A stretch of 64,000 nt of DNA from Oscillospiraceae bacterium. Lineage in GTDB: Bacteria > Bacillota > Clostridia > Oscillospirales > Ruminococcaceae. Where the stretch lies: assembly GCA_022787085.1 (NCBI GenBank), contig JALFVE010000033.1, positions 25,535 to 89,534 of the forward strand, written 5' to 3'. Position numbers and translations under genes: made by a program. The stretch's first letter is position 1. Each line of letters opens with the position of its first letter. This document shows positions 1-64,000 of the stretch, one piece after another. Under the pieces are notes generated by a model. That model saw only the letters and a list, made by a program, of their open reading frames with translations. It had not been told where the DNA came from and made no database searches.

Positions 1-132
1 AAGGCTCATAAATTCCATATCGTCAAGGGGAGGATATTTCTCCTGAAATTCCTCATAGCTCATGCCGTAGTTCTCACGGAAATATCTGTCCCGTCTTTCC
101 TCTTCCTCTGATGTTAAGTCATTTTTCTCCAA
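1..132 (-). CDS. Hypothetical protein, N-terminal fragment cut by window edge
   Basis: An open frame of 44 codons runs leftward off the window, beginning at a TTG whose first base is 132. It lies 5 bp after the hemW stop, with an AGAAGG ribosome site inside the hemW end. The visible part is acidic and hydrophilic, rich in Glu and Arg, with a Tyr-Glu-Glu-Phe-Gln segment. I do not recognise the family. Its position suggests it is the third gene of the lepA-hemW transcript. The start codon is inferred from spacing only. Confidence 0.55.
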   Translation of the reverse strand, partial: MEKNDLTSEEEERRDRYFRENYGMSYEEFQEKYPPLDDMEFMSL

Positions 133-137
133 AATAT

Positions 138-1220
138 TCAACCTTCTTCCAATGCATCGGAGAGCCTGCAAATTATGCTGTTTGAAACCAGAAATCCCTC
201 GGGAGTGAGGATTATCCGTCCGTCACGGATATAGAGAAGCCCATGAGCTTCAAGAGGCTTTGAGGCATGGATAAGCCTTTCACCCGCATTTCCCTCGGGG
301 ATCAAATATCCCTCGGAAAGCCTCAGAGCAAGCATGAGCCGCTCCTCCTCGCCGCAGGGCGAATCATCTGTTATGATCTCCCGCTGCCGTTCGCTGTTTA
401 TAAATGCATGAATATCCTTCGGAACGGCAAAGCGCTTTCCGTCAATGCAGGAATGAGCCGAAGGACCCACCCCGAAATAATCCTCACACCGCCAGTATTT
501 AAGATTATGGCGGCACTCAAAGCCCGATTTAGCAAAATTTGATATCTCATACTGATGAAATCCCTTTTCCTCAAGCGCATTGCAGGCGGATAAATATATC
601 TCTGCAGAAAGCTCCTCGTCCGCAATGTTTGAGATAAGCTCCTTATCCTCCGAAAGAGGAGTGCCCTCCTCGATTTTCAGCATATACGCCGAAATATGGG
701 TAATCCCAAGCTCCGAAAGTCTTTCAATATTCCGAAGGACCGTTTCTGTGCGCTGATAGGGGAGCCCCAGCATCAGGTCTGCGGAAATATTCTCAAAGCC
801 TGCCCTGTGAGCCGAAGCAACAGCACGAACCGCATGCTCCGAATCATGAAGCCGTCCGAGCATTTTAAGTTCAATGTCATCAAGGCTCTGAATACCCACC
901 GAAATGCGGTTTATTCCCGCCTGCCGAAATTCAATAAGCTTAGTAATATCCGCAGAATCGGGATTTATTTCCGTTGATATTTCAGCCTTGTCCGAAATAT
1001 CAGCCGCCGAAAGGATATCGGAGATCTGCCTGCCCGAAAGCAGTGAAGGAGTTCCTCCGCCGAAATAAACGGTGTTAAATATATCCTTTCGTGTCTTAAT
1101 ATTCCTGATTGCCGCCTGAACATAGCTGTCTGACAGCCCCGTGTCGGTGACGGAATAAAAATCGCAGTAGCGGCATTTTCTGCGGCAGAAGGGCACATGA
1201 ATGTAAAGCCCCTTATTCAT
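138..1220 (-). CDS. hemW: HemW-like radical SAM protein (coproporphyrinogen III oxidase-like)
   Basis: A 360-residue radical SAM protein. The 4Fe-4S cluster cysteines are Cys12, Cys16 and Cys19 in a CX3CX2C motif, followed by Asp-Phe-Tyr. A Phe-Gly-Gly-Gly-Thr-Pro SAM-binding loop follows near residue 53, and a HemN-type C-terminal domain completes the usual length for HemW. HemW is understood to act as a heme chaperone rather than a true HemN oxidase. The start overlaps the lepA stop by 8 bp, so the two are translationally coupled; lepA-hemW is a common gene order in Firmicutes. Confidence 0.9.
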
Positions 1221-3030
1221 CCAGCTTCAGCACAGCCATGAAAGCCTCCTGAGGAACCTCAACGGTGCCCAGCTGCCTCATGCGCTTCTTGCCCTCCTTC
1301 TGCTTTTCAAGCAGCTTTTTCTTTCGGGTAATATCGCCGCCGTAGCACTTTGCAAGCACGTCCTTGCGCATAGCCTTGACCGTTTCTCTTGCAATGACCT
1401 TGCCGCCGATAGCCGCCTGAATGGGGACCTCAAAGAGCTGACGAGGGATATTGTCCTTGAGCTTTTCGGCAATTTTTCTTGCTCTGCCATATGCCTTGTC
1501 CGCATGGATAATAAAGCTGAGAGCGTCCACCACATCGCCGTTAAGCAGAACGTCAAGCTTAACAAGCTTAGATGGAGCATAGCCCATAAATTCATAATCA
1601 AAGGAAGCATAGCCTCTTGTGCGTGACTTGAGAGCGTCAAAGAAATCGTAAACAATTTCATTGAGAGGAAGCTCATAATGCAGCTCAACTCTGGTCTCGT
1701 CCAGATATTTCATATCCTTGAAAATGCCCCGTCTTTCCTGACAAAGCTCCATAATGCTTCCCACATAATCGGATGGGGAGAGAATGGAAGCCTTGACCAT
1801 GGGCTCCTCGGCGCAGGAAATGCTTGCAGGGTCGGGATAATTTGATGGATTATCAATAAAAACGGTCTCGCCGCTTGTGAGAGTGACCTTGTAAATAACC
1901 GAGGGAGCGGTGGTCACAAGATCGAGATTATATTCTCTTTCAAGTCTTTCCTGAATAATTTCCATGTGAAGAAGACCCAGAAATCCGCAGCGGAATCCGA
2001 AGCCTAAAGCGGCAGATGTCTCAGGCTCAAAGGAGAGAGCAGCGTCATTTAGCTGAAGCTTTTCAAGAGCCTCTCTCAGATCGCCGTATTTGGCGCCATC
2101 GGCAGGATAAATTCCCGAGAATACCATGGGATTGACCTCTCTGTAGCCGGGGAGCGGCTCGGGACAGGGATTATCGGCGTCTGTAACGGTGTCGCCAACC
2201 TTTGTATCGCCGATACTCTTGATAGATGCGGCGATATATCCGACCTCGCCCGCACAAAGACTGCCTGCGTTCACAAGATCAACAGCGCCCATAAATCCCG
2301 CCTCAACAACGGTAAATTCAGCGCCCGTAGCCATAAGCCTGATGGTCTGACCGATCTTGACAGAGCCGTCAACCACCCTCACATAAATGATAACGCCCTT
2401 GTAGGAATCGTAATAGCTGTCGAAAATAAGCGCCTTGAGGGGAGCATTGGGATCGCCCTTGGGAGCGGGAACATCCGTTACCACTCTCTCAAGCACCTCT
2501 TTGACATTGGTGCCGAGCTTAGCCGAAATCCTCGGAGCGTCCATTGCGGGAATACCGATAACGCTCTCCACCTCGGCGCAGACTCTTTCGGGGTCTGCGG
2601 AGGGCAGGTCTATCTTGTTCACAACGGGAACCACCTCAAGGTCATGCTCAATGGCAAGATAGGTGTTAGCAAGGGTCTGAGCCTCAATTCCCTGAGAAGC
2701 GTCCACCACGAGAACAGCGCCTTCGCAGGCTGCAAGTGAACGGGAAACCTCATAATTGAAGTCAACGTGACCCGGAGTGTCAATAAGATTAAAAACGTAT
2801 TCCTTACCGTCATCGGCGGTGTAAAGAAGCCTTACGGCACGGGCTTTAATGGTGATGCCGCGCTCTCTTTCGATATCCATGTTGTCAAGGAGCTGATCCT
2901 CCATGTCACGGAGGGCAACGGTGGAGGTAAGTTCGAGTATTCTGTCGGCAAGTGTGGATTTGCCGTGGTCTATATGGGCAATTATGCAGAAATTTCTGAT
3001 ATTGTTCTGATCCCGCTCCAAAAATAACAC
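1213..3030 (-). CDS. lepA: Elongation factor 4 (LepA) GTPase
   Basis: A 605-residue translational GTPase of normal LepA length. The G1 loop Ala-His-Ile-Asp-His-Gly-Lys-Ser-Thr is at residues 18-26, with switch RGITI, G3 DTPGHVDF and G4 NKIDLP following. Domains II, III and V and the LepA-specific C-terminal domain, ending in a basic [14 protein letters not shown] tail, are all present. The protein binds ribosomes and promotes back-translocation or remodelling of stalled complexes. It is the first gene of a leftward operon with hemW and has a clear promoter upstream. Confidence 0.96.
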
Positions 3031-3056
3031 ATCCTAACAAATTGATTTTACTCTTT

Positions 3057-3085
3057 ATTATAACACATCCGGGATAATTTGTAAA
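3057..3085 (-). promoter_or_regulatory. SigA-type promoter for lepA operon
   Basis: On the minus strand, TTTACA (3085-3080), a 17-bp spacer and TATAAT (3062-3057) lie 27 bp upstream of the lepA start. The -10 is consensus and the -35 has one mismatch. Confidence 0.75.
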
Positions 3086-3134
3086 GTAAGGGGAGGGTAA
3101 TTTGAAAAATAATCTTTTGTATCAAATGCACAAA

Positions 3135-3205
3135 AAACGTTTAAATAATTTGTTATGCAAAAATAACACATTACAGTTGAATAAAAACGTTTAATATGTT
3201 AAAAT
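3135..3205 (+). promoter_or_regulatory. Promoter and AAACGTTT palindromes upstream of cellobiose phosphorylase
   Basis: TTGAAT (3177-3182), a 17-bp spacer and TAAAAT (3200-3205) form a promoter. The perfect palindrome AAACGTTT occupies 3185-3192, inside the spacer, and a second copy lies at 3135-3142. A core CG flanked by A and T runs is typical of LacI/GalR-family operators, so a bound repressor would block polymerase. The regulator is not identified. Confidence 0.6.
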
Positions 3206-3217
3206 AATATAAGCGAT

Positions 3218-3282
3218 ATGCCCGAAAATTACTCCGCAGGGGAAAATTAGCGGCAGCACGGGCATATTTCCCCTTGCAGGGG
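3218..3282 (+). other. Structured 5' leader of cellobiose phosphorylase mRNA
   Basis: Starting close to the predicted transcript 5' end, ATGCCCG (3218-3224) pairs with CGGGCAT (3259-3265) around an inner CCGC/GCGG pair. A second small hairpin, CCCCT-N3-AGGGG, follows at 3270-3282. No U-run follows, so this is not a simple terminator. It could stabilise the message or be regulatory. Confidence 0.45.
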
Positions 3283-3316
3283 AAGCTTTAAATATTATGA
3301 AAATGAGGTATGTTCA

Positions 3317-5785
3317 ATGAAATTCGGTTTCTTTGATGACGCTAACAAGGAGTATGTTATCACATCTCCCAAAACCCCTTATCCCTGGATAAACTATCTT
3401 GGAACACAGGACTTTTTCAGCCTTATCTCCAATACCGCAGGCGGCTACAGCTTCTATAAGGACGCACGTCTTGCAAGAATCACCCGTTACCGCTACAACA
3501 ACGTTCCCGCAGACGCAGGCGGACGCTATTTCTACATAAACGATAACGGCACCGTCTGGAATCCCGGCTGGTCTCCCGTAAAGACCGAGCTTGACGAATA
3601 TGTCTGCCGTCACGGTATGGGCTATACTATCATCAAGGGCAAAAAGAACGGTCTTTCCGCCGAAGTAACATTCTTTGTTCCTCAGAATTTCACAGGAGAG
3701 GTTCAGAAGGTCGTTCTCAAGAACGAGACAAGCGAAAAGAAGTCCTTCAAGCTTTTCTCATTTGTTGAATGGTGCCTCTGGGACGCACAGGACGACTCTG
3801 CAAACTTCCAGAGAAACTTCAACACAGGCGAGGTCGAGATCGAGGGCAGCACCATCTACCACAAGACCGAGTATAAGGAAAGAAGAAACCACTTTGCATT
3901 CTATACCGTAAATGAGTCCATCGACGGCTATGATACCGACCGTGAGACCTTCATGGGCAGCATTTACAATGATTTTGCAAATCCCGAGACAGTATTTGCA
4001 GGCGAGCCTAAGAACTCCGTAGCAGACGGCTGGTCTCCCGTAGCATCCCACTGCAAGAGTATTACCCTCGAAGCAGGCGAGACAAAGACTCTCGTTTACG
4101 TTCTGGGCTATGTTGAGAATCCCTATCCCGAGAAGTTCAACGCAGACGGCTCTATGAACAAGTCAAGAGCATACGAGATGATGAAGAAATTCGACTCCGC
4201 AGACAAGGCTGATGCCGCTCTTGCAGAGCTGAAGCAGACATGGGACGAGCTTCTTGCTAAGTATACCATTTCTTCTCCCGACGAGAAGCTTAACAGACAG
4301 GTAAATATCTGGAATCAGTATCAGTGCATGGTTACATTCAACCTTTCCCGTTCCGCCTCCTACTTTGAGAGCGGAATCGGCAGAGGCATGGGCTTCCGTG
4401 ATTCCAACCAGGATATTCTGGGCTTTGTTCATCAGATCCCCGAGAGAGCAAGGGAGAGAATCCTTGATATCGCCGCAACTCAGCTTGAGGACGGCGGAAA
4501 CTACCATCAGTATCAGCCCCTTACCAAGAAGGGCAACGATGCAGCAGGCACAAACTTCAATGACGACCCTCTGTGGATGATCCTTTCCACAGCAGCATAC
4601 ATCAAGGAAACAGGCGATTACGATATCCTCAGGGAAAAGGTAGATTACAAGAACGATCCTGCTCTTGCACAGCCCCTCCTCGACCACCTGAAGAGAAGCT
4701 TCTATCATGTTGTTAATAACAAGGGTCCTCACGGTCTGCCCCTTATCGGACGTGCCGACTGGAACGACTGCCTTAACCTGAACTGCTTCTCCCGTGTACC
4801 CGGCGAGAGCTTCCAGAATACCGCCAGCAATATTGCCAAGGAGGTTGACCCCGAAACAGGCGCACCTCTCAACGAGCAGACCGCAGAATCCGTGATGATC
4901 GCAGGTATGTTCACATACATCGGACCCGAGTACGTTGAGCTCTGCCGCAGAATGGGCGACAATGCCGAGGCTGACAAGGCTCAGGCAGAGATCGACAAGA
5001 TGAAGCAGGCAATCATCGACTACGGCTGGGACGGCGACTGGTTCCTCCGTGCATACGACGCATACGGCAAGAAGGTCGGTTCTCACGAGAACGAAGAGGG
5101 CAAGATATTCATCGAGCCTCAGGGCTTCTGCATTATGTCCGATATCGGCGGCAAGGAATTTACCGAAAAGACCATGGCAAGCATCGAGAAATATCTTGGC
5201 ACCGAGCATGGACTTGTTCTCAACAATCCCGCATTTACAAGATATATCGTTGAATACGGCGAGATCTCCACATATCCCGGCGGATATAAGGAGAATGCAG
5301 GTATCTTCTGCCATAACAACGCATGGATCATGTGCGCAGCCGCATACGCAGGCATGGGCGACACAGCATATGACTACTATACAAGGATCGCTCCCGCATT
5401 CCAGGAGGACGAGAAGCTCCACAGGACCGAGCCTTATGTATATGCACAGATGATCGCAGGAAAGGACGCAAAGCGTTTCGGTGAGGCAAAGAACAGCTGG
5501 CTCACAGGAACAGCGGCATGGAACTTTGTTGCTATCTCCCAGTATATCCTTGGCATTATTCCCGATTACAGCGGACTCAAGATCGACCCCTCCATACCCA
5601 AGGCATGGGACGGCTACTCCGTAACACGTCAGTTCAGAGGAGCTACCTTCAACATCAAGATCGAGAATCCCGACCACGTTTCCAAGGGAATCAAGTCCCT
5701 CACCGTTGACGGCAAGGCAGTTGACGGAAATGTTATCACCGACATCACAGCAGGCACTCACGAAGTAGTTGCAGTAATGGGCTGA
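3317..5785 (+). CDS. cbpA: Cellobiose phosphorylase, GH94
   Basis: An 822-residue cytoplasmic enzyme with no signal peptide. It splits cellobiose with phosphate into alpha-glucose 1-phosphate and glucose, saving ATP. The length and the N-terminal beta-sandwich plus (alpha/alpha)6 barrel layout fit GH94 cellobiose phosphorylases. The catalytic acid is Asp484 in an Arg-Ala-Asp-Trp-Asn-Asp-Cys-Leu-Asn motif, and [12 protein letters not shown] near residue 355 is characteristic. A GAGGT ribosome site precedes the ATG. It is monocistronic, with its own promoter, operator-like palindromes and terminator. Cellodextrin phosphorylase is a less likely alternative because that enzyme is usually longer. 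Confidence 0.93.
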
Positions 5786-5808
5786 TAATATTACAGAATA
5801 AAAAAGCA

Positions 5809-5842
5809 AGCCCCCGCAGTCTCTTGACCGCGGGGGCTTTTC
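5809..5842 (+). terminator. Rho-independent terminator after cellobiose phosphorylase
   Basis: AGCCCCCGC (5809-5817) pairs perfectly with GCGGGGGCT (5830-5838) and is followed by TTTT. Confidence 0.9.
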
Positions 5843-5879
5843 GGCGCTATGCCGTGCTTATCGGGTTACGGGAAAAAAA

Positions 5880-5993
5880 TCAGCAGCCGGTGTTGCAGAT
5901 GCCGTTGCCATTGCCGCAGCAGAAGAAGAGAACGAGAAGGATGATGATAATCCAGCAGCAGTTGAATCCGCCAAATCCGCAGTTGCAGTTCAT
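5880..5993 (-). CDS. Cys- and Gly-rich membrane micropeptide, 37 residues
   Basis: This short frame begins at an ATG 9 nt after a strong AAAGGAG site, which decides the start over a longer in-frame extension upstream. The peptide starts Met-Asn-Cys-Asn-Cys with Gly and Phe, then has a continuous hydrophobic stretch Trp-Ile4-Leu2-Val-Leu-Phe2, then a second Cys/Gly/Asn cluster ending in Cys. In all, 7 of 37 residues are Cys. It resembles small Cys/Gly-rich single-helix membrane peptides, such as those linked to sporulation, in Firmicutes, but I cannot assign a family. The leader upstream contains an ACCCT-N2-AGGGT dyad within a longer hairpin. Function is unknown. Confidence 0.7.
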   Translation of the reverse strand: MNCNCGFGGFNCCWIIIILLVLFFCCGNGNGICNTGC

Positions 5994-6149
5994 AAAAAAA
6001 CGCTCCTTTGTAAAATGTATTGAGCCGGACCCTAAAGGGTATGCTCGGAAGGCTTTTGCTCGGCGGCGTTTTCCGCTTTGTCTTGCCTTCATAGTTCATA
6101 TTATGCCATGGAGCGGAAATGGTGCAGAGAAGAAAAATATTTTTCGGGG

Positions 6150-6185
6150 AATAAAAAACGCCCTCCGCAAAAGAGCGGAGAGCAT
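6150..6185 (-). terminator. Terminator of the membrane-anchored secreted protein gene
   Basis: Read on the minus strand, CTCCGC-N6-GCGGAG with short flanking pairing is followed by a run of six T. It sits directly after the stop at 6197. Confidence 0.8.
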
Positions 6186-6196
6186 TCAAGTGGGCA

Positions 6197-6889
6197 TTAT
6201 TCCTTGCTGTTCTTGTCCATCTTGACGTATTTGCCGAGGGTGGGGTCATAGGCATAGCTTGTTTTTCTCTTGAGGATGATCATAAATACCACGATGATAA
6301 TAATGATTATCGCAAGAGCGGAGGCAAGAACAATTATCAAAGCGTTTTTGTAAGCCTCGGCACGCTGTGCGTCGGTCATTTCAATGTACATATCTTCGCC
6401 GCAGTTGGTGATGGTGCAGCTTTTCAGAGTGAGATTAACGCCGTTTGTAGCTCCGATGTTTATGGAGTCAACCCCTGAGAAATCGTAGGTCCCGTAAGCA
6501 GCTGCCATGTCAGCATAATTGAAAACAGCGTGTTCATCGTCATATTCGACAGGAGCCACCTTTGCCCATACGCTTCCTGATGAGTTCGCCATCGGGGTAT
6601 CGGGGAAAGACCAGCTCTGAACGATAAGCTCGACGGGGGAGGAGCCGGTGCTTCCGGATATGTACTCGCAGGAATATGTAACAATAACCTGGGAATCTTC
6701 GGTTATCTTAGTGGGATCGTAATGATCCATTCCGATGGAATAGCTTGCCCATGGCTCGAGAACGGGAGCGCCCGAAACATCGAAATCGAAATCCTTAACA
6801 GCAGCGCTGACGCCTGCGGAAAGGGAGAGGGTAAGAGCCGCAGCGCTTACAGCAGCGGTGATTTTTCTGAATAATGACCTGATATCCAT
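6197..6889 (-). CDS. Secreted protein with C-terminal membrane anchor, possible carbohydrate-binding ectodomain
   Basis: A 230-residue protein. Residues 1-30 form a signal peptide with an AGVSAA cleavage region. Residues 30-175 are a polar, aromatic-rich beta-type ectodomain with several Trp and Tyr. Residues 183-206 form a strongly hydrophobic helix (Ala/Ile/Val), followed by a short Lys-rich cytoplasmic tail. The ectodomain layout recalls carbohydrate-binding modules of ruminal bacteria, and the neighbours are glycoside enzymes, but no catalytic motif is visible and the binding role is inference. The gene is monocistronic with its own promoter and terminator. Confidence 0.75.
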   Translation of the reverse strand: MDIRSLFRKITAAVSAAALTLSLSAGVSAAVKDFDFDVSGAPVLEPWASYSIGMDHYDPTKITEDSQVIVTYSCEYISGSTGSSPVELIVQSWSFPDTPMANSSGSVWAKVAPVEYDDEHAVFNYADMAAAYGTYDFSGVDSINIGATNGVNLTLKSCTITNCGEDMYIEMTDAQRAEAYKNALIIVLASALAIIIIIIVVFMIILKRKTSYAYDPTLGKYVKMDKNSKE

Positions 6890-6960
6890 TTGACTGCACG
6901 ACCTTTTCTAAAAAGTAAAATGTGATGATAATAACAAAAAAGTTATGAGACTTTTGTATA

Positions 6961-6989
6961 AATATACCACAAGGAAAAGGGGTTGTCAA
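6961..6989 (-). promoter_or_regulatory. Promoter of membrane-anchored secreted protein
   Basis: On the minus strand, consensus TTGACA (6989-6984), a 17-bp spacer and TATATT (6966-6961) lie about 70 bp upstream of the start codon. Confidence 0.8.
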
Positions 6990-7008
6990 TTAAAAGATTT
7001 TTAAGATT

Positions 7009-7034
7009 GTTTCGAAACGGTGAATTAAACGTTT
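7009..7034. promoter_or_regulatory. Two palindromic operator-like sites in the divergent region
   Basis: The palindromes GTTTCGAAAC (7009-7018) and AAACGTTT (7027-7034) are separated by 8 bp. The second is the same palindrome found twice upstream of cellobiose phosphorylase. They lie between the divergent promoters of the anchored secreted protein and the alpha-xylosidase, so a shared LacI-type regulator is plausible. Confidence 0.45.
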
Positions 7035-7078
7035 TAAATAACAAATTCATCTAATTGAATAAAAATTTAATAAAATGG

Positions 7079-7107
7079 TTGAAAAAATAAGTTTAATATG
7101 ATATAAT
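7079..7107 (+). promoter_or_regulatory. Distal promoter of alpha-xylosidase gene
   Basis: TTGAAA (7079-7084), a 17-bp spacer and TATAAT (7102-7107) with an extended TGA element. A short frame of 11 codons with a GGGGGAG ribosome site (7160-7195) follows in the leader and could be a leader peptide, but it may be chance. Confidence 0.5.
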
Positions 7108-7191
7108 ATAAATATATTGAGATTTCAGCAGTTCAGCTGACGGGGGAGAGGATCTTATAATGTTAATAAGCTGTAAAATTTTAAAAAGCCC

Positions 7192-7233
7192 TTGACAATC
7201 CCTTGTTAATGTTATACAATGTAAACGATAACA
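7192..7233 (+). promoter_or_regulatory. Proximal promoter with cre-like operator for alpha-xylosidase
   Basis: TTGACA (7192-7197), a 17-bp spacer and TACAAT (7215-7220) form a strong promoter. ATGTAAACGATAACA (7219-7233) matches the Gram-positive catabolite-response consensus WTGNAANCGNWNNCW at every defined position. It overlaps the -10 and start site, as expected for a repressing CcpA or other LacI-family protein. Confidence 0.75.
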
Positions 7234-7265
7234 TTTGACAATGATTTATATTTCCTTGTCAAATG
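7232..7265 (+). repeat. Perfect 10-bp inverted repeat at alpha-xylosidase transcript start
   Basis: CATTTGACAA (7232-7241) and TTGTCAAATG (7256-7265) are exact reverse complements separated by 14 bp, immediately after the cre-like site. It could be a regulator site or a 5' hairpin in the mRNA. Confidence 0.6.
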
Positions 7266-7338
7266 AAAATCACGGCACAGCCGATAAATAAAAAGTAAAA
7301 TAGCATACATATAATAAAATTCAAGGAGGACATCTATT

Positions 7339-9690
7339 ATGAAATTTGCAGACGGCTTCTGGCTCAATCAGAGAGGCTACGAGGTAAACTACGCATCTCA
7401 GGCATATGAGATCACCCCCGTTAAAAACGGTCTCAACGTTTACGCCACCACTCAGTACATCCAGAACAGAGGAATGACCCTGGGCGGTCCCTGCCTCGAC
7501 ATCACCTTCACCTCTACTCAGAAGGACGTAATCAAGGTATCCATTGACCATTTCAAGGGTGCGCTGAATAACTCACCCAAGTTCGAGCTTGAGGAAGATC
7601 AGGGCTATACACCTACTATCACCGAGAAGGACGACTGCTGGGAGATCCTGAGCGGCGATACCAAGGTGGTTATCGGCAAGTTTAACTGGACAGTTCAGTA
7701 TTATTATAAGGACAAGAGGCTCACAGGCGGCGCATGGAGAAGTGCATCCGTTATCAAGGAGAGCAAGTTCAAGACCTCTGCACGCCTAAACTCCATGCAG
7801 GACGATACCTTCTGGAGCTATCCTCAGGACGAGAGAGGCACCTTTATCCGTGAGCAGTTCACAATGAACGTCGGTGAATATTTCTACGGCTTCGGTGAGA
7901 AGTTCACACCCTTTGTAAAGAACGGTCAGAACGTTGAAACATGGAATTCCGACGGCGGAACCTGCTCCGAGCAGTCCTATAAGTGCATCCCCTTCTATGT
8001 ATCCTCCACAGGCTACGGCGTTCTGGTAAATTCCTCCGATAAGGTATCCTTCGAGGTATGCTCCGATACGGTTTCCAAGGTATCCTTCACCGTTCCCGGA
8101 GAGAGACTTGAGTATTTCATCATCGGCGGCGCAGATATTCCCGAGGTGCTTTCAAATTACACTACCCTTTCAGGCAAGCCTGCCCTTCCTCCGGCATATA
8201 CCTTCGGTCTCTGGCTCACCACCTCCTTCACAACAAATTATGACGAGGAAACAGTTACCTCCTTTATTGACGGCATGGCTGAGAGAGATATTCCTCTCCA
8301 GGTGTTCCACTTCGACTGCTTCTGGATGAAGGAATTCCAGTGGTGCGATTTCGAGTGGGATAAGAGACAGTTCCCCGACCCCGCAGCAATGCTCAATAGA
8401 CTCAAGACCGATAAGAACCTTGAGATCTGCGTCTGGATAAATCCCTATATCGCACAGCGCTCCAAGCTCTTTGACGAGGGCGTAGAGGGCGGATATTTCA
8501 TCAAGAATCCCGACGGCAGCGTGTTCCAGGCAGAGCTCTGGCAGCCCGGAATGGCGATCGTTGACTTTACCAATCCCGCAGCCTGCGAGTGGTATGCTTC
8601 CAAGCTCAGAGTTCTCTGCGAAATGGGCGTAAACTGCTTCAAAACCGACTTCGGCGAGAGAATACCCACCAATGTTAAGTATTTCGACGGCTCCGACCCC
8701 ATCGCAATGCACAATTACTATACATATCTCTACAATAAGACCGTATTCAACGTACTGAAAGAATATTACGGCGAGAATAAGGCTTGCCTCTTTGCCCGCT
8801 CCGCAACCGTCGGCGGACAGAAATTCCCCGTACATTGGGGCGGCGACTGCTCTGCCGAATACACCTCCATGGCAGAGACTATCCGCGGCGGACTTTCCCT
8901 CTGTATGTCGGGCTTCGGCTTCTTCAGCCACGATATGTCGGGCTTTGAGGCAACAGCACCCGCAGATATCTATAAGAGATGGGCAGCCTTCGGTCTTCTT
9001 TCAACACATTCCCGTCTCCACGGAAACTCCTCCTATCGTGTTCCCTGGCTCTTCGATAAGGACGGCTCCACCGAGTGCGTTGACGTTCTCCGCTTCTTCA
9101 CCAAGCTCAAGGGCAGACTCATGCCATATATCTGGGCACAGGCTGTCAAGACCCATGAGACAGGCGTTCCTATGATGAGAGCAATGGTTATCGACTTTGC
9201 AAATGAGCCCGCCTGCCTTACTCTTGATAAGCAGTATATGTTCGGTGAGAATATCCTGGTTGCGCCTATCCTCAACGATCAGGGAACAGTTGAATTTTAC
9301 GTTCCCGAGGGAACATGGACAGATATCATCAGCGGACAGGTTTACGAGGGCGGCAAATTCTATACTCAGAAGTACGATTATTTCGGACTTCCCTGCCTTG
9401 CAAAGCCCGGCAGTATAATCGGTTACGGCAGCTTCGAGAGAGATTTCGAGTATGATTATCTTGAGGGCACCGAGTTTGTAATCTATGCACCCGAGGAGGG
9501 GGTAAAGACAAGCGCAAAGGTTTACGATACCGAAGCAAATCAGGTATTCGAGATCTCCGCAGTCCGTCACGGCGACAGCGTAGAGGTATCCTATACCAAT
9601 ACCGATAAGAGCTTCTCGGTAAAGGTAGCAGGCGGCGAGGCTGTAAAGGTAAACCCCACAGCAGAAGGCAAGGTAATAATCAAGCTTTGA
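7339..9690 (+). CDS. yicI: Alpha-xylosidase, GH31 (YicI type)
   Basis: A 783-residue cytoplasmic GH31 enzyme that removes alpha-linked xylose from the non-reducing end of xyloglucan oligosaccharides such as isoprimeverose. The catalytic nucleophile is Asp437 in Lys-Thr-Asp-Phe-Gly-Glu and the acid/base is Asp503 in His-Trp-Gly-Gly-Asp. The substrate-pocket segment FDCFWMKEFQWCDFEWD near residue 325 closely follows E. coli YicI and favours alpha-xylosidase over alpha-glucosidase. No signal peptide is present. An AAGGAGGA ribosome site precedes the ATG. A terminator separates it from the downstream AraC gene. Confidence 0.92.
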   Translation: MKFADGFWLNQRGYEVNYASQAYEITPVKNGLNVYATTQYIQNRGMTLGGPCLDITFTSTQKDVIKVSIDHFKGALNNSPKFELEEDQGYTPTITEKDDCWEILSGDTKVVIGKFNWTVQYYYKDKRLTGGAWRSASVIKESKFKTSARLNSMQDDTFWSYPQDERGTFIREQFTMNVGEYFYGFGEKFTPFVKNGQNVETWNSDGGTCSEQSYKCIPFYVSSTGYGVLVNSSDKVSFEVCSDTVSKVSFTVPGERLEYFIIGGADIPEVLSNYTTLSGKPALPPAYTFGLWLTTSFTTNYDEETVTSFIDGMAERDIPLQVFHFDCFWMKEFQWCDFEWDKRQFPDPAAMLNRLKTDKNLEICVWINPYIAQRSKLFDEGVEGGYFIKNPDGSVFQAELWQPGMAIVDFTNPAACEWYASKLRVLCEMGVNCFKTDFGERIPTNVKYFDGSDPIAMHNYYTYLYNKTVFNVLKEYYGENKACLFARSATVGGQKFPVHWGGDCSAEYTSMAETIRGGLSLCMSGFGFFSHDMSGFEATAPADIYKRWAAFGLLSTHSRLHGNSSYRVPWLFDKDGSTECVDVLRFFTKLKGRLMPYIWAQAVKTHETGVPMMRAMVIDFANEPACLTLDKQYMFGENILVAPILNDQGTVEFYVPEGTWTDIISGQVYEGGKFYTQKYDYFGLPCLAKPGSIIGYGSFERDFEYDYLEGTEFVIYAPEEGVKTSAKVYDTEANQVFEISAVRHGDSVEVSYTNTDKSFSVKVAGGEAVKVNPTAEGKVIIKL

Positions 9691-9710
9691 TAAAAAACTA
9701 AACTCATTTG

Positions 9711-9744
9711 GACGGCTTCGGCATAAATTTGCCGAAGCCGTTTT
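9711..9744 (+). terminator. Terminator between alpha-xylosidase and AraC genes
   Basis: ACGGCTTCGGC (9712-9722) pairs perfectly with GCCGAAGCCGT (9731-9741), followed by TTTG. The U-run is short, so some read-through into the regulator gene is possible. Confidence 0.75.
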
Positions 9745-9763
9745 GAAAAATCGGGGTGATGGG

Positions 9764-10576
9764 ATGAATTTTGCGGAATATCCTCTTGGAACTGAAAAAA
9801 TCAGGCTGCCCTATGTGGTCTGCGGGATAGGCACCTCCGATAAGCAGAATCACATTATCAGGGAGCAGGGAATGTGCGTTCATCAGCTGATGTTCACCGT
9901 ATCGGGATGCGGAACAGTCCGCTGTCAGGGAAAGGAATATGACCTTCCCGCAGGAATGGCAGTGATCCTTCCGCAGGGGATAGCCCACGAGTATTATCCC
10001 CATGAGGGAGCGGACTGGGGTGTCAGCTGGGTGATCTTTTCGGGGGATGGGATCGGCTCGGTTCTGGAATATTACGGACTTGACGGCTCTGCGCCCATAA
10101 AGCTGTCCTCACTGATGCTGATGGAGGACCTGTTCCACCGCTGCTCGGGAATAATCAGAACCAAGGATAAGCTGTGTATCCACAGGGCTTCACCCCTGCT
10201 CTGCGAGATGATAAACGAGCTGTATCTGTCAACGGCAGTGGAGGAAAGGGAGAAAAGGGATAATTTGCGGGCATTGTCCGAAGCGGTGGAATATATCCAC
10301 AAAAATTATGCTAAGGAGATCACCCTTGATGAGCTGTCGGAGCTTTCGGGAGTAGGCAGGGAATATTTCTGCACCCTTTTCCGCAGAAAAACGGGAATGA
10401 GGCCCTTTGAATATATCGCTATGATACGGATAAGGGAGGCAAAAAAGCTGCTGACATATACAGATCTGCCAGTAGCGGAGATAGGCAGACAGGTGGGCTA
10501 TGCCGACAAGAGTTATTTCGGTCACGTTTTCAAGCGTTATTCGGGGATGTCGCCAACCTCCTTCAGGGGGTACTGA
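9764..10576 (+). CDS. AraC-family transcriptional regulator
   Basis: About 270 residues. The N-terminal half is an AraC-type cupin ligand-binding domain: a GCG-V-CQGKEY strand pair and LPAGMAVILPQGIAHEYYP near residues 55-75. The C-terminal 100 residues carry two helix-turn-helix motifs, with ITLDELSELSGVGREYFCTLFRRKTG and the signature ending in YADKSYFGHVFKRYSGMSP. The ATG at 9764 follows a GGGGTGAT site and is preferred over an in-frame TTG at 9743, which lies in the terminator stem. The position next to the alpha-xylosidase suggests sugar-responsive control of this locus. Confidence 0.9.
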   Translation: MNFAEYPLGTEKIRLPYVVCGIGTSDKQNHIIREQGMCVHQLMFTVSGCGTVRCQGKEYDLPAGMAVILPQGIAHEYYPHEGADWGVSWVIFSGDGIGSVLEYYGLDGSAPIKLSSLMLMEDLFHRCSGIIRTKDKLCIHRASPLLCEMINELYLSTAVEEREKRDNLRALSEAVEYIHKNYAKEITLDELSELSGVGREYFCTLFRRKTGMRPFEYIAMIRIREAKKLLTYTDLPVAEIGRQVGYADKSYFGHVFKRYSGMSPTSFRGY

Positions 10577-10577
10577 T

Positions 10578-11231
10578 ATGGCTTCAAGAATAATGCATCT
10601 TGCCATGGGAAGGGAGCTTCTGAGGCAGATGCAAATGGAAAACAGCGAGAGATTTCTTATAGGAATGCTGCTCCCCGACGCAATAATTTCGGGAGACAAG
10701 AAAACTTTGGGAACTCACTATGACCGAATGACCGACAGCACCCATAAGGTGATGGATTTTTATAGGTTTTACGATGAATTTGAGGATAAGATGCTTACAG
10801 ACAGCCTGTATCTGGGCTATTATCTGCATCTGATCGAGGACTGCATTTTCCGAAAATATATCTATTACGGACTGGGGCTTCTTGAAATGAGAGGTAAAAG
10901 CGGCTTTCTCGAGGAGCTTTATAAGGACTATCACAGCGTAAACGGATATATCGTAAAAGCATATAAAATAACCTCCCTGCCCGAAGCCCCGAAGGACATG
11001 GACAGGGAGGATATCAACAGGATATATCCCTTTGAAACGGATATTTTTCTAAGGGAAATGGCGGAGGACATGAGGGATATTTATAATAATAACGAGAAAT
11101 TTTTCAATGCACGCAATGCCGATGAGGTAATAAGACAGTGCGTGGAAATATGTTTTTCCGAAGCAAATGCCCTGAAAAGAGGCGGGCATTATACCTCACC
11201 CGAGGAATATGTCTGGGAGGTCAGAATGTAA
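10578..11231 (+). CDS. Conserved hypothetical protein, possible zinc-dependent phospholipase C-like fold
   Basis: The 217-residue protein starts at the ATG one base after the AraC stop, within a GGGGG ribosome site, so the two are coupled. It is soluble and largely helical. Early His residues (MASRIMHLAMG), a Leu-Pro-Asp-Ala segment at about residue 35, a His-Tyr-Asp and a GYYLHLIED segment near residue 90 give a His/Asp spacing like that of bacterial zinc-dependent phospholipase C-like proteins. This is a weak structural analogy and the enzymatic role is not established. The 3' end overlaps the convergent gene by 11 bp. Confidence 0.65.
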   Translation: MASRIMHLAMGRELLRQMQMENSERFLIGMLLPDAIISGDKKTLGTHYDRMTDSTHKVMDFYRFYDEFEDKMLTDSLYLGYYLHLIEDCIFRKYIYYGLGLLEMRGKSGFLEELYKDYHSVNGYIVKAYKITSLPEAPKDMDREDINRIYPFETDIFLREMAEDMRDIYNNNEKFFNARNADEVIRQCVEICFSEANALKRGGHYTSPEEYVWEVRM

Positions 11232-11631
11232 TATCAAACCGCTTTCCCTGAGAAAAAAGCACGCCGTCAGTGAGCTTTATCCGCAGAATAACAGTGTTTT
11301 TGTCATTAAAATCAACGTGTCCGTTGTCTATCCATTCATAAAAAACCGTTCTCAGCTTATCGGATGTGGAGCGGTTTTCCTCATTGCCGATGAAGCCCAG
11401 ATTTTCCGCAGTGCCGTGAGCGGTGAACCATTCGCCCGAAACAGCCGCAAGGGGATTATTCTCAAGCTGCTTCATCTTGTCGGAAAGAGCATAGGTGATA
11501 ATGTAAAAGGAGCCGTTTTCATAAAAAGCATTAACGTTTCTCACATGGGGACAGTTATTTTCACAGGTGGCAAGGGCGATAACATTATCGCAGCCAAAGC
11601 GTTCATCCAGAATTTTTTCCCAATCGTTCAC
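11221..11631 (-). CDS. Pyridoxamine 5'-phosphate oxidase-like flavin-binding protein
   Basis: A 136-residue split-barrel protein. The pattern VIALATCENNCPHVRNVNAFYENGSFYIITYALSDKMKQLENNPLAAVS is typical of the small PNPOx-like FMN- or F420-binding family, with a C-terminal strand and a short helix. Such proteins are generally flavin reductases of unknown substrate. It reads toward the AraC-coupled gene and overlaps its end tail to tail. No partner gene is visible. Confidence 0.8.
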   Translation of the reverse strand: MNDWEKILDERFGCDNVIALATCENNCPHVRNVNAFYENGSFYIITYALSDKMKQLENNPLAAVSGEWFTAHGTAENLGFIGNEENRSTSDKLRTVFYEWIDNGHVDFNDKNTVILRIKLTDGVLFSQGKRFDITF

Positions 11632-11724
11632 AGTGATTCCTCCCGATTTATAATAAATTCAATTATATTATATCATCAAATAAGAATTAAGTCAATAAAT
11701 GTCTAAAAAAAATTATAATAATAG

Positions 11725-11753
11725 TTGATTTTTGCATTGAAATATGGTATAAT
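11725..11753 (+). promoter_or_regulatory. Promoter of HD-GYP protein
   Basis: TTGATT (11725-11730), a 17-bp spacer and TATAAT (11748-11753) with an extended TGG element. The same ATATGGTATAAT arrangement appears before the deacetylase gene at 49.77 kb. Confidence 0.8.
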
Positions 11754-11780
11754 TTAACAAGATAAACCGAAAAAATCATT

Positions 11781-13508
11781 ATGTTAGGATATATCATTAT
11801 GGTGATCGCATATTATACGGGTGCCCTTGCGCTTTCCTTTATATGTTTTATGATATTGTGGACAATAGGTCATAAGCAGAGCATTTCATCCATTCTGATG
11901 GCATTCACCTGCGTTATTATAAACAATGCAGCCTATCTTGCGCTGGCAATGGCAAAAAACACGGAGGAAGCGCTCCTTGCCAACAGATTCATCTATCTTG
12001 CCTCAGTATTTCTGCCGCTGTTCCTGCTGACGACCATCTGTCAGCTTCTCAGAATACGGATCGGTCACAGAAAGATGCTGATCCTGACGGCAATAAATTT
12101 TGCAATGCTTTTCTGCACATGGTCAACAGGCTATACCGACTGGTATTACAAATCAGCGTCCATAGATACCTCAGGCGGCTTTACCTTGCTTGTAAAGGAA
12201 TACGGCACTCTCCATTGGCTGTATATTTTATTTCTTATCGGCTATGCCGCAGCAATGCTTACAATAATGATAGTAGCCCTGTTCAGGCAGCAAAGGTGTT
12301 CCTATAAATATTCGTCGGTGCTGATAGCGTCGGTGATCGTGACCTATGCTTCTTATTTTCTGCAGCGGCTGACAGATCTGAGCATTGATCTGACGGTGTA
12401 TATTTACCTGATCGTAGAAATAGTGGTGCTGCTGATATTCAGGCGTATCGTAATGTACGACGTGTCAAAAATGGTTTCGGACAATCTTGAGCAGTCGGAA
12501 AACAGCGGATATGTCATATTCAACAGGAAAAAGCAGTTCATGGGCTGCAATATGGCAGCAAAGCGGTTTCTTCCCGAGCTGAAGAGCCTGCTTATCGACC
12601 ATACCATACCCGAGGAAAACGAATATCTTTACGATAATATCGGGCTGAATCTCAGGGATGAGAGCAGATATGTCTTTTACCTCAAGCGGGACGTGAGGGA
12701 ATTTAAAATATCCATAAGCCCCGCCTATTCCGAGAATAAATCGGAATGGACAGGCTATGTGGTGGAAATAGCGGACGATACGGGTCAGCGGGATTATATC
12801 CATCTGCTGGATAATTATAACGACGAGCTTTCAAGATCCGTAAAGGAGCAGACCGCCCATATCAGAAAAATGCAGGATAAGCTTATTCTTGGCATGGCGG
12901 ATATGGTCGAGGGCAGGGATAAAAGCACAGGAGGACATATCAGGCGCACAAGCGAGGTCATCGGGATATTTACGGAGTATCTTCGCAGGGGTAATAGCGG
13001 GATAAAGCTGTCGGATGAATTTCTGGACAATGTGATAAAGGCAGCGCCCATGCACGATCTGGGAAAGATAGCCATTGACGATGAGATACTCAGGAAGCCG
13101 GGAAAATTCACTCTGGATGAATTTGAGATAATGAAGACCCACGCCGCAAAGGGAGCGGAGATAATCAGGAAGATACTTGACGGCGCAGAGTCGGATGAAT
13201 TTTCGGAAATAGCAGTAAATATTGCCCATTACCACCATGAAAAATGGAACGGAAAAGGCTATCCCGACAATCTTTCGGGGGAAGCAATCCCCGTGGAGGC
13301 AAGGATAATGGCATTGGCGGACGTGTTTGACGCACTTGTCAGCAAGAGGTGCTATAAGGAAGCAATGAGCTTTGAAAGAGCCTTCGGGATAATCGAGGAA
13401 TCCTTAGGGGAGCATTTTGACCCCGTGCTTGGCAGAGAATTTATAAAATGCCGTCCCATGCTTGAAGAATATTATGGAGAAATATTAAAATCGTGTGATA
13501 CGGTATAA
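11781..13508 (+). CDS. Membrane HD-GYP domain signalling protein with 7TM sensor
   Basis: A 575-residue protein. The first 220 residues hold about seven hydrophobic helices resembling the histidine-kinase N-terminal 7TM sensor module. A PAS-like region (about 230-340) and a short coiled coil follow. Residues about 365-565 form an HD-GYP domain: MHDLGKIAIDDEIL supplies the HD pair, then KPGKFTLDE, a His-Tyr-His-His-Glu metal site, GKGYP and LADVFDAL. HD-GYP proteins typically hydrolyse cyclic-di-GMP; this substrate is inferred. The start may instead be the ATG at 11799, which has an AGGA site 9 nt upstream. Confidence 0.88.
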   Translation: MLGYIIMVIAYYTGALALSFICFMILWTIGHKQSISSILMAFTCVIINNAAYLALAMAKNTEEALLANRFIYLASVFLPLFLLTTICQLLRIRIGHRKMLILTAINFAMLFCTWSTGYTDWYYKSASIDTSGGFTLLVKEYGTLHWLYILFLIGYAAAMLTIMIVALFRQQRCSYKYSSVLIASVIVTYASYFLQRLTDLSIDLTVYIYLIVEIVVLLIFRRIVMYDVSKMVSDNLEQSENSGYVIFNRKKQFMGCNMAAKRFLPELKSLLIDHTIPEENEYLYDNIGLNLRDESRYVFYLKRDVREFKISISPAYSENKSEWTGYVVEIADDTGQRDYIHLLDNYNDELSRSVKEQTAHIRKMQDKLILGMADMVEGRDKSTGGHIRRTSEVIGIFTEYLRRGNSGIKLSDEFLDNVIKAAPMHDLGKIAIDDEILRKPGKFTLDEFEIMKTHAAKGAEIIRKILDGAESDEFSEIAVNIAHYHHEKWNGKGYPDNLSGEAIPVEARIMALADVFDALVSKRCYKEAMSFERAFGIIEESLGEHFDPVLGREFIKCRPMLEEYYGEILKSCDTV

Positions 13509-13549
13509 AAACAGGGCTTGCCGACGCAAATCGGCAAGCCCTGTTTTTA
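13507..13549. terminator. Bidirectional terminator
   Basis: A long perfect stem, CAGGGCTTGCCGA with TCGGCAAGCCCTG, is flanked by A-run and T-run on opposite sides. It serves the HD-GYP gene and the convergent lipoprotein gene. Confidence 0.92.
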
Positions 13550-14251
13550 TATTTTTTCAATTACCAGCACCCTGATAAGATTGTTGACATCATCCAGGGG
13601 GAGATTATTGATGTAAATACGGTCGGTTTTCAGCCGCACACGCATCATCACTTCTTTTTCAAAGGAATCCTCGGGGGAATATCCCAGCATTTCGAGTGTC
13701 TCCTCAAGATTATCCACCGCAAACCAGAGCTTTCGTCCGTCGGTGGATGCTTTCGGAAATTGAGAAGCGTCATTGGGAACAAAAGCAGCCTCAAGCTCGT
13801 CTGTCAGGTCACTGATGTGAATGGTGAGATTTCCCTCAAATTCTCTCTCTTCGGAGGAAAAGCGGGACTGAAAGGAGCCTGTGTCATTTGAAAACATAAG
13901 AAAGCTGTCCATAGTCCAGCCCAATATCACATCGCCCTCCTTGAGTGTGACAGACTCACCGCTGCCGTCCGCAGGGCGGAAGGTAAGCTCCTTGCCCTCT
14001 GTAAGAGGGATGACCCTGTTGACCATCGCCCCCGAATTATCGGGGCGTTCCTCGTGCTCCACAAAAAAGGTGGATTTAGCGGAGAATTTTATTTCGGGAA
14101 GCTCCTCTTCCTCTGGAACGGTGGTGACAGAAGCTGAGGAGGTGTCGGGAGAAAGGGAAGCAGCGGACTCCGTTTCCTCAGAGCCTTCATTTTTTGCGCA
14201 GCCGCAGAAAAGAAGCGCAGCAGCCAAGGCAAATAAAAAATTTTTCTTCAT
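13547..14251 (-). CDS. Lipoprotein of unknown function
   Basis: A 234-residue protein with a lipoprotein signal (Leu-Phe-Cys-Gly-Cys at about residues 14-18), a Ser/Thr/Glu linker to about residue 50, and a globular, probably beta-rich domain. I recognise no family. It is the third gene of the leftward operon after the GH5 glycanase and the nuclease-fold protein, 18 bp after the latter, and ends at the shared bidirectional terminator. Confidence 0.75.
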   Translation of the reverse strand: MKKNFLFALAAALLFCGCAKNEGSEETESAASLSPDTSSASVTTVPEEEELPEIKFSAKSTFFVEHEERPDNSGAMVNRVIPLTEGKELTFRPADGSGESVTLKEGDVILGWTMDSFLMFSNDTGSFQSRFSSEEREFEGNLTIHISDLTDELEAAFVPNDASQFPKASTDGRKLWFAVDNLEETLEMLGYSPEDSFEKEVMMRVRLKTDRIYINNLPLDDVNNLIRVLVIEKI

Positions 14252-14269
14252 ATATAAGAACCGCCCTTT

Positions 14270-15022
14270 TTAATCATATGAAAATCTGTAGGTGTAGGCA
14301 TTTCCGATTTTACCCGTCCTTGAGACAACACCGCCCCGAAACAGAGCGGAAAGCGCCATTGAAGCCGTCTCACGGGAAATCCCCGCCCTTTGGGACAGAA
14401 TTTCCGTAGTAAAATCCTCCTCAAAAAGACATGGGATAAGCTTTTCCCAGTCATGAAGGCATTTAATGGAGATCTCGTCAACGAGCGCCGTAGGAACACG
14501 GTCGATCACCGAAAGCCTGCCCCGCCGCCTTTTCTTCCGACCCACGCTTTCGGGAGGGACACGAAGCTCGTCCGCCTCGAGAAGAACGATGATAAAGCTG
14601 AGATTATCATGGGTAAGGAACTTTGAAATGGGAAAAAGGTTTCGGAAAATCTCATAAGCCGTCTCTTTGACGGGAGATGTGCGGCGGCTTATAACTTCCC
14701 CCGTTTCGCCGTCAAGTGTAACTATCCGCTTTTTAACGAAAACGGGAAAGACCACCGTTACCCTTGAAATGGGAAGAAACGCATCCAGCTTGTCCGAAAG
14801 GGAGGAAAAATGCCCCGTCTGAATTTCGATAATGCCGTTTTTCCCCACAATATCCGCAATATAGCCGCCGATCTTCTGTTCCTGGGAATCGTGATATGGT
14901 TCGTAATAATTTTTCAGTACCGCATGAACGCTTTTTTCGCCCTTGGTGCCAATTCCCTTAATAAGCCTGCCGCCCGAATAAACGGTGCGGCAGGCTTCAT
15001 CAAATTTCAGAATATCAGCCAT
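14270..15022 (-). CDS. Hypothetical protein, nuclease-like core plus winged helix
   Basis: A 250-residue soluble protein. Residues about 28-75 contain a pattern (Glu29, then KIGGYIADIVGKNGIIEIQTG) that resembles the Asp...Glu-X-Gln/Lys core of PD-(D/E)XK nucleases. A basic GRKKRRRGR stretch lies near residue 163. Residues about 195-250 read as a winged helix (TEILSQRAGISRETASMALSALFRGGVV). The first codons overlap the GH5 stop by 8 bp. Nuclease activity is inference from the motif; it could be a DNA-binding relative that has lost activity. Confidence 0.65.
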   Translation of the reverse strand: MADILKFDEACRTVYSGGRLIKGIGTKGEKSVHAVLKNYYEPYHDSQEQKIGGYIADIVGKNGIIEIQTGHFSSLSDKLDAFLPISRVTVVFPVFVKKRIVTLDGETGEVISRRTSPVKETAYEIFRNLFPISKFLTHDNLSFIIVLLEADELRVPPESVGRKKRRRGRLSVIDRVPTALVDEISIKCLHDWEKLIPCLFEEDFTTEILSQRAGISRETASMALSALFRGGVVSRTGKIGNAYTYRFSYD

Positions 15023-16202
15023 TTTTGTCCTCGGAGGAGGGCTTCATCAGAGCGGCATTGATATCGGGATATCTCCATTCAAAGGTGTTTCTGTCAAATA
15101 AACCGAAGTTTTCGCCATTGCCCACAAATGCGTTGTTGTCCCACCAGCAGATGGGGATACCTGCGTCGTGAGCAGCAGCAGCGTAGTATTCTGCACAGGC
15201 AGCACGAGGCTCGGTGTTCATTCTGTTGCGAGTGCCCATTTCACCGATTATAACGGCAATGCCCTTGTCAATGTAGCGGTCCTTGAGATTAGCGATCAGA
15301 TAGTCGATATCACGGGTGTCGGCAGCATTGTCGGCGCTCCATTCCTTAGTGCCCTGAGCATTGTCGGCAAGAGCGAAGGTGTAGGGAAGATATGCATGGA
15401 TGGAAACGATCACCTTGTCATCCTCGGGAACAGCAAAATCATTCAGAACATTGTCCCCCGATGAAGCGGCATAGGGAGTGACCATCAGATGACGGAGCTT
15501 GTTGTTGCCGCCCGAATTTCTGACAGTCTCCACAAAGGCGGCATTCCAATGATTGATGACCTCTCTTGCCTCGGCATTTCCGCCGTTCCATTCGGATGGG
15601 TCGCCCTTGAGACGAGGCTCGTTAAGACCCTCGAAAATAAGCTTTTCGTTGTATTCCTTGAAATTGTCGGCTATCTGAGTCCAGAGCGCAACGAGGATCT
15701 CCTGAGCGGCAGCCTCATTTTCGTATGTAGGCATATGCCAGTCCTCGTGGTGGAGATTGAGGATAACGAACATATCATTTTCAATGCCGTAATCAACAAT
15801 CTCATTGACCCTTGCCATCCAGGCGGGGTCGATCTTGTAATCGGGACCCTCCCCGAATTTGCCCTCCCAGGTAACGGGAACACGAAGGAAATCAAAGCCC
15901 TGAGCGGCAACATTGTCTATCATAGCCTTGGTGGTAACGGGCTGACCCCAGGCAGTCTCCCAGTCGGAGGGAAGCTCGGTGCCCTTGGGATTATTGATAA
16001 CGGAATCCAGCGTGTTGCCCAGATTCCAGCCAACGTGCATCTCCTTAATAAGCTCGGTGGAGGGGATATCCCTCATGGGAGCCGCCTGAACAGCGGAAGT
16101 CTCCTCAGCAGCGGGAGAATCGGACTTGCCTGCGCAGGCAGAAAGGGGCATGAGCATAACAGCAGCAGCCATCAAAGCTGCGATAGTTTTTGAAAATCTC
16201 AA
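15015..16202 (-). CDS. Secreted GH5 glycanase (endoglucanase-like), lipoprotein
   Basis: The 395-residue product starts at a TTG at 16202 with AAAGGACGG 7 nt upstream; an in-frame ATG further upstream lacks such a site. A signal peptide ends in the lipobox Leu-Ser-Ala-Cys. The mature part is a GH5 (beta/alpha)8 barrel: HVGWNLGNTLD, then HHEDW, the acid/base Glu in FEGLNEPR, and the nucleophile Glu in VIIGEMGTRN. The family cleaves beta-1,4-glucans and relatives; the exact substrate cannot be read from sequence. No dockerin or carbohydrate-binding module is attached, and the lipid anchor keeps it on the cell. Confidence 0.9.
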   Translation of the reverse strand: MRFSKTIAALMAAAVMLMPLSACAGKSDSPAAEETSAVQAAPMRDIPSTELIKEMHVGWNLGNTLDSVINNPKGTELPSDWETAWGQPVTTKAMIDNVAAQGFDFLRVPVTWEGKFGEGPDYKIDPAWMARVNEIVDYGIENDMFVILNLHHEDWHMPTYENEAAAQEILVALWTQIADNFKEYNEKLIFEGLNEPRLKGDPSEWNGGNAEAREVINHWNAAFVETVRNSGGNNKLRHLMVTPYAASSGDNVLNDFAVPEDDKVIVSIHAYLPYTFALADNAQGTKEWSADNAADTRDIDYLIANLKDRYIDKGIAVIIGEMGTRNRMNTEPRAACAEYYAAAAHDAGIPICWWDNNAFVGNGENFGLFDRNTFEWRYPDINAALMKPSSEDKNG

Positions 16203-16237
16203 ATTTATTCCGTCCTTTCGATATGTAATATGCTTAT

Positions 16238-16266
16238 ATTGTATAACAAATTCCACGAAATGTCAA
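16238..16266 (-). promoter_or_regulatory. Promoter of GH5 operon
   Basis: On the minus strand, TTGACA (16266-16261), a 17-bp spacer and TACAAT (16243-16238). The -35 element immediately follows the nadA terminator. Confidence 0.85.
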
Positions 16267-16270
16267 GCAG

Positions 16271-16299
16271 AAAAGCCGCCCGCAGAATCAGCGGACGGC
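16271..16299 (-). terminator. Terminator after nadA
   Basis: On the minus strand, GCCGTCCGC-N7-GCGGGCGGC (one wobble pair) is followed by TTTT. Confidence 0.85.
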
Positions 16300-16314
16300 A
16301 GAAAAGCAGTAAAC

Positions 16315-17226
16315 TCATCCAAGCCTGAGCATTTCGTCAATGCATACCTTAGCCTTGAGTCTTGTTTCCTCGGGGAGAATGATCTCCTCGCCGTCAGTGC
16401 CCTCAAGGCAGTGGAGCACATCGGTGATGGAGGTGATCTTCATATTATGGCAGAAGCAGTCCTTAGAAAGAGCGTAGAACATCTTGTCGGGACATTCGAT
16501 GCTCAGATGCTGAACGATGCTGTTTTCGGTGCCGATAATAAATTCCTTAGCGGAGCTTTTCTTTGCAAAATCCATAATACCCGTGGTGCTGCCCGCATAA
16601 TCAGCCATAGCGGTAACAGCGGGCTGACATTCGGGGTGAAGGAGCACAAGGGCATCCGGATGAGCCTCCTTAGCCTTCTGAACTTCTTTAACAGTGATTC
16701 GTGCATGGGTTGGACAGCCGCCGCTAATAAATTTGAACTGCTTTTCGGGTATCTGCTTTGCAACGTAATCGCCTAAATTGCAGTCGGGGATAAAAAGGAT
16801 CTTGTCAGCGTCCATCTTCCTGATGATATCCACAGCTGAGGAAGAGGTAACGCAGACATCGCAGAGGGTCTTAAGCTCAGCGGTGGTGTTTATGTAGGCA
16901 ACGGTCTTGTAGCCCTTGTACATATCCTGAAGCTGACGGAGCATATCCACGTCAAGCTGCTCCGCCATGGGGCAGCCCGCCTCGGAACGGGGCAGATAAA
17001 CCTTTTTTTCGGGAGAAAGGATCTTGCAGGTCTCCGCCATAAAGCGAACGCCGCACATGATAACTCCCTCGCAGTCAGTCGCAGCAGCCTTCTGGGCAAG
17101 TCCGAAGGAATCTCCCGTAAAATCAGCGATCTCAAGAATATCGTGAGTCTGGTAGCAGTGAGCGAGAATACAGATGTTCTTTTCTTTTTTCAGCTTGATT
17201 ATCTTTTCCTGAATATCCTTTATCAT
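16315..17226 (-). CDS. nadA: Quinolinate synthase NadA
   Basis: A 303-residue enzyme of de novo NAD synthesis that condenses iminoaspartate with dihydroxyacetone phosphate to quinolinate. The three 4Fe-4S cysteines are in the expected places: VIMCGVRFMAET, LCDVCVTSSSA and CFCHNMK. LAHCYQ near the N-terminus and GGCPTHARI are further family motifs. The ATG at 17226 has GGAG 9 nt upstream and is preferred over a TTG five codons earlier. The usual partners nadB and nadC are not adjacent. Four CGGTAAA half-sites lie upstream. Confidence 0.94.
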   Translation of the reverse strand: MIKDIQEKIIKLKKEKNICILAHCYQTHDILEIADFTGDSFGLAQKAAATDCEGVIMCGVRFMAETCKILSPEKKVYLPRSEAGCPMAEQLDVDMLRQLQDMYKGYKTVAYINTTAELKTLCDVCVTSSSAVDIIRKMDADKILFIPDCNLGDYVAKQIPEKQFKFISGGCPTHARITVKEVQKAKEAHPDALVLLHPECQPAVTAMADYAGSTTGIMDFAKKSSAKEFIIGTENSIVQHLSIECPDKMFYALSKDCFCHNMKITSITDVLHCLEGTDGEEIILPEETRLKAKVCIDEMLRLG

Positions 17227-17269
17227 AAAAAACAACTCCAATGGGGTGAACAGTATATTTATAATTTAT

Positions 17270-17298
17270 ATTATACCATTTTACCGCATTTTTTTCAA
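17270..17298 (-). promoter_or_regulatory. Promoter of nadA
   Basis: On the minus strand, TTGAAA (17298-17293), a 17-bp spacer and consensus TATAAT (17275-17270). Confidence 0.8.
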
Positions 17299-17359
17299 GC
17301 CAAAACGGTAAATATAATTTTACAGAGAATTTACCGAAACCCCGTCAAAAAACGGTAAA
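17280..17359. promoter_or_regulatory. Four TTTACCG/CGGTAAA half-sites upstream of nadA
   Basis: TTTACCG at 17280-17286 and 17330-17336, and CGGTAAA at 17306-17312 and 17353-17359, form two inward-facing pairs. The first half-site lies in the nadA promoter spacer. This does not match the NiaR box I know. It may be the operator of an unidentified NAD-biosynthesis repressor. Confidence 0.55.
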
Positions 17360-17493
17360 AATGTACAAAACCCGCCTTAATATTCTGCCGTATAGAAATA
17401 CGAAGCGGAAAACTATGCAAAATATATATAGAATTTTTTCTTGGGCTGTGCTATAATATAATAATAAACTTTAATGAGAAATAAGGAGAACAA

Positions 17494-18534
17494 ATGGAAT
17501 ATAAAATCAACTGGGACTGCTGTGAGGGAGTATTTGCAGTACCCGACGCAGCTGCAGATGGACTAAAGCTTGCAAGCGGAAAGGCAGTCAAGGTGCTTGT
17601 ATATTTTATGAAATACCGCAGCCTGCCCGAGCGTCCCGAGGATATCGGAGTGACAGCGGAGGATGCGGAGGACGCCCTGTCCTATTGGGAGCAGCTTGGA
17701 ATACTGAAAAAAGCGGGAAGCGAAACGGTACAGACACCGAAGCCCGCTTCCGAGAATGACGCAAAGCCATGTGAGCCCGTTCGGATCATAGCCCCGCCGC
17801 CGGAGCCGAAGGCTGCCGAGAAAAAGCCTGTGATAAAGTCCGTAAAGGCGCTGCTGCCCACGGAAATAGCCGAGCGGATAGAGCAGTCCGAGGAAATAGC
17901 CTTTCTTTTCAGAAGCGCAGAGCAGAGCCTTGGTCGGGTGCTTACCTTTGACGATCAGCGGACAATACTGTGGTTTTACGATCATCTTGGAATGTCGGCA
18001 GATATCATAATCATGCTCATAGCCTACTGCTGTTCGGTGGGCAGGGGAAATATGGGAAAGATAGAAAAGATCGCCGTAGAGTGGCATGAGAAGAATATAA
18101 CCACCCATGAGCAGGCGGAAAATGAGATACTTTCCATGCAGAAGGCATTTTCCTTTGAGGGAAAGGTGCAGTCAAGGCTGAAGCTCCAGAGCAAGCTCAC
18201 GGATTCCCAGAAGAAGTACATAGATTCATGGTCGGGAATGGATATCACTATAGATATGGTTGAGCTTGCCTATGATAAGACCGTTGACGGCATCGGCAAG
18301 CCCTCCTTCAATTATATGGATAAAATACTCAGAAAGTGGCATGAAAACGGCATAACAAACGTGACCGCCGCCGCAGAATTTGACGAGCGAACAAAGCCTG
18401 TGAGAAAGACGGAGAAAAAAGCCGCAGCGGAAGCAAAGCCCTCCGCAGCGCCCTCCTACGATCTTGATCTGCTGTTTGAGCACGCTCTGAAAACCACTCC
18501 CACAGTCAAGAAAAACGGAGAGGAGGCAAGATGA
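17494..18534 (+). CDS. DnaD-domain replication protein
   Basis: A 346-residue protein. An N-terminal winged-helix-like domain (about 1-80) is followed by a Pro/Lys-rich linker and a DnaD/DnaB2 domain at about 125-205 (RTILWFYDHLGMSADIIIMLIAYC), then a second related helical region to about 290. In Firmicutes such proteins help load the replicative helicase at origins and restart sites. It overlaps the DnaC-like gene by 4 bp, as expected for a primosome pair. The tail is Lys/Ala-rich. Confidence 0.87.
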   Translation: MEYKINWDCCEGVFAVPDAAADGLKLASGKAVKVLVYFMKYRSLPERPEDIGVTAEDAEDALSYWEQLGILKKAGSETVQTPKPASENDAKPCEPVRIIAPPPEPKAAEKKPVIKSVKALLPTEIAERIEQSEEIAFLFRSAEQSLGRVLTFDDQRTILWFYDHLGMSADIIIMLIAYCCSVGRGNMGKIEKIAVEWHEKNITTHEQAENEILSMQKAFSFEGKVQSRLKLQSKLTDSQKKYIDSWSGMDITIDMVELAYDKTVDGIGKPSFNYMDKILRKWHENGITNVTAAAEFDERTKPVRKTEKKAAAEAKPSAAPSYDLDLLFEHALKTTPTVKKNGEEAR

Positions 18535-19514
18535 TGACCCGAACCGAAATACGCCATAAGGCGAATGAAGAAATGGAAAGGCGGAAGCTGAGAGCAGAAA
18601 ACGAAGCCGCCGACAGACAGCGGGAAATATATGCAAAGATACCCGAGATAGGGGAAATACGGCGAATGCTTGCCCATACCGCCACCGAGTTATCCCGAAT
18701 GATAATCGGCAGAAAGGGCGATTACAAGGAAAATTTCGAGAAGCTCCGCAGGAATAATCAGGACGGCGCAAATATGATAAAGGAGCTTTTAAGATCAAAG
18801 GGTTATCCCGAGGATTATCTTGAAACACATTACCGCTGCAAGGTGTGCAATGATACAGGATATACCGAAAGGGAGATGTGCGACTGCATGAAGCGGCTTA
18901 TAAGCAAAATAGCCGCCGAGGAGCTTAATCGCTCCGCCAATCTTCCCGACGCAGATTTCGCCCATTTCAGCCTTGAATATTACAGAGGAATCACAATTGA
19001 CGGAATAGACTGCTATAGCCTGATGTCAAAAAATCTGAGCTTCTGCAGAGAATATGCAGCGCTGTTTACCGAAAGCTCCGACAGTCTTTTAATGCTTGGA
19101 AAAACGGGAGTAGGCAAGACCCATCTGTCCATGTCCATCGCCAAGGAGGTTATTGAAAAGGGCTATAACGTGATATACGGCTCTGTGATAAATCTCCTCA
19201 GAAGCATAGAAAAGGAGCATTTCAGCAGAGGCGAACAGGTGAGCGATACCCTTGAGAGCGTGTGCAGCTGCGACCTGCTAATATTTGACGACTTAGGCTC
19301 GGAGCATCACACCCCCTTTTACGAATCCACTCTCTATAATATCATCAACACCCGCATAAACACAGGCAAGCCCATAATAATAAGCACCAATCTCACAAAA
19401 GAGGAGCTTGCATCGACCTATAACGAAAGAATAATCTCAAGAATTTTCTGCTGCTGCACCCTGCTCCTTTTCGCAGGACGTGACGTAAGGCAGCTTAAAA
19501 GGATAAACGGATAA
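18531..19514 (+). CDS. DnaC/DnaI-like AAA+ helicase loader
   Basis: A 327-residue protein. A helical N-terminal part leads to a zinc-type cysteine cluster near residues 104-120 (CKVCNDTGY then CDC). An AAA+ ATPase follows: Walker A LGKTGVGKTH near 188, Walker B LLIFDDLGSEH near 245, sensor-1 IISTNLT and an arginine-containing ERIISRIF. This matches DnaC/DnaI loaders rather than IstB, because no transposase is nearby. It is translationally coupled to the upstream DnaD gene. Confidence 0.9.
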   Translation: MMTRTEIRHKANEEMERRKLRAENEAADRQREIYAKIPEIGEIRRMLAHTATELSRMIIGRKGDYKENFEKLRRNNQDGANMIKELLRSKGYPEDYLETHYRCKVCNDTGYTEREMCDCMKRLISKIAAEELNRSANLPDADFAHFSLEYYRGITIDGIDCYSLMSKNLSFCREYAALFTESSDSLLMLGKTGVGKTHLSMSIAKEVIEKGYNVIYGSVINLLRSIEKEHFSRGEQVSDTLESVCSCDLLIFDDLGSEHHTPFYESTLYNIINTRINTGKPIIISTNLTKEELASTYNERIISRIFCCCTLLLFAGRDVRQLKRING

Positions 19515-19525
19515 GGAGGATAATC

Positions 19526-19747
19526 ATGTTAACAGTATTAAAGATCAAATTCGAGCGTTTTATTAAGTCACTGGATGTGAATGTAACCATTAAAAAGCGT
19601 GAGCTGGTGCTGGCGATCGCCGCCTGCACACTGCTGGGCATTGTGATCGGTGCCCTTTTCAGCCCCCGAAAGAGTACTGTCATCGGCAGCTACAACAGTG
19701 CCGACAATAACAGCTGCGGCAGCAGCGACGAAAACGAGGAAGAATAA
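19526..19747 (+). CDS. Small single-pass membrane protein
   Basis: A 73-residue protein with a strong AAGGAGG site 6 nt before the ATG. The basic N-terminal 25 residues precede one hydrophobic helix (about 26-44, LVLAIAACTLLGIVIGALF), followed by a Ser/Asn/Glu-rich acidic tail containing one Cys. It lies 11 bp after the DnaC-like gene and before a terminator, so it belongs to the same transcript. Function is unknown. Confidence 0.75.
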   Translation: MLTVLKIKFERFIKSLDVNVTIKKRELVLAIAACTLLGIVIGALFSPRKSTVIGSYNSADNNSCGSSDENEEE

Positions 19748-19753
19748 AAAATG

Positions 19754-19784
19754 AGGGACTTCGGGAAAAATAACCGAAGTCCCT
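19754..19784. terminator. Convergent terminator of DnaD operon and FliB gene
   Basis: AGGGACTTCGG (19754-19764) pairs with CCGAAGTCCCT (19774-19784). A-runs and T-rich sequence flank both sides. Confidence 0.85.
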
Positions 19785-19787
19785 TGC

Positions 19788-20753
19788 TTATTCGCAATAC
19801 TCTTCATACAGAAAATTAAACACCGCCTCAAGATTTTCGCTGCTGTATTCAACCTCTTTTGACCATAAACAAGCAGCGTCCAAAATGCTCATAAAGCAGC
19901 CTCTTTGAATAAGTGCTATCATCTGAGCCGAAAAGATCGCAAAAGCGGGTTTAAGAAATATAATCTCATCCGGCTCCGCTTTCAAAAAATATCTGAAAAT
20001 AAAGTAGGACAGTATGTTTTTATATTTTGCAGTATCCGAGAAATCAAGATCAATATCCGCAGAAAGCCGGTTGCAGACATCATTCCACCTGTCATTAATG
20101 GGTTCGAGAGAGAGAAGCATGGAAACAGCCTTTTCGGTGAATTTGCGGGAGCGGAGCATACCCACTTTGTTGGGATAGTAGCCCGTCAAATCATTCCCCA
20201 CCTCAGCCGAATAAAACAGCAGATTTTGGCATACAGAAAAAATATCCTTACCGTTTTCAATTATTTTAAATAGATCCGACCTGATATCAAGCAAACGGAG
20301 GCGGAACGTATCCAAAGGTTCACTTTCACTGTCCTCGGAGCGGAGAATGTGCAGCCCGAAGGGCTTATCGCTGTTAATAATGATACGGGCAGCCTCCTCG
20401 CAGCAAAGCCCGATGCCCATTTCGCATCTTTCCCCGAACCATTCCCTGAAACGTGGGTGAAGCGAGCATATCTCGCAAAGCATATCCTCACCGCCCGAAA
20501 GAATAAGCCTGCAAAGGTTGTTATCGTTCAGAAAGGGGCACCTGTCACCCGACGCAAGAGTAAAGCAGTCCGAGCCGTCCTCGGAGCGGGTAATATTCGT
20601 ACGCAGCTCATCACCGAGAGGACCGTCAAGCTTTAAGTATTTCTCAAGGGTCACGCTGTCAATGTCGATTTCCCAGCCAATGCAGCAGTTGTCATTACAA
20701 TCCGAGCCAATGCAGGAAAAATCCTCGTAATAGTCGGGAACAAAAATATCCAT
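19788..20753 (-). CDS. fliB: FliB-family (lysine-N-methylase-like) Cys-rich protein
   Basis: A 321-residue protein of the flagellin lysine-N-methylase type. The N-terminal cysteine pattern CIGSDCNDNCCIGWEI and further Cys clusters (DRCPFLNDNNLCRLI, LCEICSLHPRF, GLCCEEA) are diagnostic and probably bind a metal cluster. FliB methylates surface lysines of flagellin in Salmonella. No flagellar gene is present in the window, so the local substrate is unknown. The gene is monocistronic with its own promoter. Confidence 0.85.
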   Translation of the reverse strand: MDIFVPDYYEDFSCIGSDCNDNCCIGWEIDIDSVTLEKYLKLDGPLGDELRTNITRSEDGSDCFTLASGDRCPFLNDNNLCRLILSGGEDMLCEICSLHPRFREWFGERCEMGIGLCCEEAARIIINSDKPFGLHILRSEDSESEPLDTFRLRLLDIRSDLFKIIENGKDIFSVCQNLLFYSAEVGNDLTGYYPNKVGMLRSRKFTEKAVSMLLSLEPINDRWNDVCNRLSADIDLDFSDTAKYKNILSYFIFRYFLKAEPDEIIFLKPAFAIFSAQMIALIQRGCFMSILDAACLWSKEVEYSSENLEAVFNFLYEEYCE

Positions 20754-20780
20754 ATCAAAAATCCCCCTTTGATAAAAATT

Positions 20781-20809
20781 ATAATAGCATAAATCCTCCG
20801 TACTGTCAA
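20781..20809 (-). promoter_or_regulatory. Promoter of fliB-like gene
   Basis: On the minus strand, TTGACA (20809-20804), a 17-bp spacer and TATTAT (20786-20781). Confidence 0.8.
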
Positions 20810-20856
20810 TAAATTATTTTTTGAGTATAATAATACAAAAAATCTCAAAAAAGCAC

Positions 20857-20936
20857 TTGATTTTTTGTTTGATAAGTGGTAATATAGGAAATGTATATGA
20901 ATAAGTGTTTATTTCTTAATAAAAATGTGATATAAT
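20857..20936 (+). promoter_or_regulatory. Two candidate promoters for the ACT/UPF0210/V-ATPase unit
   Basis: The first is TTGATT (20857-20862), 17-bp spacer, TAATAT (20880-20885). The second is an extended -10, TGA-TATAAT ending at 20936, with a weak -35. Both precede the ACT-domain gene. Confidence 0.65.
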
Positions 20937-20973
20937 TGGCTGTAAATGATTTTATATATGGAGGATAATATCT

Positions 20974-21243
20974 ATGAAAGCAGTAATCACCGTAATCGGA
21001 AAGGACGCAGTGGGCATTCTTGCAAAGGTAAGCGCTATCTGTGCCGAGAATAACGCCAACGTTATCGAAGTGACCCAGAGCGTATTGCAGGATATGTTTG
21101 CAATGATAATGCTTGTGGATATCACAAAGATGAGCAATGATTTTGTGGCATTGCAGGATAAGCTCACAGATCTCGGAGACAGTCTGGGACTGAAGATACA
21201 CACCATGCATGAGGATATTTTCAATACCATGCACAGAATATAA
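20974..21243 (+). CDS. ACT domain protein, UPF0237 family
   Basis: An 89-residue single ACT domain (beta-alpha-beta-beta-alpha-beta). It begins MKAVITVIGKDAVGILAKVSAI, the typical ligand-site loop for amino-acid sensing. A GGAGG site precedes the ATG. UPF0237 proteins are commonly paired with a UPF0210 protein, which follows 18 bp downstream. The ligand is unknown. Confidence 0.93.
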   Translation: MKAVITVIGKDAVGILAKVSAICAENNANVIEVTQSVLQDMFAMIMLVDITKMSNDFVALQDKLTDLGDSLGLKIHTMHEDIFNTMHRI

Positions 21244-21261
21244 CATGGGGAGAATGTACTT

Positions 21262-22617
21262 ATGCTAAATGTTTACGATATACTTGAAACCATCCGAATG
21301 ATACAGGACGAGTGCCTTGATATCAGAACAATAACCATGGGAATATCTCTTATGGACTGCATCGACAGCGATATCGACAGAGCCTGTGAAAAGGTCTATG
21401 AGAAGATAACCCGCTGTGCAGGAAAGCTTGTAAAGACAGGCGAGGAGATAGAAAAGGAATACGGTATTCCTATTATAAATAAGAGAATATCCGTAACCCC
21501 CATCGCAATAGTATCCGCAGCCTGCAATGCAAGCCCCGTAAAATTTGCGCTGACAATGGAAAGAGCCGCAAAGGAGTGCGGAGTAAACCTTATCGGCGGA
21601 TATTCCGCGCTTGTGCAGAAGGGCTTTTCCGCAGGAGATGAAAGGCTTATCCGTTCAATACCCGAAGCCCTTGCATCAACCACCTGCGTGTGCTCTTCGG
21701 TAAATATCGGCTCCACCAAAACGGGAATCAATATGGACGCCGTAAAGCTCATGGGAAATATTGTCAGAGAATCTGCGGAAGCAACGGTGGATAATCAGTG
21801 CTTCGGCGCAGCAAAGCTTGTGGTATTCTGCAACGCAGTAGACGATAATCCCTTTATGGCAGGCGCATTCCATGGCGTGGGCGAGCCTGACTGCATAATA
21901 AACGTGGGCGTTTCGGGACCCGGAGTAGTCCGCTCCGCACTTTCAAAATACCCCGACGCAGATATCAACGAGCTTGCGGATATAATCAAAAAGACTGCAT
22001 ATAAAATAACAAGAGTAGGTCAGCTTGTAGGCGTAAGAGCCTCCGAGAAGCTGGGCGTGCCCTTCGGAATAGTAGACCTATCCCTTGCACCCACTCCCGC
22101 AGTAGGCGACAGCGTAGCCTATATCCTTGAGGAGATGGGTCTGGAGAAGTGCGGCTGCGCAGGAACAACAGCCTGCCTTGCAATGCTCAATGATGCCGTT
22201 AAAAAGGGCGGCGTAATGGCTTGCTCAAGAATAGGCGGACTTTCGGGTGCATTTATCCCCGTTTCGGAGGATGCAGGAATGATAGCCGCAGCAGAAAGCG
22301 GCTCCCTGCTTATCGAAAAGCTTGAGGCAATGACCGCAGTATGCTCTGTGGGACTTGATATGATAGTTATCCCGGGTGATACTCCCGCAGAAGTCATTTC
22401 GGGAATAATCGCAGACGAAGCGGCAATTGGCATGGTAAACTGCAAGACCACCGCCGTAAGAGTAATTCCCGCCATAGGCTGCAAGGAGGGAGATGTCCTC
22501 GACTGGGGCGGACTTTTCGGAAAGGGTCCCGTAATGAAGGTAAACACCTATTCCCCCTCCAAATTCATCAACCGCGGAGGACAGATACCCGCACCGCTTC
22601 ACAGCCTTAAAAACTGA
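21262..22617 (+). CDS. UPF0210 (PFL family) protein
   Basis: A 451-residue protein of the UPF0210/DUF711 family, which has a fold related to glycyl-radical enzymes but no demonstrated radical activity. The N-terminus [30 protein letters not shown] and the segment [15 protein letters not shown] are characteristic. It forms a pair with the ACT protein, which may sense the ligand or product. The V-ATPase G/H gene starts 17 bp after its stop with no terminator between. Confidence 0.9.
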
Positions 22618-22634
22618 TTATAAGGAGAACAGCA

Positions 22635-22946
22635 ATGGACGATATAATCAAGTCGATAATCGAGATCGACAGGGGAGCGTCAAAGCGAATCGAGGAAGCC
22701 GAAAAGCAGAAGCTCCGAATGATCGAGGAGGCAAGAGCAGAGGAGGAGCGTATAATAGCAGCCGCCCTCGAAGCAAAGAAAGCCGAGCTTGCTGAGCTTG
22801 AAAAGGAAGAGCTTAATAAGACCAACGCCAGGATCTCCGAGCTTATGCAGGAAAAGAATGAAAAGCTTGAAGCCATGAAGCAGAGCTTCGAGAAAAATTC
22901 CGACAAATGGTGTGAGGAGATCTTCAAAGCCGTTATCTCCATATAA
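22635..22946 (+). CDS. ntpF: V-type ATPase subunit G/H (peripheral stalk)
   Basis: A 103-residue, highly charged coiled-coil protein with long Glu/Lys/Ala heptads and no membrane segment. It is first in the V-ATPase operon, where the NtpF/AtpH peripheral stalk subunit is expected, and pairs with subunit E to brace the catalytic head. Identity rests on composition and position rather than on a sharp motif. Confidence 0.85.
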   Translation: MDDIIKSIIEIDRGASKRIEEAEKQKLRMIEEARAEEERIIAAALEAKKAELAELEKEELNKTNARISELMQEKNEKLEAMKQSFEKNSDKWCEEIFKAVISI

Positions 22947-22983
22947 AAAAGCGAGCATATAAGAGGGGAGGGATACCGCCTTG

Positions 22984-24036
22984 ATGAATAAAAAAAGCCG
23001 AGGCAGGCGAAATCTTAACGCCACAGTGGCAAAAATGCACGCCGTTTACGGAAAAAGGCTCAAGCAGGAGGATTATTCGGCGCTGCTCAGCTGTACCTCT
23101 GTATCCGACGCAGCGGGATATTTAAAGCGAAGCACCTATTTCAGCCGAGCACTGGAGGGAGTGGATACGGAGAATATCCACCGAGGGAATCTGGAAAATA
23201 TACTGCGCAGAAGCCTTATCGAGAATTATTTCCGAATAATCGGCTTTGAGAAGATAGGCGGGGATGAGTTTTACAATTTCATTATTGTAAAGACGGAAAT
23301 TGACGAGATACTCATCTGTATCCTCCATCTTAATGCGGGAACAGGCGACCATATCACTACGCTGCCCATCTATATGAATAAATATACCTCCTTTAATTTA
23401 ATGGAGCTTGCAAGGGTGGGGAGCTATGACGAGCTTCTGAGCCTGACTGAGAAAACGCCCTATTACAGCATATTAAAGGCAAATAAGCCCGATGAAAGCG
23501 GGCATATCAACTATCCCGCCATCGAGCTGAAGCTGAGGACATATTATTCCAACCGCCTTGCGGAATCACTGAAAAAATTCGGCGGGGAAACGGAAAAGCG
23601 GCTGAGAAGCTATATCGGCACCCAGATAGATATGATAAATATCATCAACAGCTATCGGATGAAGCGGTATTTCAACGCCGATTCCGAGGAGATAAAATCC
23701 CGAATGATACCCATCTATATGCGGATACCCGAGCAGAAAATGGACGAGCTTTACAGTGCAAGGGACGATAAGGATTTTCTTGAAAAGCTTTCAAAAACCT
23801 ATTACGGCAGAGAAATAACGGAAAAGGGCTTTGATATGAAAAATCCGGAAATGTCGCTGGTGCAGTTCAGATTTTTGCAGACGAAGCGGGCATTTTCCCG
23901 CTCCACCACAGCGCCTGAGTGCTTCTATACCTTTATCCAGCTATCGGAGATAGAGGTAAAGAACATCATCAGGATAATCGAGGGAATAAGATATTCACTT
24001 CCCACAAAGGAAATTGCCGAGCTTATCATAACCTGA
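22984..24036 (+). CDS. ntpC: V-type ATPase subunit C (AC39/d-like)
   Basis: The 350-residue protein is soluble and alpha-helical, of the AC39 family, and forms the socket joining the rotor shaft to the membrane ring. It starts with a basic NKKSRGRRNLNATVAKMHA segment and has the family's repeated helical pattern with YYSNRLAESL near the middle. The ATG at 22984 is taken in preference to the TTG one codon upstream. Confidence 0.88.
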   Translation: MNKKSRGRRNLNATVAKMHAVYGKRLKQEDYSALLSCTSVSDAAGYLKRSTYFSRALEGVDTENIHRGNLENILRRSLIENYFRIIGFEKIGGDEFYNFIIVKTEIDEILICILHLNAGTGDHITTLPIYMNKYTSFNLMELARVGSYDELLSLTEKTPYYSILKANKPDESGHINYPAIELKLRTYYSNRLAESLKKFGGETEKRLRSYIGTQIDMINIINSYRMKRYFNADSEEIKSRMIPIYMRIPEQKMDELYSARDDKDFLEKLSKTYYGREITEKGFDMKNPEMSLVQFRFLQTKRAFSRSTTAPECFYTFIQLSEIEVKNIIRIIEGIRYSLPTKEIAELIIT

Positions 24037-24082
24037 GAAGCTCTGTAAATAAACAGACAGAAAGGACGGTGCGTCTGTAAAA

Positions 24083-26035
24083 ATGTCATCTATAGAAAAA
24101 ATGATGTTCGCAGATATAGCGGGCGTCGAATCCGACCTTGACGCTGTTCTTGACATCATCAGCTCCTGCGGCTGCTTCCACATGGAAAATGCGGCAGCCG
24201 TTCATGTAAGCGGAGCAAAGAATACCGCAAAGAGGGAAAATCCCTATACGGCACCTTTGAAAATGCTTGCGGAAATAGGTACGCTGACGGGAATAAAGCT
24301 TGAACGAGCGGATTCAAGCGAGATCAGGGACAGCGATGCAGAGAAGGTCCGAACGGATATCAGTTCCATACGAAACCGTGTCCAGAAGCTGAAAGCGGAG
24401 GTCAAGAAGGCGTCGGACAATATGAATGCCCATAACATGGCGCTGGAGCAGGTGCTTCACCTCAGCGGAGGAGAAGGTGTAGGGGCACTGAGCGTAGATA
24501 TCGAGCAGATATTTGCCTGCAAGCATATCAAGGTGCGTTTCGGACGGCTTCCCGTTGACAGCTATGAAAAGCTTTCCTTCTATGAGGACAGGAATTTCTA
24601 TTTCCTTGCCTATGGCAGAGATAAGGAATATACCTATGGCTTCTGCTTTGCCCCCGAATCGGAGTCGGAGGAGATAGACGGGATACTTGATTCGCTGTAT
24701 TTTGACAGGATAAGGCTTCCTGATTTCGTCCACGGAAGTGCGGAGGACGCAGCGGACTCTCTGAAGAAAAATGTGGAAGAAGATAAGGCAGAGCTTGAAA
24801 AACGGAAAAAAGCTCTGGCGGATTATATCGAGGAAAAGCGTGAGGTCCTGAATAAATACTTCACCAAGCTAAAAACCATGCATGACACCTTTGAGCTGCG
24901 TGAAAAGGTGATGATGATAAGGGATAAATTCTATATCGTGGGATTTGTTCCCGAGCGTGATTCTGAGCGGTTCAGGAAGTATTTCGAGGGGCTGAAAACC
25001 GTATCTCTGGTAATGAAGCCATGTTCTGAAAACGGCGAGATCGAGACGCCCGTAAAGCTTCGGAACAATAAATTTGCGGAGCCCTTCTCCATGTTTGTTG
25101 ACCTCTACGGACTTCCCGCCTATAACGATATAAACCCCACCAATTTTGTAGCCATAACCTACACGCTCCTTTTCGGAATAATGTTCGGCGATCTGGGGCA
25201 GGGGCTTGTAATAAGCCTGCTGGGACTGCTGCTTTGGAAATGGAAGAAAATGACGCTGGGCAGAATAATGGAGCGTCTGGGCATATCCAGTATGATATTC
25301 GGAACGCTGTACGGCAGCGTGTTCGGATATGAAGAGCTGCTTGACCCCATGTATGAAAGCATGGGAATAAGCTTTCTGCCCTTCAAAGCGATACACAGCA
25401 TAAATAACGTGCTGTATACGGCGATCGGCATAGGAATATTCATTATCATAATCTCCGTGATCGTCAATATGATAATGGGACTCAAGGATAAGGATTATAC
25501 AAGAGCGCTGTTTTCAAATAACGGACTTGCAGGACTTGTATTCTACTGTTCACTGCTGATGCTTCTCCTGGGCGGAATGTTGGGACTTAACGTGGGCGGA
25601 ACGGTATATGTTATCTGCCTCATCGTCCTGCCGCTGGTGATAATGTTCCTTAGAGAGCCTCTTGGCGACCTTGTAAAGGGAAAAGGCTTCCATATCCACG
25701 AAAGCCTCGGGGATTTTATCGCAGCAAACTTCTTTGAGTGCTTTGAATTTCTGCTGGGCTATGCCACAAATACGCTGTCCTTTGTCAGAGTAGGCGGCTT
25801 TGTGCTTTCCCATGCGGGAATGATGTCAGTGGTGCTTGCCCTTGCGGAGATGTCGGGGGGAATGTCACCCATTGTAATGATACTGGGAAATCTCTTTGTG
25901 ATCGCCCTTGAGGGACTTCTTGTGGGAATACAGGTACTGAGACTTGAGTTCTATGAGATGTTCTCCCGCTACTATACAGGCGGCGGCAAGGCGTTCAAGC
26001 CCGTCAGCATAAACTATGATGAAATAATAGAATAA
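24083..26035 (+). CDS. ntpI: V-type ATPase subunit I (a-like membrane subunit)
   Basis: A 650-residue subunit. The soluble N-terminal half (about 1-340) contains two coiled-coil arms. The C-terminal half has about seven or eight membrane helices. The segment FGIMFGDLGQGLVISLLGLLLW and the conserved FVRVGGFVLSHAGMM region near residue 570 hold the arginine that faces the rotor carboxylate. The protein forms the half-channels for the transported ion and binds the peripheral stalks. The AAAGGACGG ribosome site is 13 nt before the ATG, longer than usual. Confidence 0.93.
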   Translation: MSSIEKMMFADIAGVESDLDAVLDIISSCGCFHMENAAAVHVSGAKNTAKRENPYTAPLKMLAEIGTLTGIKLERADSSEIRDSDAEKVRTDISSIRNRVQKLKAEVKKASDNMNAHNMALEQVLHLSGGEGVGALSVDIEQIFACKHIKVRFGRLPVDSYEKLSFYEDRNFYFLAYGRDKEYTYGFCFAPESESEEIDGILDSLYFDRIRLPDFVHGSAEDAADSLKKNVEEDKAELEKRKKALADYIEEKREVLNKYFTKLKTMHDTFELREKVMMIRDKFYIVGFVPERDSERFRKYFEGLKTVSLVMKPCSENGEIETPVKLRNNKFAEPFSMFVDLYGLPAYNDINPTNFVAITYTLLFGIMFGDLGQGLVISLLGLLLWKWKKMTLGRIMERLGISSMIFGTLYGSVFGYEELLDPMYESMGISFLPFKAIHSINNVLYTAIGIGIFIIIISVIVNMIMGLKDKDYTRALFSNNGLAGLVFYCSLLMLLLGGMLGLNVGGTVYVICLIVLPLVIMFLREPLGDLVKGKGFHIHESLGDFIAANFFECFEFLLGYATNTLSFVRVGGFVLSHAGMMSVVLALAEMSGGMSPIVMILGNLFVIALEGLLVGIQVLRLEFYEMFSRYYTGGGKAFKPVSINYDEIIE

Positions 26036-26056
26036 AAAATTTTGGAGGAAATCAAT

Positions 26057-26482
26057 ATGTATATTTTCTTACTTCCCCTTGCAATTGTAGTTCTTCTTGC
26101 ACTCCCCGTAATTTCAAGAATCAAGCATTTCACCGACGGCACAAAATGCAAAAACGCCATCATCGGAAATATCTGTACATTTTTCGGAGTAATGCTCCTT
26201 GCAGTAATACTTCCAATGGGCAATTTCGTATCCGCAGAAGTAATAGAGGAAACAGCAGGCGTAATAAGCAGCGCAGGCATGGGCTATCTTTCAGCAGCAC
26301 TTGCAGTAGGACTTGGCTCCATCGGCTGCGGAATCGCCGTAGCCAATGCAGCGCCCGCAGCCATCGGCGCAGTAGCGGAGGAACCCTCCTGCTTCGGTAA
26401 AGCAATGATCTTCGTAGCACTTGGCGAGGGCGTTGCGCTTTACGGCTTCCTTATCGCATTCCTTATCATTCAGGCAGTCTGA
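26057..26482 (+). CDS. ntpK: V-type ATPase subunit K (membrane rotor, c-like)
   Basis: The 141-residue subunit starts at the ATG 8 nt after a GGAGG site (an in-frame TTG lies in that site). It has four hydrophobic helices. The C-terminal pair (about 75-141) is a typical Gly/Ala-rich c-subunit hairpin with the ion-binding Glu124 in VALGEGVALYG. The N-terminal pair lacks both the glycine-rich packing motif and a carboxylate. The ring therefore carries one ion site per four-helix subunit. I cannot decide H+ or Na+ use from this. Confidence 0.9.
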   Translation: MYIFLLPLAIVVLLALPVISRIKHFTDGTKCKNAIIGNICTFFGVMLLAVILPMGNFVSAEVIEETAGVISSAGMGYLSAALAVGLGSIGCGIAVANAAPAAIGAVAEEPSCFGKAMIFVALGEGVALYGFLIAFLIIQAV

Positions 26483-26503
26483 AACAGATCCGAGGAAAAG
26501 AAA

Positions 26504-26812
26504 ATGAAATTCTATCTTCTCAGCGACAATGTGGATACCGTCACAGGAATGAGGCTGGCAGGTATCGAAGGAGTAGTTGTGCATCGGGCGGAGGAGACCG
26601 AAAAGGCGCTTCTTGAAGCCATGGACAACAAGGACATTGCCGTAATACTTATGACAGAGAAGCTCATCGACCTCATTGAGGACAAGGTAAACGAGCTGAA
26701 GCTCAGCCGTCCGTCACCGCTGATATCGGAAATACCCGACAGACACGCTGCAGTAGACGTGACCGCCTCCATATCCCGATATGTGCAGGAGGCAATCGGA
26801 ATAAAGCTGTAA
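26504..26812 (+). CDS. ntpG: V-type ATPase subunit F
   Basis: A 102-residue Rossmann-like protein (MKFYLLSDNVDTVTGMRLAGIEGVV ... VILMTEKLIDLI) of normal subunit F length. It binds the central shaft subunit D. Its position between K and E fits the usual bacterial order. Confidence 0.92.
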   Translation: MKFYLLSDNVDTVTGMRLAGIEGVVVHRAEETEKALLEAMDNKDIAVILMTEKLIDLIEDKVNELKLSRPSPLISEIPDRHAAVDVTASISRYVQEAIGIKL

Positions 26813-26833
26813 ATACCCGAAAGGAATGATACT

Positions 26834-27424
26834 TTGGAAAAGGATAAGCTTGACCGTTTTTTCACAGCGGTAAATACTGCTGCGGATAAGCAGGTAAATG
26901 AAATTCTCTCCGAAGCGGAGCAGGAAAGGAACAGTATCCTTTCAGCAGCCAAGGAGTCAGCCGAGGAAGCGGGGCGCCGCTGTCTCAGCGATAATATGAA
27001 AATGACCTCGGGCAAGTATGTCCGAATGGTGTCAAAGGCGGAGCTTGAGATGAAAAAGGAAGTGCTTCTCTGCCGAGAAAAGCTTACAGCGGAGCTTTTC
27101 GAGAAGGTGCATGAAAAGCTTTCGGAATACAGAAAAACCTCCGAATACGAGGAAAAGCTCTGCGCAGCGATAAAAGAAGAAAGCGACCTTGAGGGAGCAA
27201 GAGTATATCTTTCCCCCGAGGATATGGAGCTTTCTGACGCAATAGCCGCCGCATCAAAGAATAAGGTAACAGTAGCAGCGGACGAGTCCATAAAATACGG
27301 AGGATTATATATACTCCGACCCGAAAAGGGTACCGTCACGGACAGGACCTTTGACTGTACCCTGAAGGAGCAGGAGAGCCTGTTTGCTTCGGGAAATCTG
27401 ATGTCGGCACAGGAGGGCAGGTAA
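26834..27424 (+). CDS. ntpE: V-type ATPase subunit E (peripheral stalk)
   Basis: The 196-residue protein starts at a TTG 7 nt after AAAGGA. A long charged N-terminal coiled coil (about 1-90) is followed by a small globular domain with GLYILRPEKGTVTDRTFDCTL, typical of subunit E. It forms the peripheral stalk with the G/H subunit encoded at the operon start. Confidence 0.88.
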   Translation: MEKDKLDRFFTAVNTAADKQVNEILSEAEQERNSILSAAKESAEEAGRRCLSDNMKMTSGKYVRMVSKAELEMKKEVLLCREKLTAELFEKVHEKLSEYRKTSEYEEKLCAAIKEESDLEGARVYLSPEDMELSDAIAAASKNKVTVAADESIKYGGLYILRPEKGTVTDRTFDCTLKEQESLFASGNLMSAQEGR

Positions 27425-27426
27425 CA

Positions 27427-29196
27427 GTGAATACCGTATATTCAGTAAACGGACCTGTAGTAAAGGTACGGGACACCTCCGATTTTGCCATGATGGAAAT
27501 GGTGTATGTAGGCGCAAATCACCTGATGGGAGAGGTGATCGGAGTAAATTCCGAGGAGACGACTATTCAGGTATATGAGGTCACAACGGGAATGAAGCCG
27601 GGAGAGCCTGTTGTAGGAACGGGAGCCCCCGTTTCTGCAGTTCTGGGTCCCGGAATAATCTCAAATATCTTTGACGGGATCGAGCGTCCCCTCAAGAAGA
27701 TAGAGGAGCTTTCTGGAGCATATATCTCACCCGGTTCGAATATCGAAAGCCTTGATATAGAAAAGAAATGGAGCGTGACCCTCAAGGTAACTGTGGGGGA
27801 CGAAGTGCATGGTGGAGCAATATTTGCAGTCTGCCCCGAAACGCCCCTTATTGAGCATCGCTGCATGATACCCCCGAATATGAATGGCGAGGTAACATTT
27901 GCCGCCGAGAACGGGGAATATACCATAAATGACGTTATCTGCCGCATAAAAACGGCAGACGGCACCGAGCATGATCTTACAATGTGCCAGAAATGGCCAA
28001 TTAAGCAGTCACGCCCCTTTGAAAAAAGACTTATGGCAGACCGCCCCCTGATAACGGGACAGCGTGTTATCGATACAATACTGCCCATAGCCAAGGGCGG
28101 CACAGCAGCCGTTCCGGGAGGCTTTGGAACGGGCAAGACCATGACCCAGCATCAGCTTGCCAAGTGGTGCGACGCAGATATAATCGTCTATATCGGCTGC
28201 GGCGAGCGAGGAAACGAGATGACGCAGGTTCTGGAGGAATTTTCGGGACTTATCGACCCCAAGACCAACCGCCCCCTTACCGACAGAACGGTCCTTATCG
28301 CAAATACCTCCAATATGCCCGTAGCAGCCCGAGAGGCTTCAATTTACACAGGAATAACCATTGCCGAATATTATCGTGATATGGGCTATCATATTGCGAT
28401 AATGGCGGATTCCACTTCACGATGGGCAGAAGCGCTTCGTGAAATAAGCGGCAGACTTGAGGAAATGCCCGCCGAGGAAGGCTTCCCCGCATATCTGCCC
28501 TCAAGACTATCCGAGTTCTATGAGCGAGCAGGCTATGTGGAGAATTTAAACGGCAGCGAGGGCAGCGTCTCCATAATAGGAGCCGTATCCCCCCAGGGAT
28601 CGGACTTTTCCGAGCCTGTCACCCAGAATACAAAGCGATTTGTGCGCTGCTTCTGGGCGCTGGATAAATCCCTTGCCTATGCCCGCCACTATCCCGCCAT
28701 CAACTGGAATAACAGCTATTCGGAATATACCGAGGATCTCAGCGAGTATTATTATAAAAATGTGGATAAGGATTTTCTCACCTTCCGTCAGCGGATATCC
28801 TCACTGCTTATCGAGGAAAATAAGCTCATGGAAATAGTAAAGCTGATCGGCGCAGACGTCCTCCCCGACGACCAGAAGCTGATAATCGAGATCGCACGAG
28901 TTATCCGAGTGGGATTTTTGCAGCAGAATGCATATCATAAGGATGACACTTACGTTCCTCTTGATAAGCAGTTCAAAATGATGAGATCTATCCTGAAGCT
29001 TTATGACGAGTGCCGTGTCGCAGTGGAAAAGAGCGTTCCTATCAATCGTATAATATCCACGGGAATATTTGAAAAGGTCATAAAAATGAAATATGACATA
29101 CCCAACGATAAGCCTGAGCTTTTCCGCAGGCTTGATGTTGAGATAGAGCAGACTGTAAAGAAAGCAGTCAAAGCCTGCACCGAGGAGGGAAGATAA
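27427..29196 (+). CDS. ntpA: V-type ATPase catalytic subunit A
   Basis: A 589-residue catalytic subunit with a GTG start 2 bp after the subunit E stop. Walker A is in [18 protein letters not shown] near residue 230, followed by [11 protein letters not shown] with the catalytic Glu, and [13 protein letters not shown]. The V/A-specific non-homologous insertion lies near residues 110-200. The C-terminal helical domain is complete. It hydrolyses or makes ATP at the interface with subunit B. Confidence 0.97.
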
Positions 29197-30593
29197 TGGC
29201 TGTTCAGTATATCGGATTAAAGGAGATAAACGGCCCGCTTATCGCCCTTGACAACGTAACAGGCGTGTCCTATGACGAGGTAGCGGAAATAAGGCTGGAT
29301 GACGGCTCGGTAAGAACGGGCAGAGTAGTCCAGATCGACGGCAGCAGAGCGATTCTGCAGGTTTTCGAGGGAACAAAGGGACTCTCCCTCCGCAATACCC
29401 GAACCAAATTCACGGGAAAGCCCATGGAAATGCCTCTCTCCGAGGAGCTTCTGGGAAGAGTCCTCAGCGGCGCAGGCAGACCTATCGACGGACTTGGAGA
29501 GATATACGCAGAAAAATATGCGGATATCAACGGCAAGCCCTTAAATCCCGTCTCCCGCTCCTATCCCCGAAACTATATCAATACGGGAATATCTTCGATT
29601 GACGCCCTGACCACCCTTATCAGAGGGCAAAAGCTCCCGATTTTCTCAGGATCTGGACTTTCCCATAATAAGCTTGCGGTTCAGATAGTCCGTCAGGCGA
29701 AAATAGCCGAGGAAAGCGGACAGGATTTCGCAGTGGTATTTGCCGCAATGGGTGTTAAGAATGATATAGCCGACTATTTCAGAAAAAGCTTTGAGGAAAG
29801 CGGCGTTCTGCAGCGAGTAGTAATGTTTCTGAATCTATCAAACGACCCAATCATCGAGAGAATACTCACACCCAAGTGTGCCCTGACCGCCGCAGAATAT
29901 CTTGCCTTCGAGAAGAATATGCATATCCTGGTAATACTTACGGATATGACAAGCTATGCCGAGGCGCTCCGAGAGTTTTCATCATCAAAGGGAGAAATTC
30001 CCGCAAGAAAGGGCTTCCCGGGCTATCTCTATTCCGACCTTGCATCTCTTTACGAGAGAGCGGGAATCGTTGAAGGCTCAGAGGGCTCTGTAACCCAGAT
30101 ACCCATTCTCACCATGCCCAATGACGATATCACCCACCCCATACCCGACCTTACGGGATATATCACCGAGGGACAGATCGTTCTTGACAGAAGCCTTGAC
30201 CAGAACGGCATATATCCGCCCGTAGCAGTGCTTCCCAGCCTTTCACGACTGATGAAGGACGGAATCGGCGAGGGCTTTACAAGAGGAGATCATTCCGACT
30301 GTGCAAACCAGCTTTTTGCGGCATATGCCAAGGTGCAGGACGCAAGAGCGCTTGCGTCGGTAATAGGCGAGGAGGAGCTTTCACCGCTTGATAAAGCATA
30401 TCTCCGCTTCGGACAGCTATTTGAAAAGCATTTTGTAAATCAGGGCTTTGACGAAAACCGCAGCATAGATGAAACGCTGGATCTGGGCTGGGCACTATTG
30501 TCCACCCTTCCCCGTTCGGCGCTGGACAGAGTGGACGAAAAGCTGCTTGATAAGAAATACGACCCCGATAAGGCAGCGCAGTTTACGGATTAA
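29196..30593 (+). CDS. ntpB: V-type ATPase regulatory subunit B
   Basis: A 465-residue nucleotide-fold subunit whose P-loop is replaced by [12 protein letters not shown] near residue 150, as in all non-catalytic B subunits. [36 protein letters not shown] is the family signature. It overlaps the subunit A stop by one base and forms the alternating A3B3 head. Confidence 0.97.
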
Positions 30594-30607
30594 AGGAGTG
30601 AGGTCAG

Positions 30608-31294
30608 ATGGCAGATCAGGTATTTCCCACCAAAGGAAATCTTCTTAATGTAAAAAAATCCCTGATGCTTGCAAAGGTGGGCTACGAGCTGCTTGACCGC
30701 AAGAGGAATGTGCTTATCCGAGAGCTGATGATGATGGTAGACGCCGCAAAAGCACTCCGAGGCTCTATAACCGATACCTATAAGGACGCCTATGCCGCCC
30801 TGCAGCGAGCAAATATCACCATGGGACTGATAAGCAGAGTAGCCGAGGGGATGCCTGTGGAGGACAGCGTAAGCGTGACCTACCGCAGCGTAATGGGCTG
30901 TGAGCTTCCCAAGGTAAGCCTTGATGTGTCTGCAAATCACCTTACCTACGGCTTTGAGAATACCGATGGCAATGTAGATATGGCATATATCTGCTTCAAT
31001 CGGGTAAAGCAGATGACAGCAATGCTTGCTGAGGTGGATAACAGCGTTTTCCGTCTGGCAAACGCAATAAAAAAGACCCAGACCCGAGCAAACGCCTTGA
31101 AAAACATCGTTATCCCTCGGTATGAGTCAACCGTAAAATTCATAGAAAACAGCCTTGAGGAAAAGGAAAGGGAGGAATTCTCCCGCCAGAAGGTCATCAA
31201 GGCGCAGAAGGAGCGGCGAAAGCTCAGAGGAAGAGCGATTCCCACAGAGAAATTCACCGTCCCCGATGTTGAGCAATTTAAAAAAGGAAGCTGA
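30608..31294 (+). CDS. ntpD: V-type ATPase subunit D (central shaft)
   Basis: A 228-residue protein with two long helical segments at the ends, as in the rotor axle. The N-terminal FPTKGNLLNVKKSLMLAKVGYELLDRKR and the later KTQTRANALKNIVIPRYESTVKFIENSLEEKEREEF are classic subunit D motifs. It is the last gene of the operon and is followed by a strong terminator. Confidence 0.96.
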   Translation: MADQVFPTKGNLLNVKKSLMLAKVGYELLDRKRNVLIRELMMMVDAAKALRGSITDTYKDAYAALQRANITMGLISRVAEGMPVEDSVSVTYRSVMGCELPKVSLDVSANHLTYGFENTDGNVDMAYICFNRVKQMTAMLAEVDNSVFRLANAIKKTQTRANALKNIVIPRYESTVKFIENSLEEKEREEFSRQKVIKAQKERRKLRGRAIPTEKFTVPDVEQFKKGS

Positions 31295-31300
31295 ATAATA

Positions 31301-31331
31301 AAAAACGGCAGGTTTATCCTGCCGCTTTTTA
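31301..31331. terminator. Bidirectional terminator at V-ATPase operon end
   Basis: AAAAACGGCAGG-N5-CCTGCCG followed by CTTTTT. It serves the V-ATPase operon and the convergent lipoprotein array. Confidence 0.9.
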
Positions 31332-31332
31332 T

Positions 31333-32544
31333 TTACTCCACCACAAAAATCAGGATCCGATACTGCTTGTAATAATCAATATAGCTTATCTGCCCTTTAA
31401 AATTGAGCCTTTCAACGATCCTGTCAATATCCGAAATACCATCATCATCGGGCTTTATCAGATCGGATATAGTCTGCAAGCACAGATTAGAGGAATCGAG
31501 CTTGAGCATAAAATATTTCTCGCCCGTGTCAATGCACCATCTGCAGGAATCCTCAATAATCTGAAGAGCCTCATCATAATCATTGGCATATTTGCCCTCG
31601 TAAATGAAATAATTCATAGTCTCAGCCTCCGCACTGGGAGGAGAGCAGAAATAGTTGTTGATGCTTCTGTTGTTGGAGATAACAGCGTCATCGGTGAGGA
31701 AATACTGATAAAGGATCAGATCGGGATATTCCGCCCTGAGAGCCTCAGCAGGCTGATCCCAGCCGATATCAACATGATACCAGCTTCCCTCCAGCTTGAC
31801 CATGTTCCACATATGGTCAACGCTGGTATAGCCCGTAACTATCATATTTTCAATTCCGGCAAGGTTGCACAGATAAGAAAAAGCCTTTGCATAGCCCTCG
31901 CAAAGGGCTTTTTTGTTTACAAGAGCGCCGTAAACGGAGTCAACGAACTCTCCCTCCACAGTGCTTTCCACATTAAGCACCAGATAATCGTGAAAGAATT
32001 TGAGCTTTTCATAATCGGACATATCCTCATCCAGCTGAGAAATGATATCCAGTGCCGCCTGTTCGGCAGCCCTGAGCATTTCGTTAGCCTCTTCCAAGGT
32101 TGTTTTATAGGAGAAATTGACGGTATACGAATGAGCAGAAATATCGAAATCGCCCAGAGTCCTGTTTTCCAGATAAAAGAGCATAAGCTGTTCGCAGCGA
32201 ACGGATTCAAGCACCTTCACATAATCAGTCTCACTGATAGTCAGGGGCATATGGGCATAGCTGTCGAAGTTGATAATGGTGTTGACCACGCTGTCATAAA
32301 CGTCCTTCATGCGGTCATCGTAATCAAGCGAGGCGTATCTTGTGACCATTTTGTCGGGAATATAAAGCCCCGAATCGGAAAAATCCTCGGACAGTGAAGA
32401 ATTCTCTTCGGTAAGCTCCACGGTAGTGCCGTCAGAAATAACGGTGATACTCTCAGTTTCGGTGCAGCCTGAAAGAGCGGAAACGAGCATAAGAAGAGCC
32501 GCAGCAGCGCCGAATATTCTGTTTTTAGATCTGCTGCAAAGCAT
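31333..32544 (-). CDS. Transglutaminase-like lipoprotein 1
   Basis: A 403-residue protein with a lipoprotein signal (lipobox Ala-Leu-Ser-Gly, Cys27). After a short acidic linker comes a helical region and a transglutaminase/protease-like core. The putative triad is Cys215 in LCEGYAKAF, His244 in VDHMWN and Asp259 in WYHVDIGWD. A KLKFFHDYLVLN segment 25 residues before the Cys is shared with the paralogues. Bacterial members of this fold act as cysteine peptidases or amide cross-linkers; the substrate is unknown. It is the last of five tandem paralogues, 15 bp after the previous one, with GGAGG before the ATG. Confidence 0.83.
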   Translation of the reverse strand: MLCSRSKNRIFGAAAALLMLVSALSGCTETESITVISDGTTVELTEENSSLSEDFSDSGLYIPDKMVTRYASLDYDDRMKDVYDSVVNTIINFDSYAHMPLTISETDYVKVLESVRCEQLMLFYLENRTLGDFDISAHSYTVNFSYKTTLEEANEMLRAAEQAALDIISQLDEDMSDYEKLKFFHDYLVLNVESTVEGEFVDSVYGALVNKKALCEGYAKAFSYLCNLAGIENMIVTGYTSVDHMWNMVKLEGSWYHVDIGWDQPAEALRAEYPDLILYQYFLTDDAVISNNRSINNYFCSPPSAEAETMNYFIYEGKYANDYDEALQIIEDSCRWCIDTGEKYFMLKLDSSNLCLQTISDLIKPDDDGISDIDRIVERLNFKGQISYIDYYKQYRILIFVVE

Positions 32545-32559
32545 AGTATCCTCCGTAAA

Positions 32560-34212
32560 TCAGTCAAGATATTCCAGGAAAATTTTGACAGTTCTGGTAC
32601 TTTTGTTGCTGTTGTGGAAAATAGATTCGGTGTTGTAAAGATTTTTTGCGTCTTTTTTAACGCTGTCAAGGATACCGATAACATTATCGGCGGAATTTCC
32701 GAAGAAAAGGTCTGTGACCTCCTTGAAAACCTCGTCATCGCTGCACATGATCTGAATAGTGGAAGCCTTAGTTTCAGCAGCCTTGAGAGCCTCGGCAGTA
32801 ATAAGCTGTTTAGCCTCTGAAACGCTTGCCGCCACCAGATTATTGTAATAATAATACTGATACTTGGTGCCCGCAGCCTTTGGGATGTCGTAATCGTAAT
32901 CATCGAATTGTCTCAGTTCTCTGATTCGGTCATCGGTAAGCCCGAAATAATCATACCGGACGGAATCGGGAGATGCAGCCCTGTCGGGGTCGTCCCATGT
33001 TAGGTCAACGTGATAATAATCCCCGCCCATTTTAACAATATTCCACATATGAGGCTCATTTGCCACACCCAGAACGATAAAAGAGTCAATTCCCGCAAGG
33101 GAGCAGAGATAGGTGAAGCTCTGAGAATAGCCCTGACAAAGGGAATCCTTCTGAACGAGGGTGCCGTAAATATTGTTGGGATTTTCCGCCTTGTCGTTGT
33201 AGGTGCAGCTTGTGATGATATAGTCATGGAAGAGCTTGACAATATCGTAATCGCCCATCTCGGGAGTGATCATTGAAAGGATCTTATCAGTCTCAGCATC
33301 GATCTCCTCCTGCATGGAAGCGATCTTATCCTTAGAAAAGAGATATGTGAACTTCATGCTTCTGATATAGCCCGTCGTAGCGTCCGAAACATATTCAATT
33401 GTGGGGGAGATGTAGAAAAGCCTGTTTTCATCGTTGTAAATGAGCTGATAGATGTCGTAAAGCTGTTGAAAGGTGACTTTGTCATCGGAGGTAAAGGTGA
33501 TTTTGCTGTCGCAGTCAAACATTGCGCTGACAAGGCGGTCGTAAAGCCTGCGGTCACTCTGGCTGAGAGTGTAGTAGCTGTATGGATGGGAAATGATCTC
33601 CCTGCCTGTGTACTTGCTTTTTCTTCCGTCAGTGAGCTTAACGTGAAGATATGGGTCAGCAGCAATCTCCTCCGAAGTGGTGGAAATCTCTGATATTGCC
33701 GACGAGCTTTCCGCCGCAGAGGCAGTGACCGAGCCGTCAGTCTCGGAAACAACAGCAGTGACGGCAGAAGATGAAGTGTGGGATTCCTGCTGTGAAGCGG
33801 ACTGAGTGGGAGCCGCAGTTACCGAAGGAAGGGAAGGTGTGGTCTGAGTTTTTTCGTAATATTCGGAAATACCCACCGCAGGCACGTCCTCCAGAGCGAG
33901 GGAGCTGCTTGCAGTCATGGAAGTCTCGCTTTCAGAGGGAACAGTTTCGGTCTCAGTCTCAGTCTGGGAGGAGGTCTCGGGAACAGTGGTGACAGCCTCG
34001 GTTACAGTAGTTTTAGAGGTGGTGACAACAGTTTCCGGGGGAGTAGTTCTCTCGGAGGTGTCGTAAACGGTCATAACGCTTCCCGTGTCGGAATAGGTGG
34101 GGAGGGTATCCGCCCCATCGGGATATTCGATTTTATTGCCGCAGCCCGTAAGGATAACAACAGCAGCAGCAAAGGAAATAACTCTGAAAGAAAGTGAACT
34201 GTAGCTTTTCAT
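32560..34212 (-). CDS. Transglutaminase-like lipoprotein 2
   Basis: A 550-residue protein. Lipobox Leu-Thr-Gly-Cys near residue 24, then a very long Ser/Thr/Glu/Val linker (about 35-190), likely a spacer through the cell wall. The core carries Cys in LCQGYSQSFTYLC, His in EPHMWNIVK and Asp in YYHVDLTWDDP, spaced as in the other copies. The conserved helix before the Cys reads KLFHDYIITS. The C-terminal 120 residues, present in all paralogues, have no known motif. It lies 22 bp after paralogue 3. Confidence 0.83.
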   Translation of the reverse strand: MKSYSSLSFRVISFAAAVVILTGCGNKIEYPDGADTLPTYSDTGSVMTVYDTSERTTPPETVVTTSKTTVTEAVTTVPETSSQTETETETVPSESETSMTASSSLALEDVPAVGISEYYEKTQTTPSLPSVTAAPTQSASQQESHTSSSAVTAVVSETDGSVTASAAESSSAISEISTTSEEIAADPYLHVKLTDGRKSKYTGREIISHPYSYYTLSQSDRRLYDRLVSAMFDCDSKITFTSDDKVTFQQLYDIYQLIYNDENRLFYISPTIEYVSDATTGYIRSMKFTYLFSKDKIASMQEEIDAETDKILSMITPEMGDYDIVKLFHDYIITSCTYNDKAENPNNIYGTLVQKDSLCQGYSQSFTYLCSLAGIDSFIVLGVANEPHMWNIVKMGGDYYHVDLTWDDPDRAASPDSVRYDYFGLTDDRIRELRQFDDYDYDIPKAAGTKYQYYYYNNLVAASVSEAKQLITAEALKAAETKASTIQIMCSDDEVFKEVTDLFFGNSADNVIGILDSVKKDAKNLYNTESIFHNSNKSTRTVKIFLEYLD

Positions 34213-34234
34213 TGTAAATCGGCTCTCCGTAAGG

Positions 34235-35413
34235 TTACTGTAAAATCATGGAAATATGAATAATAAGCTCATCATCGTTAAGATAGCGGATATGTTTATC
34301 ACCGTTTACCTTAACATCAGAGCTGTTGTTGACATTCTGAAGGACCTTTTTGATCTCCTTGCCGTCCCAAAGGCGGTTAATAGCGGAAAGATAAGCTCTT
34401 TCATTGGAGAATCTGACAGCAGCGTCCTTTCTGCCCGATCGCAGAGCGTCCGCCGCAGCGATCTCCAGGAGCTTCACGCCCTCCTCGGCAGAATCTGCGA
34501 AATAGCCCTCCCGCTTGTAGTAATTTTCGGAGGAGATGCAGAGGGGATAAGAAAAATAATTATAGCTGTCAGGAAAATGTGTAACGCCGATGATGTCGGA
34601 ATCGGCAGTCAGGAAGTAGTAATATCTGATAAAATCCCGATCGGGAGGGGAGAGAATGGGGTCGTCCCAGGTGCAGTCCACATTATACCACATATCCTCC
34701 AGCCTGACCATGTTCCATGCATGAGCCTCGCCGTCGGGATTGGTGCCCGAGACAGTAAAGCAGTCGATGCCCGTCTTGCTGCAAAGGTAATCGAAGGCGA
34801 AGGCATAGCCCTCGCACTGAGCGAAGCCGTCGCAGAGAGAGCCATAGATAGTGTTTGCATATTTGGTGTCCATGGAGAAGGAGCAGTTCAGGACCAGATG
34901 ATCGTGAAAAGCCTTGAGCTTTTCGTAATCCGAGGCATTTTGGTCAATGCTGCTCAGGATTTCCTCAGTCTTGGCAGCGACAGCGCTTCTGAGGGGCTCA
35001 CATTCCTCTTTGCTGAATCGGTAGGTGAGCATAAGCGACTGAGAAGCCGCCGCAGGGCGATAAAACATACTTGACAGCCAGAAAATATCCTCCTCCTGGT
35101 AATAAACGGAAATATAAACCTTTCGGAGAGTATCGGGGTCCACCGCCTCGGGAAAAACGGCAGTGTCCTGAAAATCCATGGCAGCGTCACGGATAATGTC
35201 GTAATATTCCTGCTCCTTTGGGGAGAGAAGGCTGTAAATATACCTGCTGTTATCAAAGGAAACGTCCTCATTTGCAGACAGGCTGCTCCCGGGGATGGAG
35301 GGATCTCCCTCGGAAACGGGAGATTCCTCGACCCTTGAACAGCCTGCTGTAATGGAGAAAAAGGCAGCAGCAGCGCAAACAGCGCCTAAAAAGCGAAGCC
35401 TGTTCATGTCCAT
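34235..35413 (-). CDS. Transglutaminase-like lipoprotein 3
   Basis: A 392-residue protein. Its ATG overlaps the stop of paralogue 4 (TGATG), so they are translationally coupled. Lipobox Ile-Thr-Ala-Gly-Cys near residue 25, a short linker, then the shared helical region with KLKAFHDHLVLN. The putative triad is Cys in QCEGYAFAFDYLC, His in EAHAWNMV and Asp in WYNVDCTWDDP. All three residues are intact. The C-terminal extension is shared with the paralogues. Confidence 0.83.
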   Translation of the reverse strand: MDMNRLRFLGAVCAAAAFFSITAGCSRVEESPVSEGDPSIPGSSLSANEDVSFDNSRYIYSLLSPKEQEYYDIIRDAAMDFQDTAVFPEAVDPDTLRKVYISVYYQEEDIFWLSSMFYRPAAASQSLMLTYRFSKEECEPLRSAVAAKTEEILSSIDQNASDYEKLKAFHDHLVLNCSFSMDTKYANTIYGSLCDGFAQCEGYAFAFDYLCSKTGIDCFTVSGTNPDGEAHAWNMVRLEDMWYNVDCTWDDPILSPPDRDFIRYYYFLTADSDIIGVTHFPDSYNYFSYPLCISSENYYKREGYFADSAEEGVKLLEIAAADALRSGRKDAAVRFSNERAYLSAINRLWDGKEIKKVLQNVNNSSDVKVNGDKHIRYLNDDELIIHISMILQ

Positions 35414-36765
35414 CAATAGTTAAGATCGAGCTCGATAACGAGAGTGTTGGGGTCGCAGTTGGAAGCGACGGAGGAAACGGAGGAATTTTCATTTTTGATC
35501 CAGGAAGCGTATTCCTTGAGATTGCCGGTGATAGCGTCGTAAACGTCCTTGCTTGCCACACGGATCTCAACAGCTCTCATTTTGTTTGAAGCGTAGGACT
35601 TGAGCTTATCCTTGAGAGCGGATTCAGCGGAAGCCTTGTCGGAATAAAGCTCGCCTGAAACAGTGAAATAATTCATTTTAGTTGCAGTGCATTTCGGGGG
35701 ATCGAAATACTTTATCTGAGTACCGGAAATCTTGGTGTTAACGTTAAAATGGGACTTGTTGTGGATCCACTCATCGGGAACGAGGAAATATCTGTATCTG
35801 ACATTACTCTCGTCAACCTCTTTGAGGATGGGGTCGTCCCAAGTGCAGTCCAGATTATACCATTCGCCGTCAACCTTGACAACGTTCCATGCATGGGAAT
35901 CATTTGATTCATTGCTTCCCACAACCACAACGGATTCAATGCCTGCCAAATCGCAGAGATACTGCATGGTCTTGGCATAGCCCTCGCACTGGATCTCGCC
36001 CTTGACAAAGCCGCCGTAAATAGTCTGATTGAAGCCCTCTTCCTTAACGAAGTTGTTGTTAAGAGTAATGTAGTCATGAAAAACCTTCAGCTTGCCGAAG
36101 GTGTCCTTGCCGTCAGCCTTAGCGAGAACATCGGCAGCCTTTTTCTCGATCTCGGACTGCATGGAAGCGATAAGCTCGGGATCAACCTCCCAGTATCTGA
36201 GCTTGCCCTTTGTAACGCCCTTGGAAGCGAGCCAGAAGAGCTGAGGCTCCTGCATATAGAGGCAGCCGTAAACCTTGAGCCACATCTCGTCGGAAACGCT
36301 GTCATCAACCTTTACCTTGGTCCTAACGGACTTAGCAGCCTCGAGGATATCGGCATAAAGCGCCTTTTCCTGATCGTTAAGGGTATTGTAGCCGTAGCGG
36401 GTCTTGAAATCGACGTTATATTCGGTGATAACGGGAGCCTTTTCGGAAACGATGCCGCCCTCGATCATATTAACGATCTCATCGTGATTATCGGGAAGCG
36501 CAGCCTCGGTGTCAGTATTTTCGGAAACATCGGGGACGTCTTCATTGCCGCCGAAGTCAATGTTTGCACCGGGATCGAAAAATGCGGTGGTGTCCGAAAC
36601 GTCATTTGCAGAGGAGCCGTCCTCAGAAGGAGCCTCGGTGCCGTCCTGAATAATATTAATAGCAGTATCGGCGGGGGATTCGTCAACATTGTTTTTACCG
36701 CAGCCTGAAAATACGGAAGCGGCAATAAGCAGAGCAGCGCATACAGCGGATATTTTTTTCTTCAT
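35413..36765 (-). CDS. Transglutaminase-like lipoprotein 4
   Basis: The 450-residue protein starts at the ATG after GAAAGGAAAA; a longer frame upstream lacks a signal-peptide start. Lipobox Val-Phe-Ser-Gly-Cys, then an acidic Asp/Glu/Ser linker to about residue 110. The core has KLKVFHDYITLN, Cys in QCEGYAKTMQYLC, His in DSHAWNVVK and Asp in WYNLDCTWDDP. It is first of four closely packed paralogues and lies 150 bp after paralogue 5, where a separate promoter may exist, although I found no clear one. Confidence 0.83.
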   Translation of the reverse strand: MKKKISAVCAALLIAASVFSGCGKNNVDESPADTAINIIQDGTEAPSEDGSSANDVSDTTAFFDPGANIDFGGNEDVPDVSENTDTEAALPDNHDEIVNMIEGGIVSEKAPVITEYNVDFKTRYGYNTLNDQEKALYADILEAAKSVRTKVKVDDSVSDEMWLKVYGCLYMQEPQLFWLASKGVTKGKLRYWEVDPELIASMQSEIEKKAADVLAKADGKDTFGKLKVFHDYITLNNNFVKEEGFNQTIYGGFVKGEIQCEGYAKTMQYLCDLAGIESVVVVGSNESNDSHAWNVVKVDGEWYNLDCTWDDPILKEVDESNVRYRYFLVPDEWIHNKSHFNVNTKISGTQIKYFDPPKCTATKMNYFTVSGELYSDKASAESALKDKLKSYASNKMRAVEIRVASKDVYDAITGNLKEYASWIKNENSSVSSVASNCDPNTLVIELDLNY

Positions 36766-36915
36766 TTCTGTTTTCCTTTCTTTATTCTCGGTAAAATGGG
36801 ATATTATCGCATAGCGACATGAATAGACGGAAGCAGCAAAGTGGCAGGAATCCGCCCGCAAAGCCATGTATCGATAGCCCTGCGGGGGATGTCATTTTCT
36901 GCTGCGTCACAAAGA

Positions 36916-38631
36916 TCAATTATAAACGATATCGTAATGAACAACCTGAACGCCTGCGGTATAGGAGCCCTTCTTTTCGAGCTGCTTAACGGAGGAGGAC
37001 TTAGACTTAGCGTATTTCTGGAATGTCTTGAAATAATCGGTGCTTGTGAGAAGCTCGTAGTCAGCCTGAGAGGAAACACGGATCTGAGCAACGTTCCTGC
37101 CGTTGGCAATAGCGTCGTCAATAGCGGCATACATACCCTTTTCAGCGTCAGCAGCGTTGTCATAGAGCTTGCTGTAAGCGGCGAAATAGTTGCAGGCTTC
37201 CTTGGTGCAGGCAGGGGGATTATAGAGCTTGATGGAGCCTGACTTTCTGAGGAGGGTGCTTACATTGCAGTGAGTCTTGTTGTGGATCCATGCGTCGGGA
37301 ACGAGGAAGAACTCATACTGAGCATAGCTTGAGCCGAACTTGTTGATGGGGTCGCCCCATGTAGCATCAAGGTTGTAGTAGCCGTTCTCGCAGTAAACAA
37401 CGTTCCATGCATGAGAGCTGCCTTCCTTGTCTGAGCCTCTTACAACGCAGCATTCGATGCCTGCCATATCGCAGAGGTACTGGATAGTCTTTGCATAGCC
37501 TGCGCACTGAAGCTCGCCCTTAGCGGTAAAGCCGTTGTAAATAGTGCTGTTGTAGCCGGAGGAGGACATACTGAATTCGCTCTGTAAAACGATGGAATCG
37601 AAGAAAACCTTGAGCTTGGAAACAGTGCCGCTGTACTTGTTAGCCTTGCTGAGGATATTGTTTGCAGCGGTATCAATTTCCTTCTGCATGGATATAATCT
37701 CGTTTCTGTCGGAAGTTTTGTATGTAAGAGAGAGAGATCTGTTGTTGGGAGAGATGGAGGAATCCATCCAGAAGAGCTGAGGCTCGGAGTCGTAAACGAT
37801 GGTGTAAACCTTGATTACCTGATCGGAGGTAAGACCATCGGGAACATCAACCTTGCTGTCAAGCTTCCTGATAGCAGTCACAAGGTTGTCATAAAGCTTC
37901 TGCTCGGTAGAGGAAAGCTGCTTGTAAGCGTATCTTGAGGAGGTTTTGATGTTGTAATTGGGAGTTTCGATAGCAGCGCCGCCTGAGCTTCCTGTGCTGC
38001 TTGAGGAATCGGAATTGCTCTGATCTGCGGGATCCTTAAACTCGGTAGTATTTTCAGCAGCTTCAGCCGAAGTTTCGGGAGCAGCAGTGGTTTCGGGAGC
38101 GGAGGTTTCCTTAGCGGTAGTTTCTGCGGGCTTCTCGTCGGAAATATAATCCGAGTGGATAAATCCGCCTGCAGCAAGCTTGTAGTAGCCTGTATCGGTA
38201 AGTGCAGTGACCTCAACAGTGTCGCCGGGATAATACTGAGAAATAGGAGTAGCGCCGATGATAGCCTTTTCTCTTGAGTAGCACTTTTCGGTAATATACT
38301 TAGTACCCGAAAGCTCGGTCTCGGACCATTCGGAAGCAGTCTCGGAGGTCTCAGAGGATTCGGTCGCAGAGGTCTCGGAGGATTCGGGAACGGTAGTTTC
38401 TTCGGTTTCAGCGGTAGTTTCCTCAGTAACAGTGGTAGTTTCCTCTGTCAGAGAAGTAGTTTCCTCAGCGGTAGTCTCGGAAACGGTTTCGGAAGCAGTG
38501 GAAACGGTAGTTTCGATCTCAGGGATACCGCCTGTGCTCTCGCCTGTTTTCTCACAGGCAGAAGCCAGCATTGAAATAGACAGAATGCAGGCAATTGCAG
38601 CGGAAATTCGTTTACATTGTGTTGTCTTCAT
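36916..38631 (-). CDS. Transglutaminase-like lipoprotein 5 with SH3-like domain
   Basis: The 571-residue protein has its ATG at 38631 following AAAGGAG; an in-frame ATG 21 bp upstream is part of that site. Lipobox Leu-Ala-Ser-Ala-Cys, a Thr/Glu/Ser linker, then an SH3-like segment at about residues 105-165 (YYPGDTVEVTALTDTGYYKLAAGGFIHSDYI) of a kind that binds cell wall. A second linker precedes the core with KLKVFFDSIVLQ, Cys in QCAGYAKTIQYLC, His in SSHAWNVV and Asp in YYNLDATWGDP. It overlaps the upstream CBS-domain gene by 20 bp. Confidence 0.83.
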   Translation of the reverse strand: MKTTQCKRISAAIACILSISMLASACEKTGESTGGIPEIETTVSTASETVSETTAEETTSLTEETTTVTEETTAETEETTVPESSETSATESSETSETASEWSETELSGTKYITEKCYSREKAIIGATPISQYYPGDTVEVTALTDTGYYKLAAGGFIHSDYISDEKPAETTAKETSAPETTAAPETSAEAAENTTEFKDPADQSNSDSSSSTGSSGGAAIETPNYNIKTSSRYAYKQLSSTEQKLYDNLVTAIRKLDSKVDVPDGLTSDQVIKVYTIVYDSEPQLFWMDSSISPNNRSLSLTYKTSDRNEIISMQKEIDTAANNILSKANKYSGTVSKLKVFFDSIVLQSEFSMSSSGYNSTIYNGFTAKGELQCAGYAKTIQYLCDMAGIECCVVRGSDKEGSSHAWNVVYCENGYYNLDATWGDPINKFGSSYAQYEFFLVPDAWIHNKTHCNVSTLLRKSGSIKLYNPPACTKEACNYFAAYSKLYDNAADAEKGMYAAIDDAIANGRNVAQIRVSSQADYELLTSTDYFKTFQKYAKSKSSSVKQLEKKGSYTAGVQVVHYDIVYN

Positions 38632-39973
38632 CTTCAGATAACTCCTTTTCATTTTTTTTCTTGGATTTAACAGCTTTTATTCTGACGATCCTCATGTCCT
38701 CAGTAAGGAGAACGGTGAAGTCGATCCCCTTGTAGCTTACGGAGGGGGTCTCGCCGTCCTCGGGAATACGCCCGAGAAGGTCTGTGATAAAGCCGCTCAT
38801 AGTGTCATAGCGGCAGTCCTCGGGAAGCGGCTCATCCAGAGCCTCAAGAACGTCAGCGGGGTCGGCAGTGCCCTTGACGATAAAGGTATCATCGGATATT
38901 TTAGAGATATCCTCGGTCTCGTTGTCATATTCATCCTGAATGCTGCCCACGATGGATTCAACAAGGTCCTCCATGGTAACAAGACCCGCCGTGCCGCCGT
39001 ATTCATCCACAGCCACAGCGATCTGCTGTTTTTTCTCGGTGAACATCTTAAAAAGGTCGCCGCAGAGGCAGCTTTCGGGAACAAATTCAGCGTCTCTCAG
39101 GAAGCGGCTCACAGTAACGCCCTCGGAGGATTGAGTACCGATAAGGCAGAGCAGATCCTTGACATAAATCATGCCCTCGATGTGATCCACGCTGTCCTTA
39201 TAAACGGGGATACGGGAAAAGCCGCTTTTGATGGCAGTGTAGACCACCTCGGAAATGGGAGAATCGGCGCTCACCGCAACAATATCGGTGCGGTGGGTCA
39301 TAACATCGCTAACCGTAAGCTCATGGAACTCAAAAACGTTGTTTATCATTTCCTTTTCGGAGGATTCGATAACGCCTGTTTCGTTGCCCGCATCGACCAT
39401 CATAAGAATCTCTTCCTCGGTAACAGCGTCCTCATCGCCCCTGTTTCTGCCGAAAAGGGAGGAGACCGCCGCAGAAAGCTCGGTAACGGGGGACATGAGA
39501 TAATAAAGAAATCTTACAGCACCCGCAGAGGAAACTGCAAATTTCTCAGCAGTATCATCTCTCATAAGGATCCTCGGGAGATCGCTGCCCGCAAATCTGA
39601 GAATAAGCGCAGTGAGCAGGAAGGAAACGGCAATAATGAGCCAAGCAGCGGGCAGATTGCCGCCGACCGCCCCGATAATGAGCGGGGATACGAAGAAATA
39701 AGCGTAGATCGCCCCGATAAGCATGGAATTAAAAAGCTTGTGAACTGAAAAAACAGCAAAAAATCTTCCCTGATCTTTAAACAAACGGAAAAGGGTTTGT
39801 TTTCCGCCGTTTTCCTCTTCAAAGCCTTTGATCCGAGCCTCGCCCAGCTCATCGGCAGCAGCCTCTGCGCAGCCGTAGAACAGCCTTATGCCTGTAAGAA
39901 CAGCGCAGACAGCGATAGCGAATATCAGTCTTTTCTCGTCCGAAACAATAAACCGACTCCCGTCAGGTCCCAT
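38612..39973 (-). CDS. CNNM/CorC-like membrane protein with CBS domains
   Basis: A 453-residue protein. Residues about 10-160 contain three or four hydrophobic helices of a CNNM-type (DUF21) membrane domain. Two CBS domains follow (about 215-335; VMTHRTDIVAVSADSPISEVV and VDEYGGTAGLVTMEDLVESIVG). A CorC_HlyC C-terminal domain (about 345-430) precedes a Lys/Glu-rich tail. Relatives take part in Mg2+ and Co2+ efflux and were once annotated as hemolysins. It heads the transcript that leads into the transglutaminase-like array. Confidence 0.88.
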   Translation of the reverse strand: MGPDGSRFIVSDEKRLIFAIAVCAVLTGIRLFYGCAEAAADELGEARIKGFEEENGGKQTLFRLFKDQGRFFAVFSVHKLFNSMLIGAIYAYFFVSPLIIGAVGGNLPAAWLIIAVSFLLTALILRFAGSDLPRILMRDDTAEKFAVSSAGAVRFLYYLMSPVTELSAAVSSLFGRNRGDEDAVTEEEILMMVDAGNETGVIESSEKEMINNVFEFHELTVSDVMTHRTDIVAVSADSPISEVVYTAIKSGFSRIPVYKDSVDHIEGMIYVKDLLCLIGTQSSEGVTVSRFLRDAEFVPESCLCGDLFKMFTEKKQQIAVAVDEYGGTAGLVTMEDLVESIVGSIQDEYDNETEDISKISDDTFIVKGTADPADVLEALDEPLPEDCRYDTMSGFITDLLGRIPEDGETPSVSYKGIDFTVLLTEDMRIVRIKAVKSKKKNEKELSEDEDNTM

Positions 39974-40045
39974 AACCGACTTCCTTTCAGGAAAAAAGTA
40001 ATATATGCCGAAGAGGGCATAATAAATTCTGATGATACATTGTAA

Positions 40046-40074
40046 ATTATACTACAAAAATCCCGCAATGTCAA
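40046..40074 (-). promoter_or_regulatory. Promoter of CBS protein and lipoprotein array
   Basis: On the minus strand, TTGACA (40074-40069), a 17-bp spacer and TATAAT (40051-40046), both consensus. The stretch 40075-40271 upstream is AT-rich, and I see nothing else in it. Confidence 0.88.
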
Positions 40075-40271
40075 CGTGACAAAGAGATAATTAGAATAAA
40101 ATAAAAAAGGGTTAATTCGTTGAAATTGCCCTAAAAACCGCCGTTTTCGGCTGATAACAAAAAAAGAGTAACAATTTGTAATCAAAATTTGGTTAAATCA
40201 GATAAATGAGCTGAATTACATATGTAAATTTTTATTGTCGGCACTATGAATATTTCATCAAAAACAAAAAA

Positions 40272-40310
40272 CAATGCGCCGCATTTCAAAAAATGAAATA
40301 CAGCGCATTG
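40272..40310 (-). terminator. Terminator of Asn/Gln-rich small protein gene
   Basis: CAATGCGC...GCGCATTG with inner pairing of CATTTCA and TGAAATA forms a long hairpin. On the minus strand it is followed by TTTTTTGTTTTTG. Confidence 0.88.
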
Positions 40311-40328
40311 AAGGCAGAAAAAAGCCGG

Positions 40329-40475
40329 TTATCTGTCGGAACGGTTGTCCCTGCAGTTATTGTTCTGCTGATTCTGCTGCTTCTGATTGTTGTTCTGCTG
40401 GCGGTTGTTCTGCTGATTCTGGTTGTTCTGCTGATTATTCTGCTGACGGTTGTTATTCTGGTTCTGATTGAACAT
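40329..40475 (-). CDS. Asn/Gln-rich small protein, 48 residues
   Basis: The frame runs from an ATG at 40475 to TAA at 40329. The first 40 residues are almost entirely Asn and Gln with a few Arg/Lys (Met-Phe-Asn-Gln-Asn-Gln start), and the last eight are Cys-Arg-Asp-Asn-Arg-Ser-Asp-Arg. An AAAGGA site lies about 11 nt upstream and a strong terminator follows the stop, which supports a real gene. The composition is prion-like. A GGAGAAA-N4-TTTCTCC hairpin sits in the leader at about 40495-40520. I know no family assignment. It may be read with the NatB-like operon upstream. Confidence 0.7.
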   Translation of the reverse strand: MFNQNQNNNRQQNNQQNNQNQQNNRQQNNNQKQQNQQNNNCRDNRSDR

Positions 40476-40569
40476 GGTTAAATACATCCTTTCCACGGAG
40501 AAATGGTTTTCTCCACAGAAGCTATTATTAGCCGATGATTCACGAATATGCAGAGCAGAAGCTTAAAAA

Positions 40570-40857
40570 TCAGTCAAAGAAAATGCTGTTGTCGGAAAAA
40601 TCCTCATGAGCCATATCCTCACGCTGTTTTTTAAGCTCTGAGGCTTTGAGAAAATTTTCCTTTTTTTTGAGTATATCCCTCACAGTCAGCAGCAGAATAA
40701 AGAGCGCAATGCCCGAAAGCATAAGCAGATCGGAAACGCTCAGCTCAAGCTCGGTGCGATAATACCACAAAGCCGCCGCCGCCGCCGCAGAAATGACAGA
40801 GGAGGCGATAAGCAGGGGATTTTTCTGCATTTTCGGCTCATAATCGTGAAATCTCAC
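40570..40857 (-). CDS. Small membrane protein in NatAB-like operon
   Basis: A 95-residue protein with a GTG start overlapping the permease stop by 4 bp. Two hydrophobic helices (about 15-32 and 38-58) are followed by a charged Lys/Glu tail. It is likely an accessory of the ABC transporter by position; I do not recognise the family. Confidence 0.7.
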   Translation of the reverse strand: MRFHDYEPKMQKNPLLIASSVISAAAAAALWYYRTELELSVSDLLMLSGIALFILLLTVRDILKKKENFLKASELKKQREDMAHEDFSDNSIFFD

Positions 40858-42197
40858 TTTGTTCCCGCCTTGAAAAGAGTTTTCTTTTTGCCGCTGTCAG
40901 CGGAGAAATTCATGGTAAAGAGCAGGTCGGAGGTAAACATCTTCACCGCAAGATACATACAAACAGCGAAGAATACCGCCTGATAAACCAGACCTCCGAC
41001 AACGAGAGCAGTCTGACCGAACATCAGATTATTCATAGCCGTGTAGGTGTGGGTAAAGGGGATGATGTACATGATGATCTTAAAAACAGGGGACATGGAA
41101 TTAACATCCGCAAACATGGTAACGAAGAAGGGGATCATAGTCGCCATCATAATAGGCATAACAAGAGTCTGAACAGATTTGGTGTCCGTAGCCATAGCGC
41201 CGAGAATGAGAGAAATTGAAAGCCCAATAGCAATTGTAAGGAACAGGTCAACGCCGAATATGAGGATATCTCCGATGCCGAGAGTAAGACCCAGACTTGC
41301 CATAGCCTCAGCGCCCGAGGTAATGCCCGCCGTGTTGACAGCAGCGTCTGCTTCAAGCTCGCCTGCGGCACCGCCCATCATGCCCTGCATATAGAAGGCA
41401 AATCCGATTATCATAGCGCCTGCATTGAGAAGCGCCACGATAACAGCGGAGATCATCTTAGCGGAAAGCACCGTAAGCCTTGAAACGGGAGCAGACATAA
41501 GGGTTTCCAGAGTTTTGTCGATCTTCTCGGTGGAAATGGCAGTCATGATCATCTGAGAAGCCATTATAATAAGGAAGAAGACCGCAAAGGGAGCTATCAT
41601 GGACTGGCTCATAAGAACGCCCATGAGCATATCTGCGGAGACCTGAACAGTCCTGCCGTTGGCGGTGGTGTATTCCACAGTGACAACAGGATCGCCGAGG
41701 AGCTTTTTCTCGCTGTCGGTCATGCCCATTTTCTGAGTTTCGATGTAGTCTCTCACATAGCTTGTGATAGAGGAGGTAAGGCTTGAAGCGGACATATTCT
41801 GCATGGAAGAGGTAAGACCGCCGCCTGAGACAATGCTCACACAGTCAACGCCCGCAGCCTCGGAGCCGTTAACGATCATGTCACCGAAGCCCTCGGGGAT
41901 AATAACGAGAGATTTGATGTCAAGGCGCTTCATTTCGCTTGTGTAGTCATCTGACTGCAAAGAGACAACAGTGGGGTCAGCGCCGTACTCGGGCAGTTTA
42001 TTTATCATTTCGGCAGTAAAATCGGAATTGTCAAGAACAGCGATATTCACCGAGGAATTGTTAAGAGCCTCGTCCATAGCTCCGCCCATCACATTGCCCA
42101 TAACAATAAGCAGTATGCATGAAAAGAGCATTGAGAAGATAGCCTGAGGGGTCAGAAGCTCCCTCAGCTCTTTTTTTAGAAGGTTACTTAATTTCAT
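40854..42197 (-). CDS. ABC-2 type permease (NatB-like)
   Basis: A 447-residue permease. One N-terminal helix (about 20-38), a large extracytoplasmic domain (about 40-205), then five or six helices clustered in the C-terminal half, as in NatB/YhaP and related ABC-2 exporters. The ATG overlaps the end of the ATPase gene. NatAB exports Na+ in Bacillus, but related systems export peptides or drugs, so the substrate is open. Confidence 0.87.
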   Translation of the reverse strand: MKLSNLLKKELRELLTPQAIFSMLFSCILLIVMGNVMGGAMDEALNNSSVNIAVLDNSDFTAEMINKLPEYGADPTVVSLQSDDYTSEMKRLDIKSLVIIPEGFGDMIVNGSEAAGVDCVSIVSGGGLTSSMQNMSASSLTSSITSYVRDYIETQKMGMTDSEKKLLGDPVVTVEYTTANGRTVQVSADMLMGVLMSQSMIAPFAVFFLIIMASQMIMTAISTEKIDKTLETLMSAPVSRLTVLSAKMISAVIVALLNAGAMIIGFAFYMQGMMGGAAGELEADAAVNTAGITSGAEAMASLGLTLGIGDILIFGVDLFLTIAIGLSISLILGAMATDTKSVQTLVMPIMMATMIPFFVTMFADVNSMSPVFKIIMYIIPFTHTYTAMNNLMFGQTALVVGGLVYQAVFFAVCMYLAVKMFTSDLLFTMNFSADSGKKKTLFKAGTK

Positions 42198-42927
42198 CGC
42201 CCTGCACCACCCTTTCAAAAACTTCCTCAAGGTTAGCGGCATTGTAGCGCTCTTTAAGCTCGCTTACAGAGCCTGTGACAAGCAGCTCGCCGTGAGTCAT
42301 AATGCCCACCCTGTCGGAAACAAATTCGATCTCCAGCATATTGTGGGAGGAAAGCAGGAAGCTCATGCCCTCCTCGGCGGAAAGCCGCTTGATGGTCTTT
42401 CTGATGTCCAGAGCGTTGATAACATCAAGACCCGAGGTCGCCTCGTCAAGAATTGCAAGCTTGGGACGTGTCATGACCGCACGGGAAAGAAGCAGCTTTC
42501 TTATCATACCTCTCGAATAACCGCCGATCTTTTCTTCAAGCCTGTCGCCCAGACCGCACATATTAACAGCCCTGTTCACATACTTGTCTATCTCGTCCCT
42601 GTCGGAGGAAAAAAGCCCCGCCATGAAATAAAGATAGTCCATGCCCGTCATGGTCTTGTAAGCGCCCGCTTCATCGGGAAGATATGTAATAGCACGTCTC
42701 ACAAGATCGGGTTCGGAGATGATGCTGTGCCCGTCAACGAAAGCGTCGCCGCCCGTGGGCTTTATAAGAGTGGAAATCATACGGATAGTCGAGGTCTTGC
42801 CCGCACCGTTGGGACCGATAAGAGCGAAAATCTCGCCCTCGCCCACAGTGAAGCTGACATCCTTCACCGCCATAATGCCCTTTTTGTAGGATTTTGACAG
42901 ACCCTCAGCCTTTAATACGTCAGCCAA
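42184..42927 (-). CDS. ABC transporter ATP-binding protein (NatA-like)
   Basis: A 247-residue ATPase with Walker A GPNGAGKTST near residue 38, signature IGGYSRGMIRK near 134, Walker B LAILDEATSGLD near 155 and switch His in LLSSHNM. The signature reads Tyr-Ser-Arg-Gly-Met, as in many NatA/CcmA-type proteins. The TTG start follows GGAGG by 9 nt. It pairs with the overlapping permease gene. Confidence 0.93.
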   Translation of the reverse strand: MADVLKAEGLSKSYKKGIMAVKDVSFTVGEGEIFALIGPNGAGKTSTIRMISTLIKPTGGDAFVDGHSIISEPDLVRRAITYLPDEAGAYKTMTGMDYLYFMAGLFSSDRDEIDKYVNRAVNMCGLGDRLEEKIGGYSRGMIRKLLLSRAVMTRPKLAILDEATSGLDVINALDIRKTIKRLSAEEGMSFLLSSHNMLEIEFVSDRVGIMTHGELLVTGSVSELKERYNAANLEEVFERVVQGDEIK

Positions 42928-42964
42928 TTAAAAAACCTCCAATTTATGTTAATGTCTTTATAAA

Positions 42965-42993
42965 ACTATATCACATAATATATAATATGTCAA
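42965..42993 (-). promoter_or_regulatory. Promoter of NatAB-like operon
   Basis: On the minus strand, TTGACA (42993-42988), a 17-bp spacer and TATAGT (42970-42965). Confidence 0.8.
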
Positions 42994-43007
42994 TATATCT
43001 GTAAAAT

Positions 43008-43373
43008 TTAATGAAATAACTTTTTCAGCCTGCTTTCGGTAATGGGAAGGACGAGAAGAAGGAAAAACAGCTGAACTCCCTCAACGATAAGGATAATATT
43101 GTATATAGCGTCATCGGTATCCGCAAGCGAGAATATCGCAAACCCGCCGCACAGCAGAGTGCCGATAAGTGTAATAATACCAAAGATCAGCCAGTATTTT
43201 CCGCAGATCCTGTGAGCCGTGACCCACGCCTGCGGAGAGGACATGGAACGGCTTGTCCTGTACCCGATGCCGCTGTCCATATCGGGGGGAGATTTTATAA
43301 ACCACGCACCGCATATAATCATTGTCAGCGGCATTAAGAGCAGAAAAATGACCGTAAATATCAGAACAGCCAT
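43008..43373 (-). CDS. SdpI-like membrane protein
   Basis: A 121-residue protein with three hydrophobic segments. The loop GYRTSRSMSSPQAWVTAHRICGKYW after the first helix is the SdpI/YhfL family motif. In Bacillus, SdpI gives immunity to the SdpC killing peptide; most family members are uncharacterised. It is the last gene of the SPFH operon, 27 bp after the ribbon-helix-helix gene, with AAAGGA before the ATG. Confidence 0.82.
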   Translation of the reverse strand: MAVLIFTVIFLLLMPLTMIICGAWFIKSPPDMDSGIGYRTSRSMSSPQAWVTAHRICGKYWLIFGIITLIGTLLCGGFAIFSLADTDDAIYNIILIVEGVQLFFLLLVLPITESRLKKLFH

Positions 43374-43400
43374 AAAACATCCGTCCTTTCGGAGAGAATA

Positions 43401-43742
43401 CTATTTCTTTTTGTCGTCCTTTTTCCCATCCTCTCCGTAAATAACATGATCGAGAAAGACCTTGACATTTTCAAATTCTCTCGTATGCCCGTCGGGATAG
43501 GTGAAAATAAAGGGTTCGTTCAGCTCGGGAGCCTCACCCGGGGGAGGGTTCACAGGCTTTTTTGGGGGAGCGGATTTTTTTCTGTGCTTGACACATTCGG
43601 TGAGCAGATATTCGATCTGACCGTTTATTGAGCGGAAATCGTCCTCCGCCCATCTTGCAAGCTCGTCGTAAAGGGAAGCGGACAGCCTGAGAGGGACCTG
43701 CTTTTTGCCCTTTGCCTTTTCATTTTCAGCCAATCGCTTCAC
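43401..43742 (-). CDS. Ribbon-helix-helix DNA-binding protein
   Basis: A 113-residue protein. Residues about 14-50 (KKQVPLRLSASLYDELARWAEDDFRSINGQIEYLLTECV) match an Arc/MetJ-type ribbon-helix-helix domain: one beta strand and two helices. A Pro-rich linker and an acidic C-terminal segment with Lys/Asp repeats follow. It is a good candidate for the repressor that recognises the palindrome in front of its own operon. Partner binding by the C-terminal part is possible. Confidence 0.82.
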   Translation of the reverse strand: MKRLAENEKAKGKKQVPLRLSASLYDELARWAEDDFRSINGQIEYLLTECVKHRKKSAPPKKPVNPPPGEAPELNEPFIFTYPDGHTREFENVKVFLDHVIYGEDGKKDDKKK

Positions 43743-43750
43743 CTCCGTTT

Positions 43751-44113
43751 TCAGAATTTTTTGTTAATAAAAAGTATGGTTGAAAAAAGAACGACCCCGA
43801 TAATATTCACATAAATTGCAAACGCCGTCTCAGAGATGTTTTCATGGAACAGCGGAACAAAGAACAGGGGAATACTGGGAAAAAACAGCTCTGCTGCTGC
43901 GGCAGCTGATATCCTGTCAAGCTTTGCAGTGTTCCCATAACCGTTCTCCGCCGCAAGCCTGAAACCAAAGCTAATAAGCAAGACTGCAATGAAATTCACG
44001 TCAGCTGCGAGCATTGCACCGATACAAAGCTCGTTTTGGCTGAATTTTAAAAGCGTTAAAAAGGTGAATACTGCGGCGGAGATGCCGAGAGCTGTCATAA
44101 AGAGCTTTTTCAA
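43751..44113 (-). CDS. Four-helix small membrane protein
   Basis: The 120-residue protein starts at a TTG that shares its bases with the preceding stop (TTGA), after GGAGAGGAG; a longer upstream frame lies inside the neighbouring gene and is rejected. Four hydrophobic segments cover most of the protein. I recognise no family. It is part of the SPFH operon, between the YhfC-type protease and the ribbon-helix-helix genes. Confidence 0.7.
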   Translation of the reverse strand: MKKLFMTALGISAAVFTFLTLLKFSQNELCIGAMLAADVNFIAVLLISFGFRLAAENGYGNTAKLDRISAAAAAELFFPSIPLFFVPLFHENISETAFAIYVNIIGVVLFSTILFINKKF

Positions 44114-44913
44114 GCCGTCGTCTCCTCTCCCGAAGCTTCTCTGATTCTTCTGTATGATCTGACAGCGCAGAAAACCGCCGCAGCTGTAAATATGGTCATA
44201 AGGATGTAAACCGCAGGCATGGGTATTGCCTGCCGCTGATAAAGCGCAGGAGCAACGTCGAGAACTGCATGGAAAAGGATACAAACAGGGTACATAAAGC
44301 CTCTGCCCTTGACTCTTGCACTCTCGAAAACCATAACCGACATTGCCGTGTGGAAGGTCATGGCGATAATGCGCTCGGGAATATTGATGAAGATCGTACC
44401 CAATCCCACCGCCGCCATAGCTTCAAACTGGGCACGGACAAGCTCTGCTGTTTCCGCATTTTCTCCCGAGGACATCGAGACCATTGCGTCAAGCCCCATC
44501 ATATTCGTCATAACAGCCGTAGCTCCGTAGCTTATCATAGTAATTCCCGCAAGGATAATTGCTTCGATACCGCCGTGACCCAATCCGAACATAACAGCAT
44601 CCTTGGGGTCATTCCGCTTTTTCATAACAGTTTTAAAGGCAATAAATCTGCCTGTTTCCTCGAAAATGCCTGCGGCTAAAACTCCATATATCACATAAGT
44701 CACAGTGCTGACGCTTACGACGGGGAGCATAAAATAATGCATTATCTGCTCAAGAACAAGAGCAAACAGGAAAAAGGTGGCTGCACCGATGAAGAACGAG
44801 GAAATTTTCACTTCCTTGTTTTTCTTCTTGTAAATAATCATTGCCGCAATAGGAATGATAATGCAGATGATCCCGCATATGAACATTGAAGCTATTGTTA
44901 CATTTGAAAACAT
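44110..44913 (-). CDS. YhfC-family intramembrane protease-like protein
   Basis: A 267-residue protein with about seven membrane helices. EETGRFIAFKTVMKK near residue 85 and GLGHGGIEAII near residue 112 supply the Glu-Glu and His motifs seen in YhfC and related CAAX-protease-like integral membrane metallopeptidases. Activity has not been shown for most members. It is the second gene of the SPFH operon. Confidence 0.85.
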   Translation of the reverse strand: MFSNVTIASMFICGIICIIIPIAAMIIYKKKNKEVKISSFFIGAATFFLFALVLEQIMHYFMLPVVSVSTVTYVIYGVLAAGIFEETGRFIAFKTVMKKRNDPKDAVMFGLGHGGIEAIILAGITMISYGATAVMTNMMGLDAMVSMSSGENAETAELVRAQFEAMAAVGLGTIFINIPERIIAMTFHTAMSVMVFESARVKGRGFMYPVCILFHAVLDVAPALYQRQAIPMPAVYILMTIFTAAAVFCAVRSYRRIREASGEETTA

Positions 44914-44940
44914 AAACTGTCACCTCATTTAAATGCGTAT

Positions 44941-44981
44941 CTGTTCCCGTTGTCCTGTCTGTGACCGGGGAACGGGAACAG
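44941..44981 (-). repeat. Intercistronic hairpin between SPFH and YhfC genes
   Basis: CTGTTCCCGTT and AACGGGAACAG are exact reverse complements at the ends of this stretch, with extra pairing inside. No T-run follows on the minus strand, so it is more likely an mRNA-processing or stabilising element than a full terminator. Confidence 0.6.
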
Positions 44982-44994
44982 TATTGACTTTTTA

Positions 44995-45999
44995 TCAATA
45001 AATGGAACCACTGTTTACAATAGGCTGAGCGTCCTTGTTGCCGCAGAGTACTACAAGGAGATTTGAAACCATCTGAGCCTTTCTCTCATCGTCCAGATCG
45101 CAGACGTTGTTTTCGGTAATGCGCTCGAGAGCCATTTCGACCATGCCCACAGCGCCGTCAACGATCTTCTGCCTTGCCTCGATAATAGCTGCAGCCTGCT
45201 GTCTCTGAAGCATTGCCGCAGCGATCTCGGGAGCGTAAGCAAGATGGGTGATGCGTGCCTCGATGACCTCAAGACCTGCATCGGCAACTCTTCTCTGAAG
45301 CTCTGCCTTTAAATTCTCAGCAACCTCTGCAGAGGAGCCTCTCAGGGATTTACCGCCGTCATTGCCAACATCATAGGGGTAAAGGCTTGCCACGTCTCTG
45401 AGAGTGGAATCCGCCTGGATTGAAATGTACTCCTGATAATTATCCACATTGAAAACAGCCTTAGCGGTGTTGGCGATCTTCCAGATAACAACAATGCTCA
45501 CCTCAACGGGATTTCCGTCCTTGTCATTGATCTTCTGCTTTTTGTTGTTGAGGGTCATCGCCTTGAGGGAGAGCTTCTTTGAAACGGAGGAGGCTGACTT
45601 TATCTCTGCCTTGCCGTCCGCAGATATCTGAACGCCTGCCTGAGGAGCCTGTTCAGCCGCACTTGCGGGATTCACCGCAGAGGAAAAAGGATTCACAAAG
45701 AAAATGCCTTCTTTTTTCAGAGTTCCTGTGTATTTTCCAAATAGTGTAAGTACAAGAGCCTCATTGGGACGGATGACCTTGATGCCCATGAAAGGGATCC
45801 AGCCCACGCAGAGCCAGATAATGCAGATCGTTAGGAGAAAAGCTCCGTAGGTGGGATTGTCGTTGTCAAGGTTCATTCCCGCAGGAATGATGCCAACGCC
45901 TGCTGCGATGTAAAGCAGAATGAATAAAAATGCGATTGCCAGACCGTTGGGAGCATGAAGCTCTTTTTCTTCAATTTCGCCGATTATCTTTTTGCTCAT
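44995..45999 (-). CDS. SPFH/Band 7 membrane protein
   Basis: A 334-residue protein with two N-terminal membrane helices (about 18-38 and 50-70), then an SPFH domain (about 75-260; IKVIRPNEALVLTLFGKYTGT), including the VSIVVIWKIANTAKAVFNVDNYQEYI segment. A coiled region ALERITENN and the tail follow. Such proteins form oligomeric membrane scaffolds. The ATG at 45999 has GGAGGT 8 nt upstream. It is the first gene of the operon controlled by the promoter and palindrome at 46.05 kb. Confidence 0.92.
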   Translation of the reverse strand: MSKKIIGEIEEKELHAPNGLAIAFLFILLYIAAGVGIIPAGMNLDNDNPTYGAFLLTICIIWLCVGWIPFMGIKVIRPNEALVLTLFGKYTGTLKKEGIFFVNPFSSAVNPASAAEQAPQAGVQISADGKAEIKSASSVSKKLSLKAMTLNNKKQKINDKDGNPVEVSIVVIWKIANTAKAVFNVDNYQEYISIQADSTLRDVASLYPYDVGNDGGKSLRGSSAEVAENLKAELQRRVADAGLEVIEARITHLAYAPEIAAAMLQRQQAAAIIEARQKIVDGAVGMVEMALERITENNVCDLDDERKAQMVSNLLVVLCGNKDAQPIVNSGSIY

Positions 46000-46046
46000 A
46001 AAAATCAACCTCCATAAAAAATCATGTCTTTTCGTGAGTGATATTA

Positions 46047-46069
46047 AATGATATCATTTTGATATCATT
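46047..46069. promoter_or_regulatory. Perfect 10-bp palindromic operator of SPFH operon
   Basis: AATGATATCA-N3-TGATATCATT is a perfect inverted repeat, placed directly against the -10 element so that it covers the expected transcription start. This is a typical position for a ribbon-helix-helix autorepressor. Confidence 0.8.
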
Positions 46070-46098
46070 ATAATAACATATATTTCCTGATTTGTCAA
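46070..46098 (-). promoter_or_regulatory. Promoter of SPFH operon
   Basis: On the minus strand, TTGACA (46098-46093), a 17-bp spacer and TATTAT (46075-46070). Confidence 0.85.
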
Positions 46099-46238
46099 GA
46101 GGCTGAGAAAATATTTTCATAGCTTATGATAATTACAATAATTGGAAATAATAATTCAAGCTATCGCCAATAAAATTAACAAATTAGAATAAAACATTTC
46201 TATATAATATGGTATAATAATTCTGTATAATTTTTTAA

Positions 46239-47969
46239 ATGGGAGAGATGAATTTGAAAAAGCTTCTTGTTCACATGAAGATGTACATCAAAGAGTGCAT
46301 TTTAGGACCTCTTTTCAAGCTTCTGGAGGCACTGCTGGAGCTTTTTGTGCCGCTGGTCATAGCCGCTGTCATTGACAAGGGCATTTCGGCGGGGGACTCG
46401 GGCTACATCACGAAAATGTGCCTTGTTCTGGTGCTTCTGGGCTTTGTTGGGCTTGGATTTTCAGTTACGGCGCAGTTTTTTGCCGCAAAAGCGTCGGTGG
46501 GCTTTGTGACAAAGCTTCGTCATGTTCTGTTTGAGCATATCCAGAGCCTGTCCTATTCGGAGCTGGACGAGCTTGGCACCTCCGCCATGATAACACGCAT
46601 GACCAGCGATATGAATCAGGTCCAGAATGGCGTGAATCTCACTCTGAGACTGCTCCTGCGCTCGCCATTTGTGGTTTTCGGCGCAATGATAATGGCTTTC
46701 ACCATCAATGCCCGTGCGGCGATGATATTCGTTTATGTGACAATTCTTCTGCTTATCGTGGTTTTTGCCATCATGCTTGCTTCCATTCCTCTTTATAAAA
46801 AGACTCAGCAGAAGCTTGACGCCGTTACGGGCGTCACGAGAGAAAATCTCACGGGCGTGAGAGTTATCCGTGCATTCTGCAAGGAGGACGAGGAGATAGA
46901 GCGATTTACCGAAAAAAATAACGAGCTTACCCGTTCTCAGGAATTTGTGGGACGGATCTCTGCTCTGATGAATCCCGTTACCTACATTATTATAAATCTG
47001 GGCATTATTTTTCTTATTAACAGAGGTGCACTGAGCGTAAGCGAGGGCGTTCTCACTCAGGGCGCTGTGGTGGCGCTGTACAATTATATGTCGCAGATAC
47101 TTGTGGAGCTTATCAAGCTTGCAAATCTTATCATCAACATCACCAAGAGCATTGCCTGCGGAAACCGTATCCAATCCGTTCTCGAGATGAAGCCCTCAGT
47201 TATTGACGGCAGCAAGGGCGCTTCTGAAAATGAAAATGCTGTTGAATTTCGTCATGCGTATCTTGCATATAAAAATGCAGGTGCGGACAGCCTTTCGGAT
47301 ATTGATTTCGCTGTAAAAAAGGGCGAGACTGTGGGCATTATCGGCGGCACAGGCTCGGGTAAATCCTCTCTTGTGAATCTCATTCCCAGATTTTACGATG
47401 TGAGACAGGGCGAGGTGCTGGTGAACGGCGTTAATGTGAAGGATATGCCTTTTTCCGAGCTAAGATGCAAAATTGGCGTTGTTCCGCAGAAAGCGGTGCT
47501 TTTCAAGGGGACTATCCGTGAAAATATGCTTTGGGGAAACAGCGGCGCTTCCGATGAGGATATCATGGAGGCTATTAAGGCGGCTCAGGCGCTTGATGTT
47601 ATCAAGGCAAAGGGCGGTCTTGACTGCGAGATCGAGCAGGGCGGAAAAAATCTCTCGGGAGGTCAGCGTCAGAGGCTTACCATTGCAAGGGCACTGGTCA
47701 GAAAGCCCGAAATTCTCATTCTTGACGACAGTGCTTCGGCTCTGGATTTCGCAACGGATGCTGCTCTCAGAAAATCCCTAAGAGAGCTTGATTATTCTCT
47801 TGCGGTATTCATCGTTTCCCAGAGGACTTCTTCGATCCTTCATGCGGATAAGATAATCGTTCTCGATGACGGCGAGGCTGTGGGAATTGGCACTCATTCC
47901 GAGCTTCTTGAAAACTGCGAGGTTTACAGGGAAATTTATAATTCACAGTTCAAAAAGGAGGCGGTCTGA
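46239..47969 (+). CDS. ABC exporter half, heterodimer subunit with degenerate site
   Basis: A 576-residue type IV ABC exporter: six membrane helices (about 1-310) and an ATPase domain. Walker A is IIGGTGSGKSS and the signature is LSGGQRQRL. The residue after Walker B Asp is Asp, not Glu (LILDDSASALD), and the switch His is Gln (FIVSQRTSSI). These changes mark the half that builds the degenerate ATP site of a heterodimer. The partner follows directly. Several starts (ATG 46239, ATG 46248, TTG 46254) are possible around a GGGAGAG site. Confidence 0.9.
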   Translation: MGEMNLKKLLVHMKMYIKECILGPLFKLLEALLELFVPLVIAAVIDKGISAGDSGYITKMCLVLVLLGFVGLGFSVTAQFFAAKASVGFVTKLRHVLFEHIQSLSYSELDELGTSAMITRMTSDMNQVQNGVNLTLRLLLRSPFVVFGAMIMAFTINARAAMIFVYVTILLLIVVFAIMLASIPLYKKTQQKLDAVTGVTRENLTGVRVIRAFCKEDEEIERFTEKNNELTRSQEFVGRISALMNPVTYIIINLGIIFLINRGALSVSEGVLTQGAVVALYNYMSQILVELIKLANLIINITKSIACGNRIQSVLEMKPSVIDGSKGASENENAVEFRHAYLAYKNAGADSLSDIDFAVKKGETVGIIGGTGSGKSSLVNLIPRFYDVRQGEVLVNGVNVKDMPFSELRCKIGVVPQKAVLFKGTIRENMLWGNSGASDEDIMEAIKAAQALDVIKAKGGLDCEIEQGGKNLSGGQRQRLTIARALVRKPEILILDDSASALDFATDAALRKSLRELDYSLAVFIVSQRTSSILHADKIIVLDDGEAVGIGTHSELLENCEVYREIYNSQFKKEAV

Positions 47970-49739
47970 GTGGCGGATAAAAAGACTAAAGCCCCAAAGG
48001 GTGCTCTGAAAAAGGTTTTTGCATATGTAAAGCGCTACATTCCGCTGATATTTATTTCCGTTTTAATGGCGGCGGCTTCGGTGGGGCTTACCCTTTACGT
48101 TCCCATTCTTGCGGGACGTGCAATCGACCTTATTGTGGGCGAGGGCAATGTTGACTTTGCGGGAATTGCGGAGATCCTGCTTGCGATTGGCATTACGGTC
48201 GGCATCACTGCTGTTGTTCAGTGGATCATGAATACGGTTAACAACAGGATAACCTATCATGTTGTCCGTGACGTGAGAAATGAGGCATTTCGAAAGATCG
48301 AAAAGCTCCCTCTCAGCTATCTTGACGTTCACCCTGTGGGTGAGACTGTTAACCGTATCATTGCAGACGCAGATCAGTTTGCGGATGGTCTGCTCATGGG
48401 CTTTACCCAGCTTTTTACGGGAATTGCCACCATTCTTGCTACTCTCGTTTTCATGCTTACCATCAGCTGGAAAATTACTCTTGCGGTAGTGGTCCTCACG
48501 CCTCTTTCCCTGTTCATTGCAAGATTTATCGCAAAGAACACCTATGATATGTTTCGTCTTCAGTCGGAGACGAGAGGGGAGCAGACCGCCTTTATTGACG
48601 AGATGATCGGTGGTCAGAAGGTGGTTCAGGCATTCGGCAGAGAGGAAGAGACTCTGAAAAAGTTTGACGAGATAAATGACAGGCTTTTTAAATGCTCTCT
48701 CAGAGCCACATTTTTCTCCTCCCTCACAAATCCCTGCACACGATTTGTTAACAATGTGGTTTATGCGGCGGTGGCGCTTACGGGAGCGCTCACCTGTGTT
48801 GCCACAGTGGGAGCGGCGGTTCCCTTTACTGTCGGTCAGCTTTCGGTTTTCCTTTCCTATGCAAATCAGTACACAAAGCCCTTTAATGAGATCTCGGGTG
48901 TTATAACAGAATTGCAGAACGCTCTTGCCTGCGCTTCGAGGCTTTTCCGGCTTATCGAGGAGGAACCGCAGATTCCCGACAAGGATAATGCATTGGTTCT
49001 CACTGACCCCAAGGGAAATGTTTCTCTTAATAATGTGTATTTTTCCTATGTTCCCGAAAAGCGGCTCATTGAGGATCTGAATCTGAATGTTAAATCGGGT
49101 CAGAGGGTGGCTATTGTTGGTCCTACGGGATGCGGAAAGACTACGGTCATTAACCTGCTCATGCGTTTTTATGATGTGAACAGCGGCTCGGTAAAAGTGG
49201 AGGACATTGACATCAGGGATATGACCAGAAGCAGTCTGAGAAAAAATTACGGAATGGTTCTGCAGGAAACCTGGCTCAGGTCGGGCACTGTCCGTGATAA
49301 TATTGCTATGGGAAAGCCCGATGCAACCGATGAGGAGATCATTGCTGCGGCAAAGGCTTCTCATGCTCATGGATTTATCAAGCGCCTGCCAAAGGGCTAT
49401 GATACGATTATCGGGGAGGACGGCGGCAGCCTTTCTCAGGGTCAGAAGCAGCTGTTATGCATTGCGAGAGTTATGCTTTGTCTGCCGCCCATGCTCATTC
49501 TTGATGAGGCGACTTCCTCCATCGATACCAGAACCGAGATTAAAATTCAGCAGGCATTTGCCCGTCTTATGGAGGGCAGGACAAGCTTTATCGTTGCTCA
49601 CAGGCTTTCCACCATCAGGGAGGCGGACGTTATCCTTGTTATGAAGGACGGTCATATCATTGAGCAGGGCGACCACAGCTCTCTGCTTGAAAAGGGCGGC
49701 TTTTACGCAAAGCTTTATAACAGTCAGTTTGCGGATTGA
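47970..49739 (+). CDS. ABC exporter half, heterodimer subunit with consensus Walker B
   Basis: A 589-residue partner of the preceding exporter half, with a GTG start and AAGGAGG site in the end of that gene. Six membrane helices are followed by Walker A VGPTGCGKTT, Walker B LILDEATSSID with catalytic Glu and switch His in FIVAHRLST. The signature is LSQGQKQ rather than LSGGQ, complementing the degenerate half. Together they resemble multidrug or lipid exporters such as BmrCD or TM287/288. The substrate is unknown. Confidence 0.93.
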   Translation: MADKKTKAPKGALKKVFAYVKRYIPLIFISVLMAAASVGLTLYVPILAGRAIDLIVGEGNVDFAGIAEILLAIGITVGITAVVQWIMNTVNNRITYHVVRDVRNEAFRKIEKLPLSYLDVHPVGETVNRIIADADQFADGLLMGFTQLFTGIATILATLVFMLTISWKITLAVVVLTPLSLFIARFIAKNTYDMFRLQSETRGEQTAFIDEMIGGQKVVQAFGREEETLKKFDEINDRLFKCSLRATFFSSLTNPCTRFVNNVVYAAVALTGALTCVATVGAAVPFTVGQLSVFLSYANQYTKPFNEISGVITELQNALACASRLFRLIEEEPQIPDKDNALVLTDPKGNVSLNNVYFSYVPEKRLIEDLNLNVKSGQRVAIVGPTGCGKTTVINLLMRFYDVNSGSVKVEDIDIRDMTRSSLRKNYGMVLQETWLRSGTVRDNIAMGKPDATDEEIIAAAKASHAHGFIKRLPKGYDTIIGEDGGSLSQGQKQLLCIARVMLCLPPMLILDEATSSIDTRTEIKIQQAFARLMEGRTSFIVAHRLSTIREADVILVMKDGHIIEQGDHSSLLEKGGFYAKLYNSQFAD

Positions 49740-49747
49740 TATTATTG

Positions 49748-49776
49748 TTGACTTTTGCTTTAAGATATGGTATAAT
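49748..49776 (+). promoter_or_regulatory. Promoter of polysaccharide deacetylase
   Basis: TTGACT (49748-49753), a 17-bp spacer and TATAAT (49771-49776) with an extended TGG element. Confidence 0.82.
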
Positions 49777-49808
49777 TTTGTAAAATACCAAAGAAATGGA
49801 GCGGTGAC

Positions 49809-50600
49809 ATGAAAAAAACGATAATTCTTATAATGGCCATGGTTTCCTCGCTGGTCTGCGGCTGTGTCGGCGCTCCTGCGGAGGAGAGTTCTTCGGATTC
49901 CCCCTCCGAGCCTGCTGTGGTTTCGGAGACTTCTGAGGAAACAACGAAAAAGGAGGTTGAAAAGGTGGATTACAAGGCACTGGGAAAGCCTTTGGTGGCT
50001 CTTACATTTGACGATGGTCCCAACATCACCACCACTGTGCAGGTTCTTGATGTTTTAGAGGAATACGGCGTTAGAGGTTCGTTTTTCCTCGTGGGCAATA
50101 ATATCAGCGACAGCACAAAGGACGTTGTTAAGCGGGCTTATGACATGGGCTGCGAGATAAATAATCACTCAAAGACCCATTCGGATATGACTAAAATGAC
50201 TCCCGAGGAGATCACTGCGGAAATTGATTTTGTTCGTGATAAGGTGAAGGAGATAACGGGAGAGGACACTAAGTTTTTCCGTCCTCCGTACATTGCAGTG
50301 AATCAGACCATGTATGACGCTGTGGATATGCCATTTATTGCGGGTGCGGGCTGCAATGACTGGGAGGACAAGGTTTCTGCCGAAGAACGTGCTGAGCGCA
50401 CATTAAAGCAGGTCAAGGACGGTACCATTGTTCTGCTTCATGATATGCAGGGCAATTCAAAGACTGTTGAGGCTCTTAAAACCATTATCCCCGAGCTTCA
50501 GAAGCAGGGCTATGAGTTTGTGACCGTTTCCGAGCTTTTCGAGGCTAAGGATATTGAGATCAGCGGGGACGATACGGGGCTTTACACCGTGGTTGGATAA
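49809..50600 (+). CDS. Polysaccharide deacetylase lipoprotein (CE4)
   Basis: A 263-residue protein. Lipobox Val-Cys-Gly-Cys near residue 18, then a Ser/Glu/Lys linker. The NodB domain (about 60-250) has the metal and catalytic motifs LTFDDGP, HSKTH, FRPPY, the Trp of NDWED and VLLHDM. It removes acetyl groups from peptidoglycan or from beta-glycans such as chitin or xylan; a cell-anchored form near the envelope genes favours peptidoglycan. The ATG follows GGAGCGGTGAC. Confidence 0.9.
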   Translation: MKKTIILIMAMVSSLVCGCVGAPAEESSSDSPSEPAVVSETSEETTKKEVEKVDYKALGKPLVALTFDDGPNITTTVQVLDVLEEYGVRGSFFLVGNNISDSTKDVVKRAYDMGCEINNHSKTHSDMTKMTPEEITAEIDFVRDKVKEITGEDTKFFRPPYIAVNQTMYDAVDMPFIAGAGCNDWEDKVSAEERAERTLKQVKDGTIVLLHDMQGNSKTVEALKTIIPELQKQGYEFVTVSELFEAKDIEISGDDTGLYTVVG

Positions 50601-50604
50601 TAAA

Positions 50605-50643
50605 TAAAAATGATGTCTGCAGGGCGCAGGCATCATTTTTTTT
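50605..50643. terminator. Bidirectional terminator
   Basis: AATGATGTCTGC-N5-GCAGGCATCATT (one mismatch) is flanked by A-run and T-run. It serves the deacetylase gene and convergent queH. Confidence 0.88.
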
Positions 50644-51277
50644 CGCTGTTTTTCATATCTTCTTCCCGCTCCTTCAATGAGAACACGCAGCCGCAGTAGT
50701 TCTGACGGTATATCCCGTATTCCCTTGAAAGCTCGGTGGAGCGTTTGTAGCCGTTCCTTTTCTTGAAATCCGAATAAAGATATTTCACTCCGTATTTTTC
50801 CGCAAGCTCTCCGCCGATCTCGTTAAGCTTTTGGGAGTTTTTCATGGGGCTGATCGAAAGGGTAGTGGTGAAATAATCCATGTCTTTTTCCTTGGCGGCA
50901 AGGGCTGTTTCCTCAAGGCGCAGGCGGTAGCAGGCAAAGCATCTCTCGCCGCCCTCTCTGATATGCTCAAGTCCCTTTACTGCTTTGTAAAAATCCTCGC
51001 TCATATGCTCGGTGCCTATGAATGAGATGGGATTTTCAGCGGGCAGCTCGTTTATAAACCGCTCCTGTTCGGCAAGACGCTTATAATATTCCTCGGGGGG
51101 ATAGATATTCGGATTATAATAAAAAACCGTTATTCTGAAATAACGGGAAAGGTATTCCAGAACATAGCTTGAACAGGGGGCACAGCAGCTGTGAAGCAGC
51201 AGAGCGGGGGTCTCGCCTGCTTTTTGGTGTTCGCTTATTATCCTGTCAAGCTCGTTCTGATAGTTGATTTTATTCAT
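50633..51277 (-). CDS. queH: Epoxyqueuosine reductase QueH
   Basis: A 214-residue QueH (DUF208) protein, which reduces epoxyqueuosine to queuosine in tRNA. The cluster-binding cysteines are visible as LLHSCCAPCSS near residue 28, CFACYRLRLEETA near 112, and YCGCVFS near 194. Its start overlaps the SGNH gene end by 8 bp. No other queuosine gene is in the window. Confidence 0.93.
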   Translation of the reverse strand: MNKINYQNELDRIISEHQKAGETPALLLHSCCAPCSSYVLEYLSRYFRITVFYYNPNIYPPEEYYKRLAEQERFINELPAENPISFIGTEHMSEDFYKAVKGLEHIREGGERCFACYRLRLEETALAAKEKDMDYFTTTLSISPMKNSQKLNEIGGELAEKYGVKYLYSDFKKRNGYKRSTELSREYGIYRQNYCGCVFSLKEREEDMKNSEKK

Positions 51278-52526
51278 CTGTTTTCTCCGTTTGCTTCGGG
51301 AGGGTCACAAAGGTCTCGGGAATTGTCTCGCTTGCCTTTTCAGTTTCCGAGGATATTTCCTCCTCTGACGCTTCGGCAGCCGTTTCCTCTGCGGGCGCTT
51401 CGGTCTCGGAAGTGACGTTTGCCTCTTCAAATTCCGTTACGTCCGACTGTATCTTTGAAAGCAGGGTCTTATATGCGGAGGATTTGAAGTGCATTCCGTC
51501 GGATTCGGCATAGGTGCTGTTGAAATATCCCGTTTCGTCCTTTAAGATCGAGGCTGCGTCTACGAAAAGCATTTTGTTTGCGGTGCAGTAGGCGTTAAGG
51601 CTGGAATTATACTCGTTTATCTTTGCCATAACGTTTACGTCCTCAACGGTGCTGTCATAGGCTGCGGTCACGGGGGGGACGCTTATTATCACCACGTCGC
51701 ATTCGGGACAGGTATCCTTGATAAGTGTTACAAGGGTATTGGTGGACTGGAGCATATTGCCCACAGACAGCCACTGTATTCCGTTGGAGCCCAGCATTAT
51801 ATACACTCTGCGGGGCATGGTATAGGTGAGCATTTCGTTTATCCCGATATCGCCGTAGCAGGTGGATACGGATTTGGTGAGGACGGTGGAGGGATTAAGT
51901 CCTACCTTCGCAAACACGTTCTTCTCGCTTAAAAAGCCATACAGCGAATAGCCTGTCGATATGGAATCTCCGATAAACAGATCGGAGGAGAAAAAGTCGG
52001 AATCGTAGCTTGCATCGGGAGCGGGGGCAGGCGCTGCGGGAACGGAACATTCCGTTTCAAGCTCCATGGTCTCGGGGGCTTCTGCGGCTGATGATCCGGT
52101 GATTTCCGACGCTTCGGAGCTGACGGGGGAAGTCTCGGACGCTTCGCTTTCGGAAGGAATAGCTTCCTTTTCGGTGGTTACCGCTTCGGAGACAGGCTCT
52201 GAGGATGCTTCTTCGGGAGCTTCGGTTTCGGATGGCTCTGTCTCATGGGAGGTGACGGCTTCGGTTTGTCTGCTGGCGGCGCTGCCTGCGGATACGGTCT
52301 CGCTGTCTGAGCTCAGAGAAACGGATCCCTCGGTTTCCCAATGCCAGCGCTCGGTCTCGATCATTCTGACGCTGCTTGCTTGAGCGGAATAATCCGTTAC
52401 GGAGGGGAGCTTATCTGCTGCAGGCTCTTCTGCCTGACCGCAGCCTGTTAATATTGCTGCTATAAGAATCGCTGCGGGCAGCTTTTTGCCCCGATGCTGC
52501 GCCGTCTCGTTTGTATTGTCGGACAT
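51270..52526 (-). CDS. SGNH/GDSL hydrolase lipoprotein
   Basis: A 418-residue protein. Lipobox Leu-Thr-Gly-Cys near residue 29, then a long Ser/Glu/Thr/Ala linker (about 35-170). The SGNH fold follows: block I Gly-Asp-Ser-Ile-Ser with the nucleophile, a Gly-Ser-Asn-Gly block, and Asp-Gly-Met-His with the catalytic Asp and His near residue 350. A second acidic linker ends the protein. Such enzymes remove acyl or acetyl groups from wall polymers or glycans; the substrate is not readable. It is translationally coupled to queH. Confidence 0.87.
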   Translation of the reverse strand: MSDNTNETAQHRGKKLPAAILIAAILTGCGQAEEPAADKLPSVTDYSAQASSVRMIETERWHWETEGSVSLSSDSETVSAGSAASRQTEAVTSHETEPSETEAPEEASSEPVSEAVTTEKEAIPSESEASETSPVSSEASEITGSSAAEAPETMELETECSVPAAPAPAPDASYDSDFFSSDLFIGDSISTGYSLYGFLSEKNVFAKVGLNPSTVLTKSVSTCYGDIGINEMLTYTMPRRVYIMLGSNGIQWLSVGNMLQSTNTLVTLIKDTCPECDVVIISVPPVTAAYDSTVEDVNVMAKINEYNSSLNAYCTANKMLFVDAASILKDETGYFNSTYAESDGMHFKSSAYKTLLSKIQSDVTEFEEANVTSETEAPAEETAAEASEEEISSETEKASETIPETFVTLPKQTEKTDE

Positions 52527-52582
52527 ATGTTTTGATTATCCTTTCTTTGCCATGTCAGGATATGCTGTTTTTACTGTTTTTT

Positions 52583-52611
52583 ATTATACCACATTTTTCC
52601 GTAAATTTAAA
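52583..52611 (-). promoter_or_regulatory. Promoter of SGNH-queH operon
   Basis: On the minus strand, an extended TGG-TATAAT (TATAAT at 52588-52583) with a poor -35 (TTTAAA, 52611-52606). The stretch from 52612 to 52803 is AT-rich; I see nothing in it beyond the ribosome site of the pilin gene. Confidence 0.55.
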
Positions 52612-52803
52612 GGGGGGACGGCTGTAAAATTTTTTGGGCGTTTTACTGCAGATTTATATCATTCTGCATAAAAAGAAAAAATTCACATAATTATTTGTAA
52701 AAACATATAATAATTAACAAATATATTATCTTTATGTAACAAAATGTTAATATATCTGCGGGCTAATTATTGTATAATCAAAATAATAAAAGGAGGGGGA
52801 GAG

Positions 52804-53283
52804 ATGAGAAAGGGCAGTTTTAAAGGCTTTACACTTATCGAACTCATTGTTGTTATTGCTATCATTGCGATCCTTGCGGCTATTATTGTTCCCTCTATGG
52901 TTATCCATGTCAAGGAGGCAAGAGCTTCTACGGTCATGGCTAATGCCAGAAGCGTTTATAATGGCGCCAAGCTTGCCATAATTGATTACTCGTCTGTTAA
53001 AAAAATTGAACCCGGTGAGATTTATGTCGGGGATGATTCGGGCACTGCACACGCTTCGTTATTGGGGTCGGATGATCTTTCGGTGGGAAAATACATGGGC
53101 GAGGATTTTCACGGGCATTTTGCTTTTCGCATTTCGGCGGATGGCTGCGATGTGGAGCTGGCTGTCTGGAGCAACAATAATTCAATCAGTCCCAACAATC
53201 AGGAGGTCAAACCCTTTACTTACGAAGAAATCGTTAATGATGAGACTGGTAAGGGTATCGGAAGCTATCCTTATTTATCCTGA
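52804..53283 (+). CDS. Type IV pilin-like protein
   Basis: The 159-residue protein starts at the ATG after an AAAGGAGGGGGAG site; an upstream in-frame start is not supported. A short basic leader ends in Lys-Gly, followed by Phe-Thr-Leu-Ile-Glu, the prepilin peptidase cleavage site (Gly8/Phe9) with the +5 Glu. A single hydrophobic helix to about residue 32 leads to a small globular domain. No assembly ATPase, prepilin peptidase or second pilin is nearby, so export and assembly must use genes elsewhere. Confidence 0.88.
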   Translation: MRKGSFKGFTLIELIVVIAIIAILAAIIVPSMVIHVKEARASTVMANARSVYNGAKLAIIDYSSVKKIEPGEIYVGDDSGTAHASLLGSDDLSVGKYMGEDFHGHFAFRISADGCDVELAVWSNNNSISPNNQEVKPFTYEEIVNDETGKGIGSYPYLS

Positions 53284-53340
53284 GATCGGAAATTTCCGGG
53301 CTGTTTAAAGTTTTGTGCCGATTTTTTTAGGGGTGCGGTC

Positions 53341-53703
53341 ATGGGTACTTTTTTCAGCCTCAGACGGTCGGGCGGCTTGATGATCGCTGCTGCGGCGCTG
53401 TCTTACATAGTTATGGTCATCCATCGTGAATATCTTCTTTGTCTCCCTTTGGGCTCGGAGGACGCTTTGGGTGAGATCTTTTTCGGGATCCAGTCTGTTC
53501 TTCTGGTGGCGGAGATGATCTTCGGGCTTATGGCGGTGGGCTGTTTGATTTTTTTGCATCCTGCCATGAAGGGTCTCATCGGCTTATTTTTGAAGCTTTT
53601 GCTTATTATCGGTGTTTCGGCTGCCGCTCTCGGCGCTGTCCGGCTGGTGGCTTATTTCGGCGGGGTCAATGCTTCGCCTGCTGTGCACTTTATATTTAAA
53701 TAG
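53341..53703 (+). CDS. Small three-helix membrane protein
   Basis: A 120-residue protein with three hydrophobic segments (about 10-28, 45-72, 78-105). I do not recognise the family. It lies 57 bp after the pilin-like gene with a GGGG-type ribosome site and ends at a strong terminator, so it may be cotranscribed with the pilin. Confidence 0.7.
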   Translation: MGTFFSLRRSGGLMIAAAALSYIVMVIHREYLLCLPLGSEDALGEIFFGIQSVLLVAEMIFGLMAVGCLIFLHPAMKGLIGLFLKLLLIIGVSAAALGAVRLVAYFGGVNASPAVHFIFK

Positions 53704-53708
53704 CTTTC

Positions 53709-53733
53709 CCGGGCGGGTGCCCGGTTTTTTTTT
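53709..53733 (+). terminator. Terminator after pilin and membrane protein genes
   Basis: CCGGGC-N4-GCCCGG is followed by nine T. The stem ends where the convergent PadR gene stops. Confidence 0.9.
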
Positions 53734-54046
53734 ATTTTATCCCCAGCTTTTTCATTGCGTTTATGATATCGTGCCATTCGGCGAGCATTTTTTCAAGCTC
53801 ATCCATTCCTTTTTTTGTTACACGATAGTATTTTCGCTTTGGTCCTCCCGAATGTTCCCCCATATAGCTTTCGGTGCAGCCGTCGGCGTGGAGCCTGCGC
53901 AGGACGGCATAGACGGTGCTTTCATTTATTTCGGGGAATATTTCCGTTATCCGCTTCATTATATCATAGCCGTAAAGCTCGTCGGTGGTCAGGGTATAGA
54001 GCACGGACAGCTCCAGCACTCCTTTTTTCATCTGTCCCTTATCCAT
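53732..54046 (-). CDS. PadR-family transcriptional regulator
   Basis: A 104-residue protein with a PadR winged helix: KKGVLELSVLYTLTTDELYGYDIMKRI, then ESTVYAVLRRLHADGCTESYMGEHSGGPKRKYYRVTKKG, and a short dimer helix. It overlaps the end of the HAAS-domain gene by 8 bp. Two matching dyads flank the promoter of this pair, consistent with autoregulation. Confidence 0.93.
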   Translation of the reverse strand: MDKGQMKKGVLELSVLYTLTTDELYGYDIMKRITEIFPEINESTVYAVLRRLHADGCTESYMGEHSGGPKRKYYRVTKKGMDELEKMLAEWHDIINAMKKLGIK

Positions 54047-55001
54047 TTTCTGCCCTCCTGCTTCTGCGTATCTGGAGTATTGCTGCCAGTGCTGCCGCTG
54101 TGCATATCATCCCGCCGGAAAGATAATATCCGTAACCTATCGGCTGAAAAATGCTGCTGTACGGGTCTATGCGGCTTGCGGCAAGCCAGAGCCTGCTTGC
54201 ATAGGCTATTGTGAACAGGGAAGGGTACAATGCGGCTGCTTTCAGAGCATTTTTATCGTTAACGGTGCAGAGCAATGAGAGATATGAGGACAGAAAAAGG
54301 ACTGCAAAAAGCGCCTTTGCGATTCCGAGTGCTCCGATCACATTCTCATACAGTGGGTATTTTACAATTGCTGCGGCCATTCGGACAAGTGTCACGACGG
54401 TGTACAGGGTCAATCCGCCCGACAGTAATGCTTTAATTGTTCTTTTGGTTTTTATAAAGGAAATAAGGAGCAGTACTGTTGATAATGCTGCTGCTGCCAT
54501 AAATAATATTACCGATATCCCTGCATATTTGTGTGTTTCTGCGATAAATACATAACTGAAAAAGCATCCGAGAAAATTTCCGCTTACGGGCAGCAGGAGG
54601 GCGGATATAAGCGGGATAATATCAGCGGGATATTCCGCAATGCTCCGAAGCGGGCTTTTTGGAAGTTCACAGATCATCAGAAACAGCAGAGGCAGGAATA
54701 TCATCGGCACAAACAGCTCTGCTTCCGTTTCAAGCATGACATAATGGAGAAGGAGCGTGATGAATATGCAGGCAGCTGTCCTTATTATGGGGTCTGCCGT
54801 TATTTTTATGCCCGAGGACAGCTCCTTTGCGGCGGCGGCGGGGGAGCCGAGTCCTGCGGCGATTTCCTCCTCGGTCCTGCCCTCTGCCGCTCCCGCTTCA
54901 AAACATTCCTCCATGTCGCTCATTATGTCCCGAAGCTCTTCGGCGGATACCCGAAAACGAAGCTTATTTTCAAGGACATTCAGATATTGTTTCTTTGTCA
55001 T
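54039..55001 (-). CDS. HAAS-domain (DUF1700-like) membrane protein
   Basis: A 320-residue protein. Residues about 1-60 form the HAAS domain (LRFRVSAEELRDIMSDMEECFEAGAAEGRTEEEIAAGLGSP), which is generally paired with PadR regulators and thought to pass a membrane signal to them. The remaining 250 residues contain about eight hydrophobic helices. The ATG at 55001 is used (GGGAG upstream). Here the HAAS gene precedes PadR, whereas the order PadR then HAAS is more usual. Confidence 0.87.
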   Translation of the reverse strand: MTKKQYLNVLENKLRFRVSAEELRDIMSDMEECFEAGAAEGRTEEEIAAGLGSPAAAAKELSSGIKITADPIIRTAACIFITLLLHYVMLETEAELFVPMIFLPLLFLMICELPKSPLRSIAEYPADIIPLISALLLPVSGNFLGCFFSYVFIAETHKYAGISVILFMAAAALSTVLLLISFIKTKRTIKALLSGGLTLYTVVTLVRMAAAIVKYPLYENVIGALGIAKALFAVLFLSSYLSLLCTVNDKNALKAAALYPSLFTIAYASRLWLAASRIDPYSSIFQPIGYGYYLSGGMICTAAALAAILQIRRSRRAENG

Positions 55002-55019
55002 TTTCTTCACTCCCAAACT

Positions 55020-55084
55020 ACTGTTTATTGAATAATAGTTTTGCTGCTTTTATAATATCATACTACTGTTCAAAAGTCAATAGT
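55020..55084 (-). promoter_or_regulatory. Promoter of HAAS-PadR operon with two operators
   Basis: On the minus strand, TTGACT (55080-55075), a 17-bp spacer and TATTAT (55057-55052). The dyad ACTGTT-N8-AATAGT occurs at 55020-55039, downstream of the start site, and again at 55065-55084, over the -35. Each is within a 27-bp near-direct repeat, so the sites bracket the promoter. Confidence 0.82.
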
Positions 55085-55150
55085 TTGGAAAATAATTTTC
55101 GGGTACTGCTGATTTTTTTGATGGCTGCTATGAAATAATTTATCTTATTA

Positions 55151-55179
55151 TTGACAAATGACGGTATATTTGGTATACT
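55151..55179 (+). promoter_or_regulatory. Promoter of hybrid histidine kinase
   Basis: TTGACA (55151-55156), a 17-bp spacer and TATACT (55174-55179) with an extended TGG element. Confidence 0.85.
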
Positions 55180-55245
55180 TTAATTGTGAATAATGCTTAT
55201 TCTTAAAATTATTTTGATATTTACCGTATCTGAGGAGGGATTCTT

Positions 55246-57264
55246 TTGGACGCTGAAAATAAGGAGCTGACTCTCAGCCGCATTTCCCGAACCGTTTTTT
55301 CAAAATGCTCCGCAGTTTATCTTATTGACGCTGCTGCCAATTCCTTTGAGGAGCTTGTGGCAGATGATGATTTCAGGGCTGCTGTTGGCTCGTCGGGAGA
55401 TCTTACCAAGCTTTACAAGGGGCTTTTTCAGCACATCAGCTCAGGTGAGACTAAGAAAAATGCCAATTACGACGCCTTTGTGTATGAGTCCCTTTTCAAG
55501 CGTGACAGCTTCAGCGGAAGTGTGACAATTCCCGTTAAGGACGGGGAGAAAAGCTTCATTTACCGTGTGATTAAGACTGCAGAAAACGAAAATGCCGTTT
55601 ATTTTATGGAAAATACCGACGGTCATATTTCCGACAGGCTTGAAAAAATGAAGATGGACACCATTCAGGAAAATTATCTTTTCTCGATGATAGTTGATCT
55701 GAAAAACGATACCTGCCGAAATTCCGCCACCACCGAGATCAACGCTGAGCGGCAGGATTATCTTGACATTAAATATTCTCAATGGAGATACATGATCGCT
55801 AATATGTTCATGCCCAACGACAAGAGTATGTTCCTTTCGGCTTCCGATCCCGGGCATATCATCGAAAAACTTGAGAAGGACAAGTATTTCCGTATTGAGA
55901 TGCAGATGCAGAATTTGCAGGGCGAATACATATGGGTTCGGCTCACTTTCAGCAGAATGAAGGATTTCAGCCGTGAAAATCCCATTTTCGTTTATACTGT
56001 TCAGGATATCAATGAGGATATGCTCCGCCTGCTCCATCAGGAAAATATCATTGCCGCTGTTGAAGAAAAAAACAAGGAGCTTGACAATATCAATAAGGCG
56101 AAAACCGTTTTTATCTCTAATATGTCCCATGAGATCAGGACGCCTATAAATGCTGTTCTCGGCATGGACGAAATGATACTTCGGGAAAGCTCCGAGGAAC
56201 ATATCAGGCAGTATGCGGGCAACATCAGAAGCGCAGGCAAAATGCTCCTTAGCATTATCAACGATATTCTCGATTATTCAAAGATCGAGGCGGGTAAGAT
56301 GGAGATAATTCCCGTTGAGTACAGCACTGCTGCGATGATCGACGATATATGCAGCATTGTTTCCATTAAGGTGAAGGAAAAGAATTTAAAGCTTAATGTT
56401 AATGTCTCCGAGGACATCCCCTCCCGTCTGCTGGGCGATGAGCTGAGAATAAAGCAGATCATTATCAATATACTTACAAATGCTGTTAAGTACACCGAGA
56501 AGGGCAGCGTTACCTTTACGGTGGACTGCACTGAGGCAGAGGAGGGCATGACCGGGCTTCGCATCAGGGTCGAGGATACAGGAATCGGTATGCGTAAGGA
56601 GGACATGAGCAGACTCTTTACCGCCTTCGAGCGCCTTGAGGAAAAGCGCAACCGAAATATTGAGGGCACAGGACTCGGAATGAGCATCGTTGTCCGCCTT
56701 CTTGAGCAGATGAACAGCAGGCTGGATGTTGAAAGCGTTTACGGTCAGGGTTCTGTTTTTTCCTTCGTTCTTCCTCAGAAGGTGGCAGACAGCAGTCCTG
56801 TCGGCGATTTCGAGAAGGCAAGGAAAAAGAGGATAGAGGACTTTAAGCCCGATGAGATCCCGTATGCGCCATCTGCAAGGATCCTTGTGGTTGATGATAC
56901 CTCGTTTAATCTTACTATTGTCAGCCATCTTCTCAAGCGAAACGGTATCAAGCCCGACACCGCTTCAAGCGGTGAGGAGTGTCTGAAAAAGGCTTCCGAA
57001 AATGAGTATGACATGATCCTCCTCGATCATGTGATGCCCGGCATGGACGGCGTTGAAACTCTGGACAGGCTTCGCAGGATGGGCGGCAGATCTGCTGATA
57101 TCCCTGTTATTGCGCTGACTGCAAATGTTATGTCGGGTGCCAGAGAAAGATATCTCAATGCGGGCTTTTCGGATTTCGTGGAAAAGCCTATTGTCCCCTC
57201 AAAGCTCGAGGCGGCTCTTATTCAGTATCTGCCTTCCGGGCTCCTTGAAAAGCGTAAAAAGTAA
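55246..57264 (+). CDS. Soluble hybrid sensor histidine kinase/response regulator
   Basis: A 672-residue protein with a TTG start 7 nt after GAGGAGGG. Residues about 1-265 form a PAS-like sensor region; no membrane helix is visible, so it should be cytoplasmic. HisKA carries MSHEIRTPINAVLGMDEM, with the phosphorylated His near residue 295. The ATPase domain (about 395-515) has the N box NILTNAVKYTEKG, DTGIGM and GTGLGMSIV. A receiver domain (about 545-665) has DD pairs, LLDHVMPGMDG and a late Lys. No downstream regulator is adjacent. Confidence 0.92.
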   Translation: MDAENKELTLSRISRTVFSKCSAVYLIDAAANSFEELVADDDFRAAVGSSGDLTKLYKGLFQHISSGETKKNANYDAFVYESLFKRDSFSGSVTIPVKDGEKSFIYRVIKTAENENAVYFMENTDGHISDRLEKMKMDTIQENYLFSMIVDLKNDTCRNSATTEINAERQDYLDIKYSQWRYMIANMFMPNDKSMFLSASDPGHIIEKLEKDKYFRIEMQMQNLQGEYIWVRLTFSRMKDFSRENPIFVYTVQDINEDMLRLLHQENIIAAVEEKNKELDNINKAKTVFISNMSHEIRTPINAVLGMDEMILRESSEEHIRQYAGNIRSAGKMLLSIINDILDYSKIEAGKMEIIPVEYSTAAMIDDICSIVSIKVKEKNLKLNVNVSEDIPSRLLGDELRIKQIIINILTNAVKYTEKGSVTFTVDCTEAEEGMTGLRIRVEDTGIGMRKEDMSRLFTAFERLEEKRNRNIEGTGLGMSIVVRLLEQMNSRLDVESVYGQGSVFSFVLPQKVADSSPVGDFEKARKKRIEDFKPDEIPYAPSARILVVDDTSFNLTIVSHLLKRNGIKPDTASSGEECLKKASENEYDMILLDHVMPGMDGVETLDRLRRMGGRSADIPVIALTANVMSGARERYLNAGFSDFVEKPIVPSKLEAALIQYLPSGLLEKRKK

Positions 57265-57271
57265 TTCTGCT

Positions 57272-57300
57272 AAGCAGCGGTCATATCCCGCTGCTTTTGC
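57272..57300 (+). terminator. Terminator after hybrid kinase
   Basis: AAGCAGCGG (57272-57280) pairs with CCGCTGCTT (57288-57296), followed by TTGC. The U-run is poor. Confidence 0.6.
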
Positions 57301-57371
57301 TTGGTCCGGTATTGATACTGCATAAGTTTCTTTGATGGAACAAGCCGTTACTCGAATCTTTGATAAAAGTA

Positions 57372-57400
57372 TTGCAAAAGTTGTATTAATATGCTATAAT
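57372..57400 (+). promoter_or_regulatory. Promoter of hsdS
   Basis: TTGCAA (57372-57377), a 17-bp spacer and TATAAT (57395-57400). The stretch 57301-57371 before it holds nothing I recognise. Confidence 0.65.
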
Positions 57401-57459
57401 TATAATATTACAATATCGTTGGAAAACCATGCTCGCCGCAGAACTCACATTCAGAATAA

Positions 57460-57576
57460 ACGCCATATGGGAAATACCCTTTCGGCTTTTTTGAACTGCT
57501 TTCATATGATGACTTACGGGCTTGGGATTATGACGGTGACTGCTATGGCGGAGTTGGAGGGTTGTTGAATGGGTAA
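57460..57576 (+). pseudogene. Unidentified gene fragment overlapping hsdS start
   Basis: An open frame of 38 codons with no standard start ends at 57576, overlapping the hsdS ATG. It has a protein-like composition with Tyr-Asp-Asp-Leu-Arg-Ala-Trp-Asp-Tyr-Asp and a Gly-rich end. A second frame just upstream (57430-57495), beginning Met-Leu-Ala-Ala-Glu-Leu, could join it by one frameshift. This suggests the 3' end of a decayed gene. The parent family is not recognised. Confidence 0.35.
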
Positions 57577-58663
57577 GTGGAAAACTAAGAGATTGGGAGA
57601 CATTTGTGATATACTTTCCGGTGGTACACCATCACGTTCCAAATCAGAGTATTGGAATAATGGTAATATTCCGTGGGTCAAAATTAGCGATTTTAATGGT
57701 AAATATCTTGAAAGCACAGAAGAAAAGATAACCAAAAATGGACTTGAAAACTCTTCAGCGAAATTATTTGAAGCTGGGACAATACTTTTTACAATTTTTG
57801 CAACACTTGGAGAGGTTACAATCTTGAAAATTGATGCAACTACAAACCAAGCTATTGCAGGTATTATTATTAAGGATAATACTGTCAATAAATATTACCT
57901 ATATTATTACTTATTATCATTGAAAAGTTTTGTGAATAGCGTTGGAAGAGGTGTTGCACAAAATAATATCAATATGTCGATATTAAGAGATTTTCGTATT
58001 CCAATACCACCACTTGAGGAACAGCAAAAAATCGCCGCAACTCTCGATAAAGTTACCGACCTCATAAGCTTATGCAAGAAAGAGCTTGAAGAGCTTGATT
58101 TGCTTGTTAAAGCCAGATTTTCAGAAATGTTTGGGGATTTAGCAACCAATAATAAAGGCTTTGAACAGCATAAAGGAGCAGACCTTTTTAAGTTTTCAAG
58201 CGGAAAGTTTTTGAAAGAAGAAAAAAGGTTTGAAAGTGGCTTTGCAGCTTATGGTGGAAATGGAATTGCTTGGTATACAGATGAACCTCTAATTGATTAT
58301 CCAACCATTATCATTGGACGTGTTGGGGCTTTATGTGGAAATATTCATATGGTTAAAGAGCCGGTTTGGATAACAGATAATGCAATATATATAAAAGAGC
58401 ATAAGACTGATAAATTCACATTAGAATTTTTAAATGAAGTAATGAAGATGATGAATTTCTATCAGTATGCAGATTTTTCCGGTCAGCCTAAAATTACGCA
58501 GAAACCCTTAGAAAACCTTCTTTATATTGTTCCTCCTAAGCATATGCAGAATGAATTTTCCGATTTTGTTCAAGCAACCGACAAATCAAAAAATTCAGTA
58601 AAAAAATCTCTTGAAAAGCTCGAAACGCTGAAAAAATCACTTATGCAGGAGTATTTCGGGTAA
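57569..58663 (+). CDS. hsdS: Orphan type I restriction specificity subunit HsdS
   Basis: A 364-residue specificity subunit with two target recognition domains. The first starts WKTKRLGDICDILSGGTPSRSK and ends in IPIPPLEEQQKIAATLDKVTDLI, the standard conserved spacer. The second (about 195-330) starts with the HKGADLFKF region and ends in IVPPKHMQNEF followed by a coiled spacer. Each domain reads half of the bipartite DNA site. No hsdM or hsdR is in the window. The gene is richer in A and T, with more ATT/AAA/TTA codons than its neighbours, so recent transfer is likely. Confidence 0.93.
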   Translation: MGKWKTKRLGDICDILSGGTPSRSKSEYWNNGNIPWVKISDFNGKYLESTEEKITKNGLENSSAKLFEAGTILFTIFATLGEVTILKIDATTNQAIAGIIIKDNTVNKYYLYYYLLSLKSFVNSVGRGVAQNNINMSILRDFRIPIPPLEEQQKIAATLDKVTDLISLCKKELEELDLLVKARFSEMFGDLATNNKGFEQHKGADLFKFSSGKFLKEEKRFESGFAAYGGNGIAWYTDEPLIDYPTIIIGRVGALCGNIHMVKEPVWITDNAIYIKEHKTDKFTLEFLNEVMKMMNFYQYADFSGQPKITQKPLENLLYIVPPKHMQNEFSDFVQATDKSKNSVKKSLEKLETLKKSLMQEYFG

Positions 58664-58681
58664 ATACATACGACACGAATT

Positions 58682-58714
58682 GCCGGGCTGCTTTTTATGG
58701 CAGCCCGGCTGTTT
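58682..58714 (+). terminator. Terminator after hsdS
   Basis: GCCGGGCTGC-N8-GCAGCCCGGC is a perfect stem followed by TGTTTTG. Confidence 0.88.
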
Positions 58715-58792
58715 TGCGTGATCTCATATTCAAAAAAAAATTTGGAAATTAAGCGAAAATTAAGCCTCAATTCAGAAAAAAGTTATATAATG

Positions 58793-58876
58793 TATGTTAT
58801 GATAACCCATGATCTTAATGTTGCAAAATCTGCTCAGCGAATTGTGAAAATAATTGATGGTGAGATCTTTGAATGA
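58793..58876 (+). pseudogene. C-terminal remnant of an ABC transporter ATPase
   Basis: In-frame codons give Tyr-Val-Met-Ile-Thr-His-Asp-Leu-Asn-Val-Ala, then an Arg-Ile-Val-Lys-Ile and Asp-Gly-Glu-Ile end before TGA. This is the switch-histidine region and C-terminus of a MacB/LolD-type ATP-binding protein. Walker A, signature and Walker B are absent, and the sequence upstream in the frame is unrelated. Only the last 27 codons survive. Confidence 0.75.
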
Positions 58877-59003
58877 CAGCGGAGATGAGTGTACATCATT
58901 CTCACAAGTTGACCCTATCGTTTTTTTAGCGGGTCTGATCATAGATGGTGACTCGGCAGTAATAGGTGAATATAAGAAACCGTAAGATGTTTTGGAATAA
59001 TGC

Positions 59004-59045
59004 CAGTACCGCATAAAGCAGTCAGATGGGCTTTATGCGGTACTG
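59004..59045 (+). terminator. Perfect 16-bp hairpin, probable terminator
   Basis: CAGTACCGCATAAAGC and GCTTTATGCGGTACTG are exact reverse complements separated by 10 bp, followed by ATTTTTC. No intact gene precedes it, so it is probably the terminator of a lost gene. Confidence 0.75.
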
Positions 59046-59070
59046 ATTTTTCTTTATTTTCATATTACCG

Positions 59071-59199
59071 ATGTTTGACTGCTGCAGTGAGAAGAAATAT
59101 GATAAGGACGGTGTGATAAAGCCTGCTTCCTTTTATGATTATGAAATAACTCTCGACGCACTTGACGGCGTAACTCCCGAGATATTCGATATGATGTGA
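59071..59199 (+). pseudogene. Unidentified 42-codon gene fragment
   Basis: The frame runs from ATG at 59071 to TGA at 59199 and has a protein-like composition: Cys-Cys near the start, Lys/Asp-rich, then Phe-Tyr-Asp-Tyr-Glu-Ile-Thr and a Thr-Pro-Glu-Ile-Phe end. No ribosome site is visible. A second short frame follows 3 nt later (59200-59247) with acidic and aromatic residues. This looks like an internal piece of a larger lost gene; the family is not recognised. Confidence 0.35.
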
Positions 59200-59379
59200 T
59201 ATGTACAGCGAGGATGAATATCTTTTTTTTCGGGAATCCGGCATTTGATTTTCTGCCGCCGTCCATAATGTGTCTTGAGGATATCTATTTCTTGTTTCCG
59301 CACAATTCTGTAATAATGGAATTATCCGCCCTCACTCCGCATAAAATATCATAATTCTAAGTGTTAACGGGGGAGAGCT

Positions 59380-59535
59380 ATGAATGAGCTGACATTTGAT
59401 GACAAAAAGGAAAGGGCGGTTATATTAGGGGAGTACATAACCGAAAATAAAGCTACTGTTCGTGCTGCTGCAAAGGTTTTTGGGATAAGCAAGTCTACTG
59501 TACATATGGACGGGACAAAACAGAAAATATTATGA
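59380..59535 (+). pseudogene. spoIIID: Truncated SpoIIID-like sporulation regulator
   Basis: A 51-codon frame with a GGGGGAG ribosome site. Residues about 9-45 match the N-terminal part of SpoIIID: Glu-Arg-Ala-Val-Ile-Leu-Gly-Glu-Tyr-Ile, then Thr-Val-Arg and a helix-turn-helix Val-Phe-Gly-Ile-Ser-Lys-Ser-Thr-Val-His. The family is normally about 80-95 residues. Here the similarity stops right after the recognition helix, with an unrelated six-residue tail and a stop. The basic C-terminal DNA-contacting helix is missing, so it is probably inactive. Confidence 0.75.
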
Positions 59536-59674
59536 CAGGCTTGTATATCATCATCAGATAATGATTTGACCACATATCATGGGGGAAATGATATGTGGTC
59601 ATTTGTTTGCGTTGTTGTCTGATTACAGGCAAATCGTCATATAAGGCGGAATGGAGACAATATCATTCTTTCCC

Positions 59675-59721
59675 TTGACTATACCCCCACTATACTATAT
59701 AATATAAGAAGTAACCCCCAC
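59675..59721 (+). promoter_or_regulatory. Promoter of LytTR-PAS gene with paired ACCCCCAC repeats
   Basis: TTGACT (59675-59680), a 17-bp spacer and TATAAT (59698-59703). ACCCCCAC occurs at 59683-59690, in the spacer, and again at 59714-59721, 31 bp later (about three helical turns). LytTR proteins usually bind paired direct repeats, so these are candidate autoregulatory sites. Confidence 0.65.
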
Positions 59722-59745
59722 AAATCCAAAACGAGGAGCAAAACA

Positions 59746-60534
59746 ATGGAAGAAAAGACCATAACATTCATATCCGACCGAAAGACCTATACTATACCCG
59801 TAACGAACATACTATATGTAATGATGAAAAAGCAGGACGCTTATGTTCATGTTTCGGACGGGAGTATTCTTAAAACACGAATGACCTTTGCCGAGTTTCA
59901 AAAGGAGCTGGGCGAGGATTTTATCAGGATTCACCGAGGCTGTCTTGTTTCGGCAAAGGCTATCCACAGCGTAAAGGAGCTTTTAACCCTCTCGAACGGC
60001 GATTCTCTGGAATATTCCGCACAGCACAGAGAGGAGATAATCGAGAAATTCCGCAAAAAACAGCGCAGTATCATCGACAGCTTTGCGAATAATGGCAATC
60101 CTGTGAAAAATGATGAATATCACGAGCATTACAAATGCTTTGACGATATCCCCGTTGCCTTCACCGATATAGAAATGGTGTTCGATGAGGACAGTCAGGC
60201 GGTGGACTGGATATTCCGCTACGGAAATGAAGCCCTTGCACGGTTAGAAAACTGCCCCCTTGACAAGCTTATTGGCAGCAGCTTCGGCAGCATTTTTGAG
60301 AATATGGACAGAAAATGGCTCAGAAGTTATGAACGTGCGGTGCTTTACGGCGAGACCCTTGAGCTTATCGACTACAGCCCCGAAATAGACAAGTATCTTC
60401 GGATAATCTGTTTCCCCACCTTCAAGGGGCATTGCGGCTGTATGCTTTTTGACATTTGCGATACAAAAATGTCTTTTGAAAACTCCGCAGGGGACAGGGC
60501 GGTACTTATGTATTTGCGAAAAATGATGAATTGA
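59746..60534 (+). CDS. LytTR DNA-binding protein with C-terminal PAS-like domain
   Basis: A 262-residue protein. Residues about 5-105 form a LytTR domain: ITFISDRKTYTIPVTNILYVMMKKQDAYVHVSDGS ... FIRIHRGCLVSAKAIHSV. A short linker leads to a PAS-like domain (about 120-245) with VAFTDIEMVFDEDSQAVDWIFRYGNEALARLENCPLDKLIGSSF. In most regulators LytTR is at the C-terminus after a receiver domain, so this order is unusual. No receiver domain is present. It stands directly before the giant surface protein gene and may control it. Confidence 0.85.
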   Translation: MEEKTITFISDRKTYTIPVTNILYVMMKKQDAYVHVSDGSILKTRMTFAEFQKELGEDFIRIHRGCLVSAKAIHSVKELLTLSNGDSLEYSAQHREEIIEKFRKKQRSIIDSFANNGNPVKNDEYHEHYKCFDDIPVAFTDIEMVFDEDSQAVDWIFRYGNEALARLENCPLDKLIGSSFGSIFENMDRKWLRSYERAVLYGETLELIDYSPEIDKYLRIICFPTFKGHCGCMLFDICDTKMSFENSAGDRAVLMYLRKMMN

Positions 60535-60542
60535 TGCAGAGC

Positions 60543-60574
60543 AACATGGAACGAACGGTTTTTCGTTCCATGTT
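60543..60574 (+). terminator. Hairpin after LytTR-PAS gene
   Basis: AACATGGAACGAA (60543-60555) and TTCGTTCCATGTT (60562-60574) pair perfectly. GTTCCATG recurs at about 60579-60586. The following sequence is T-rich but not a clean T-run, so termination may be partial. Confidence 0.65.
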
Positions 60575-60609
60575 GTTGTTCCATGTCCTATGTATTGGTT
60601 CCAAGTCTA

Positions 60610-60638
60610 TTGACAAATCCAAAATTATGCAGTATAAT
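60610..60638 (+). promoter_or_regulatory. Consensus promoter of giant surface protein
   Basis: TTGACA (60610-60615), a 17-bp spacer and TATAAT (60633-60638) are both perfect. The predicted leader before the TTG start is about 113 nt, and I see no structure in it. Confidence 0.9.
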
Positions 60639-60757
60639 ATTTTTTATGCAGATGTTTTCAGCTTGTATGACATTTATTAAGCAGGCAATACAAATCAGAA
60701 CTATCGGACACAGGCAGAAAAGAAATTTTGTATGTAATACTGAAAGGAAGGATAAAT

Positions 60758-63700
60758 TTGAAGAAAGAAAAGCTAAAACGTATAGCCAGGCGGATAACCG
60801 CATTTGCGGCGGCTGTGGCTATGGCTGCGACATTCACATTCCCTGCGGAGGTCGGGGACGGATTCTTTGACGGTTTCGGCAATGCTATTGTGGCAAGTGC
60901 GGAAACAGGCGATTTTACGGTTACGGGCGGAACGGAAGGCACAGACTATTCATATGCGGACAATGTGCTGACTATTCTCACAGAAACACCGCTGACAATT
61001 TCGGGTACAACAACCACAGACCGAATTGAAGTGGCAAGCGGCGTTTCCGCAAATATTACCCTTGACGGGGTGGATATTGACGTTTCATCTAAAAGTAACA
61101 CTGCCGCATTCAAAATTGCGGACAACAGCACAGGAAATGTCACCATAACCCTTGCAGACGGCTCTGAAAACACGCTGAAAAGCGGAAGAAATTGTGCAGG
61201 CTTGCAGAAGAACGGTAGCGGAGAAGGAATAGGCAAGCTCACCATAAAGAGCGAAAGCGGTACAGGCAAGCTTACAGCAACCGGCGACGAATATGGCGCA
61301 GGCATAGGCGGCGGCGAATACGGCACCGGTTCAAACATCACCATAAGCGGCGGAACAGTTACCGCAATCGGCGGTCTGGAGGGAGCAGGCATAGGCGGCG
61401 GCTATAGCGGCTCCGGTTCAAACATCACCATAAGCGGCGGCATTGTTACCGTAAACGGCATGGCAGGCGCAGGCATAGGCGGCGGCTATAGCGGCACCGG
61501 TTCAAACATCACCATAAGCGGCGGAACAGTTACCGCAACCGGCGGCTCTGGCGGCGCAGGCATAGGCGGAGGCGATAATCAATCCGGTTCATATATCACC
61601 ATAAGCGACGGTACTGTTACCGCAAAAAGCGCCAACAAAGGTGCAGGCATAGGCGGCGGCTATAGCGGCTCCGGTTCAAACATCACCATAAGCGGCGGCA
61701 CTGGTACCGCAACCGGCGGCTCTTGCGGCGCAGGCATAGGCGGCGGTACTTATAAACCCGGTTCAGACATAACCATAAGCGGCGGCACAGTTACCGCAAC
61801 CGGCGGCACCTGGGGTGCAGGCATAGGCGGCGGCTACTATAGCAACGGTTCAGGCATAACCATAAGCGGCGGTTCTGTAAATGCTGTTCTGGGATCAGAA
61901 GCAAACGCTATCGGCGGCGGTAAAGTGGGCAACGGTGCAGTCACCCCCACCCTCGCAGACGGAACAACAAAGGTTTTCCTCTATCAAATAGACGGAGCAA
62001 ACTCTATCAAAATTGACGGAGTTACATACCCCACAACCCATAACGGCGTAAATTCGCTTTATCCCTATCTTTCGGCAGGTTACCACACTGTTAAGATCGG
62101 CGAAGTGGAAAAGACAATTCATATCGCCGAAAACGGCACCATTACCGACCCTGCCACACCGGCAACACAAGGTGCGTTTGAAATTTACGGCGGCGAATTG
62201 AATACAGACTACTCATATTCGGGCGGCGTTCTTACCATAAAAACAGCTACTCCGCTGATGATAAAGAACACAACCCCGACCACAGCGACAACCGACCGAA
62301 TTGAGGTTGAGAGCGACGTTTCCGCAAATATTACCCTTGCAGGGGTGAATATTTCTTCCTCGTACAATGCGGCGGCTTTCAAAATTGCGGACAATAGCAC
62401 AGGAAACGTAACAGTTAACCTTGTGGGCGAAAACATGCTGAAAAGCGGATCGCGTTGTGCAGGCTTGCAGAAAAACGGAAACGCAGAAGGAATTGGCAAG
62501 CTTACCATTAAGGGCGGCACAAACGGTACAGGCAAGCTTACCGCAACCGGCGGAATGACCGGAGCAGGCATAGGCGGCGGCAATTATGGTTCCTGTTCAA
62601 ACATCGAAATAAGCGGCGGCACAGTTACCGCAACCGGCGGCGATACTGGCGCAGGCATAGGCGGCGGCAATAGCGGTTCCGGTTCATACATCACCATAAG
62701 CGGCGGCACAGTTACCGCAACCGGCGGCGGATCTGGCGCAGGCATAGGCGGCGGCACTCAAGGTGACGGTTCAGCCATCATCATAAGCGGCGGCACAGTT
62801 GCCGCAACCGGCGGTCCTATGGGTGCAGGCATAGGCGGCGGCTTTTGCAGTTCCGGTTCATACATCACCATAAGCGGCGGCACAGTTACCGCAATCGTCG
62901 GCGAATATGGCGCAGGCATAGGCGGCGGCAATAGAGGTTCCGGTTCATACATCACCATAAGCGGCGGCACAGTTACCGCAACCGGCGGAAGGAACGGAGC
63001 AGGCATAGGCGGAGGCGATTATGGTCAGGCATCAGACATTAGAATAAGCGGCGGCTCTGTTAATGCAGTCGCAGGTGAAAACGCAAACGCTATTGGCGGA
63101 GGTTTCAACCAAAGTGCAGTAATCCCCACCCTCGCAGACGGTGCAGCCAACGTATATCTGCTAACCATAGAAAACCCCGACGGTAAAGATGTATTTATTG
63201 ACGGCAGCACAACACCCTACAAGCCTTCAAACCATTCTGCGGCAGGCACAGGTGACACAAATCTTTATGCATATCTCACAGGCGAAACACATAAAGTTAA
63301 GATCGGCGATGAAGAAACTGAATACAAGTTCTATACAAATAAGTTCCTGCCTGTTCCGAAGGCAAGCGATTTTACTTTCACAGCTCCCACAGCTCCGATC
63401 GTATATGATAATACGGCAAAGGAAGCCACAGTTACGGGAATATCGGGCACAGGCACAGTTACCGTAAAATATTATCTTGTCGAAGGCGATACCGAAACCT
63501 TACTCACCGATGACAATAAGCCTGTCAATGCCGGAACATATAAGGTTAAAATAGACGTTGAGAAAGGCACAAGCTATGCTGATGTGCAGGAGCTTACAGC
63601 GGACGAGTGGAAATTTACCATAACATCAGGCACACTCACAGCAGCTGATTTCGATTTCACAAAACCTTCAAACCTTGTATATGACGGCAATGCAAAGACA

Positions 63701-64000
63701 GCAACAGTCACAGCAAATAGCGGCATAACAGGAATAGGCACAATTACAGTGAAATATCAGAAAACGGGAGATACAACAGCAACCACCGAAGCTCCCAAAA
63801 CTCCCGGAATATACAAGGTGTCAATAGATGTTACAGCAGGCACAAATTATGCAGCTGTTACCGATCTGACAGCTGATACTTGGACATTTACCGTAACATC
63901 AGGCACACTTACAGCAGCTGATTTCACTTTCGCAGCACCTTCAAACCTTGTTTATGACGGCAATGCAAAGAAAGCAACAGTCACAGCAAAGACAGGCATA
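60758..64000 (+). CDS. Giant secreted repeat protein, N-terminal 1081 codons (cut by window edge)
   Basis: The frame is open from a TTG at 60758 (AAGGAAGG 6 nt upstream) to the last base. A basic N-terminus and hydrophobic helix form a signal peptide, with cleavage likely after Val-Ala-Ser-Ala near residue 48. Two homologous modules follow (about 50-470 and 485-860). Each begins with a Cthe_2159-like carbohydrate-binding type segment (DRIEV...SANITL...TAAFKIADNSTGNVT) and continues with Gly-rich repeats of about 29 residues that should form a beta-solenoid. From about residue 870 come MBG/YDG-type repeats of about 90 residues (F-FTAP..IVYD..AKEATV). It is probably a wall-attached adhesin or glycan-binding protein; the anchor lies beyond the window. 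Confidence 0.88.
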   Translation, partial: MKKEKLKRIARRITAFAAAVAMAATFTFPAEVGDGFFDGFGNAIVASAETGDFTVTGGTEGTDYSYADNVLTILTETPLTISGTTTTDRIEVASGVSANITLDGVDIDVSSKSNTAAFKIADNSTGNVTITLADGSENTLKSGRNCAGLQKNGSGEGIGKLTIKSESGTGKLTATGDEYGAGIGGGEYGTGSNITISGGTVTAIGGLEGAGIGGGYSGSGSNITISGGIVTVNGMAGAGIGGGYSGTGSNITISGGTVTATGGSGGAGIGGGDNQSGSYITISDGTVTAKSANKGAGIGGGYSGSGSNITISGGTGTATGGSCGAGIGGGTYKPGSDITISGGTVTATGGTWGAGIGGGYYSNGSGITISGGSVNAVLGSEANAIGGGKVGNGAVTPTLADGTTKVFLYQIDGANSIKIDGVTYPTTHNGVNSLYPYLSAGYHTVKIGEVEKTIHIAENGTITDPATPATQGAFEIYGGELNTDYSYSGGVLTIKTATPLMIKNTTPTTATTDRIEVESDVSANITLAGVNISSSYNAAAFKIADNSTGNVTVNLVGENMLKSGSRCAGLQKNGNAEGIGKLTIKGGTNGTGKLTATGGMTGAGIGGGNYGSCSNIEISGGTVTATGGDTGAGIGGGNSGSGSYITISGGTVTATGGGSGAGIGGGTQGDGSAIIISGGTVAATGGPMGAGIGGGFCSSGSYITISGGTVTAIVGEYGAGIGGGNRGSGSYITISGGTVTATGGRNGAGIGGGDYGQASDIRISGGSVNAVAGENANAIGGGFNQSAVIPTLADGAANVYLLTIENPDGKDVFIDGSTTPYKPSNHSAAGTGDTNLYAYLTGETHKVKIGDEETEYKFYTNKFLPVPKASDFTFTAPTAPIVYDNTAKEATVTGISGTGTVTVKYYLVEGDTETLLTDDNKPVNAGTYKVKIDVEKGTSYADVQELTADEWKFTITSGTLTAADFDFTKPSNLVYDGNAKTATVTANSGITGIGTITVKYQKTGDTTATTEAPKTPGIYKVSIDVTAGTNYAAVTDLTADTWTFTVTSGTLTAADFTFAAPSNLVYDGNAKKATVTAKTGI
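61295..61941 (+). repeat. Coding tandem repeat block 1, about 87-bp units
   Basis: Seven units of 28-29 codons beginning Gly-Ala-Gly-Ile-Gly-Gly-Gly and continuing with Ser-X-Ile-Thr-Ile-Ser-Gly-Gly-Thr-Val-Thr-Ala, plus a degenerate eighth (Ala-Asn-Ala-Ile-Gly-Gly-Gly). Units differ in the few residues after the Gly cluster. The DNA copies are similar enough to recombine. Confidence 0.92.
62561..63120 (+). repeat. Coding tandem repeat block 2, about 87-bp units
   Basis: Six units of the same 29-codon repeat plus a degenerate seventh, ending in the same Ser-Val-Asn-Ala-Val cap as block 1. Block, preceding binding module and following cap are duplicated together, so a segment of roughly 1.2 kb was copied as a unit. 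Confidence 0.92.

Follow-up and report, generated by a model that had tools for sequence, protein, structure and literature searches.

Results

A predicted six-gene operon

The window, that is, the whole stretch of 64,000 nucleotides analysed here from an Oscillospiraceae bacterium (contig JALFVE010000033.1), carries within positions 31333–38631 five minus-strand genes, T1 to T5, numbered in their order of transcription. T1 (36916–38631, minus strand) encodes a predicted SH3-bearing lipoprotein of transglutaminase (TGase) fold, 571 amino acids long, with the triad C376, H407 and D422, and T2 (35413–36765, minus strand) a predicted TGase-fold lipoprotein of 450 amino acids (C260, H291, D306). 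From their family, the same kind of protein is predicted for T3 (34235–35413, minus strand; 392 amino acids; C200, H231, D246), T4 (32560–34212, minus strand; 550 amino acids; C359, H388, D403) and T5 (31333–32544, minus strand; 403 amino acids; C215, H244, D259). Directly upstream of T1, and overlapping it by 20 nt, lies a CNNM/CorC-family gene (38612–39973, minus strand; 453 amino acids) with the Pfam architecture CNNM-CBS-CorC_HlyC, the first gene of the predicted operon. T1 and T2 are 150 bp apart, T2 overlaps T3 by a single base (TGATG), and gaps of 22 bp and 15 bp separate T3 from T4 and T4 from T5, which bears out the tight packing of four genes described by the first-pass annotation. 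Genome-wide there are 11 Transglut_core matches, five of them in this array.

A promoter-like site, TTGACA-17-TATAAT (40046–40074, minus strand), lies 5′ of the CNNM gene and has 12 of 12 consensus bases; the call is a sigma-70 consensus match alone, in a region with 19 promoter-like sites against 11.5 expected. A terminator-like hairpin of 17 pairs (40272–40310, minus strand) stands upstream of this site and another (31306–31324, listed on the plus strand, the minus-strand reading also running into T) stands 3′ of T5. On the strength of the promoter-like site and the flanking hairpins, we predict that the genes are transcribed as one unit, CNNM-T1-T2-T3-T4-T5. Beyond T5 there are convergent V-type ATPase genes, with the hairpin at 31306–31324 in between.

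Enzyme cores

A Pfam profile search of the listed open reading frames of the window placed each of T1–T5 above the Transglut_core (PF01841) cut-off (24.1–47.4 bits versus 23), T1 only just, and all five proteins have a lipobox cysteine (ASAC, FSGC, TAGC, LTGC and LSGC in T1 to T5); the locus thus holds, as first described, five leftward lipoprotein genes with a TGase-like core. The catalytic Cys, His and Asp, reported as intact, indeed share alignment columns in the five cores, with a Cys-to-His spacing of 29–31 residues. The triad is present in all 173 cores compared, those of the window and of its relatives, after four partial frames had been dropped from the 177 gathered. One of the dropped frames, T1-like and at the start of a contig (G016:C228), has an in-frame stop, so single copies can decay; the earlier view that the five genes are not decaying copies holds. 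T1, T2, T3 and T4 are each just 24–30% identical to T5, which indicates that the duplication was not recent. The shared helix had been given as KLK-FHDY: its K, F and D are invariant, and the exact motif is not, since T1 has KLKVFFDS and T4 VKLFHDY.

The predicted structures of T1 and T2 match the TGase-fold enzyme TglA (9crn) across the whole module, from the N-terminal helices to the C-terminal domain, and these models of two of the five proteins align to TglA, at the level of the alignment, through the catalytic region. T1–T5 are therefore predicted to be related surface cysteine enzymes of the TGase fold, in which, by the chemistry of the family, the Cys would form a thioester on an amide.

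Predicted lipid anchors and tethers

T1–T5 are predicted to be secreted and lipid-anchored. In the relatives a strict lipobox rule matches 148 of 173 frames, the rest being contig-cut, ambiguous in their start or outside the rule. Between anchor and core, the window proteins have tethers of 206 residues in T1 (SH3 domain included), 100 in T2 (36400–36699, minus strand), 31 in T3 (35246–35338, minus strand), 186 in T4 (33583–34140, minus strand) and 41 in T5 (32341–32463, minus strand). The linkers do differ in length, as had been noted; they are not all Ser/Thr/Glu-rich, for the T2 tether is acidic with a Ser/Thr/Glu share of 25%, versus 42–52% in the other four, among them the Ser/Thr/Glu-rich T4 tether. 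The SH3-like segment attributed to one protein is an SH3b-like domain in the T1 tether (38128–38328, minus strand; residues 102–168): its SH3b fold is found in the predicted structure, and Pfam calls no SH3 domain in T1 within the window.

Tether lengths recur in relatives. In 18 complete arrays the medians are 198.5 (with SH3), 100.5, 28, 153 and 46 residues for T1 to T5, the ranking T1>T4>T2>T5>T3 occurs in 14 of them, and gene position explains 82% of the variance in length and genome 2% (Friedman p = 5e-12 for position, a value overstated because related genomes are not independent). The coefficients of variation are 10, 15, 14, 46 and 25% for T1 to T5, and in 4 of the 18 arrays the T4 tether has shrunk to 11–45 residues. 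The proposed surface set of cysteine enzymes on differing tethers thus stands as a prediction in which length goes with position, T4 being the exception in those four arrays. Compared with the window, tethers and cores from other genera are, respectively, 46 and 47% identical in T1, 26 and 50% in T2, 25 and 41% in T3, 34 and 38% in T4, and 39 and 41% in T5, tether identity being inflated by low-complexity sequence. As far as such comparisons can show it, length is kept better than sequence in T2 and T3 only; in T1, T4 and T5 tether identity is near core identity, so no special hold on length is demonstrated there. Stretched, the window tethers would span roughly 74, 36, 11, 67 and 15 nm from T1 to T5; relaxed, by a standard random-coil scaling, they would cover about 11, 7, 4, 11 and 4 nm, the T1 figure ignoring the folded SH3 domain. 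Tether length is a maximum reach and not a position, since tethers can coil.

The array in related genomes

Members of the array are present in 19 of 20 genomes of the same genus, the window's own counted, and the exception (G018) is 83% complete. In a sample of the family, 124 of 247 genomes, spanning 71 of 126 genera, match at E 1e-30, and most have one or two matches among the matches listed (at most eight candidates scored in each). Forty stretches picked for their arrays make up, with the window, 41 loci; four- or five-gene arrays come from nine genera (g1, g3, g22, g78, g90, g92, g111, g118 and g122). The survey suggested earlier for the same array thus finds the same ordered set recurring in relatives, which is more than chance. 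A CNNM gene lies directly upstream of the TGases in 32 of the 41 loci; eight others are contig-cut on the CNNM side (L037, L040, L041, L046, L052, L054, L074 and L076), and L073 has a T1-like gene on its own, with no CNNM. When neighbours were compared in 29 loci, TGases were found in 29 and CNNM in 28, the 29th (L040) beginning at T1, and no other gene family recurred in more than five of these loci. Individual arrays vary: L043 has no T4 and a second T1-like gene, the T4 of L042 (272 amino acids) is missing its C-terminal part, L070 and L071 each have two T2-like genes, the g118 array consists of four genes without T2 (L072), and the four-gene arrays of g78 and g90, in which each side of the T1–T3/T4–T5 divide has two genes, form a lineage of their own. 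Judged from these comparisons, the array is ancient and common to several genera. Several array-bearing relatives are of animal-gut origin, and the host is likely a gut bacterium related to Ruminococcus.

A FastTree of the 173 cores grouped them largely by gene position across genera. In a mixture-model tree of 79 rows, which left out two divergent T4 rows, T1, T3 and T5 each form a single group (98–100%), T1 and T2 are joined at 100%, T2 is not one group and T4 is weak (22%); the trees are unrooted, and related rows are not independent. Residues next to the active site also follow position, in counts that leave out L043, L070 and L071: Gln-Cys in 28 of 29 T1, 28 of 28 T2 and 27 of 29 T3, with His-Ala in 28, 28 and 25 of the respective rows; Leu-Cys in 25 of 25 T5, T4 being mixed (Leu in 11 of 27); and His-Met in 26 of 27 T4 and 24 of 25 T5. 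The alignments and trees thus show position-specific lineages, weakly for T4, a pattern that fits enzymes of presumably different specificity, selected to stay active.

The CNNM-family partner

Two CNNM genes are present in the window's genome: the array-linked one scores 69.6 bits, and the other, of the ordinary kind, 188 bits. Exactly two CNNM matches were also the rule in 24 chosen genomes (21 genomes); one genome (G124) has four, and G182 and G248 have one each, because their linked gene is without the membrane domain. The linked proteins of L061, L078 and L088 consist of the cytoplasmic part alone, 276–286 amino acids with no membrane domain. In a tree that excluded three linked rows lacking membrane columns, a branch supported at 99% separated the 39 placeable linked proteins from 25 ordinary CNNMs.

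We compared the Mg2+ site in a membrane-domain alignment at 27% identity, using the MtCorB numbering as given in the accessible part of its report (PMC8242095). By this numbering, the window protein has R, G, L and S at the S21-, S25-, S/N71- and E111-like sites, with an Asp one residue further; in this alignment, then, its membrane domain lacks the Mg2+-coordinating residues. The same alignment finds the Mg2+-coordinating Glu of the π-helix in 25 of 25 ordinary CNNMs. Of the array-linked proteins 6 of 32 have it, Asp taking its place in 15, and of those linked to a single TGase 1 of 10. Similarly, the first Ser of TM1 is found in 23 of 25 ordinary proteins versus 1 of 32 array-linked and 1 of 10 single-TGase-linked ones, and the TM2 Asn is retained in 1 of 32. 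Despite this decay of the site, array-linked proteins retain the acidic TM1 Glu (25 of 32) and the π-helix Pro (28 of 32), by the same numbering. In the MtCorB report, Ser and Asn metal-site mutants moved more Mg2+, not less, and mutants of the π-helix Ser, Glu, Pro and Lys moved less (PMC8242095); since these effects go in both directions, loss of Mg2+ transport in the linked CNNM remains a prediction.

The CBS sites for ATP contact, located from the same portion of that report, present another picture. In the linked CNNMs the S234-, R235-, D316- and T207-like sites are kept in 42 of 42, and the T313-like site in 39 of 42, the other three having Ser; Thr at the T207-like site occurs in merely 2 of 25 ordinary CNNMs of the same genomes. 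Identity among 31 array-linked CNNMs is 27% in the membrane domain and 59% in the cytoplasmic part; among the ordinary CNNMs, 25 in number, it is 50% in both parts. Conservation of the cytoplasmic part suggests that the linked CNNM is concerned with nucleotide sensing rather than transport, and we predict from its residues that Mg2+ transport has been lost and ATP binding retained.

Single enzymes and wider range

Three of twenty additional stretches (L090, L091 and L092) come from genomes with an array and represent extra copies. In the other 17, a CNNM-family gene adjoins the TGase in 10 and there is no CNNM in seven (L080, L082, L083, L085, L086, L089 and L093). A single TGase with CNNM and full flanks was found seven times in other genera (L077, L078, L079, L081, L084, L087 and L088); L094, L095 and L096, whose contigs end soon after the TGase, are possible cut arrays and were not counted as singles. 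Read simply, the array would have expanded from a pair of a CNNM and a single TGase; unrooted trees also allow loss from an array. The single-copy enzymes of L078 and L088 are apparently held by a transmembrane helix, not by lipid, and Ser/Thr-rich tethers are also seen on lipoproteins among single-copy relatives.

At class level, TGase matches at E 1e-35 occur in 145 of 391 genomes. Among the matches listed, no CNNM lies beside the TGase in 29 class-level loci, two of them from the window's own family (about 1.5 kb of flank, some contig-cut), so this enzyme type works elsewhere without CNNM. Within this class-level sample, the CNNM-TGase pair looks restricted to part of the window's family.

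Discussion

We tentatively propose, with somewhat less than even confidence, that the locus is a conserved six-gene cluster in which a CNNM with a degraded Mg2+ site accompanies five TglA-like cysteine enzymes, held at set distances from the membrane, that modify amide bonds of surface or wall proteins. The Cys would attack a side-chain carboxamide or a peptide bond, and the resulting thioester would be passed to an amine, giving a cross-link, or to water, giving cleavage or deamidation. Judging from tether lengths, the short-tethered T3 and T5 would work near the membrane, T2 further out, and T1 and T4 furthest, T1 being held by its SH3 domain. As its ATP residues are kept, the CNNM likely ties the enzyme set to the ATP or Mg2+ state of the cell through its CBS part, which is predicted to bind ATP. 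In a bolder form, a Mg2+ transporter that has lost its transport role would, as an ATP-state sensor, run a graded set of enzymes on tethers of genetically fixed length, and the envelope would be cross-linked or cut one layer after another as the energy of the cell dictates; such a molecular ruler, arisen from tandem duplication of a CNNM-TGase pair, seems unlikely to us.

The constant upstream CNNM partner and an ancient array shared by several genera go beyond the first-pass annotation. That the locus is a product of chance or assembly, through mis-assembly or a decaying duplication, is scarcely credible: several arrays do stop at contig breaks, which repeats could cause, but independent assemblies have the same order, the triad is intact in every one of the 173 cores, T1–T4 have diverged far from T5 (24–30% identity), and the relatives already contradict it. 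It is possible, though we doubt it, that ordinary expansion of a gene family supplied five TGase-like enzymes for dosage or variety of substrates, with tether lengths simply inherited and no layering. Such lengths would pass down among related genomes, T4 can do with a very short tether or a truncation, the tethers of T1, T4 and T5 diverge hardly faster than their cores between genera, and single-copy relatives also have Ser/Thr-rich lipoprotein tethers; yet T2 and T3 tethers, at about 25% identity between genera, vary by only 14–15% in length, the gene positions are kept in order across genera, and the residues adjacent to the active site follow position.

Another possibility, to which we give a little more than a third of our belief, fits either account of the tethers: the five could be LapG-like proteases acting on surface adhesins or other lipoproteins, which they would trim or release and not cross-link. 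Direct inside-out signalling, with the membrane CNNM sensing cytoplasmic ATP or Mg2+ and itself gating the extracellular TGases as in LapD–LapG, would suit a constant operon partner in which the ATP-contact residues, as placed by the MtCorB positions, stay in 42 of 42 linked proteins while the metal site decays. Three linked genes (L061, L078 and L088) are nevertheless without a membrane domain, and their products cannot touch an extracellular enzyme; direct contact of CNNM and enzyme is thus disfavoured, and we hold this mechanism to be improbable.

Tethered surface enzymes that come in families can easily pass for loose paralogues. Here order, active-site neighbours and, T4 apart, tether length follow position across genera, so that placement of enzymes at set depths of a Gram-positive envelope becomes a directly testable idea, and a CNNM that has kept its nucleotide site while its metal site decayed is a natural case for asking about non-Mg2+ roles of CBS/CorC proteins. 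Among the open-licence PMC papers searched, a scope outside which most subscription papers fall, none linked transglutaminase-like genes, CorC and operon, and none dealt with a transglutaminase domain gene cluster in Ruminococcaceae.

Among known systems, Streptococcus pyogenes TglA (PDB 9crn) is about 20% identical to the array enzymes. In contrast to TglA, these come as five tandem copies, with long tethers and a CNNM partner. One homologue, P0095, bears from its source the PF01841 name 'transglutaminase/protease-like cytokinesis protein 3', which we take to be COG5279; the likeness is one of name only. The only NCBIfam match of T1–T5, also a lipoprotein, is NF045980 (MAG6410 family transglutaminase-related lipoprotein, a name presumably of Mycoplasma origin), and at 56.6–95.6 bits versus a cut-off of 450 they are not members. 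The linked gene shares its domains and CBS ATP residues with the CNNM/CorB/CorC Mg2+ transporters; unlike them, it has most Mg2+-site residues (S21, S25, S/N71 and E111 in MtCorB numbering) replaced, and falls on a separate side of the tree (99%). Its best NCBIfam match is the Bacteroidota GldE (TIGR03520), at 211 bits versus a cut-off of 376, which places it outside that family. GldE also belongs to the CNNM family, with its gene next to that of the lipoprotein GldD, and the linked CNNM resembles it in having a lipoprotein gene as partner. In LapD/LapG, cytoplasmic nucleotide sensing is coupled to an extracytoplasmic TGase-fold enzyme, LapD gating LapG, and this system offers an analogy for what a CNNM with an ATP site and a set of extracellular TGases might do together.

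Gene neighbourhood and related loci

Convergent with the array of predicted TGase-fold lipoproteins (T1-T5), the window carries V/A-type ATPase genes at 24083-31294. Comparison of 41 loci revealed that such genes also flank the array in its closest relative, L037, and this neighbour was seen in none of the remaining loci of the set. Further along the window, a gene matching Methylase_S (57569-58663) encodes a type I restriction specificity subunit and adjoins a stretch of low G+C content (38%); inspection by eye of frames of at least 80 aa between 57200 and 64000 detected no second restriction subunit. The specificity gene is perhaps a horizontally acquired remnant. A long open frame (60728-64000, >1091 aa), which continues past the window end, has a signal-like start and glycine-rich repeats, and its product is perhaps a surface protein made of repeats.

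The window also encodes a GDSL-type lipase/esterase (51270-52526) whose Ser/Thr/Glu-rich tether resembles those of the TGases. Tethered surface enzymes are thus possibly a wider habit of the organism.

TGase genes were also found apart from the CNNM-led array. A tandem pair of predicted TGase lipoproteins occupies L086:6167-9110, a stretch in which no CNNM gene was found. By eye, the tether of the second contains an SH3-like segment, a further instance of SH3 combined with this kind of enzyme. In genome G136, a lone gene resembling T1, the SH3-bearing array member, lies at L073:4090-5328, again with no CNNM gene found in the stretch around it; the array of this genome (L072) retains its own T1 besides this copy.

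Finally, TGase genes adjoin genes for soluble CBS-CorC proteins, in which the membrane domain is absent, at L078:5852-6682, L088:7207-8043 and L061:11509-12369. These three proteins are close in length to the solved E. coli CorC chain 4hg0 (292 aa).
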